In this document: piece after piece, positions 1 to 31,559 of the stretch
How positions within the stretch are numbered: position 1 is the first letter of the stretch
How the letters are laid out: every line of letters starts with the position of its first letter
IMG/VR virus record: IMGVR_UViG_3300032797_000018
Span: 1-31,559 of that record
From: a virus
Reading direction: 5' to 3' (one strand)
DNA length: 31,559 bases
Notes under the pieces: generated by a model
The model's input: only the letters and a program-made list of their open reading frames with translations
Told to the model about the DNA's origin: nothing
Databases searched by the model: none
Position numbers and translations under genes: made by a program

Positions 1-193
1 CTTGTAATCGTTGATACATGGCATCTGCGCGTTTACCCTCCTCGACTGTTTGATTGTAACTATACAGACACAGTAACATGATGGCAGCTATGATACCAGT
101 TACAATCAAGAAAATGATGGTGAATTTTCCAGGTCTCAGCCACTCAACTGTAGGACAGTTGATGTTGATGTTGGGATCATTTCTGTATGACAT
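1..193 (-). CDS. Small single-pass membrane protein (3' end outside window)
   Basis: An open frame starts with ATG at 191-193 and runs off the left edge without a stop, giving at least 64 residues. The first 22 or so residues are polar (begins MSYRNDPNININC). A strongly hydrophobic stretch follows at about residues 26-45 (FTIIFLIVTGIIAAIMLLCL), then a charged helix-like tail (NQTVEEGKRADAMYQRLQ). This is a type II-like membrane topology with a possible coiled-coil tail. The start lies inside the end of the next gene upstream (17-base overlap), as is usual in this operon. Phage proteins of this form include holin-like and spanin-like proteins, but no family can be assigned without the missing end. 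Confidence 0.6.
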   Translation of the reverse strand, partial: MSYRNDPNININCPTVEWLRPGKFTIIFLIVTGIIAAIMLLCLYSYNQTVEEGKRADAMYQRLQ

Positions 194-356
194 TTTGCCT
201 AATCCTTTCTTCTAGGAATCTTATAAACGCCTCAACAACTACAGGCTCCATTATAATCGTATTACTAGGATCATGTGAATCACCGTTCTCAGTCGTTAAG
301 ATGACATCATGACCATCAAAATCAACATACACACTGTCGCCTAGATAAGTTTTCAT
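177..356 (-). CDS. Small conserved phage protein, 59 aa
   Basis: ATG at 354-356, stop at 177-179. The protein begins MKTYLGDSVYVDFDGHDVIL and continues with TTENG and a SNTIIMEP-like segment. This is the form of a very common small phage protein of unknown function (KTYLGDSVY...LTTENG). It is rich in beta-strand-like hydrophobic/polar alternation and ends in a basic helix. The start overlaps the stop of the glycosyltransferase gene by 4 bases (ATGA), so the two are likely translationally coupled. Identification by family pattern is from memory; function is unknown. Confidence 0.8.
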   Translation of the reverse strand: MKTYLGDSVYVDFDGHDVILTTENGDSHDPSNTIIMEPVVVEAFIRFLEERIRQNVIQK

Positions 357-1021
357 AGTTGCTCCGCCTTATAGCTTTGGTTCTGTCTGCGTAGGATTCT
401 GTAGTTTTTCAGTTTCGCTTGGGCCTCCGGAGTCCGGCCACACCAATTCACGCCGGGTTCACCGAGATGTTCTACGAAACCCGGTAGCCATTGTTTGTGT
501 TCAGGTGGGTATTTCGCTTGGAACATGGAATCACAACCACCGGCATGTCGCCAATTGGTACCGTACCAAGGTTTCGTAGTGAGAAACTTCGAATCACTAT
601 GGAAGAGTTGGAAGTAGCCGGCGAGTTCCTTGTCATTGATTCTACGGCCGTTCTGTGTGCGACGCATACCATAGAGATCGTGTACGCTATAGGCGCCAAG
701 ATTCCCGAAGATAAGTTCCTGCGTTGCCGGAGTCTTAGGTAATAGGATGTCGGCATCTAGGACGAGATACCAGCCACTATAGTGCGTAGCGGCGAAAGCT
801 AATTCGATTGCCAATCCTTTATTGAAGTCCGCACCATTATCGTAAAAAGCATTGGTCCGCAATAATCCTACATTGTGTTCATCTGCTAGTTTTGCAGTTT
901 CGTCATCAGCCTTGTCAGTAACTATTAAGTAGTGATCGGAAATCTCCAGTGTCCTAGCAATAGTCTGTTTAAGATAATCCGTATAGTTCACGCAGACTGT
1001 GATTACTGTTAGCTTATCCAT
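353..1021 (-). CDS. GT-A fold glycosyltransferase (family 2-like), 222 aa
   Basis: The protein opens with a nucleotide-binding beta strand (LTVITVCVNYTDYLKQT), as in family 2 glycosyltransferases, where a short sequence follows the pattern 'vivtvcvNy.dyL..tl'. A second strand (HYLIVTDKADDET) and a cofactor-like DxD motif (LVLDADILLP, D89 and D91) follow. Downstream are Trp- and Gly-rich segments such as WYGTNWRHAGGCDSMF. It lacks a signal peptide or membrane segment, so it should be cytoplasmic and use a sugar nucleotide. At 222 residues it is short, equal to a catalytic core. AAGGTGATGA precedes the start as ribosome binding site. It overlaps the repeat protein by 8 bases upstream and the 59-aa gene by 4 downstream. 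The acceptor is unknown; a DNA base, virion protein or host glycan are all possible. Confidence 0.75.
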   Translation of the reverse strand: MDKLTVITVCVNYTDYLKQTIARTLEISDHYLIVTDKADDETAKLADEHNVGLLRTNAFYDNGADFNKGLAIELAFAATHYSGWYLVLDADILLPKTPATQELIFGNLGAYSVHDLYGMRRTQNGRRINDKELAGYFQLFHSDSKFLTTKPWYGTNWRHAGGCDSMFQAKYPPEHKQWLPGFVEHLGEPGVNWCGRTPEAQAKLKNYRILRRQNQSYKAEQL

Positions 1022-1880
1022 TCATCACCTTCACCACGACGGCGAACTGACACTGTTGACCGGCCCACAACGGGACGCCAGCACCTTCGAGATAAGCGTT
1101 GCCGTCTTCGTCCACCAGCACGGGATAGATGCGGGCCTCGAACTTGGGCGGCGGGTCCACGGGCTCGCAGGCGGGTGTGAGATTGCACTCACGGTCTTCG
1201 TCGTGTTCGACGCCATGATAAGTACGCACACCGACTAACACCCCGCCAACCTTGTCGTTGGCCTTCATCCGCCGCGGCTTGGGCGGCTTGGGCGGCTTGG
1301 GCGGGTCCACGGGCTCGCAGGCGGGTTTGAGATCGCACTCACCATCTTTGTCGTGCTCTTGGCTGTGGTAGTTACGCACAGCGTCGCCATCGTCAACCTT
1401 GTCGTTGGCCTTCATCCGCCGCGGCTTGGCGCGCGCGGGGGTGTCTCCGGGTTCGGGCAGCGGTTCCCACGGTGGAATCGGCGGCTTGGCGACGCCTCCA
1501 TGCGGCGCGTAGCTGGGGTCGAAGGCCGGCACGGGCGGCTGGCGTAGGCGGCGGTAGGTGGCCAGTTCTCCATCGTCACTGATCTTCTGCCAGTCGCCGG
1601 GCAGCCAAGCATTTCCGCTGTCGTCACGATAGGGCAGCCAAGCATTTCCGCTGTCGTCACGATACTCGTACTCCGGCGAGCGATTCTCGGCCTCGCCGGC
1701 GCGGCGGAGAAGGTCGTACTCGCGCGCGCCGACGCCCACCTCTGGGCCGTCATTGCCCCGGAGAAGCACCTTCTCTTGTCCGACCGCCGCACATTTGTAA
1801 CGGAAGCTGCCCCAATTCGGTGCCCACACCTCGTCGCCTTCGCGGCACCGTTCGCCGCCCGACCAGCATAGTTCGTTCAT
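1014..1880 (-). CDS. GC-rich, repeat-containing hypothetical protein, 288 aa
   Basis: No family is recognised. The N-terminal part (to about residue 65) is polar and Gly/Trp-containing. At about residues 73-94 the 11-residue unit YRDDSGNAWLP occurs twice in tandem, encoded by a perfect 33-bp duplication. The second half has two longer imperfect copies of a Pro/Lys-rich unit: a PRRMKANDKV motif, then a YHxxEHDxDxEC stretch, then PACEPVDPP. The acidic D/E-rich cores look like they could bind Ca2+, but this is only suggestive. The C-terminus (ARIYPVLVDEDGNAYLEGAG) looks like a compact beta domain. Base composition is far more GC-rich than the neighbouring genes, which suggests separate origin. 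A virion surface or adhesin-like role is possible but unproven. ATG overlaps the upstream stop by 4 bases. Confidence 0.6.
   Translation of the reverse strand: MNELCWSGGERCREGDEVWAPNWGSFRYKCAAVGQEKVLLRGNDGPEVGVGAREYDLLRRAGEAENRSPEYEYRDDSGNAWLPYRDDSGNAWLPGDWQKISDDGELATYRRLRQPPVPAFDPSYAPHGGVAKPPIPPWEPLPEPGDTPARAKPRRMKANDKVDDGDAVRNYHSQEHDKDGECDLKPACEPVDPPKPPKPPKPRRMKANDKVGGVLVGVRTYHGVEHDEDRECNLTPACEPVDPPPKFEARIYPVLVDEDGNAYLEGAGVPLWAGQQCQFAVVVKVMNG
1151..1430 (-). repeat. Two imperfect ~147-150 bp direct repeats inside the repeat protein gene
   Basis: Two blocks share long identical runs: ACGGGCTCGCAGGCGGGT occurs near 1159 and 1309 (offset 150), and CCTTGTCGTTGGCCTTCATC occurs near 1250 and 1397 (offset 147). 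Each encodes a copy of the Lys-Pro plus acidic unit. A run of GGGCGGCTT-type 9-mers (encoding KPPKPPKP) lies between them near 1277-1300 and is itself a microrepeat. Confidence 0.85.
1599..1664 (-). repeat. Perfect tandem 33-bp duplication
   Basis: The 33-bp unit at 1599-1631 is repeated exactly at 1632-1664 on the plus-strand reading. It is in frame and adds a second YRDDSGNAWLP to the protein. Exact identity suggests a recent slippage event or, less likely, an assembly artefact. Confidence 0.95.
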
Positions 1881-2074
1881 CGCTTATCCGCTTTCTCAAC
1901 CTGATTAATACGTAGAGCATATAGTCTCGAGATGATAGTCTGTTCAATAGTGCGAAAAGTATTTAACTCATGCAAGACGGCTTGTTGATCTTTCCGATTC
2001 TCAGTCAGAGTCTTGACCAACTCATCAACATCAGTAGAATGATTAATTTCACTAGGTGTCATATGCTTAGACAT
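1877..2074 (-). CDS. Small helical hypothetical protein, 65 aa
   Basis: I chose ATG at 2072-2074 because CTGGGAGTGAAC supplies a good ribosome binding site, and because an earlier in-frame start would overlap the previous gene by over 30 bases. The product begins MSKHMTPSEINHSTDVDELV and is mostly predicted helix, with heptad-like spacing through LVKTLTENRKDQQAVLHELNTF and an amphipathic C-terminal helix. It ends in a basic tail (VEKADKR). No family recognised. Its stop overlaps the start of the repeat protein gene (ATGA). Confidence 0.7.
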   Translation of the reverse strand: MSKHMTPSEINHSTDVDELVKTLTENRKDQQAVLHELNTFRTIEQTIISRLYALRINQVEKADKR

Positions 2075-2076
2075 GT

Positions 2077-2361
2077 TCACTCCCAGTGTGTTGGCCCATC
2101 GTTCTCGCAACGATAGGCATAGTTCATGGCTTCTTCGTTATCACTGTTAAACTGACACACGACCTCATGGTATGTGCCAAAATCGTGGGGTTGGGCTTTC
2201 ACCATGAGTCTAGCACCCTTTGGCTCTGGACCCATCTTCTTCCGTAAGAGTGCGATATACCGTTTGCACTCATCAATTGCCTTGACCGTATAATCCTCAG
2301 CCCCGACTTGCGCACAGTCTTCTTGCGACGGTGTAGGTCCAAGATAAATGTAGTCAATCAC
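2077..2361 (-). CDS. Conserved phage hypothetical protein (YLGPTP...), 94 aa
   Basis: Starts with GTG at 2359-2361, preceded by AAGG at 6 bases. The sequence MIDYIYLGPTPSQEDCAQVG, followed by a Cys-Lys-Arg-Tyr helix and a KAQPHDFGTYHEVVCQF segment, matches a small protein I recall as widespread in phages. No function is known for that family. The mix of beta strands (HDFGTYHEVVCQF) and helices suggests a compact cytoplasmic alpha/beta protein. The start overlaps the stop of the GT32-like gene, so it is likely translated by coupling. Confidence 0.8.
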   Translation of the reverse strand: MIDYIYLGPTPSQEDCAQVGAEDYTVKAIDECKRYIALLRKKMGPEPKGARLMVKAQPHDFGTYHEVVCQFNSDNEEAMNYAYRCENDGPTHWE

Positions 2362-3092
2362 AGGGCACCTTCTGCATAGTTGAACAACTTATGAATAAGA
2401 ATTGGAGAGTCCACCGGCCACGAACGCATGAGATCAGGATGATTAGCTACAAGCCACGAGTGATTCAGACCGAAGGCAACTGTATCCTTCGTTACATAAT
2501 CCCTCCAGTTAGTTGTTCCCACGAACCTCAGACAGCCACCGTGATCCAGATCAATTGGTAGGAAGGTTGAAAGCGGTAACTGGTGTATGATAACGCCCCG
2601 GGCACCTTGTAATGCCGGTGTAAGACACTGTTCTCCTAGTTTAAGCCACCAACTGATATTCATATCTGGTGTAGCTTCAATACACTTATTAGCGATATCC
2701 AACCAATCCTTGATAATCTTAGATTTCTGCTTGGCACCAATGTAACCTGTTATAACTCTACAAGGCTCCGTCGACCACATCATGTATACGAGATCTGATA
2801 TATCAACATATGAAAGCAGTGCACGCAGTTTATCGGCATCTAAGATTACGGTATCTGCATCAATCCACAGGCCACCGTATTTCCATAGCAGGGCAGCGCG
2901 GTAAAAATCAGTACGTGGACCGATTTCTTTGATCTCTTTATGCCTCGGTGTAATAAGATCTAAGATACCAAGATCCTTTAGTGTATCTGGATTAAGAATA
3001 GTGATATCTTCACCAAGACATTTCTTCATGCTGCCGAAACAGAGATCAATATGCGGCCACCGAGGCCCTTCCCAGTAGGTCCAGATTTTCAT
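2358..3092 (-). CDS. GT32-like glycosyltransferase with DxD motif, 244 aa
   Basis: The N-terminus (MKIWTYWEGPRWPHIDLC) and the segment LLWKYGGLWIDADTVILD are diagnostic of the capsular polysaccharide / GT32 (OCH1-like) sugar-transferase group. In these the YGGxYxDxD element carries the metal- and sugar-nucleotide-binding DxD, here D78 and D80. A further Gly-rich segment and a histidine (GLNHSWLV) lie near the C-terminus, as in the family. It is soluble, with no signal peptide. It overlaps the radical SAM gene upstream and the 94-aa gene downstream by 4 bases each, so it belongs to the same operon. Specific sugar and acceptor cannot be read from the sequence. A second protein of the same family lies at 26562-27239 with its DxD at the same residue numbers. 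Confidence 0.85.
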   Translation of the reverse strand: MKIWTYWEGPRWPHIDLCFGSMKKCLGEDITILNPDTLKDLGILDLITPRHKEIKEIGPRTDFYRAALLWKYGGLWIDADTVILDADKLRALLSYVDISDLVYMMWSTEPCRVITGYIGAKQKSKIIKDWLDIANKCIEATPDMNISWWLKLGEQCLTPALQGARGVIIHQLPLSTFLPIDLDHGGCLRFVGTTNWRDYVTKDTVAFGLNHSWLVANHPDLMRSWPVDSPILIHKLFNYAEGAL

Positions 3093-3976
3093 GGCTTATC
3101 TTCTTTATTTTCTTTATCTTCCCTGTACTTCTCCGGCCGCCAATCCGTAACAGGTGTCAACTCTGTTATGATATTGAACTTCCGGCGACTGCCCAAGGAA
3201 ACTAGTGTCTCGGCTGCATGTGGCGTGACGTCGTCAGTCTCCTCGAAGTCCCATCGCGGTTTCATTGGTATGGCCACACCACACTTGTCACAAAGTTTCC
3301 GCTGACCGTAATCGAAGAACCAGATGAGGTCATGTGTCCACCAGTCATCGTGTACTGGTGCTGCATGTACGCCATCGAAGTAAAGGTCATCTAGTGCTGC
3401 CGCGACCTCGCAGAAGTATGCGCCGTGAATATTGATTGCAGATGACCACGTCTCTTGTAACCAGCACTTATCCTGCATCCCACGCCGGGTATTGATGTCC
3501 GGTATGAGTTCCTCACTAGCAGCTAGGACTGGCGTATGCTTAGATTCCGGTAACGGATAACCATGAGGATTCCAATTGAGATACCCGTACACGTCTTTGA
3601 CAATGTTGCCATACGGCATAGCACCATAATCCACGCCTCTACCAGCCCAAGATGGGCGTACGCCCCATCCTGTCCATAATCCACGTTGACTCTTCTTCGG
3701 TATCATGAGTTTCATATTGTTCGAGATATCGACGAATTGTGGATGTAATAACGGCTCACCGCCTATGATACCGATTACACGTTCACGTTTGAACCCAGGA
3801 TCTGATGGTAGTGATAGGAAATCCACACTACAGTCTATAACTTCGGCGACCTTAGCTACCGGCATATGCCAACCAGTTTGCTTATGGCCTAAACATCTCG
3901 TACAGTTAGAACATCTCCTTATGCAATGGTTCGTTATGTCAATCTGTATTGACCATTTTTCACTCACTTGAATCAT
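3089..3976 (-). CDS. Radical SAM enzyme with C-terminal auxiliary cysteines, 295 aa
   Basis: I chose ATG at 3974-3976, overlapping the HNH stop (ATGA) and preceded by AAGGAGAATTGAA. The CxxxCxxC iron-sulfur motif is C18-C22-C25 (NHCIRRCSNC), and GGEPLL (residues 72-77) is the second family motif. The C-terminal half carries C171, C189 and a CDKCG pair (C229, C232), which would fit one auxiliary iron-sulfur cluster of SPASM/twitch type. Radical SAM proteins of this build modify peptides, sugars or other substrates by radical chemistry. Lying among glycosyltransferase genes, sugar or peptide modification on the virion or on a glycan is a reasonable guess. No Cys-rich or precursor-peptide gene is obvious next to it. 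The final residues are highly charged (KYREDKENKEDKP). Confidence 0.85.
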   Translation of the reverse strand: MIQVSEKWSIQIDITNHCIRRCSNCTRCLGHKQTGWHMPVAKVAEVIDCSVDFLSLPSDPGFKRERVIGIIGGEPLLHPQFVDISNNMKLMIPKKSQRGLWTGWGVRPSWAGRGVDYGAMPYGNIVKDVYGYLNWNPHGYPLPESKHTPVLAASEELIPDINTRRGMQDKCWLQETWSSAINIHGAYFCEVAAALDDLYFDGVHAAPVHDDWWTHDLIWFFDYGQRKLCDKCGVAIPMKPRWDFEETDDVTPHAAETLVSLGSRRKFNIITELTPVTDWRPEKYREDKENKEDKP

Positions 3977-4464
3977 TTCAATTCTCCTTGGTGTAAAGTA
4001 TAATACTCTGGCAATATATTGGCCGTTGCAAACTGCTCTTTTTGGTATCTTATTGCAGCACAAGCAACTCTAGCACAGTGATTAGAGCAGTATGGACCAC
4101 TACGATTAGGATTCCTATTTATTTTATCCATTATTTCTGTTAACGCATGCCCACTAAGACTAAAAGGCTTCTTACAATAGGGACAAATAAAATTGTGTGA
4201 CTTTAGTCTCTTAATATGTAATTTACGGTGTTCCGATCTTGTTACTATACGTAGATTAGTTATAACATCATTCATTGGATTACCATCTATATGATCAACT
4301 TGTTCAGAAGACTGTAATATTCTACCTAGATGCAGTTCCATTAAATATCTAGAATAAAAAGTAATTCTCCACTTACCTTTTATTCGTACCTGTATTCGCC
4401 ATCTAGTATTATAATTATCAAAATATGGTTGTCCGGTGTCAAATGGACCATATGGATTATTCAT
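3973..4464 (-). CDS. HNH endonuclease (homing-type), 163 aa
   Basis: The core VDHIDGNPMNDVITNLRIVT (D57, H58, then N70 and following H residues) is the HNH_3 pattern found in free-standing phage homing endonucleases. Two zinc-binding pairs follow, C94/C97 (CPYC) and C126/C130 (CSNHC), then C135. The N-terminal region (RWRIQVRIKGKWRITFYSRY) resembles the DNA-binding AP2/NUMOD-like segment seen before such cores. The gene is visibly more A/T-rich than its neighbours, which fits a mobile gene. It starts with ATG after GGAGCAACA and overlaps both neighbours by 4 bases, so it sits in the operon without breaking a gene. Confidence 0.9.
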   Translation of the reverse strand: MNNPYGPFDTGQPYFDNYNTRWRIQVRIKGKWRITFYSRYLMELHLGRILQSSEQVDHIDGNPMNDVITNLRIVTRSEHRKLHIKRLKSHNFICPYCKKPFSLSGHALTEIMDKINRNPNRSGPYCSNHCARVACAAIRYQKEQFATANILPEYYTLHQGELK

Positions 4465-4667
4465 TGTTGCTCCTTTATTGGTGCGTCGGGATGTGGATAT
4501 TCCGGGGCATCTTCAAGATCCGCTTCGGCTTCTGCATTGTCTAGTTCATAAGCAGCCACAGCAATTCTATCGGTACGGGTAGCACGGATTGATGGCGGCC
4601 ACGTTGGCAGACTCAGTGCCCACTGGTATCTGGCGCGGGCAAGTTGTAAACGGTCACGGCCTGTCAC
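4461..4667 (-). CDS. Small hypothetical protein, 68 aa
   Basis: Starts with GTG at 4665-4667 behind GGAGTAATGCT, 7 bases away; no ATG gives a better frame. The first half is a basic helix (RDRLQLARARYQWALSLPTW), and the second half is acidic (ELDNAEAEADLEDAPEYPH). No family recognised. Strong opposite charges in the two halves suggest a helical hairpin or a protein-binding adaptor, but nothing is certain. It overlaps the HNH gene start by 4 bases. Confidence 0.6.
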   Translation of the reverse strand: MTGRDRLQLARARYQWALSLPTWPPSIRATRTDRIAVAAYELDNAEAEADLEDAPEYPHPDAPIKEQQ

Positions 4668-4671
4668 AGCA

Positions 4672-5616
4672 TTACTCCTTAATCAGAGCCGACAGTTTAT
4701 TGTTCAGACGTACCGACTCCCTAGCATAATCATAATATGCCCGGCATTCCCATGCGAGTTTCCGTTGTGCATCTGCATCGTATGTCGCAATGGCATGACC
4801 GATAGCATCTCTTAGAGTCTGCGGAGTCCAAGTATACAGTCTAATAAGATTACTATCGATAACTGGTAGGACATCGTAAGGCGGTAAGTTTGTGATTACG
4901 CGGCATCCTGCTGCCGTAGACTCAAAGATCTTCTTGAGGGCGAAATTGTATACCGATGACGTGCAGATTGACACCTTATAGTGTGTCAGTGTCTCGAAGA
5001 ACATGTAGCTAGTTGTGCCAGACATGTGATATCCGGGATGCGGTAGAATGTCCACGTTCTGTAATCCCCACTTAATAATCTTCTCGCGTAATGGATAAAC
5101 AAAACGGTTCCTAGCACCTGAGAATAGTGCTCTATCATATCTCTGTCCGCAATAATAGGAAGAAGGTGTATTGAGGATGTGATAAGTACGTATTAGTTTC
5201 GACGGATCAAGAAATGGCATCTGTGCCAAGACACTCTTATCATGGTACCAAGTGAGATAGTAATCCGGTTCCCACTCATCAAACCATGCTTTATGCTCTT
5301 GAACTCTTGATCCGGCATCATGAGCCGCGGCGATGCGTACGCATTTCGGGCCGAGTTTGTTAAAATTGATAAAGCCTTCTTCCGGCGTAGTGGCACAGGG
5401 ATGCCGTACCGTGTAATCCCATTCATGCCGCGGCCACATGATTACTAGCTTCGCCCCCGGAACAGTTGACAGGTCATTAGTACAGATAGACTCATCGCTA
5501 GGCGGTAGATTACTTGCCATTGATTTCCAGCTACAAATCTCCATGCCACGTTGGAATAACCAACGACCATTATCCATATGCCGGCGATAAGATTCCAAGA
5601 TACACATGATTTTCAT
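4672..5616 (-). CDS. GT-B-like glycosyltransferase, 314 aa
   Basis: The C-terminal segment VYNFALKKIFESTAAGCRVI (about residues 222-241) is the hallmark of family 4/1 glycosyltransferases and CgeB-like relatives, where E in the KIFE helix and the AAG turn contact the sugar nucleotide. A preceding GYHMSG and the following NLPPYDVLPVID loop agree with this. The N-terminal half has MCILES and LVIMWPRHEWD strands like those of the acceptor domain of a GT-B enzyme. It is soluble. ATG follows AAGGAGTCTTAG, and the tRNA gene lies 17 bases upstream, so tRNA and enzyme may be on one transcript. The same group is used for glycogen, lipopolysaccharide and phage surface glycans; the acceptor here is unknown. 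Confidence 0.78.
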   Translation of the reverse strand: MKIMCILESYRRHMDNGRWLFQRGMEICSWKSMASNLPPSDESICTNDLSTVPGAKLVIMWPRHEWDYTVRHPCATTPEEGFINFNKLGPKCVRIAAAHDAGSRVQEHKAWFDEWEPDYYLTWYHDKSVLAQMPFLDPSKLIRTYHILNTPSSYYCGQRYDRALFSGARNRFVYPLREKIIKWGLQNVDILPHPGYHMSGTTSYMFFETLTHYKVSICTSSVYNFALKKIFESTAAGCRVITNLPPYDVLPVIDSNLIRLYTWTPQTLRDAIGHAIATYDADAQRKLAWECRAYYDYARESVRLNNKLSALIKE

Positions 5617-5633
5617 CTAAGACTCCTTATGGT

Positions 5634-5709
5634 TGGTAGTCCCGAAGGGATTCGAACCCTTACTTTACTGCTCTTAAGGCAGTTGCCTCTTCCGTTGGGC
5701 TACGGGACC
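5634..5709 (-). tRNA. tRNA with anticodon UAA (Leu by anticodon), short variable loop
   Basis: Folds as a full cloverleaf of 76 bases with encoded CCA. Acceptor stem is GGTCCCG with CGGGACT (one G-T closing pair), D arm GCCCAACGGAAGAGGC, anticodon stem ACTGC/GCAGT around loop CTTAAGA, variable loop AAAGT and T arm AAGGG-TTCGAAT-CCCTT. The 7-base loop puts UAA at 34-36, reading UUA. A leucine tRNA normally has a long variable arm; this one has only 5 bases, so its charging identity is uncertain. It immediately precedes the GT-B-like gene. Confidence 0.9.
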
Positions 5710-5711
5710 AA

Positions 5712-5739
5712 CTGGAATGTAAAGAGTTTTACACTCCAG
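5712..5739 (-). terminator. 12-bp hairpin upstream of the tRNA (possible terminator or processing signal)
   Basis: CTGGAATGTAAA at 5712-5723 pairs with TTTACACTCCAG at 5728-5739 with one wobble pair and a 4-base loop. It sits between the 59-aa gene and the tRNA 5' end. There is no U-run after it on either strand, so an RNA-processing or stabilising hairpin fits as well as a terminator. Confidence 0.6.
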
Positions 5740-5787
5740 CCTGACGGCTACAAACTGTAAGCTAATACTTCATAATCAGTCCTCCTG

Positions 5788-5967
5788 TTACGATACTTTT
5801 GTCTGCTTAATCTTGCCACAGCAAACCAGATGCTGGCGTACCGCAGCGTCAACGGTAGCCCGCTTGGCTTCTTGGCATTTCGCTGCCGTACAGTAGTTGT
5901 AGTTACTGGGCACTGGCCTACTGCAGTTTCGACAAACATTGATTGCTTGGAAGCTACGGAATTTCAT
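5788..5967 (-). CDS. Zinc-ribbon micro-protein, 59 aa
   Basis: I chose ATG at 5965-5967, which overlaps the upstream stop (ATGA) and is preceded by AAGGTGG. The protein has VCRNCSRPVPSNYNYCTAAKC, with C12, C15, C26 and C31, a likely four-cysteine zinc site, and a CC pair near the C-terminus. The rest is basic (QEAKRATVDAAVRQH). It is probably a nucleic acid- or protein-binding zinc ribbon. No specific family recognised. Confidence 0.7.
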   Translation of the reverse strand: MKFRSFQAINVCRNCSRPVPSNYNYCTAAKCQEAKRATVDAAVRQHLVCCGKIKQTKVS

Positions 5968-6473
5968 GGCGTCCACCTTACCTTTCGGATGCAATACGGG
6001 CAGCCCTGCCAGCCCTGGTCTACGAACCACTCCTTCCGCCACGACGTTAAGCTCATTTTAGACAGGCACCCCGGCTTGTAGCAGCCGTGACCGGCGTCTG
6101 TCCACTCGCACACGTCGGCCTTGACCGCGGCGGTCAGGTTGTCCGTCCATCGGCGCAGCAACTGGTCGTTGACGTTGCGGTATGGTGCACAGATGTACTC
6201 TCGCATCTCGGCCGCCATGCGGATCACGGTTTCGCGAAGGTTGCTCATGGCGTCACCTTTAGGGTCTATGGGCGGTTGGCGTAGTTGATTATATTTCAGC
6301 GCCCATTCCAGGCGCGAGGCTTCGTTCGCCCACTCTACTGGCTCTTGCATTCCGGCTTCGTTATAGCGATTCACGGCGTCAGCGATTTCCGCCAAGCGCT
6401 TCTCCATCCAAAGGCGCTCGGGTATGATTCCAATTGGTGGCTTTGCGTGATTCTTGATTTCATGATTTTTCAT
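5964..6473 (-). CDS. Phage protein with helical N-terminus and C-terminal zinc site, 169 aa
   Basis: I chose ATG at 6471-6473 because GGAG sits 9 bases upstream and because the segment KPPIGIIPERLWMEKRLAEI is a common start of phage proteins of this type. The middle is helical with several Trp residues. The C-terminal part (CEWTDAGHGCYKPGC ... WQGCPYCIRKV) contains five Cys and one or more His, and looks like the zinc-binding end found in many phage proteins of unknown function (a CPYCGRK-like ending). It overlaps the 47-aa membrane gene by 14 bases upstream and the zinc-ribbon gene by 4 downstream. Confidence 0.7.
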   Translation of the reverse strand: MKNHEIKNHAKPPIGIIPERLWMEKRLAEIADAVNRYNEAGMQEPVEWANEASRLEWALKYNQLRQPPIDPKGDAMSNLRETVIRMAAEMREYICAPYRNVNDQLLRRWTDNLTAAVKADVCEWTDAGHGCYKPGCLSKMSLTSWRKEWFVDQGWQGCPYCIRKVRWTP

Positions 6474-6603
6474 AGTCATCGTCTCCGGTTTTCGGATTAC
6501 AGGCTTCATCTTTCTCCCAGAGCGGTGCAACGGCACAAGCCAATAAGGCAAAAATGCAAAAGATGACAAGCAGCACTGTTACGACAATGATGACGTTAGT
6601 CAT
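6460..6603 (-). CDS. 47-aa single-pass membrane peptide
   Basis: ATG at 6601-6603 overlaps the previous stop (ATGA); stop at 6460-6462. The product begins MTNVIIVVTVLLVIFCIFAL. The hydrophobic stretch covers about residues 4-26 and ends at a Cys (ALLAC), followed by a short polar, acidic tail (WEKDEACNPKTGDDDYEKS). ALLAC resembles a lipobox, but the N-terminus lacks the usual positive charge, so a simple membrane anchor is equally likely. Such peptides can be holins, spanin parts or membrane-exclusion proteins. It shares 14 bases with the next gene. Confidence 0.65.
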   Translation of the reverse strand: MTNVIIVVTVLLVIFCIFALLACAVAPLWEKDEACNPKTGDDDYEKS

Positions 6604-7043
6604 GCTCCACGCTCCCTTCTGGCCAACTCAATAGCAAGATTCCAGATCTCTGATGCTACGGCCGGAGTACAAGTTTTCTTGATACGGGCAAGAAAACCAC
6701 CCAGTGTGCGGTGTTGATGTAATAGGATATTCTGTGCCCGTAACTTGAGATCAACATCCTTAACTACTTGAATATGCACGCCATGTTCGTGACCAAAGAC
6801 TTCACAGCCCAAGGCATCTCGATAATTGCCTGCTGTTGCCTCTCTATAGAATCCTATCCCAGTTAGGAACACGGTATCAAGAGTCTTGACATCCGTAAAG
6901 AAATCGAGATCGGAATCCTTACTGTATCCACCTAAGGCATAGGAACCTGTCAGATGGAACATCATAGTAGGATGCGTAGACAGTGCGTAAACAATCCTTG
7001 CACGTTCATCAATGATGCCGATCAGGTCGCGTTCGGGTAACAT
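6600..7043 (-). CDS. Nucleotidyltransferase-fold protein, 147 aa
   Basis: The segment FHLTGSYALGGYSKDSDLDFF has the signature of the DNA polymerase beta-like nucleotidyltransferase superfamily: the GS pair (G33, S34) followed by DxD (D45, D47), which binds metal and nucleotide. The third carboxylate cannot be located with certainty; HVHIQVVKD-like positions (around residues 90-97) are candidates. It is short, equal to a minimal nucleotidyltransferase. Substrate unknown; such proteins modify RNA, proteins or antibiotics, or act as toxins with an HEPN partner, but no HEPN gene is visible beside it. Preceded by AAGGAGTAACTGGT. The DNA ligase lies 5 bases upstream. Confidence 0.7.
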   Translation of the reverse strand: MLPERDLIGIIDERARIVYALSTHPTMMFHLTGSYALGGYSKDSDLDFFTDVKTLDTVFLTGIGFYREATAGNYRDALGCEVFGHEHGVHIQVVKDVDLKLRAQNILLHQHRTLGGFLARIKKTCTPAVASEIWNLAIELARRERGA

Positions 7044-7048
7044 ACCAG

Positions 7049-8158
7049 TTACTCCTTGATATAAGAACGTTGATACCGAGCTTCCTGTGGGACACCATCC
7101 ACTGATGTCCCACGATACTGGAACGTGACGACTGTGCCACGTTGGAACTTCGGATTGTTCATCCAGTCTGGACAGATAGATCCAGGATTCTTAGATGCCC
7201 AATCCATCATTTCCACTGTCTCGAACTTGCGTTCCTCGTCTGTGAATCCCGACAACTCGAATACTAGATCACGTGGATCACTTGTCTTGCTCGGCATTTT
7301 TACGATTAGTGCGCCCATCAAACCTAACAACTTCGATCCCTTATCCGTTTCCCTACCTGTCGTGTAACCAACAACTGTTGCTTCGGAATCCTGTAACTTC
7401 TTCACTTTCAACAGTTTATACGTCCGTTCGCATACGTAAACTGATTCCGGTGCCCTCAACATTAGTCCTTCACCGCCGTCATTTGTTACGAGATCGAGTT
7501 CCTCTTGAATAGTTTTCACGGCGTCTGACGTAGAGAAAGACAGTTGTGTCTGAGTATGCGGAATCGTTATACTCCAGTCTACCAAGATCCGTTTCATGAT
7601 GGCATACGTAGTCTCGAATCTCGTTGACGGCGAAGGCATATAGGTTAGTGCGGCTAACCAATCCGGGCGTAACCAGTCCATGAACTTATGGAAATGCTTA
7701 CAGTAGTTGACACCATTGATATCGCCATCAGCCAGTATGGTGTCGAAAGATGGCATATCGAATATATAGTATTTCACCCGGCTCCAGGAGAAGGCTTCCA
7801 TGTTGCAGTCAATTTTCTTCAAGATTGACATGAGTTCCTGTCGCGGACAGTGCGGAATATACAGTTCGCCGTCAAGTGAGCATTTCGGTAATCTGTCTAG
7901 CCACCAAGCCGGTGCATGAACTACATTACCGTAGCGACTCCATAATCCAGTCGAAACTGGCGGAGTCAGGTATCGCTCGTCTTTCAGTTGGTTCGCCCAA
8001 GGAACCGTGTATTTCGGCATACCGCGAGTAATTCCACCATCCCACCAGCAGCGCATACCGTCGAGTTTCTCAGATAGAAACATGCCAGCAGCACAATCAC
8101 GTGCGGGTTCATACGTGTGCGCTAACTGTAGGAACTCTCTCTTGGTTTTGTTGGGCAT
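7049..8158 (-). CDS. ATP-dependent DNA ligase, 369 aa
   Basis: The adenylation motif FLSEKLDGMRCWW has the catalytic lysine (K31) and the KxDGxR pattern. Further nucleotidyltransferase motifs are visible: DGELYI (motif III area), EGLMLRAP (motif IV) and LLKVKKLQDSEATVVGY (motif V with linker). The C-terminal OB-fold region has FQYRGTSVDGVPQEARYQRS, close to phage T7-type ligases. It seals nicks using ATP and acts in replication and repair. The length fits small phage ligases. It sits in the gene row with the sigma factor, and starts at ATG behind GGAAGAATCAC. Confidence 0.93.
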   Translation of the reverse strand: MPNKTKREFLQLAHTYEPARDCAAGMFLSEKLDGMRCWWDGGITRGMPKYTVPWANQLKDERYLTPPVSTGLWSRYGNVVHAPAWWLDRLPKCSLDGELYIPHCPRQELMSILKKIDCNMEAFSWSRVKYYIFDMPSFDTILADGDINGVNYCKHFHKFMDWLRPDWLAALTYMPSPSTRFETTYAIMKRILVDWSITIPHTQTQLSFSTSDAVKTIQEELDLVTNDGGEGLMLRAPESVYVCERTYKLLKVKKLQDSEATVVGYTTGRETDKGSKLLGLMGALIVKMPSKTSDPRDLVFELSGFTDEERKFETVEMMDWASKNPGSICPDWMNNPKFQRGTVVTFQYRGTSVDGVPQEARYQRSYIKE

Positions 8159-8175
8159 GTGATTCTTCCTACTAG

Positions 8176-8385
8176 TTAGTTATCTAACACTTCGTAGTAG
8201 CAATTTCTTGGAGGATATGATAACTGCATAATTCTTGCTTGTTCTTTGAGTTCTTTAACTTTTTGAGTATCTTCCGGTGTCCAATTGATACCCAAACGTA
8301 TCGTATCATCCGACGGTGGTCCCATTTCCATCATAGGATTGTATCCCGATGGATAAATTTTATACTTTTTTAAGATTTCAATCAT
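8176..8385 (-). CDS. Small hypothetical protein, 69 aa
   Basis: I chose ATG at 8383-8385 over an in-frame GTG at 8392-8394, because GGTGA lies 6 bases before the ATG. The product begins MIEILKKYKIYPSGYNPMME, then has TWEDTQKVKELKEQAR-like acidic/basic helix content near the middle and ends YPPRNCYYEVLDN. No family recognised. Soluble and basic/acidic mixed. Confidence 0.6.
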   Translation of the reverse strand: MIEILKKYKIYPSGYNPMMEMGPPSDDTIRLGINWTPEDTQKVKELKEQARIMQLSYPPRNCYYEVLDN

Positions 8386-8403
8386 GGTTATCACCGTAGT
8401 TTG

Positions 8404-8880
8404 CTAGATGTGTAATCCTTTCCACCAATTATGCCAAGTTGGAAAGAATACTTCCATTGGATTCTTGATACCAATATTATGGCCACTTGAACAGTGTTTA
8501 GATTTCATAAAATTGTCCTGATTCCCAAGATAATAATGAAATGCCTCACTCACAAATCTAGTGGCTGTCTTACCTCGCACATCATCTAATAATGCATATA
8601 ATGATAAGTAATACGGACTCATAATATCTGGATAAATTGCAACAGTATATATACAACGTTGTTCTTTGTAGTGCATTAATGTTTCACCATCATCTATTAC
8701 TTTATATAAGTCTTCGAGTACCTCAAAATTATAAAATGGATACTTACCTTCTGTTGAGATTGTAACTTTAATACATCTATGAGAAGGCTTCCAAGCTCCA
8801 TAATCTAGACCATCTATTCTGTCAGGCATCTTACCTTCAAGAGGGTCCATAATCCAGTACTTAACTTCTGTGAAAGACAT
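8404..8880 (-). CDS. Hypothetical protein, 158 aa
   Basis: No family recognised. It is rich in aromatic residues, with several Trp, Tyr and Phe. A Gly/Asp turn (DRIDGLDYGAWKP) near residues 20-32 and a Cys/His cluster (MKSKHCSSGHN) near residues 125-135 stand out. It could be a small alpha/beta enzyme or a structural protein. Start is ATG behind AAAGGAGAAGTATC. It sits between the small gene at 8176 and the sigma factor on the same strand, with 25 bases to the sigma gene. Confidence 0.6.
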   Translation of the reverse strand: MSFTEVKYWIMDPLEGKMPDRIDGLDYGAWKPSHRCIKVTISTEGKYPFYNFEVLEDLYKVIDDGETLMHYKEQRCIYTVAIYPDIMSPYYLSLYALLDDVRGKTATRFVSEAFHYYLGNQDNFMKSKHCSSGHNIGIKNPMEVFFPTWHNWWKGLHI

Positions 8881-8905
8881 GATACTTCTCCTTTATCGTT
8901 AACTG

Positions 8906-9502
8906 TTATCGCCTTAAAAGTTTCTTGGCTTTAGCTTGGATGTCTTGTAGAATCTGTCCCACCCGTTGGAAACTCAACCCAACACATGGAGCGATGTCCC
9001 TGATGGTAGAACCTTTCAATCTCAGTGCAAGTATATTATACTCAGCATCTGTGAGATCGAGTTCTTTGATGAGATCTTCCAAGGTATCATGATAGATACC
9101 ATTGCCACCCGGTATATCATCCATTAATCCACCATCGGCGTCATGGACAATATCTACGTAAGGAACTTCACCTGTCTCCTTGAGTTCCTCGAAGAACGTC
9201 GTATGTTTTAATACGACTATAGATTTCACACGCATGGCTCTTAGACAGTGACTATTTACGTATGCCCCGATATATGTAGCGATACGTGCTGGCGGCTCAA
9301 ATGCGAGTGCAATCCTGTTTGCAGCGATTACTAATCCCTCGACCGCTGCGGCCCTAATATCTTGTGCATACTGCCAGTCAGCACCATACTGACTAGCAAT
9401 CGAAAGAGCAAGTGGCAAATAATCATGTACCAGTTTCTCGAAGGTAGAATTACCTTCTGGTACAGTGATTATGCCATCCCCTACCTTGACCGTGATTTCC
9501 AT
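8906..9502 (-). CDS. Sigma-70-family sigma factor, 198 aa
   Basis: I chose ATG at 9500-9502, behind CAGGAGCGATT. The N-terminal half resembles region 2 of extracytoplasmic/small sigma factors: a helix with LALSIASQYGADWQYAQDIRA, an acidic IDAA-like segment and a following helical part (RIATYIGAYVNSHCLRAMR, the -10-recognition helix area). Near the C-terminus, a region 4-like helix-turn-helix follows (LDLTDAEYNILALRLKG, then IRDIAPCVGLSFQRVGQIL). It probably binds host core RNA polymerase and directs phage gene expression. Its own promoter lies just upstream. Confidence 0.78.
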   Translation of the reverse strand: MEITVKVGDGIITVPEGNSTFEKLVHDYLPLALSIASQYGADWQYAQDIRAAAVEGLVIAANRIALAFEPPARIATYIGAYVNSHCLRAMRVKSIVVLKHTTFFEELKETGEVPYVDIVHDADGGLMDDIPGGNGIYHDTLEDLIKELDLTDAEYNILALRLKGSTIRDIAPCVGLSFQRVGQILQDIQAKAKKLLRR

Positions 9503-9522
9503 AATCGCTCCTGAGTATTCTA

Positions 9523-9632
9523 TAATCAAATCACGTGCCGGTGAAAGTATCTGTCATAATATAGCACGGAAAAATAACTTGTCAAGTCGAAAAGTGAAAT
9601 ATTTCCTATTTGTTTTTATCGTGATTTGATTA
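9523..9632. repeat. 13-bp inverted repeat around the sigma promoter
   Basis: TAATCAAATCACG at 9523-9535 and its reverse complement at 9620-9632 are exact. The pair lies on both sides of the promoter, which suggests an operator bound by a dimer, possibly with DNA looping. The same motif (12 of 13 bases) is in the leader of ParB-like protein 2 at 19985-19996. Confidence 0.8.
9556..9585 (-). promoter_or_regulatory. Sigma-70-type promoter for the sigma factor gene
   Basis: A perfect TTGACA at 9580-9585 (minus-strand reading) lies before TATATT at 9558-9563 (16 bp apart) or TATTAT at 9556-9561 (18 bp apart). Transcription would start near 9549-9551, leaving a leader of about 48 bases before the ATG at 9502. 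It is closer to the host sigma-70 consensus than the other candidate promoters in the window. Confidence 0.75.
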
Positions 9633-9672
9633 GTGTAACCAATTATTATTAGCGATTGTCAATCAAATCAGA

Positions 9673-10164
9673 TCATTGACAACTAATCATCGCCCAGAAC
9701 TCACGTGCCCGGAATCCTAATGGATTGTTTTCGATGCTATATACATATCCCTTCGGTGGAGTTGGATCGTATATCTTACTCTCTAGATGGTTCCACACCA
9801 CGGCGTGTCCGCCATTCGGTTTTTCGCCAACAAAGATTCCAGAATATTTATTTAAGTATTGCTGGAATCTTACTTCCAATTTAGTCTCGGTATCCATCAG
9901 TTGCCAATCCGCGTCCATACCTACTGGCGCCATACGCGGGAAGTACTCAATCAACACTAACGCTTTCCCACGTCTCAAGAAACAATCAACGATCTCTTGT
10001 ATATGGAATGACCGTATCCTATGTATTGGCTTCTCGGCCGACGGCCACCAAATCTCATTCCCAGTGTGTCCGATCTCGGCCCTTAACTCATCTGGATGGA
10101 CTTCCAGTAGCATTGCTGCCGCTGTCAAGATGCAGTGAGGCCCGATCTGTACCAGTATTCTCAT
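9673..10164 (-). CDS. Papain/C39-like cysteine peptidase-fold protein, 163 aa
   Basis: The N-terminal QIGPHCILTAAAML has the Q...C arrangement of papain-like C39 peptidases (Q6, C11 with the ATG at 10162-10164). Later come GGHAVVWNH (H120) and KIYDPTPP (D133), completing a Cys-His-Asp site in the right order, so catalysis is plausible. Start choice is uncertain: an in-frame ATG at 10171-10173 and a TTG at 10177-10179 exist. The coding region overlaps the NYN gene by 77 bases in another frame. Possible roles are protein processing, toxin or anti-defence activity; none is shown by the sequence. Confidence 0.6.
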   Translation of the reverse strand: MRILVQIGPHCILTAAAMLLEVHPDELRAEIGHTGNEIWWPSAEKPIHRIRSFHIQEIVDCFLRRGKALVLIEYFPRMAPVGMDADWQLMDTETKLEVRFQQYLNKYSGIFVGEKPNGGHAVVWNHLESKIYDPTPPKGYVYSIENNPLGFRAREFWAMISCQ

Positions 10165-10651
10165 TTTTGGCATCTTCAATTAAGGATTCAGGAATCTCGA
10201 TTGCTTGTGAGCAAGTATCACGGAGATCTCGAGAGATGTTACAAGCAATCACTATAACACTCTTGCCTTGTCCCATGACGAGATCAACTAACGGTTGGAA
10301 GTCACCATCTGCACTTCCAAGTATTACTATGTCGAGATTCGGTAATGCTTTGATTATGTCAACAACGATTCCGACATCCCAATTGGCCTTATACTTCGGC
10401 GCTTGCCCGGCATTCGTAAAGACCTTCAGTTGCTTGTACCGTGGCAGATAGCCGATCTGCCGTAAGCAAGAGATGAACGGCTTAGCTTCCGCATTCATCT
10501 GTGCTCCATAGGCATTCGCTACAACCACGTCACCGAGATCTTTTACGTAATCTAAGAATTTCTTATAATCCAGTTTTCTCTTTCCGAACTTTGATAGTAC
10601 GGAATAGTAGAGATTACTAACATCTATATAGATACCAATACGCTTAGCCAT
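10088..10651 (-). CDS. NYN domain protein (LabA/DUF88-like ribonuclease), 187 aa
   Basis: I chose ATG at 10649-10651, behind AAGGAACCTACAA. Family motifs are IGIYIDVSNLYYS (first aspartate, D10), WDVGIVVDI (D92, D98) and VILGSADGDFQPLVD (D115, D117). These acidic residues form the metal site of NYN/PIN-like nucleases, which cut RNA or nicked DNA. A polar, probably disordered tail follows (about 25 residues, NENTGTDRASLHLDSGS...). Its 3' part overlaps the peptidase-like gene. It overlaps the VRR-NUC-like gene by 8 bases upstream and so is in the same transcript. Confidence 0.82.
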   Translation of the reverse strand: MAKRIGIYIDVSNLYYSVLSKFGKRKLDYKKFLDYVKDLGDVVVANAYGAQMNAEAKPFISCLRQIGYLPRYKQLKVFTNAGQAPKYKANWDVGIVVDIIKALPNLDIVILGSADGDFQPLVDLVMGQGKSVIVIACNISRDLRDTCSQAIEIPESLIEDAKNENTGTDRASLHLDSGSNATGSPSR

Positions 10652-11027
10652 TTGTAGGTTCCTTGTAATCATTCCAGCCGCGTTCTTGTCTCCACGCTAA
10701 AGTGAACGTCCACCAATTAGCTGGTTGAAAAAGTTTCTTGTATTCTTCTTCTGTTGCAGCTATTAGAATCCAGACTCCCGATCCATACGCACAAAGTTTC
10801 GGCCAATGTTCTAGTTGGGCTGGTGTAAATCTATAACCACTCGGATTCTTTATATCTATCCATCTATGACCATACCTACAATGGCAGATAAATAGATCTG
10901 GTAATCCTACCTGATAAGCATTACCGTGGGTGGTTAAAGTATACCAATCCTTGGCCCGGAGCATACTGATAACGTCACGTTGTATCTTAGCTTCCGGACC
11001 CGTGGACTCTTTGAATCGGGGAGGCAT
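10644..11027 (-). CDS. VRR-NUC-like nuclease (PD-(D/E)xK), 127 aa
   Basis: Key features are an N-terminal Glu (E12), then a helix (IQRDVISMLRAKDWY), then QVGLPDLFI (D44) and WIDIKNP (D58-I-K60). The order E...GxPD...DxK is typical of VRR-NUC and related PD-(D/E)xK nucleases, which act in DNA repair or Holliday junction resolution in phages. It is short but complete for the small phage version. The start is ATG at 11025-11027 with GAG 5 bases upstream. The NYN gene follows with an 8-base overlap. Confidence 0.85.
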   Translation of the reverse strand: MPPRFKESTGPEAKIQRDVISMLRAKDWYTLTTHGNAYQVGLPDLFICHCRYGHRWIDIKNPSGYRFTPAQLEHWPKLCAYGSGVWILIAATEEEYKKLFQPANWWTFTLAWRQERGWNDYKEPTNG

Positions 11028-11045
11028 GTTTACTCAGTATAGATT

Positions 11046-11561
11046 TCAGCCAGGACTAGTAACTGAATCGCCCGTGTCATCTTTACTTGGTACTTCTGTG
11101 TCTCTTGACTCAGGCTTTGTTTCAGATTGTCGAGTTGATTCTGCTCCATTACCACTACTGACGCCAGCGTCGTTCGGAGTTTCAGGATTTCCGCTCTCAC
11201 TACGCTTGCTTCCCGAATCAGGATTATCGCCTGGGATTCGTAGAACTCCGGGCTCGCCGTCTCCACTACGAACTTCAGTGGTCCGTTTTCCTTGGGATTG
11301 AAGGTTGCGTCTCTCAGCAGCTCTCTTACCCTCTTCAAGCATACTCTTGTATCTGTCAGTGATTTCTTTGTCATTTAGGAATCCCTTCTTTTGTAGAACT
11401 TGGATTGCTGCTACTGTCTGTTGTAATACTGCTGACCAACTATTCAATTGGCGTATAATAAGTTTCTGGTGCTCCACCAGCTGTTCTTGAGTCTTCTTGA
11501 CTTGCTCGAAGGAAGCGAGGATGGCTTTTCTTTGCAGCTTTCTGTTTAGCTTTACTTGCAC
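11046..11561 (-). CDS. Coiled-coil protein with disordered tail (GTG start), 171 aa
   Basis: I chose GTG at 11559-11561, behind GGAG at 7 bases. The N-terminal part (about residues 15-85) is a long amphipathic helix: ILASFEQVKKTQEQLVEHQ, then VLQQTVAAIQVLQKKG. It then has a charged helix and, from about residue 90, a Ser/Gly/Pro/Glu-rich tail that looks disordered. Codon positions in the second half of this frame have purine-rich first and A/T-rich third positions like real genes nearby. Its first 122 bases overlap the 163-aa gene in another frame (see findings). Function unknown; it could be an adaptor, scaffold or tail protein. Confidence 0.6.
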   Translation of the reverse strand: MQVKLNRKLQRKAILASFEQVKKTQEQLVEHQKLIIRQLNSWSAVLQQTVAAIQVLQKKGFLNDKEITDRYKSMLEEGKRAAERRNLQSQGKRTTEVRSGDGEPGVLRIPGDNPDSGSKRSESGNPETPNDAGVSSGNGAESTRQSETKPESRDTEVPSKDDTGDSVTSPG

Positions 11562-11931
11562 GTGTCATCTCCGTTACTTTGGTTTTACAGAACAGGTCAG
11601 GACGATTATGAATCGCCATATGAGCCTTCAAGACTCTTAAAGCGGTATTCAACATTATTACTTCGCGATGATCCTCGAATCCTTCCCAGTTCTTATAACG
11701 TTCCCAAATCTCCTCTGGTAATAGTTCCTTTATTTCTAGTATCTTAGCATATTGATTACCTTGTATATTCAGTAACCAGTTAAGGGCAGTGGTGAATACT
11801 TCTGGATACAAGTGGTCAATATCATCTTTGGGTAACTCATAGTGTTCTAAGTTAATACCAGCCTCAACTAGTACTGGGCGCATCTCAAATAGAGTACGCT
11901 TAATATCTTTGAGAATTTCAACCTTCTGCAT
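11440..11931 (-). CDS. Hypothetical protein with basic C-terminal tail, 163 aa
   Basis: ATG at 11929-11931 follows GGAGCAATGAAAA. The N-terminal 120 residues are helical and mostly acidic (e.g. LPEEIWERYKNWEGF). A strongly basic tail follows (TRASKAKQKAAKKSHPRFL), ending TYYTPIE. The tail is in the region overlapped by the next gene. Whether the last 40 residues are truly made is uncertain, but A/T-rich third positions in this frame support it. No family recognised. It overlaps the 110-aa gene by 14 bases. Confidence 0.6.
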   Translation of the reverse strand: MQKVEILKDIKRTLFEMRPVLVEAGINLEHYELPKDDIDHLYPEVFTTALNWLLNIQGNQYAKILEIKELLPEEIWERYKNWEGFEDHREVIMLNTALRVLKAHMAIHNRPDLFCKTKVTEMTRASKAKQKAAKKSHPRFLRASQEDSRTAGGAPETYYTPIE

Positions 11932-12250
11932 TTTTCATTGCTCCATCAATTGCCGTGATTAATTCAGCTTTTGACAACCTGGAATAGTTCACTATGTGTA
12001 ATAATCTTGCTCTTTCTGCTAGTTGACGATAATTCATTTCTGCCGTACTAATAGATGGATGAGTCTTAATCCAAAGTAATAATCCTTCTTTATTAGTTTT
12101 CTCGATAAGTTGAAGTGCCTCCTGCTTCTTTTCATCTGTTGAATTGTCCCACAGTACCTCGAACTCGATCTTACATATAATTGTTAAGACACTACGTGTG
12201 CGCAAACAAGTATTGTGTAACTCTTCACGTAGTCGAAGTATTCCAATCAT
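11918..12250 (-). CDS. Protein with SAP/Rho-N-like C-terminal motif, 110 aa
   Basis: I chose ATG at 12248-12250, which shares one base with the polymerase stop (TAATG) and has GGAGAAATA before it. The C-terminal half has YRQLAERARLLHIVNYSRL followed by SKAELITAI, resembling the SAP or Rho N-terminal helix-extended-helix motif that binds nucleic acid. The first half is a helical region with LREELHNTCLRTRS. A nucleic acid-binding role next to the polymerase is plausible. The family assignment rests on this short motif only. Confidence 0.6.
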   Translation of the reverse strand: MIGILRLREELHNTCLRTRSVLTIICKIEFEVLWDNSTDEKKQEALQLIEKTNKEGLLLWIKTHPSISTAEMNYRQLAERARLLHIVNYSRLSKAELITAIDGAMKNAEG

Positions 12251-14601
12251 TATTTCTCCGCCCAAGTTTTAAGACTGGTTTTCCATTTCATCGCTAGTAA
12301 TGGAACAACACCGTGATGTTCATCAATGAAAGAATTAACTATAGCTTTACTTTCAGCAACATAATCAGTAATAGTTGGTGCCAGTACCTCATCATGGACG
12401 TTCATTGGTTGTATACGCCAATTATTGATTCCTGCTGGCTGAATATTCCATAAGTAATATTGTAAAGTTTTCGTTAAACTAGCACCAGACGACTGGATTA
12501 CGTGATTCGCAGCCGCCCGCATATTAGCTGCTTGTTGAGCGAATGCTGCAGCATATAATGCTGAACGCACAGCACCGCAAGCAGTCTGTTCGCGATCACG
12601 TCTAACAACCTTGAACTTGAGTGTGTTCCAAGGTTTCGGTGGATCTTCCGCCAACTCGAATAGAGCTTTACAAATAGTATTTTCTAGTGTGAAATACCTA
12701 CGGAATCCAAATAACGATTCAATATAATCCGAAGCATCATGCCACTCTACTCTTGTACCGATACCACCATTCTGTCTCATACTGCAGAACTGATCGAAAA
12801 TCTTTCTGCGTTCCTCGCCCCACTTCTTGAAGTCTTTGCAGAAGTTATGATAGGCTTCTGCTGCTACAGATTCCGATATCCCTACACGGGTCTGTAGTGT
12901 ATAGGCTTCACCACCGTAGAGCATGGCGAATACACCATTCTTTGCTCTGGTATATTTATCCTGCTCGTTCGGTAATCCCTTAGTCGCTAGGATTTCTTCG
13001 TAGGTGAGTGGAGGGAACAAGTAAGTTCCAAAGATTCCATGAATCTTTTTCCCTGATGTAAGCATTTCATGCATTCTAGGATCTTTGTAAACAGCATCTG
13101 CAATGGTAACTTCTTGTCCGTCAAAGTCACCGCCACAAAGTACCAATCCCCCATCGGCCAATGGGAAACATGACCTAATTTCTTTAGCTCGTTTGATGCC
13201 TTGAGGATTAAGTCCATCTGCACCTGACATGCGGGTACTAAGAGTACCAATAACATTGAAGGAAGCATGGAACCGACCAGCAAGAATGAGTTTATCGAGG
13301 AGTTCGATTTCCTTGACTGCATGACGGGCATCAAGAATTTCTCTAGCTCGGATTGCAGCGGGGTGTGGTTCATCAGTTGCGACAAGTCCGTCTTCGCAAT
13401 CTTTACATCCAATTCCTTCACACTTCGTGCAAACATTAGAGACTTTCCACTTCGCGATTTCTTCAAGGATTATACCCTTCGTAGTCATCTTACCATTAAT
13501 ATTCATGGTAAGTAATTCTGTCTCTGACATTACCTGTCGTAGATATTTCTTACAAACTTCTGGTGACTGGAAATTATATGGTAGATTCTCGATATGCTGT
13601 ACTGCTTTATCTCGTAAAGCAGTCATTGCTTCCTTGTTGATGCTGAATCCACGCCATCTTACGGCTGCCACCATAGTAGCCAAGACGCTATCAATATCAC
13701 TGCAAGTAGGGCTACCAAAGTGTTTATATAAATCGCGTGTATATTTAACATCATCAGAAGCATACTGACGAGCAATACTATTGAAATTCCAATGAGTGAT
13801 ATGTCGTTTAATAACTGCCGGCCATTTATTATACCAATTCTCTGGCGAAGGTTGCCTAAGCACCTTACGACCGGAAGACAGTTCCGTATAAAACGGTGCA
13901 GTCGCATATGGTGCATATCCGAATTCTAGTGGTTTGAATGCATCATCTACTTCTACGTCTGAGAACAGTTTAATGGATTCCACATCAACACCCAAGGCAT
14001 CGGCGGCTAGGGCTTTTAATGCACTAGACGGCGCGAACGTTAATACGACATCCTTGAAGTCTGGGATGACTTCGTTCATGTCATCAAAGATGTCGTGTAC
14101 TGTCCATCGATCCTTGCTATTCTTTCTAGCAAAATAGATATCTGGAAACTTGATTCTGTTATCAAGTTCCCGGACGAGTTCACGGGCTAATGCGGTGGGC
14201 ACCCGCTTAATACGGACTTCATCTCGGTCCATAGTGGATTGATAAGAAGTCTTACGTGCATGTAACATGAGATCGAGTGACTGCATGGGTTTCAGACAAG
14301 GACCAAAACGTCCTTGTTCTTCCTTCACAGCATACTCTTCTATTACATCTTCTAGATAAACATTCTGATTACTAATTAGTTGCAGGGTGGTATACATCTG
14401 GCAGATATGAAACCAGTCAAACGCCAGATTGAAACCGCATATACCTTCTTCGTGATAAACAATCTCTTCGATAACCGAGATAGTCTCGGCTACTGGATTC
14501 TTCCAGGGCGAATACAGTTCGATATCACCGTCGCCGTGGGCATATTGCAAGAGTACAATAGGCCCATGATAACCGCAAGTCTCTGTATCTAGAAATATCA
14601 T
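12250..14601 (-). CDS. Family A DNA polymerase with 3'-5' exonuclease, 783 aa
   Basis: Exonuclease motifs are DTETCG (D5, E7), FNLAFDW (D62) and YASDDVKYT (Y280, D284). Polymerase motifs are A (CGGDFDGQEVTIAD, residues 489-502), B (RAKNGVFAMLYGG, 552-564) and C (NVHDEV, 734-739). It copies DNA and proofreads. A CTKCEGIGCKDC insertion (C391, C394, C399, C402) sits between exonuclease and palm, and is unusual for the family. It lacks a 5'-3' exonuclease domain, as many phage polymerases do. The start is ATG, with AAGA just upstream. The gene is followed by the SAP-like gene with a one-base overlap. Confidence 0.95.
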   Translation of the reverse strand: MIFLDTETCGYHGPIVLLQYAHGDGDIELYSPWKNPVAETISVIEEIVYHEEGICGFNLAFDWFHICQMYTTLQLISNQNVYLEDVIEEYAVKEEQGRFGPCLKPMQSLDLMLHARKTSYQSTMDRDEVRIKRVPTALARELVRELDNRIKFPDIYFARKNSKDRWTVHDIFDDMNEVIPDFKDVVLTFAPSSALKALAADALGVDVESIKLFSDVEVDDAFKPLEFGYAPYATAPFYTELSSGRKVLRQPSPENWYNKWPAVIKRHITHWNFNSIARQYASDDVKYTRDLYKHFGSPTCSDIDSVLATMVAAVRWRGFSINKEAMTALRDKAVQHIENLPYNFQSPEVCKKYLRQVMSETELLTMNINGKMTTKGIILEEIAKWKVSNVCTKCEGIGCKDCEDGLVATDEPHPAAIRAREILDARHAVKEIELLDKLILAGRFHASFNVIGTLSTRMSGADGLNPQGIKRAKEIRSCFPLADGGLVLCGGDFDGQEVTIADAVYKDPRMHEMLTSGKKIHGIFGTYLFPPLTYEEILATKGLPNEQDKYTRAKNGVFAMLYGGEAYTLQTRVGISESVAAEAYHNFCKDFKKWGEERRKIFDQFCSMRQNGGIGTRVEWHDASDYIESLFGFRRYFTLENTICKALFELAEDPPKPWNTLKFKVVRRDREQTACGAVRSALYAAAFAQQAANMRAAANHVIQSSGASLTKTLQYYLWNIQPAGINNWRIQPMNVHDEVLAPTITDYVAESKAIVNSFIDEHHGVVPLLAMKWKTSLKTWAEK

Positions 14602-14625
14602 TATTTCTTATGTAGTAGATACTAT

Positions 14626-15477
14626 TTAGGTATTTGTGAAATCTACTGGTATTGAATACGGTATACTCTGTTCATCACACCAGAGTTTCAGTGATTGATG
14701 AAAATCTGCGTCACTGATTTCTCCGGATGCCCAAGCCAGTGCTCGACACATGGGTACTTGATGGTTGATTCCGCTAACGTTATCATATAGATAGTTAATC
14801 ATTTCCATGATTTCTGCACGACCACGAACTCGCTTAGAACTCGGTTTGTGTGGAACATAGTTACGGCCAGCAACACCACGTGACCGATCCTCTTTCATCT
14901 TTTTAGCAATATTAAAACAGCTATCTTTACCACTGACTTGCATAACTGCGTATAACTGACGAATCTGCGTTTGACTAATATTACCTATCATAACATCTGG
15001 CCAGATTTCTTCTGGTAAAGCCAACAACATATAACGAATCTGTACCCATCCTCTACTCGTACCAAGTTCATCTGCAACATTGGCTTCCGATAATCCTAAT
15101 TGACGCAGACGAGATAATGCTTTGGCTTCCTGTACAACATCCAGATTCTTACGTTGGATATTCTCAGAAAGATTATATAGTCTAGCACGTACCTCGCTCA
15201 TTACTTCATCGCTAACAACTGCTAAAATAGTTGTAGCCTTGATTACTCGATGTGCAAGGAATCTACGGAATCCTGCAATTAACTGATATTTATATCCAGC
15301 ACGTGTAGTTGGGATAAGAGATATTGGTTGAATAAGACCTTTTGCAGCAATATCCTTAGCTAAATCAGCAACATCCATTGCATTGATGTGCCCACGGCAA
15401 TTGAATTCTTCATCAACATAAATATCTGTCAATGGCACATGTTCCAAATGTTTGTTAATGACAGTAGTTTCATTCAC
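14626..15477 (-). CDS. ParB-like protein 1, 283 aa
   Basis: Starts with GTG at 15475-15477 behind GGAGAAGTAAATC. The N-terminal ParB/Spo0J domain is visible: LTDIYVDEEFNCRGHIN, then LAKDIAAKGLIQPISLIP, then YQLIAGFRRFLAHR (in place of the GERRxRA CTP-binding motif, still with Arg pair) and NLSENIQRKNLDVVQEA (ENxQR box). A helix-turn-helix follows (LSEANVADELGTSRGWVQIRY). This is a DNA-binding protein that could act in segregation, transcription or DNA packaging control. No ParA gene is near. It overlaps the helicase gene stop by 8 bases. Confidence 0.85.
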   Translation of the reverse strand: MNETTVINKHLEHVPLTDIYVDEEFNCRGHINAMDVADLAKDIAAKGLIQPISLIPTTRAGYKYQLIAGFRRFLAHRVIKATTILAVVSDEVMSEVRARLYNLSENIQRKNLDVVQEAKALSRLRQLGLSEANVADELGTSRGWVQIRYMLLALPEEIWPDVMIGNISQTQIRQLYAVMQVSGKDSCFNIAKKMKEDRSRGVAGRNYVPHKPSSKRVRGRAEIMEMINYLYDNVSGINHQVPMCRALAWASGEISDADFHQSLKLWCDEQSIPYSIPVDFTNT

Positions 15478-17569
15478 GATTTACTTCTCCTTCTAATGTT
15501 TTAAGTGCATCATTCATTTCGCCCATTGAGAGATTCTGTAACTTACGTTTCTGTCTTAGACTGTCTAGAATCAATTGATCTGTCGGTAAGTGTATCAGAT
15601 CAATAATCGTTGCACCGCGATTCGTATCCATACCTAAGCGATGAATACGATCTTCGGACTGCATTCGAGATTCGCCCTTAAACGTGTTGGAATAGTAAAG
15701 GGCAGTCGGACTAGCTGTTAATGTTAGTGCCATGCCTCCGGCCTCTGGGTGACCAACAAAACAGAGTTTCGGATACTTATCTAACAGATCCTGCCGATTA
15801 GGATGACTATAATCCATTGCGTCTAATAGTAAGTCGGCATCTAATGTCTGATTAGTTGCCGATGTGCCAATGAATCCCCTACCATCAACACGTAAAGTAT
15901 CCCAACCTTGTTGATGACAGATATTCACCAATCTATTAATTGTCCCAGTGAATCCGCCCCATACGACGAACCGACCGATATCTTCGTGGTCATCCAGTAA
16001 TTCAATGAAATGTTCGTCTTTCGGACTAACGGTTAAAGCATTGGCGATTCTAATCATTTTCGGAACCTTGCCACTACCATCACAGTGTTCGCAAGAACCA
16101 TCCACTTCCTCGAAGTTATCTGCCTTGATATCTAGTGGGGCCAGAACATCCACCGGTGCCTTCGGCATCATCTGTTTACAGTGACCAGCACCGAAACAGG
16201 TCGGGCAGACTTCTTCACCATCTTGTGACATATCATACTGGAATCCGTCACTTAATTCACGCAATAGTGTAAGAGCCGTGATAGCACGGGAACTTTTAGT
16301 TTTAATAAGATTCGCTGCTCTTAGTATTTCCACCGTTGGCTTGACTTTGATTATCCTATACTGTTTCTCGGGCAGATCAAGACAGTCTTTCTTAAACTTA
16401 ACCATAACTAATCCACTCATCCGCTTATAGAGATACTGAACCTCATTAACGGATCGTTGGAATGGATGATAACTAGAATTGACATACTGTAACTGTTGTG
16501 ATAATCCTAAGTCAGCAGCCATAATCTTCAATTGTTCTTCGATTATTGGCTTGCCAGTTTCCTTAGTTCTGTCTCTAATAGCCTTAGTCAACACAGTTTC
16601 ACCCACAAAATCTGCTGCCTCAGGAGTCAAGAAGAGATTATGGTTGTTATGGTCAACTAACATCCCACAAACTTTACACTTGCTCTCATCATCCATCCAT
16701 GTAACGATATGCGGGAAACGTCCACCGGCCAGTGATTCCCGTTCCTCGATGATACATAGACGTGATTTGAATCTGTGGATGTTTCCCTCTTTCAGGAATC
16801 CTGGACAAGCTGTTTCCGCTTGATGCCACCAGTCAACTGGAGACTTGGGTGCCGGTGTGCCTGACATAAGGATTATGCATCCCTTGTCTTTCCAGTATTC
16901 CCGCACTAAATTAGCGAGATACAAAGCTGCAACTGATCGTTGCGAGGTCGGTGTTTTAATCTTCGAGCACTCATCAAAGATTACGATACGTGGCGGTTGA
17001 CGTTGTATATTCCAATCCTTCATTTCACGTACTAGTTTCTCATACGTGAGCATGTCGGGATAGAATTTAGCTTTCCACTTATTAAGTTCACGATCAACGG
17101 CTTTTACACCAGATTTCGGGCCTACATACCAGATGGTGAATTCCTCTTCAGCTTCTCTTTTAATCTTTTCAACTGCCTCAATTGCAACGAGAGTCTTACC
17201 AGTCCCCATTTCACACGCCAGAACGCAATAGTGACGTGTAAGTACATGACGAACCATCTCAATCTGATAAGAACGTAAAGGACGCTCAGACAAATAATCA
17301 ACAAGAGGCGTCTCGTATATAGCATAAGGACTTTGACAAGTAGGATCAAGATAATTGAGAGTAAAAGAATTGCGAAGAGATAGTGGTATGGACCAAAGTT
17401 TGATTGGTGGATTATCATAACCATGCCACTTTGCTCCTTCGAGATTCTTTACTTCTTCAATTAGTGTCTTATTAAAAGGAAATTTTAAGTATACCCGTGC
17501 ACTGTTATTAGATACAGGTATAATCTCTACGGGTATAATGTATTTTCCGGCACATAATTTACGTATCAT
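15470..17569 (-). CDS. SNF2-type superfamily 2 helicase, 699 aa
   Basis: The ATPase core is clear: Walker A CEMGTGKT (about residues 119-126), the Walker B DEC motif (IVIFDECSK, D199-E200) and motif III SGTPA (about 236-240). In the C-terminal half, the QSEDRIHRLG motif VI marks SNF2-like proteins. Three cysteine pairs stand out: CKVCG (near 298), CPTCFGAGHC (455-464) and CEHCDGSG (493-500), the last two resembling DnaJ-type zinc modules. Role: remodelling or unwinding DNA, perhaps in replication or repair, in the same operon as polymerase. No ribosome-binding site is seen; a 4-base overlap with the upstream gene suggests coupling. Confidence 0.93.
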   Translation of the reverse strand: MIRKLCAGKYIIPVEIIPVSNNSARVYLKFPFNKTLIEEVKNLEGAKWHGYDNPPIKLWSIPLSLRNSFTLNYLDPTCQSPYAIYETPLVDYLSERPLRSYQIEMVRHVLTRHYCVLACEMGTGKTLVAIEAVEKIKREAEEEFTIWYVGPKSGVKAVDRELNKWKAKFYPDMLTYEKLVREMKDWNIQRQPPRIVIFDECSKIKTPTSQRSVAALYLANLVREYWKDKGCIILMSGTPAPKSPVDWWHQAETACPGFLKEGNIHRFKSRLCIIEERESLAGGRFPHIVTWMDDESKCKVCGMLVDHNNHNLFLTPEAADFVGETVLTKAIRDRTKETGKPIIEEQLKIMAADLGLSQQLQYVNSSYHPFQRSVNEVQYLYKRMSGLVMVKFKKDCLDLPEKQYRIIKVKPTVEILRAANLIKTKSSRAITALTLLRELSDGFQYDMSQDGEEVCPTCFGAGHCKQMMPKAPVDVLAPLDIKADNFEEVDGSCEHCDGSGKVPKMIRIANALTVSPKDEHFIELLDDHEDIGRFVVWGGFTGTINRLVNICHQQGWDTLRVDGRGFIGTSATNQTLDADLLLDAMDYSHPNRQDLLDKYPKLCFVGHPEAGGMALTLTASPTALYYSNTFKGESRMQSEDRIHRLGMDTNRGATIIDLIHLPTDQLILDSLRQKRKLQNLSMGEMNDALKTLEGEVNRE

Positions 17570-18072
17570 TTTAACACAAATGTTTTATCGGTTAATGTTG
17601 ACTTATCGTAGTTCGACCAGAGTTCCTTAAAACCAGCAGTCTCAAGATGATTCATGATACGATTCATAATCAATCTGAGTTTCTGTGGTTGCTCTGACTG
17701 ACAGTATTTCACTACTACCTGTTTCCACTGATTGATACTAGCTGTGAGAATGTATAATTGTTCATCCTCATTACTAGTCAAATGTCTTAGAATCTTGACA
17801 TCTGTGTATAGTGGCAACATCACCACTAACGGGGCAGTCAGTAAGAAAGTGAAATAGAAATGTTCCCCTATCCCAGTCATCGTAGTTAATTCTATAGCTA
17901 AATTAGGATTGTTCTCAAAATCTAATGTAGCTAAGTAGGAGGCCGGCATCTGCGGGTCCATCCTACAATCATCCAATCCCCGTGTCGGACTAGTACCCAA
18001 GGATTCTTGTATACAACGTATAAAGCACTGCCAATCTGGCTTCGTATATGCAATTGGGTATACGTCTAACAT
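17566..18072 (-). CDS. Hypothetical protein, 168 aa
   Basis: No family recognised. It begins MLDVYPIAYTKPDWQCFIRC, with a possible beta-strand/helix start, and has a hydrophobic segment (FYFTFLLTAPLVVMLPLY, about residues 73-90) that could be a membrane helix or buried core. The rest is polar helix. Start is ATG at 18070-18072 with weak GAG 7 bases upstream. It overlaps the helicase start by 4 bases, so it is likely a functional neighbour; it follows a strong hairpin. Confidence 0.6.
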   Translation of the reverse strand: MLDVYPIAYTKPDWQCFIRCIQESLGTSPTRGLDDCRMDPQMPASYLATLDFENNPNLAIELTTMTGIGEHFYFTFLLTAPLVVMLPLYTDVKILRHLTSNEDEQLYILTASINQWKQVVVKYCQSEQPQKLRLIMNRIMNHLETAGFKELWSNYDKSTLTDKTFVLK

Positions 18073-18093
18073 GATAGTCTCGTGATTAGAAGA

Positions 18094-18126
18094 GGGTCAC
18101 TCCAGTCCGACAAACTGGAGTGACCC
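18094..18126. terminator. Strong 13-bp perfect hairpin
   Basis: GGGTCACTCCAGT at 18094-18106 pairs exactly with ACTGGAGTGACCC at 18114-18126, with a 7-base loop. It sits between the 218-aa gene and the 168-aa gene. On the minus strand it is followed by TCTTCTAATC, not a real U-run, so it may be a terminator, an attenuator or an mRNA-stability element. Confidence 0.75.
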
Positions 18127-18162
18127 ATACTCAGGAGGGAGGCAAGATACGGAGGCGTAATC

Positions 18163-18819
18163 TTAACGGTCGCGTGCCGGCGCGCCGTCTTCGACTTTCT
18201 GGATTTCCTGTTGCGGAGGATTATTGAACTTCTGGACTTGTTCCTTAACATCCTCCTGATCAGGAATCTCGAATGGCGTGCTACACGGAGTAACCTGTGG
18301 ACAGTACCACGTATACGACGTGGTTTCAATCTTCTTAGATTTCAATGTACTCGCCTTGAGTAACCGACTATTAAGATTCGGAGACTCGCGCCGCGCACTC
18401 TTAGAACCCATGAAGAATAATGCAAAACTCTTAGTTGACGGAATCCAGACCAAGTATTCAGGACCATACATGCATCCGGAATCCTTGATCTCTGCCTTTT
18501 CAACTATAGCTTTGAATGGATCACTCTCAGGATTGTACTCGGCGATTACAATCTCGCCGCCCATATCAAGAGACTTTGGCCGCCACGCAATCAACAGAAT
18601 ATCAACCGTTAGACCAAGATCTTGATAGACCTTATCCCGAACCAGTGCATAGTGATTAATTGGAAACTCACCAGTCTTACACGGTTCAGAATTCGCGGTC
18701 ATCAGTTGCAGTCTCGGAAGATAACTACCAGAAGTAACGACCTTCTGGAAATCTTCATCCGTCCACTTCTGGAGTTGATTGGTTGCGTCTACTGGAATCA
18801 GAGCTTTATCTTCGCTCAT
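18163..18819 (-). CDS. Conserved phage protein, possible ssDNA-binding role, 218 aa
   Basis: Contains SGSYLPRLQLMTANSEPC followed by FPINHYALVRDKVYQDLG and ILLIAWRPKSLD, a pattern I recognise from replication-region proteins in many phages, where the first segment varies little. The middle has SFALFFMGSKSARRESPNLN, and the C-terminus is acidic and Gln-rich (QEIQKVEDGAPARDR). An acidic tail and beta-rich core beside replication genes resemble single-stranded DNA-binding proteins, but this is inference. ATG follows AAAGGATAAAACG. The gene lies between two hairpin regions and so may be regulated apart from its neighbours. Confidence 0.65.
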   Translation of the reverse strand: MSEDKALIPVDATNQLQKWTDEDFQKVVTSGSYLPRLQLMTANSEPCKTGEFPINHYALVRDKVYQDLGLTVDILLIAWRPKSLDMGGEIVIAEYNPESDPFKAIVEKAEIKDSGCMYGPEYLVWIPSTKSFALFFMGSKSARRESPNLNSRLLKASTLKSKKIETTSYTWYCPQVTPCSTPFEIPDQEDVKEQVQKFNNPPQQEIQKVEDGAPARDR

Positions 18820-18841
18820 CGTTTTATCCTTTAGGTATGTC

Positions 18842-18887
18842 GTATAAGTCCCCGCCTACTTATACCACCAGTTATCCGGATAACTGG
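18842..18887. terminator. Two tandem hairpins between the 218-aa gene and ParB-like protein 2
   Basis: GTATAAGT (18842-18849) pairs with ACTTATAC (18858-18865). Then the 20-bp perfect palindrome CCAGTTATCCGGATAACTGG occupies 18868-18887. Both are in the minus-strand leader of the 218-aa gene and downstream of the ParB-like gene. No U-run follows. The palindrome could equally be a protein-binding site, for example for a ParB-like protein. Confidence 0.75.
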
Positions 18888-18947
18888 CTCCCGCTTAATC
18901 ACATGGGCAGCACCTGTGACAAGCGCACCACTTCTAATCTACTGGAT

Positions 18948-19943
18948 TTAGGCTTTCTTGCCAGCCAAAGCTGCCTGTGCAGCGGCAGCAGCCGCCGCAG
19001 CCTCCTTAGCCTTCTGTTCCGCTTCTTCCTGCTTCTTGGTAGCCTTCTCAGCATTCTTACGAACCTTAGCGTCCTCTAACTCCTTCATCCGGGTCTCGTA
19101 CTTGACCTTCTGAGCGTCAACCGATTCCGGATCGAGATGCATAGTCCACCGAAGAGCCATCGTGAACGCCTCTTCCGAAGTCTTCACCTTGTGGCGCTTG
19201 ATCAGGGCCTTCATGATAACGCCCTCATCAAGTTCCTTCTTGATTTCCGCCATCTTCTGCAAGAACGCAACAGGCTGGAACTCGGCCGGACCCTGTGCCT
19301 GACCCTGACGGCGCGCCTCATTGATTTCCTTGATGCGCTGATTAACAGCCGGAATGAACTCATCCGGCTTCATGGTCATGGCCCTGTCCAGATAATCCGC
19401 CTGTTCCTTGAGCGGCAACTTAGCCAAAGCATAGGCATTCGACAACGCAATCTTACCCTCATCCACAAGCGTGAGAATATCCTTATTCTCAATCTTGGTG
19501 AGGGAGAGACGCTGCTGAATGAAGGCAGGAGAAGCACCAAGCCGCTTAGCCAACTCGAACTCAGTCATCAACGGATTCATCGTCAGAATCCGCTTGATCT
19601 GCTTGGTGTACTGCGACGGCGGGGTCTTAATCGAGTGCAAGTTACCAATGATCTGAGCTTCCAGAACCTCAGCATCACTGAATTCCAGGATGTGAACCGG
19701 AATCTCAACCAGACCAGCATCCTTCGCAGCCGTGTACCGATGCAACCCATCAATCAACTCAAAATACACGGCCTTGGTTTCGGCATCCGCACGTTGACGC
19801 ACGGAAGGAGGATTCAGAATCCCTTTAGCACGAATAGAGTCAACGAGTGTTTGATACTCCTCGGACTGACGGTTGACCGTCCGAAGTGCCACCGGATTCT
19901 CACGAATCTGATTGGTGGCGATGGTCGCTTGCTTGCCCATTAG
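18948..19943 (-). CDS. ParB-like protein 2, 331 aa
   Basis: I chose ATG at 19941-19943, behind AAGGAGAATCGCTA; an earlier in-frame start would sit inside the leader. ParB-type features are SIRAKGILNPPSVRQR, then YFELIDGLHRYTAAKDAG (variant of GERRxRA), then IIGNLHSIKTPPSQYTK (ENxQR-box variant), then the helix-turn-helix ELAKRLGASPAFIQQRLSL. The C-terminus is very long: KKQEEAEQKAKEAAAAAAAA, an Ala/Lys/Glu coiled-coil tail. It is only loosely similar to ParB-like protein 1, so a different role is likely. The gene has its own promoter at 20035-20068 and a structured leader. Confidence 0.85.
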   Translation of the reverse strand, partial: LMGKQATIATNQIRENPVALRTVNRQSEEYQTLVDSIRAKGILNPPSVRQRADAETKAVYFELIDGLHRYTAAKDAGLVEIPVHILEFSDAEVLEAQIIGNLHSIKTPPSQYTKQIKRILTMNPLMTEFELAKRLGASPAFIQQRLSLTKIENKDILTLVDEGKIALSNAYALAKLPLKEQADYLDRAMTMKPDEFIPAVNQRIKEINEARRQGQAQGPAEFQPVAFLQKMAEIKKELDEGVIMKALIKRHKVKTSEEAFTMALRWTMHLDPESVDAQKVKYETRMKELEDAKVRKNAEKATKKQEEAEQKAKEAAAAAAAAQAALAGKKA

Positions 19944-19992
19944 CGATTCTCCTTTTATGATTTGGGAATCTTCGCTTACTGCCCTAATCAAA

Positions 19993-20030
19993 TCACCTGA
20001 CTCGACTAGGTGAAACCTTGGGCAAGGTCT
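19993..20030 (-). promoter_or_regulatory. Structured leader of the ParB-like protein 2 gene
   Basis: TCACCT (19993-19998) pairs with AGGTGA (20008-20013) around 9 bases, and CCTTG-GG-CAAGG lies just before, near 20017-20028. With the 20035-20068 promoter starting transcription near 20030, both hairpins would be in the first part of the minus-strand transcript. TAATCAAATCAC (19985-19996) overlaps the first arm. They may control transcription or translation. Confidence 0.6.
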
Positions 20031-20034
20031 CGTA

Positions 20035-20068
20035 ATATATTAGTCCAGTTTTAGCGTTTAGTCTAGTC
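20035..20068 (-). promoter_or_regulatory. Promoter-like element for ParB-like protein 2 (minus copy of a 34-bp motif)
   Basis: Minus-strand reading is GACTAGAC, 16 other bases, ACTAATATAT. -35 TAGACT is at 20060-20065 and -10 TAATAT at 20037-20042, 17 bp apart. The whole element matches the plus copy at 20175-20208 in 26 of 34 positions with identical spacing. Confidence 0.75.
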
Positions 20069-20115
20069 ACCTACTAAAATATTGTTTTCCTCTTGCTACC
20101 TTATACTATATACGC

Positions 20116-20158
20116 TTTTTCCTTTTTTCGTTTTCTCACAAAAGGTAAAAAGGGAAAA
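20116..20158. repeat. 19-bp imperfect inverted repeat, poly-T / poly-A arms
   Basis: TTTTTCCTTTTTTCGTTTT (20116-20134) pairs with AAAAGGTAAAAAGGGAAAA (20140-20158) at 16 of 19 positions, loop CTCAC. It lies between the two divergent promoters. Strand-skewed pyrimidine and purine arms of this kind occur at origins and primase start sites; no replication function is proven here. Confidence 0.6.
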
Positions 20159-20174
20159 CAGTTTATTCAGTCAG

Positions 20175-20208
20175 GACTAGACAAAAGTACAAAAACGTAC
20201 TAATATAT
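20175..20208 (+). promoter_or_regulatory. Promoter-like element for the replication arm (plus copy)
   Basis: GACTAGAC, 16 other bases, then ACTAATATAT on the plus strand. -35 TAGACA (20178-20183) and -10 TAATAT (20201-20206), 17 bp apart. The copy matches the minus element at 20035-20068. Transcription should start near 20213, with about 49 bases before the ATG at 20262. Confidence 0.75.
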
Positions 20209-20261
20209 AATGGTATGATTAGATTACAGAAATGATTACAATCGAATCCATTTAGGATACA

Positions 20262-22961
20262 ATGCCAACTAAAACCGAAGCTATCGCGAGATTCCTTAAT
20301 CTTAAAGCTCGCGTCGAATTAGCTAAATTGTATAATCATGATATGGAAGTGCAGGTCAATGTAGCACAGGATCGTGGCAATAAGATTAGTGGGGAATACA
20401 AAGGTCGTGGTTGGTTGGGTTGGACGGATGGTGTTACCACGTGGAAACCATTCCGAATTCCATTTAATGCTAAAACAGATCCCACATACGACGATACTGA
20501 AATCACTTATGATCTAGCGGAACATGTCGAAGGAATCGGTATGACTGGATGGGATTGGAAGAATAAAGTTAGCAAGTGGATTGCATTTGATTTTGACGCA
20601 ATTGTAGGTGAACGACACCGGGAATCCGGATTATCATCACAAGAACTAGAAGTAGTTAAGAAGACTGCCCACGGAATCCCGTGGATTACACTCAGGAAGT
20701 CTACTTCGGGCGCAGGCTTACACATGTACGTGTTCCTTGATAATTATCCCACGTGTAATCATACCGAGCACGCAGCGCTCGCACGTGCGATTCTAGGTGT
20801 AATGTCTGCACTCACTGGTTTCGATTTCAGTTCTAAGGTGGATGTCTGCGGTGGTAATATGTGGGTATGGCACCGCAAAATGGAAGGTACTGATGGTCTT
20901 ACTCTAATTAAACAAGGTAACACCTTACCAGAAGAACTCATACCTAAGAATTGGCGAGATCACATCAAGGTGATTACTGGTCATCGTCGTAAGAATCTCC
21001 CTCAAGTGATTGAGGAATCTGGAACCGGAGATAATTTCGAGGAACTCACTGGTCAACGTCAGTTCATCGAATTAGATGATGAACATAAGAAATTGATTGA
21101 ATGGTTAAAAGATAATAATGCTCTCTGGTGGTGGGATCAAGATCATCATATGTTGGTGTCTCATACTAAATGGCTTGAACGTGCACATGAATCCTTGAAG
21201 TTCCGTGGCGTATTCAAGACTAATTCGCAGGGTACGGATCTTGATGAACAAAACTGTTTTGCATTTCCACTTCGCCGCGGTGTTTGGGCAATACGACGTT
21301 ATACTCCCGGTGTGAGTGAACATGATTCCTGGTCACAAGATGGTGCAGGTTGGACACGTTGTTATCTCAATAAGGAACCAGATCTCGCTACTGCCTGCCG
21401 CGCTAAAGGTGGTATAGAAGATACCAAAGGTGGGTTCCAGTTTCGAGAAGCCGAAGTAGCAATACAAGCAGTAGAGACGTTAGGTATTATACCCACTGTT
21501 GGGCGATTACAGATGTCCCGTAAGACGCGGGTATATCAACATAAAGATGGTCGGATTGTAATCGAAGTCGAACGCGATGCAGAAGATGTTCCTACTGAGA
21601 TGCATGGATGGCTACCGGATCGTAAGGTATGGACTAAGATTTTTAATGCTCCTGTAACAGCACCTACGGAACCAGAAATCGGTAATTATGATGATCTCGT
21701 TCGGCATCTCGTAACATCGAATAGTGAAGATTCCGGTTGGATGATACATTCAGATGGTCACTGGCGCGCCGAACCTTTAACACATGTCAAAGTCGCATTA
21801 ACCAGTCTTGGATTATCCAACAAGGAATCCAGTGACGTAATTGGTTCTTCTGTTATGAAATGTTGGACACTTGTCAATAAGCCGTTCCAAAATGAGTATC
21901 CCGGTAATCGTGAATGGAATAAGACGGCCGCACAGTTTCGCTATGTACCCATCCAAGAGACCGATAATCTATCCTATCCGACGTGGATGAAGGTTCTTGA
22001 ACATTGTGGTCAAGGACTAAATGAGGCCATTAAAGAGAATGGTTGGGCTAAAGCTAATGGCATCTCGACTGGCGCAGAATATCTCAAATGTTGGATAGCA
22101 TCAATCTTCCAGGAACCCACGGAACCTTTGCCTTTCCTATTCTTCTATGGTCCGGAAGATTGTGGTAAGTCTATTTTTCATGAAGCATTATCTCTACTTA
22201 TAACCAAAGGTTGTCAGAGAGCCGATGTCGCACTATCGGACTCTACGGATTTCAATGGTGAGTTAGAGGGTGCTATACTTTGTGTTATTGAAGAGACCGA
22301 CCTACACAATAATCGTAGAGCTATGAACCGGATTAAGGACTGGGTGACTAGTAAACAGTTAAATATCCGGCACATGTATAGAACACCATATCATATCCAG
22401 AATACTACACATTGGGTACAGTGTAATAATAGTCACTTAGCTTGTCCGATATTCCCTGGTGATACCAGAATCGTGATGTGTTATGTTAAGCCACTAGACC
22501 CCGTGGAAATGATTCCTAAGAAGCGATTACTAGTACTCTTGGAGAAAGAAGCACAGCATTTCATCACTGCCGTGATGTCATTGGATCTCCCACCGTCTAT
22601 TGATCGTCTTAATATACCTGTAATCACCACGGAAGATAAGAAACTCACCGAACAGATGAATCAGTCTACATTACAACGATTCATTACCGAGAAATGTATA
22701 CCGGTGAATGGCTGTAAAATCAAGTTCAGTGATTTCTATGATAAATTTGTCGAGTGGATGGATTCCAATGAAATCAGTTTCTGGACTAAGAATCGCGTAG
22801 GTAGAGAATTCCCGCCACAGTTCCCGAAAGCCAGATTCCGGAAAGATGGTCAGTTCTACATTGGCAATATTGCTTGGGCGGGTACAGAATCAGATGGGGA
22901 ATCTAATACACGTTTAATCATTAAAGATGATTACTTATTCCCTGCTGACCAACCATGTTGA
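20262..22961 (+). CDS. Primase (AEP)-SF3 helicase fusion, 899 aa
   Basis: The N-terminal part has WIAFDFDAI (D110, D112) and TSGAGLHMYVFL (H154), the catalytic signature of archaeo-eukaryotic-type primases, in which the DxD and SxH motifs bind metal and nucleotide. The C-terminal part is a superfamily 3 (D5-like) helicase with Walker A FFYGPEDCGKS (about residues 627-636), Walker B ILCVIEETD (about 670) and motif C VQCNNS. One protein therefore primes and unwinds DNA at the origin. Start is ATG behind TAGGATAC. It sits at the head of the plus-strand arm after the promoter and hairpin, fitting an initiator role. The 899-aa length is typical of such fusions. Confidence 0.9.
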   Translation: MPTKTEAIARFLNLKARVELAKLYNHDMEVQVNVAQDRGNKISGEYKGRGWLGWTDGVTTWKPFRIPFNAKTDPTYDDTEITYDLAEHVEGIGMTGWDWKNKVSKWIAFDFDAIVGERHRESGLSSQELEVVKKTAHGIPWITLRKSTSGAGLHMYVFLDNYPTCNHTEHAALARAILGVMSALTGFDFSSKVDVCGGNMWVWHRKMEGTDGLTLIKQGNTLPEELIPKNWRDHIKVITGHRRKNLPQVIEESGTGDNFEELTGQRQFIELDDEHKKLIEWLKDNNALWWWDQDHHMLVSHTKWLERAHESLKFRGVFKTNSQGTDLDEQNCFAFPLRRGVWAIRRYTPGVSEHDSWSQDGAGWTRCYLNKEPDLATACRAKGGIEDTKGGFQFREAEVAIQAVETLGIIPTVGRLQMSRKTRVYQHKDGRIVIEVERDAEDVPTEMHGWLPDRKVWTKIFNAPVTAPTEPEIGNYDDLVRHLVTSNSEDSGWMIHSDGHWRAEPLTHVKVALTSLGLSNKESSDVIGSSVMKCWTLVNKPFQNEYPGNREWNKTAAQFRYVPIQETDNLSYPTWMKVLEHCGQGLNEAIKENGWAKANGISTGAEYLKCWIASIFQEPTEPLPFLFFYGPEDCGKSIFHEALSLLITKGCQRADVALSDSTDFNGELEGAILCVIEETDLHNNRRAMNRIKDWVTSKQLNIRHMYRTPYHIQNTTHWVQCNNSHLACPIFPGDTRIVMCYVKPLDPVEMIPKKRLLVLLEKEAQHFITAVMSLDLPPSIDRLNIPVITTEDKKLTEQMNQSTLQRFITEKCIPVNGCKIKFSDFYDKFVEWMDSNEISFWTKNRVGREFPPQFPKARFRKDGQFYIGNIAWAGTESDGESNTRLIIKDDYLFPADQPC

Positions 22962-23155
22962 AAGATATACTTGACAATTTAGCACCGGAACAGCGTAATC
23001 AACTCATGCACGCCTTCGAGCATGGGTTCTGTCAAATTGTACACTTACCAGATAATAAATTTATTGGCGTGAATCTTCATGCCCGTACGGATAAAAACTT
23101 CAAGATTGAAGAGATCGCTGGTTCCTGGGCTTACGGTCAGTTAAAGGAGAAATGA
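22955..23155 (+). CDS. Small hypothetical protein, 66 aa
   Basis: ATG overlaps the end of the primase-helicase by 7 bases. The product begins MLKDILDNLAPEQRNQLMHA, then FCQIVHLPDNKFIGVNLHA and a basic/acidic tail. No family recognised. Tight overlap with the replication gene suggests a shared transcript and perhaps a helper role. Confidence 0.6.
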   Translation: MLKDILDNLAPEQRNQLMHAFEHGFCQIVHLPDNKFIGVNLHARTDKNFKIEEIAGSWAYGQLKEK

Positions 23156-23157
23156 TT

Positions 23158-23403
23158 ATGCGAACCGAATGTACACGTACAATTATCTTGGAAACTCAGC
23201 GTGAAGTAGAAATGTTTTCTGGATTAATAAACATTGCACGTGAAGAGTTACTGCGTCACATACGAAATAAAAGTAATAAAGCAGATTATGATAGATTCCG
23301 TGGACAATCTTACGGAGCTGATTCTGTTGGTATGTCGGGTTTCTGTTCTGATCAAGAAATTCAGAATGCTTACGACTTTACTGATAAATTACAAGGTGTA
23401 TAA
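23158..23403 (+). CDS. Small helical hypothetical protein, 81 aa
   Basis: I chose ATG at 23158-23160 because GGAG is 8 bases away; the ATG at 23152 would leave only 2 bases. The product begins MRTECTRTIILETQREVEMF, then has IAREELLRHIRN, a basic middle (KSNKADYDRFRGQS) and Gly/Ser-rich loops near the end. No family recognised. It precedes the dNMP kinase by 2 bases. Confidence 0.55.
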   Translation: MRTECTRTIILETQREVEMFSGLINIAREELLRHIRNKSNKADYDRFRGQSYGADSVGMSGFCSDQEIQNAYDFTDKLQGV

Positions 23404-23405
23404 TC

Positions 23406-23924
23406 ATGCCTATCTTCATCGGTATCGCAGGTAAAGCCGGGTCTGGAAAAACTACTCTAGCTAACGCAATCCAGCGTAATGTACGTCGGCGTGGAAAGTG
23501 TGTGATTATTCCGTTTGCCCTACCTCTAAAGCAAATCTGTATGCAGATGGGGTGGGACGGTAAGAAGGATACTAAGGGCCGTAGACTACTTCAGATTGTA
23601 GGTACAGATGCCGCTAGGAACTGTATCTCTGAGGATGTTTGGATAGATAAATGGCTTGAACTTGTTCGCAAATCCAAAGAGATTGATTTTCATACAATTG
23701 TCATTGCTCCTGATATTAGATTCGTTAATGAGGTCAACGTTATCGCGGCACAGAAATACTATCATCTGATTAAAGTTACTGGTCGTAAGTACGAGGACGT
23801 TCCTACACATGAATCCGAACAAGACTTACCAAATGATCTTTTTACTCATCAGTTCCATAATGATAAAGGTATCAAAGATCTAAATACTTACGCTAAAGGA
23901 TTTGTGAATTATGGGCTTATTTGA
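23406..23924 (+). CDS. Deoxynucleoside monophosphate kinase-like protein, 172 aa
   Basis: The P-loop is GIAGKAGSGKTTLANA (residues 6-21). Downstream LLQIVGTDAARNCISEDVW resembles the lid/substrate segment QxxGTe-like R... of phage dNMP kinases (T4 gp1, T5-type). It converts dNMPs to dNDPs for DNA synthesis. The ending (FVNYGLI) overlaps the methylase start. Length of 172 is a little short but suits the phage family. ATG follows AAGGTGTATAATC. Confidence 0.8.
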   Translation: MPIFIGIAGKAGSGKTTLANAIQRNVRRRGKCVIIPFALPLKQICMQMGWDGKKDTKGRRLLQIVGTDAARNCISEDVWIDKWLELVRKSKEIDFHTIVIAPDIRFVNEVNVIAAQKYYHLIKVTGRKYEDVPTHESEQDLPNDLFTHQFHNDKGIKDLNTYAKGFVNYGLI

Positions 23925-24783
23925 TGAACTTGATCTAGCATCTGGTGACGTTGCCGATCGTGACGAAATCTTAAAACCACCATTCGGTTGGCCTGGTGGT
24001 AAATCGAAATCTGTTAATCAGATTCTACAACATCTCCCATATAAGCCAGTTTATGTTGAACCCTTCGGAGGTTCCTATGCCGTTGGTCTTTGTCGTCGTC
24101 CCGTTAAATTAGAGGTTTGCAATGATAGATATTCTGGCATTACTGATTTCTATCGTTGTCTTCGTGACGTTGCTACATTTGACGCGCTCGTGGCTAGGTT
24201 GGGATTAACCGTATATTCCAGAGAAGAGTTCCAGTGGTGCAAGCAAACTTGGGAAAATGTAACTGATCCTATAGAACGTGCTGCCCGCTGGTACTACATG
24301 ATACAAACTAGTTTTAGTGCGTTAGGTAGAAACTTCGGTAGAGCATTATCTAGTAATTGTGCAGTTGCTCATAAGATACGGGATAAATTACCAGAATTTC
24401 AAGCCATCCACAATCGCCTTAAAACTGTACAGTTAGAGAATCAAGATTGGTCACACTGTATAAAGGATTATGATTCCGAAGAAACTGTTTTCTATATTGA
24501 TCCACCGTATATTGATTCCAGTAAGGGTATCTATAAACACGAATTAGATGAGGCCAGTCATCGCGAACTACTTAGAACAATCTTTGGTTGCAAAGGATTC
24601 GTTGCACTTAGCGGTTATGCTGGTAATCCTATTATAGATAATAATCCTTGGAGCGAAATCTTTACATGGAATGCATTCATCTCTATAGAACCAGTAGTAA
24701 ATAATGAACGCAATAATAAAGATGCCCTTAATAACATAGCAACACGTGGCGTTAATCGAGAATGTCTCTGGATTAAGTATTAA
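23911..24783 (+). CDS. Dam-type DNA adenine-N6 methyltransferase (D12 class), 290 aa
   Basis: Motif PFGWPGGKSKSV near the N-terminus and VEPFGGSYAVGL (SAM-binding motif I) are typical of the D12 class. The catalytic motif FYIDPPYID (about residues 194-202) transfers a methyl group to adenine N6. Gly-containing ends (RNNKDALNN) also fit. It would mark phage DNA to avoid restriction or regulate expression. The target sequence cannot be read from sequence. The start overlaps the kinase end by 14 bases, AAGGATTTGTGAATT before the ATG. Confidence 0.9.
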   Translation: MGLFDELDLASGDVADRDEILKPPFGWPGGKSKSVNQILQHLPYKPVYVEPFGGSYAVGLCRRPVKLEVCNDRYSGITDFYRCLRDVATFDALVARLGLTVYSREEFQWCKQTWENVTDPIERAARWYYMIQTSFSALGRNFGRALSSNCAVAHKIRDKLPEFQAIHNRLKTVQLENQDWSHCIKDYDSEETVFYIDPPYIDSSKGIYKHELDEASHRELLRTIFGCKGFVALSGYAGNPIIDNNPWSEIFTWNAFISIEPVVNNERNNKDALNNIATRGVNRECLWIKY

Positions 24784-24788
24784 TAATC

Positions 24789-24865
24789 GGGACCGTAGCT
24801 CAGTTGGTTAGAGCAACAAACTCATAATCTGTGGGTCGCAGGATCGTTCCCTGCCGGTCCCACCA
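24789..24865 (+). tRNA. tRNA-Met (anticodon CAU), variant T loop
   Basis: 77 bases including CCA. Acceptor GGGACCG/CGGTCCC, D arm GCTCAGTTGGTTAGAGC, anticodon loop CTCATAA, variable GGGTC. Anticodon stem ACAAA/TCTGT has one A-C mismatch. T loop ATCGTTC has A54 and T58 in place of T54 and A58. D arm and anticodon loop resemble elongator methionine tRNA; an Ile-type CAU (lysidine) cannot be excluded. The next gene's AGGAG begins right after CCA. Confidence 0.9.
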
Positions 24866-24876
24866 AGGAGTACAGC

Positions 24877-25080
24877 ATGGATCATACATACATAGTTATT
24901 GTTTACGATGAGAACGTAGATGAGACATTAATCTTTAAGACGAGTATTATTAATGATGAACTTTTAGCATCTATGATTAACGAAGGTGCTATAATCATAG
25001 ATACAATGGTTAATAAGAGACTAGTTGGTTTTGATCTCAGCACACGCGAACTACACTGGGAGGACATCAACGAACTATGA
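24877..25080 (+). CDS. Small acidic hypothetical protein, 67 aa
   Basis: ATG lies 11 bases after the tRNA 3' end, behind AAGGAGTACAGC. The product begins MDHTYIVIVYDENVDETLIF, then LASMINEGAIIIDTMVNKR. Probably a beta-rich fold. No family recognised. The stop overlaps the FlbD-like gene (ATGA). Confidence 0.65.
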   Translation: MDHTYIVIVYDENVDETLIFKTSIINDELLASMINEGAIIIDTMVNKRLVGFDLSTRELHWEDINEL

Positions 25081-25265
25081 ACTTTGTCACACTCACGTTA
25101 CTCGACGGTAAACACGTAATTGTAAACACTGAACATATTACATATATGATAGAACGTCCTAAGACCGGAGGTACAGATATTATTCTTTACGGCAGCGATT
25201 ATATTGTAGTCAAGGAATCATTAGAGGAAGTGGAAAAAATTATCCGGAACAGTAATCATGTCTAA
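25077..25265 (+). CDS. FlbD-like small protein, 62 aa
   Basis: The N-terminus FVTLTLLDGKHVIVNTEHI followed by YMIERP and later VVKESLEEVEKIIR matches the pattern of the FlbD family: 'vTlLdG..v.vN...I..i...p....i.l..G....V.Es..eV...i'. In bacteria FlbD is associated with flagella; in phages similar proteins are of unknown role. It overlaps both neighbours by a few bases. Confidence 0.7.
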   Translation: MNFVTLTLLDGKHVIVNTEHITYMIERPKTGGTDIILYGSDYIVVKESLEEVEKIIRNSNHV

Positions 25266-25893
25266 CTCAATGGTACATTGGAACGGTAATCAATTATGCG
25301 TAGTAGATATCGAGACTACTGGTCTCGATCCTTTTTGGCATGAACTCATCCAGATTTGTATCTTGCCACTGGATTCCAATATCCAACCACGCAAGGACGT
25401 TTTACCCTTCTACATCGAAGTCATGCCAGAATTCCCTGAGCGACGTGACCCCGAGGCAATGAGTGTTAGTAATCTCAATCTCGCTACGATTATGGCTCGT
25501 GGTCACGATAAAGAGAAGGCCAAAGATCTCCTCACCCTCTGGATGGACAAACTCGGACTCCCTCTAAATAAGGGAGGGATTCGCCGTTGTCAAATTATCC
25601 CCATTGGACATAACTACGCATTTGATCGCGCATTCATAATCAACTGGCTTGGATACTCACTATATAATGAGTATTTTCACGGTTGTTATCGCGATACAAT
25701 GGTAATAGCCTCTTACCTAAATGATAAAGCAGGCACCCACGCCGAGAAAGTACCTTACTCTAAAGTCAAGTTATCTTGGTTAGCTAATCTTATGGATCTA
25801 CCTATTGAACGTGCACATGATGCACTAAGTGATTGTGTAACTACAGCTGCACTCTATCGGAAATTTGTGTCTCAGGGTCTAATGGGGTTATGA
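25258..25893 (+). CDS. DEDDh 3'-5' exonuclease (DnaQ/oligoribonuclease-like), 211 aa
   Basis: The catalytic set is visible: LCVVDIETTGLDPF (D17, E19), IGHNYAFDRAF (the second Asp motif), and ERAHDALSD (H187, D192), with helices between. It removes 3' nucleotides from DNA or small RNA. The polymerase has its own proofreading domain, so this one probably acts in RNA or DNA turnover. Its last 53 bases overlap the convergent DUF115-like gene end. The start overlaps the FlbD-like gene by 8 bases, ribosome site weak. Confidence 0.88.
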   Translation: MSNSMVHWNGNQLCVVDIETTGLDPFWHELIQICILPLDSNIQPRKDVLPFYIEVMPEFPERRDPEAMSVSNLNLATIMARGHDKEKAKDLLTLWMDKLGLPLNKGGIRRCQIIPIGHNYAFDRAFIINWLGYSLYNEYFHGCYRDTMVIASYLNDKAGTHAEKVPYSKVKLSWLANLMDLPIERAHDALSDCVTTAALYRKFVSQGLMGL

Positions 25894-26542
25894 AGGAGTA
25901 AGTTAACGGCGAAACAGCCTTAACTATTCGTGATTTCAAATCCTTCCAGACCTGTATCCCCTGCCGGTAATCCGGCATCTGTTCAGGATAATCAGATACC
26001 CCATCTGTAGCATAATCAAAACTGATAAACGCAATAGTATTACAACCCATGAATTTCAGGATTTGTATAGCAACGAAAACCGTTAATGGTTTCTTCTCAA
26101 AGCCCAAGGAAACATGATTAAAGATACATCTATTCGTACACTTAGGATACAGCGTACCGACATCCGTATGCAGTAGCACGCCAGTTGCGGGATGCGGGTT
26201 ACATTGGGGCTTGGAGTCTTGTTGGATAAGATATAAATTCTTATCCACCATTGTCATGTAATCAATAGCCTCATTTATGGCTATGATTACGGAATCCGTT
26301 GGTATTTTAATACTGCCAATGGCTTTCAGGCTCGCTCCCTTACCAACGATTATACCTAATCTGCCACTGTATTTTTGTTTTAGATTACTACACAGTTCTA
26401 TTGGCTTATCCACCGTCAGCCAGTGTGTATGATCTAATTTGTGGTATAACTTATCAAAATATTGTTCTGCCAATATACTACGTCGTGGAATCCAAAGTAT
26501 ACCATTCGGTTCCAGTCTAGCGTTGAATTTACCAAGTCTCAT
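25841..26542 (-). CDS. DUF115-like protein (glycan-related), 233 aa
   Basis: The middle has GRLGIIVGKGASLKAIG, VIIAINEAIDYM and NLYLIQQDSK, the order and Gly-rich loop of DUF115-type proteins. These are related to sialyltransferase-like or flagellar-glycosylation (Maf-like) enzymes and the pterin-pyrophosphokinase MptE. The last part has a conserved-looking NTIAFISFDYATDG. It starts at ATG 26540-26542 with only weak ribosome-binding sequence. It lies next to a GT32-like and a capsule-synthesis-like gene. Role in glycan transfer is inferred from family and context. Confidence 0.68.
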   Translation of the reverse strand: MRLGKFNARLEPNGILWIPRRSILAEQYFDKLYHKLDHTHWLTVDKPIELCSNLKQKYSGRLGIIVGKGASLKAIGSIKIPTDSVIIAINEAIDYMTMVDKNLYLIQQDSKPQCNPHPATGVLLHTDVGTLYPKCTNRCIFNHVSLGFEKKPLTVFVAIQILKFMGCNTIAFISFDYATDGVSDYPEQMPDYRQGIQVWKDLKSRIVKAVSPLTYSFITPLDPETQISDRVQL

Positions 26543-26561
26543 AAATAATCCACTCTACCGT

Positions 26562-27239
26562 TTACAAGGTAGCCTTTCCTGTCATCCAAATGTGCCATCC
26601 GTACGGCACAATTTTGTATTGTTCCACGTATTTCGTTATATATTCTGTTATGTCTTCACCCGTCATCAGGGCTATAAGTAACTGCTTACTGTAATTAGTC
26701 ATTGCTCTATCTTGTCTACAGAATGGACAATAATACTCCTTCGGCAATATCTTTAATGCCTCGGGCATCTGTGCTCTTGCATAATTGAAACAGGCATAAC
26801 CACTTGCATTCCTACGATTAAACATCACAGGCACTTTTATACTGAGATAAGCGTCTATATGTTTCCACAGTCTGGCACCCTGTGTAGCTCCAATGAAGCC
26901 GACATCTACATTTTGAGAACTCCTACAGAATTCCACTCCGACGAAATCTGCGTCTTTAACATCATCGTAGATCGTATTGAATGGACGTATCGGTATAGTA
27001 TCTGTGTCCATAATCCATCCACCTTCCTCCTGTAATATCACCCACTTAATCAAGTCTACTTTATTTTGAATCCTGGGCATACGATCATAAAATCTTTTAT
27101 ACTTAATTGGTATACTTTCGTTACGATGTACAGTAATCTCAAACTCTGGATTAAGATTTCTCCACAGATCAATAATAAACTCTACCCAATCTGGTATAGG
27201 TGGACCGATCCAGATGAAGTGTATTTTACGTGGGATCAT
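26562..27239 (-). CDS. GT32-like glycosyltransferase, 225 aa
   Basis: The start MIPRKIHFIWIGPPIPDWVE and GGWIMDTDTIPIRP (D78, D80) are strong family marks of GT32/OCH1-like mannosyltransferases. A Cys pair (CPFC) near residues 170-173 and a final HIWMTG follow. It resembles the first GT32-like protein (2358-3092), with the DxD at the same residue positions but otherwise different sequence. It has no good ribosome-binding site, which suggests translation with its neighbour. Soluble; acceptor unknown. Confidence 0.85.
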   Translation of the reverse strand: MIPRKIHFIWIGPPIPDWVEFIIDLWRNLNPEFEITVHRNESIPIKYKRFYDRMPRIQNKVDLIKWVILQEEGGWIMDTDTIPIRPFNTIYDDVKDADFVGVEFCRSSQNVDVGFIGATQGARLWKHIDAYLSIKVPVMFNRRNASGYACFNYARAQMPEALKILPKEYYCPFCRQDRAMTNYSKQLLIALMTGEDITEYITKYVEQYKIVPYGWHIWMTGKATL

Positions 27240-27244
27240 GCCAA

Positions 27245-27276
27245 TCTGCTAATTAGTCAGTCTGCTAATTAGTCAA
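27245..27276 (-). repeat. Tandem 16-bp duplication spanning a stop codon
   Basis: TCTGCTAATTAGTCAG at 27245-27260 is repeated as TCTGCTAATTAGTCAA at 27261-27276. The stop codon of the capsule-synthesis-like gene is inside the second copy. A duplication in the intergenic space between the two glycan genes may be slippage or a recombination scar. Confidence 0.9.
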
Positions 27277-28656
27277 CCTGCCTAACCACGCTTGGAATTC
27301 TCTATTGGATGCTATGAAATCAGCATTACAGTTAAACGGTAACTGATGTCCATGTACAAGTGAACATAGATAACGTAATATTACTTCTTTATTTGGTACC
27401 CAATCCATTAAGTGTCTTAACTTGCTAGGATCTCTGGCACATTCCAATGTTGCATTAGATCCCGTATATGCACTTTCACCCAGAGTCCCTACCGGGATGC
27501 CTAGAGCAAGTGCCTCTGTGAGTACGGTACTATTCACCCCGACCACGGCAGAACAGTCTTTCAGTGTATCATAGACATTCTTGCTATCATCCATTTTCCA
27601 GTCCGAGCGGAATAGTGTAGTATACTTGGCTTTACTCCGTTGCCATTGATCCCGGAATCTTGGATGTGGTCTGATGATTAACGGGCGGTCGGGTAGATGT
27701 TTATTGAGTAATCGTAATGTTGCCAGTATGGTATCTTCTGTACGCTGCGCACGTGCAGGAAAGTGATACTTACAAGAGGCATCATTTATAGATTGCACGG
27801 CATACATAATAGGACCACTAGGATTACCACCTTGAAATAACTCCCAGTCGAAATGTCTCTTCACGATAGCTTTTACGGTATCGTAATCCGTTATGGTATA
27901 GGGTTCATCATAATGTTTTTGAGTGCAGAGATTAGACTCACTGAACCATCCACGACTATCTATCCATACCCCCGCGGACTGGCACAGTAATCCATTCTCG
28001 AAAAATAGAACATTAGCTTGGTGCCTATGATACCACCATGTTGGAATCTTTACTCCCCACGTCATGATATTGATAGTCTGACGGAATGCAGATTTGTAAT
28101 CATCGAAATTCGATGAGAAGGATAATTCTAAATTCGATTGTCTACAGGCTTCTATTAATGCTTTCTCTAGGGCCGCTTTAACCGTGGTGATTAAAATAGC
28201 CCTAGCCTTTCGGCTAGGGCTATTACTAGGGTTTGGAGTCACCTTGGATTCATCCCAATAACCTAGTGGACAGTTCTCTGTACTAAGAACTACCTTGTAT
28301 CGTGTAATACAACCACACTTCTTGCAACGATCCTTATGGTACATTTGACATTTGTTACTTTTACAAATCGTCAAACGTCTATCGCGTTCAGTATTTGATA
28401 CCTTTATCCTATTACCAGCGAGTACACTTCCAGCTACCCGTGCTAATGCTTTCGCTGCATTTGCCGCTTCCACCTGTATTGGTGGGAACTTACCTTGTAC
28501 GGAATCTGCTGTTATACCGAAAGGACACTCAAAGTTCGGATTACCATTAACTACCTCATAAGTTTTCAATACCCATTCACGAAATTTATCAGATAACCGA
28601 CAACTACTACAATGTTTGCGACTACTACAATACTCGGATTGATACCACTTGTCCAT
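27265..28656 (-). CDS. Zinc-ribbon plus capsule-synthesis-like fusion protein, 463 aa
   Basis: The first 150 residues are cysteine-rich: CSSRKHCSSCR near 10-20, CPFG near 44, then RLTICKSNKC, CKKCGC and ENCPLGYW. This is the pattern of small phage zinc-ribbon proteins (DUF6171-like). The rest resembles capsule polysaccharide synthesis/transfer enzymes (KpsS-type): RPLIIRPHPRFRDQ, then a GVNSTVLTEALALGIPVGTL motif with the Ser-Thr and Glu that bind nucleotide-sugar. The two parts meet at about residues 145-154, exactly where the DNA has a terminator-like hairpin. The start ATG has no good ribosome site. Confidence 0.75.
   Translation of the reverse strand: MDKWYQSEYCSSRKHCSSCRLSDKFREWVLKTYEVVNGNPNFECPFGITADSVQGKFPPIQVEAANAAKALARVAGSVLAGNRIKVSNTERDRRLTICKSNKCQMYHKDRCKKCGCITRYKVVLSTENCPLGYWDESKVTPNPSNSPSRKARAILITTVKAALEKALIEACRQSNLELSFSSNFDDYKSAFRQTINIMTWGVKIPTWWYHRHQANVLFFENGLLCQSAGVWIDSRGWFSESNLCTQKHYDEPYTITDYDTVKAIVKRHFDWELFQGGNPSGPIMYAVQSINDASCKYHFPARAQRTEDTILATLRLLNKHLPDRPLIIRPHPRFRDQWQRSKAKYTTLFRSDWKMDDSKNVYDTLKDCSAVVGVNSTVLTEALALGIPVGTLGESAYTGSNATLECARDPSKLRHLMDWVPNKEVILRYLCSLVHGHQLPFNCNADFIASNREFQAWLGRLTN
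28195..28224 (-). terminator. Terminator-like hairpin inside the fusion gene
   Basis: AATAGCCCTAGCC (minus-strand reading) pairs perfectly over 13 bp with its partner GGCTAGGGCTATT around a GAAA loop, and is followed by TTAATC, so the transcript reads UAUUUUAAUC after the stem top. Position 28195-28224 encodes residues 145-154 of the 463-aa protein, at the join of its two domains. Confidence 0.7.
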
Positions 28657-28676
28657 GTAGCGTTACATTTATATCG

Positions 28677-29186
28677 TTACACTGGCTTCTTGGGTTCCTC
28701 ACTGATGGAGAAATCCGGATTATCTAAGAATGGAAGCAAGATACCCAAGTGATACGACGTCAACTCAGGTGGGAATCCACCACTTGTGGGCAGTGGATAG
28801 TATTCCACTTCGATTTCTTCATCAAGATATGCCCGTCTCTTCTCTTCGGCCTCCGCAATCTTATACTTTTCGCGTAGTGCATCAACTAACGTTTCGCCGT
28901 TTTCCGGATTCTTGGGTATGAAATCACCTAACCTATTGGTGAGTAACTGACCGTTTTCATCTTTCTTACCGATTCTCTTTGCTAATTCCCGATACTCTTT
29001 AACGAATTCCGGGTCGGTTTTAATAACCTTATTAATACACTTCACTTCTGAGTGTACCTTTGCTAGTGTACGGGCCAAGGCGTGTGCCAACTTCAGTCTA
29101 TCAGCCTTGATAATCTTAGAAACTTCTTCTAGCTTGGATTCCAATTCCAGAATAGTGGACACCGACAGTTTCACGGTCTTCAACAT
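28677..29186 (-). CDS. Phage hypothetical protein, 169 aa (DUF1617-like?)
   Basis: The N-terminal part is helical, starting MLKTVKLSVSTILELESKLE, with KLAHALARTLAKVHSEVKCI. A DPEFVKEYRELAKRIGKKDENGQ segment follows. The C-terminal half has EVEYYPLPTSGGFPPELTSYHLG. The layout is similar to a small phage family (DUF1617) near tail genes, but the match is weak. Start is ATG behind AAGGAATAAAC. It is co-oriented with the fibre-region genes. Confidence 0.6.
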   Translation of the reverse strand: MLKTVKLSVSTILELESKLEEVSKIIKADRLKLAHALARTLAKVHSEVKCINKVIKTDPEFVKEYRELAKRIGKKDENGQLLTNRLGDFIPKNPENGETLVDALREKYKIAEAEEKRRAYLDEEIEVEYYPLPTSGGFPPELTSYHLGILLPFLDNPDFSISEEPKKPV

Positions 29187-29209
29187 GTTTATTCCTTTGC
29201 TTTGTGGAT

Positions 29210-29437
29210 TTAGGGTGCTGTTACTATCGTTGGCTTCCTAATCTTCTGTGTCTTATCCCATTCGTGATGTGGAACATGCCAATCACCAGCTGGCTCCGTC
29301 AAACCCGGCGGAAGGATTGGACGCATTGGACGCCAGGCACCACACTTCGGGCACCATTGGTAATCACCATGACCTAAGTTAATTGGATACCTATGCTTGC
29401 AACTTGGCATCATGTAATCTGTATTAGGGTTTGACAA
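29210..29437 (-). CDS. Small zinc-ribbon protein, 75 aa
   Basis: The ORF starts at TTG (29435-29437), with AGAAGAG just before; an ATG at 29411-29413 lacks a ribosome site, so the start is uncertain. The conserved core is PSCKHRYPINLGHGDYQWCPKCGAWR with C13 and the CPKC pair, likely one zinc site with His. The rest is Trp/Pro-rich. No function assigned. Confidence 0.55.
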   Translation of the reverse strand: MSNPNTDYMMPSCKHRYPINLGHGDYQWCPKCGAWRPMRPILPPGLTEPAGDWHVPHHEWDKTQKIRKPTIVTAP

Positions 29438-29738
29438 TAGGCTCTTCTGCGGCGCTGGCCAACTCCAAGCCCTTGGCCGCTTCGATGTCCTTTTTCAGGT
29501 CGAAGCTGGCGGTGGCTAACGCGGCGGCGCGGATCGTCTCAGCGTCCTTGACGGCGGCGGTGTTGACCAACGTGGCACTGGTCACGGTATCCCGGCGAAT
29601 GTCGTCAGCCTTGTCGGTGTCGGCCTTCAGTTGTGCTGCGGCCTTGGCCACCGATTCCGTGTAGACGGCATCTGCGGCTGCGACGGCGGTGGCGTGTTTC
29701 TGCGTTGCTTCCTTGATTGCTTCTGCCCATGTTGCCAT
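29424..29738 (-). CDS. Ala-rich coiled-coil protein, 104 aa
   Basis: Begins MATWAEAIKEATQKHATAVA; almost all residues are Ala, Lys, Glu, Asp, Thr or Val, forming one long amphipathic helix with no Pro until the end. It is likely a trimeric coiled coil or a fibre-associated rod protein. Ribosome-binding site AGGAGAATCCA. It lies just downstream of the fibre gene, as small tail-fibre accessory genes do. Confidence 0.7.
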   Translation of the reverse strand: MATWAEAIKEATQKHATAVAAADAVYTESVAKAAAQLKADTDKADDIRRDTVTSATLVNTAAVKDAETIRAAALATASFDLKKDIEAAKGLELASAAEEPIVKP

Positions 29739-29753
29739 TGGATTCTCCTGTGG

Positions 29754-31559
29754 TTAGGTGATTTGGGTGGCGACGGGAACGCCGTTGGTGACTTCGAGCC
29801 GGTAGTAATTACCGTTCGCGGTGTCCTTGACGACGATGGCCTTAAACGCAAGTGGCGCGGTGATGCTGTTCTTGCCCAGGTAGTAGGCGTTGTCGGCGAG
29901 GGGTAGCAGGTTGCCGTCGAAGGCGTAGTTTGACAACCCATCGAAGCTGGCGCAGTCGGCCACGTCAACGCAAGAACCGATTTCTAGGTAGCGGATGGAA
30001 TCGCCAGTGCGCCGCCCAGCGATGCTGATTTCGCGGGTAACGCCGTCGCCGGACGATCCAAAGATAGCGATGCCCTGAGCGGCCGAGTCCTGAATGTTAA
30101 GGGCGCCCTGGGTGGCATCAATGCCGGACCCGCCATTGATGGTGAGATACGTCGTACCAGACCCCGAGATAAATCGCACGATACCGTGAGCGACCCCTTT
30201 GCCCTTCACGTCCAGATAGGTGTTGGTATTTGTGCCCTCATCCGTCTGGAAGATGAAGCTTCCATCCAACGTCTTGAAGTAGGCGTCTGTCTCATCATGT
30301 AGCAGCGTCAGCGTGTCGGTGCCACTGGTGCCGCGGACGGTGAACGTGGACGGGACACTGACGGCGTTGTCGCAGACGATGCCGTGCGCCGGACTGCCGG
30401 TAAGCTGCGCGATATGGTCCACGGCCAGGACGCCGGCATCGCTGATTGTCGGGCCGCCGCTGCCTTGCAACCAGCAGCCAGTCACGCCGTCCCAGCGCGC
30501 GATCTGGTTGTCAACGCTGGCGGCGCCACCGGAGATGAGGGTCTGGAGGGTGAGACATGCAGGATTCCCAGCACCACTATACTCTTGCGTCGGTGGCGTG
30601 AAATCGGTCGTCCATCGGGCAATGCCCTTGGACACGCGCAATTCCTTCATATACCCATTCAGACAGTAATTACCCGAGCGGGAAGCTATCGTCACGGCCA
30701 CACTCATGTCCGGCACCGGACCCGCGGCCGATCCTGGCGATCCAACGTGCGTGCCGTTAACGTACTGCGTAAACGTGGTGCCACTGCGGACTACCGCGAG
30801 ATGGTACCAGGTATTGAGCTGCGGTGTCCAGTCGACATCATGCTCTATTACCAGTGACCCGCCGGAGTAGATGGACAACATAAGTTTGTTGTTGGTCCAC
30901 CAGTACCATTCGATGCGGGTGTTTGCATCGTTAAAATGCGAGTAGATCATGACGGGATTTGTTTTATTGGCGATGTATACCCACACTTCGATGGTGAAGG
31001 GATCAGCACCAAACGTAAAGTCAACACTATCAGGAATAGACAGGTAATCGCCGCTGCCGTCCGACTGCAATACCCCGTTGTGGTCGCCAAATGGCGATGC
31101 CTGCGTAGTATCCACCTGTGCATTACCATAGGCGGTGACGGTATGCGGCGCCGAACCGGCAGTGCCAGAATCCGGGAACGATGTAGACGCATCGGCGCCA
31201 GTGCAATGCAGGAGGACAACGGCGTATGCGTCAGAAGTCGCCGGCACCACCCGGGGAAACTTGTAATCCTCGCCAGTGTAGCTGGTGTTCGATGTGTCGC
31301 TCAGCAACAGGTAGCTGGTCAGCCCGTCAACGGTGTTCGTGTCGGCGGCGGCGATGGCACGGAAGCCCGGTGCGGCGGCGGCGCCACTGGTCGGCCCCAT
31401 GAATGCGTAGTTCGCGGCGGCGGTGGCCACGCCCGTCCCGCCACGGCTGACAGCGAGTTGCGCCTCGCTGGACATGACGCCTGTGGACGTGGCATTAATC
31501 ACGACGTGATCGGCGGTGCCGGCGGCGAGCTTGCTGCGGGCGATGGCGGCGGCGGCGTC
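29754..31559 (-). CDS. Tail-fibre / receptor-binding protein with LamG-like domain (5' end outside window)
   Basis: The frame is open at the right edge (the codons before 31502 read ...AIARSKLAAGTADHVVIN), so the N-terminus is missing; 601 residues are visible. QLAVSRGGTG is typical of phage tail fibres. Between about residues 130 and 310 is a concanavalin A/LamG-like domain: FTIEVWVYIANKTNPVMI, then a Trp-rich stretch (IEWYWW), then WYHLAVVRSGTTFTQYVNG. The C-terminus has ADNAYYLGKNSITAP and VKDTANGNYYRLEVTNGVP, a usual fibre end. It would bind a host receptor or glycan. The gene is much more GC-rich than the rest of the window. Confidence 0.88.
   Translation of the reverse strand, partial: DAAAAIARSKLAAGTADHVVINATSTGVMSSEAQLAVSRGGTGVATAAANYAFMGPTSGAAAAPGFRAIAAADTNTVDGLTSYLLLSDTSNTSYTGEDYKFPRVVPATSDAYAVVLLHCTGADASTSFPDSGTAGSAPHTVTAYGNAQVDTTQASPFGDHNGVLQSDGSGDYLSIPDSVDFTFGADPFTIEVWVYIANKTNPVMIYSHFNDANTRIEWYWWTNNKLMLSIYSGGSLVIEHDVDWTPQLNTWYHLAVVRSGTTFTQYVNGTHVGSPGSAAGPVPDMSVAVTIASRSGNYCLNGYMKELRVSKGIARWTTDFTPPTQEYSGAGNPACLTLQTLISGGAASVDNQIARWDGVTGCWLQGSGGPTISDAGVLAVDHIAQLTGSPAHGIVCDNAVSVPSTFTVRGTSGTDTLTLLHDETDAYFKTLDGSFIFQTDEGTNTNTYLDVKGKGVAHGIVRFISGSGTTYLTINGGSGIDATQGALNIQDSAAQGIAIFGSSGDGVTREISIAGRRTGDSIRYLEIGSCVDVADCASFDGLSNYAFDGNLLPLADNAYYLGKNSITAPLAFKAIVVKDTANGNYYRLEVTNGVPVATQIT

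Follow-up and report, generated by a model that had tools for sequence, protein, structure and literature searches.

The genes between positions 5616 and 353 of the viral DNA analysed here (31,559 nucleotides, hereafter the window) probably form, at a probability that we put near 0.6, a phage cassette for glycan assembly and tailoring, in which an oxygen-sensitive, twitch-type radical SAM enzyme (rSAM) would act on a sugar and a virion protein would probably be the acceptor. The observations behind this reading are the gene content, the linkage, the fusion of related enzymes to GT2 domains, the conserved cysteines, the fold, and the position of relatives within virion gene blocks. The pairing of rSAM with glycosyltransferases (GTs), sometimes in a fused protein, in more than 100 uncultured phages suggests that many of them build chemically unusual sugars, perhaps on their own shells.

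The sequence-only reading of this DNA had placed GTs of three types in one operon with a radical SAM enzyme, and all four genes were confirmed. Together with an HNH nuclease gene they lie on the same (minus) strand in one tight run, in which neighbouring genes mostly overlap:

4672..5616, minus strand: GT-B-fold GT of 314 aa, leading the run (Foldseek matches of the AF2 model; homologs in loci L134 and L148)
4461..4667, minus strand: 68-aa ORF with no function assigned (ORF list)
3973..4464, minus strand: HNH endonuclease, PF13392 (Pfam and PHROG searches)
3089..3976, minus strand: twitch-type radical SAM enzyme of 295 aa (cysteine conservation, AF2 model, Foldseek, sequence profile)
2358..3092, minus strand: GT32/Caps_synth-type GT of 244 aa (Pfam; homologs beside rSAM elsewhere)
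2077..2361, minus strand: 94-aa ORF with no function assigned (ORF list)
1877..2110, minus strand: 77-aa ORF with no function assigned (ORF list)
1014..1880, minus strand: 288-aa proline-rich protein with internal repeats, G+C about 61% (composition, repeats)
353..1021, minus strand: GT2-type GT of 222 aa with a DAD motif (Pfam; homology to the rSAM-fused GT2 domain)

Overlaps of 4 nt join the 68-aa ORF to HNH, HNH to rSAM, rSAM to GT32, GT32 to the 94-aa ORF, and the 77-aa ORF to the 288-aa gene. The 94-aa and 77-aa ORFs share 34 nt, the 288-aa gene and GT2 share 8 nt, and the GT-B gene is spaced 4 nt from the next. Interspersed in the run are five non-GT ORFs, the HNH endonuclease among them, which the first reading did not list. 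The HNH gene, for which no homolog was found across the related cassettes, is probably a mobile insertion. Relatives of the 68-aa ORF were not found in the related cassettes, nor those of the 94-aa ORF in PHROG or the related cassettes, and the proline-rich protein has neither a Pfam match nor a homolog in these cassettes.

The assignment of the three GTs as GT2-, GT32- and GT-B-like has held, the first two by Pfam above cut-off and the third by a weak structural model and Foldseek. The GT2 exceeds the cut-offs of both PF13704 and PF00535 (27.9 bits vs 27.5 and 25.6 vs 23.3), its D89-A90-D91 motif is invariant, and it is homologous (E 2e-25) to the GT2 domain fused to rSAM in other proteins. 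The GT32-like protein lies narrowly above the cut-offs of PF04488 Gly_transf_sug (24.1 vs 23) and PF05704 Caps_synth (25.1 vs 24.5), and its homologs adjoin rSAM in loci L136/L002, L138/L139/L034/L015 and L143. The GT-B protein has no Pfam match of its own, and its relatives in L134 (E 4e-73) and L148 (E 2.5e-70), both within rSAM-containing viral cassettes, touch PF13524 below threshold. These relatives surfaced only as neighbours of rSAM loci, a direct single-sequence search having found none. The AF2 model of GT-B is weak (pLDDT 60), and all 50 structures that Foldseek matched to it at E <= 0.001 are glycosyltransferases, mostly GT-B, headed by SenB, TarM and WaaG.

The rSAM gene most likely starts at the ATG at 3976, which gives the 4-nt overlap with the HNH stop, and not at the listed TTG at 4063. 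Its product carries CX3CX2C at residues 18/22/25 and GGEP, and matches PHROG "radical SAM" at E 6e-5, whereas Pfam gives no match and PF04055 is not reached; it is full-length and divergent, and belongs to a large family which Pfam misses here. The motif and the rSAM folds matched by Foldseek place it in the radical SAM superfamily, which is marked by CX3CX2C and a partial TIM barrel. The four extra cysteines reported from the sequence are real: none of C171, C189, C229 and C232 varies among 38 viral sequences, and their conservation over 151 proteins is 1.00. In the latter set C18/C22/C25 stand at 0.99, and all seven are thus at least 99% conserved. A twitch domain is a truncated SPASM domain in which two cysteines flank the glycine of a beta-hairpin and a CX2C follows, with one auxiliary cluster (PMC6231123). 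The window enzyme has this pattern as C171-x13-G185-x3-C189 ... C229-x2-C232, all 1.00 conserved, and its model places hairpin strands at 178-182 and 185-187; the glycine-to-cysteine spacing is quoted as 4 in the definition (PMC6231123) and is 3 in this family.

The AF2 model of rSAM has a confident rSAM/twitch fold (pLDDT 88). Foldseek against PDB put SpeY (7wzv) first (E 6e-8, TM 0.51, 280 columns, 16% identity) and BtrN (4m7t) after it (E 2e-4, TM 0.38-0.44). The profile of the rSAM family also had SpeY on top (E 0.014) and listed BtrN (E 0.1), values at which sequence homology is not significant, and the peptide epimerase EpeE scored about level with both. The likeness to SpeY and BtrN is therefore at the level of fold only, and supports saying that the enzyme works like them, not that it is one of them. 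SpeY, a twitch rSAM dehydrogenase which we take to belong to spectinomycin biosynthesis, resembles the window enzyme in its one auxiliary cluster site, in its sugar-type substrate class and as the best structural and profile match. It differs in coming from an antibiotic pathway and not from a viral glycan cassette, and we know of no GT fusion of SpeY. BtrN, the 2-DOIA dehydrogenase of butirosin biosynthesis, shares the CX3CX2C motif and the four-cysteine twitch domain, which in BtrN fully ligates one auxiliary cluster (PMC6231123), but its substrate is a free aminocyclitol, unlike that proposed here. The nearest solved folds are thus sugar and aminocyclitol dehydrogenases, and the enzyme does not fall in a well-known non-glycan family.

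Relatives of rSAM were recovered by motif scan (51 viral loci) and by alignment scan (158). Single-sequence searches with the window protein found no relatives in IMG/VR or INPHARED and nothing meaningful in PDB, because non-conserved peptides served as probes and the protein lies on a long branch. Among the 50,697 records of cultured phages, Campylobacter phages gave six matches, weak and partial, and a cyanophage gave one, so that the family is virtually absent there and isolates would not have revealed the system. The DNA polymerase of the window has about 25% identity to those of cultured phages over half its length. Bacterial relatives are common, come from many phyla and sit in surface-glycan clusters with WbuX, WbuZ-like, HisH-like, PtmA-like and PseF-like genes, and the rSAM tree indicates repeated exchange between phages and bacteria.

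Among 80 viral loci, at least 42 have a conserved DxD-bearing GT upstream of rSAM, and a methyltransferase lies nearby in at least 16 and an SDR in at least 12; these counts are lower bounds, since the crude gene caller chose wrong frames where the G+C content was high (it passed over the rSAM of L134, for example, which tblastn located at 6903-7661). Two of the SDRs are clearly UDP-xylose synthases (E 1e-123 and 5e-63 vs human UXS1), an enzyme not present in the window. Other viral contigs also carry GT-B, GT32 and GT2 of the window types in their rSAM cassettes. Glycan families occur within three genes of rSAM and not at 6-14 genes, and the genes do not occur independently in relatives. Fusions of rSAM with a GT2-like domain were found in 49 proteins, viral and bacterial; a methyltransferase is the other fusion partner. 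From these sequences, fusion and recurrent linkage indicate that the enzymes act together and are not just neighbours.

A second glycan cluster was found in the window at 25841-28656:

25841..26542, minus strand: weak MptE-like/DUF115 match, possibly glycan-related (Pfam below cut-off)
26562..27239, minus strand: GT32 glycosyltransferase (Pfam; weak similarity, E 4e-7, to GT32b of the L136/L138 cassettes)
27265..28656, minus strand: Capsule_synth-type protein with a Cys-rich N-terminal domain (Pfam, PHROG and NCBIfam searches)

From this evidence we infer a substrate, a reaction and an acceptor. GT-B, GT32 and GT2 would assemble a short glycan. The twitch rSAM would generate a 5'-deoxyadenosyl radical that takes a hydrogen off a sugar carbon, of either a nucleotide sugar or the glycan, and its lone auxiliary [4Fe-4S] cluster would remove an electron. 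The outcome could be a keto sugar, by dehydrogenation as in SpeY and BtrN, or an epimerised sugar. That the substrate is a sugar we consider likely, and the earlier suggestion that the enzyme modifies the sugar is well supported by the nearest folds and the linkage to GTs. By analogy with SpeY and BtrN, the reaction may be a redox step or an epimerisation, at slightly under even odds. A rival view is that rSAM is a peptide maturase which crosslinks or epimerises a phage protein or small peptide in a RiPP-like manner, the GTs acting separately. Most of the weak NCBIfam matches are peptide maturases, EpeE is among the profile matches, and the operon contains small ORFs and a repetitive proline-rich protein. 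However, those NCBIfam scores are far below cut-offs (24 vs 400, for example) and were set aside as superfamily background. The 151 proteins conserve four auxiliary cysteines against seven in SPASM, no precursor-like ORF is conserved beside rSAM in relatives, and the domains fused to rSAM, GT2 and methyltransferase, are not of the peptide-recognition kind. With both a conserved precursor and a SPASM domain missing, RiPP maturation was rejected as quite unlikely. Viperin was also excluded (13.9 bits vs a cut-off of 180 for the NCBIfam model).

Where, then, would the glycan be placed? Its most likely acceptor would be a virion protein (capsid, tail or fibre). The sequence-only reading had named DNA, capsid or host surface. 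A major capsid gene lies upstream of rSAM on the same strand in 23 of the 23 viral loci with a recognised capsid gene, and tail genes follow rSAM in 7 of 7. Capsid, portal and terminase genes are missing from the window fragment, whose rSAM belongs to a clade distinct from the main capsid-linked one. Since the relatives' genes lie within a head-tail block, a virion component is the favoured acceptor, with a chance a little short of one half on this genomic evidence. Alternatively, the cassette could act during infection on the O-antigen, capsule or flagellar glycan of the host surface, so that other phages no longer adsorb, its enzymes having been captured from host polysaccharide clusters. 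Bacterial relatives in surface-glycan and flagellin-type clusters and the repeated phage-bacteria exchange agree with this, as does a pelagimyophage study whose authors inferred host O-chain modification by phage GTs (PMC7029224). Nevertheless, the late head-tail position fits virion assembly better than an early surface change, and casual inspection of the cassettes turned up neither a flippase nor a membrane anchor nor a polymerase, and we regard this alternative as unlikely. Glycosylation and further modification of phage DNA bases is very improbable. In its favour, GTs of T4-like phages glycosylate DNA bases, and genes for a deoxynucleotide monophosphate kinase and an adenine methylase occur in the window. 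Against this, in 39 rSAM-bearing viral records, many of them fragments, PF00303 thymidylate synthase/hydroxymethylase exceeded its cut-off in 1 and TET/JBP in 0. With base hydroxymethylases practically absent, DNA is disfavoured among the acceptors of the earlier proposal.

The study of virion glycosylation in phages is young and its cases are few; in the literature consulted on them we found no rSAM enzyme. Here a family missed by Pfam is tied to GTs by fusion and operon structure in phages and in many bacterial phyla. If virion glycosylation with a sugar-modifying rSAM is correct, it would mean a new class of sugar chemistry in viruses, with uncultured phages wearing radical-made sugars, a function for an rSAM family now without one, and bifunctional rSAM-GT2 enzymes. 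A more speculative proposal, which we consider less likely than not, is that such a system is widespread in phages and has so far gone undescribed, with a twitch rSAM, alone or GT2-fused, producing the keto or epimerised sugars of virion glycans.

The mycobacteriophages Che8 and Rita encode GTs that decorate the major capsid protein (PMC11256854, citing Freeman 2023). There the glycosylation was shown by experiment, whereas for the window cassette it is proposed from gene data, and that account mentions no rSAM enzyme, unlike the cassette here. In the Campylobacter phages CP220 and CPt10, each genome has 11-12 rSAM genes, which together with an amidinotransferase form an interchangeable module; the study describing it proposed that the host gains metabolically (PMC2853527). 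In contrast to the window, no GT is annotated in the stretch examined, and the match to the window rSAM family is short and weak. The cultured Synechococcus phage S-SCSM2R has GT types that differ from those of the window cassette, and its own rSAM, as a single sequence, aligns only to residues 9-94 of the family profile (E 7e-17), but like the window it brings such functions together, one run combining GTs and a GT25 with a short rSAM, an amidinotransferase and an aminotransferase-like protein.

The window is linear and comprises the entire IMG/VR record of 31,559 bases; being linear, it is probably a fragment. The gene run carrying the radical SAM enzyme (rSAM) and the glycosyltransferases (GTs) is arranged as follows:

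5634-5709, tRNA-Leu, downstream of which the gene run starts
5616-353, minus strand, gene run encoding, in order, a GT-B enzyme, a 68-aa ORF, an HNH endonuclease, the rSAM (3089-3976), a GT32-type enzyme, a 94-aa ORF, a 77-aa ORF, a 288-aa proline-rich ORF (1014-1880), and a GT2 enzyme

All consecutive genes from the 68-aa ORF onward overlap by 4 to 34 nt, and 4 nt separate this ORF from the GT-B gene, a pattern that would be expected of one transcription unit. The ATG at 3976 is the most likely rSAM start, because it gives a 4-nt overlap with the HNH stop and the N-termini of relatives align there. The claim of the sequence-only reading that three GT types and an rSAM share one operon was confirmed; the joint function that it proposed is partly supported. 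The GT2 and GT32 passed Pfam cut-offs. The GT-B had no Pfam match; its AF2 model, built from three sequences, is weak (pLDDT 60), but the 50 structures that Foldseek matched to it with E no higher than 0.001 were glycosyltransferases, with GT-B enzymes at the head. Within the operon, the proline-rich ORF has 61% G+C against about 44% in its surroundings. It contains an 84-nt repeat (82%) as well as a tandem duplication of 33 nt whose copies are identical (1599-1664). No homolog of it was found, and it is possibly a structural protein or an acceptor.

A second glycan-type cluster (25841-28656, minus strand) encodes a GT32, a protein of Capsule_synth type whose N-terminus is rich in Cys, and a weakly MptE-like protein. 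It lies shortly downstream of a tail or fibre-like gene with a LamG domain (29757-31559), and a 16-bp unit is repeated in tandem (2.5 copies, 27242-27281) between its GT32 and Capsule_synth genes. Elsewhere on the minus strand lie two ParB-like proteins (14629-15477, passing PF02195, and 18948-19991, assigned by eye), a sigma-factor-like protein (8909-9529), and a small protein resembling a cysteine peptidase (9676-10179), the last two without Pfam match.

The rSAM represents a real and widespread enzyme family, linked to glycosylation and apparently undescribed. Single-sequence searches with it did not recover relatives. Scanning IMG/VR for the pattern C-x3-C-S-N-C-T-R-x2-G-H gave 51 loci, where we estimate about one by chance, and an HMM confirmed a family member in 49 of them; scanning with an alignment instead yielded 158 relatives in viruses and 160 in genomes. 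The window rSAM is 31-39% identical over its length to 37 viral relatives. Across 76 viral and 75 bacterial proteins, conservation is 0.99-1.00 at seven cysteines and at N136, H147, W177, G185, F188, E190, and W213, which bears out the four extra cysteines noticed earlier. The cysteines divide into the rSAM triad and a set of four for a single auxiliary cluster, a layout termed twitch and known from BtrN (PMC6231123). In a FastTree phylogeny at least 11 phage/bacteria label changes were counted versus about 51 in shuffles; exchange was therefore repeated, yet phage lineages are coherent. The window rSAM belongs to a clade of 13 rows, all of them viral (support 85), its exact place being unsure because of a long branch.

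How closely is the family tied to glycosyltransferases? A C-terminal GT2-like domain is present on 49 rSAM relatives, from viral contigs and bacteria of many phyla in the tree, and the window GT2 is homologous to it (E 2e-25 for locus L039, 1e-19 for a Caulobacter protein). The proposed neighbourhood search in other phages found all three window GT types in rSAM cassettes: standalone GT2 relatives in L134, L148, L190, L136, L138, and L143, GT32 relatives adjoining the rSAM in the last three, and GT-B relatives in L134 and L148 (E 4e-73 and 2.5e-70). The window set is therefore one version of a modular cassette that recurs. A conserved DxD-bearing GT lies upstream of the rSAM, always on the same strand, in 42 of 80 distinct viral loci (at position -1 to -3 in 39); Methyltransf_24 proteins occur in 16/80 and SDRs in 12/80. 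Of the SDRs tested, two clearly resemble UDP-xylose synthase, with E 1e-123 and 5e-63 against human UXS1; virus-encoded UDP-xylose synthases, one of them the E 1e-123 case, adjoin the rSAM in L156 (10084-11022) and L007 (4417-5373). In a control by distance, a sample of 110 genes lying no more than three genes from an rSAM included seven Methyltransf_24, four epimerases, up to five GT2, one NeuB, and one cytidylyltransferase; the 25 families listed for 110 genes 6-14 genes off included none of these and were mostly portal, capsid, terminase, and tail. One phage cassette (L138, 4787-13790, the same in L139) has three different radical SAM-type genes, of SPASM type (6424-7464), twitch type (8001-8819), and B12-type appearance (12435-13790). 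Several GTs, a methyltransferase, and a sulfotransferase-like ORF accompany them.

The acceptor is a separate question. Neighbouring clusters matched PHROGs for major head protein, scaffold, portal, head-tail adaptor, and tail protein. Recognised capsid (23/23 loci), scaffold (7/7), and portal (6/6) genes lie upstream of the rSAM on the same strand, and tail phrog_394 lies downstream (7/7). The order is portal-scaffold-capsid-GT-rSAM-connector in L168, L194, and L011; in L134 a terminase-like gene precedes the cassette and a capsid gene follows it. This position would suit late expression and a virion acceptor, although the loci are related, hence not independent, and it is not proof. Mycobacteriophages Che8 and Rita are reported to have glycosylated capsids (PMC11256854). 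Modification of the host surface is a serious rival. Bacterial family members lie among surface-glycan genes (N-acetyl sugar amidotransferase WbuX, WbuZ/HisF-like, HisH-like, PtmA-like SDR, PseF-like cytidylyltransferase, FkbM methyltransferase, many GT2). In bacterial genomes (L053-L132), rSAM-GT2 fusions were seen in clusters of surface polysaccharide or flagellin type, and often a single locus has two of them (L085, L091, L106, L109, L130, L131).

DNA, also offered as acceptor by the sequence-only reading, is disfavoured: among 39 rSAM-bearing viral records the thymidylate synthase/hydroxymethylase family occurs in one and TET/JBP over cut-off in none. A role of the rSAM as peptide maturase is likewise disfavoured, its cysteine count speaking against it and a conserved precursor being absent.

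For the glycan function, the structure prediction proposed earlier gave an AF2 model of the rSAM with pLDDT 88, whose top PDB match was SpeY ('Twitch Radical SAM Dehydrogenase', E 6e-8), followed by BtrN (E 2e-4). The family sequence profile, independent of the model, also placed SpeY first (E 0.014) and listed BtrN (E 0.1), neither significant alone. SpeY and BtrN oxidise sugar-like alcohols. By this fold analogy, through which alone a mechanism is assigned, the window rSAM may do likewise.

No report of a phage rSAM-GT system was found in the literature searched, which was partial in coverage. Among the 50,697 records of INPHARED, weak partial matches came from Synechococcus phage S-SCSM2R (one) and from Campylobacter phages (six). 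S-SCSM2R has its own GT-rSAM-amidinotransferase run (L211, PQ898602.1 226446-238736), which resembles aminoglycoside biosynthesis and comprises GT25-type GTs, an aminotransferase-like protein, an rSAM, 2OG oxygenases, and an inosamine amidinotransferase. Campylobacter phages CP220 and CPt10 carry 11-12 rSAM genes, which the authors describing these phages termed highly unusual (PMC2853527); in CPt10 (L212, FN667789.1 70208-84402) five rSAM genes and an amidinotransferase are nearly consecutive, the amidinotransferase being a partner common to the CPt10 and S-SCSM2R cassettes.
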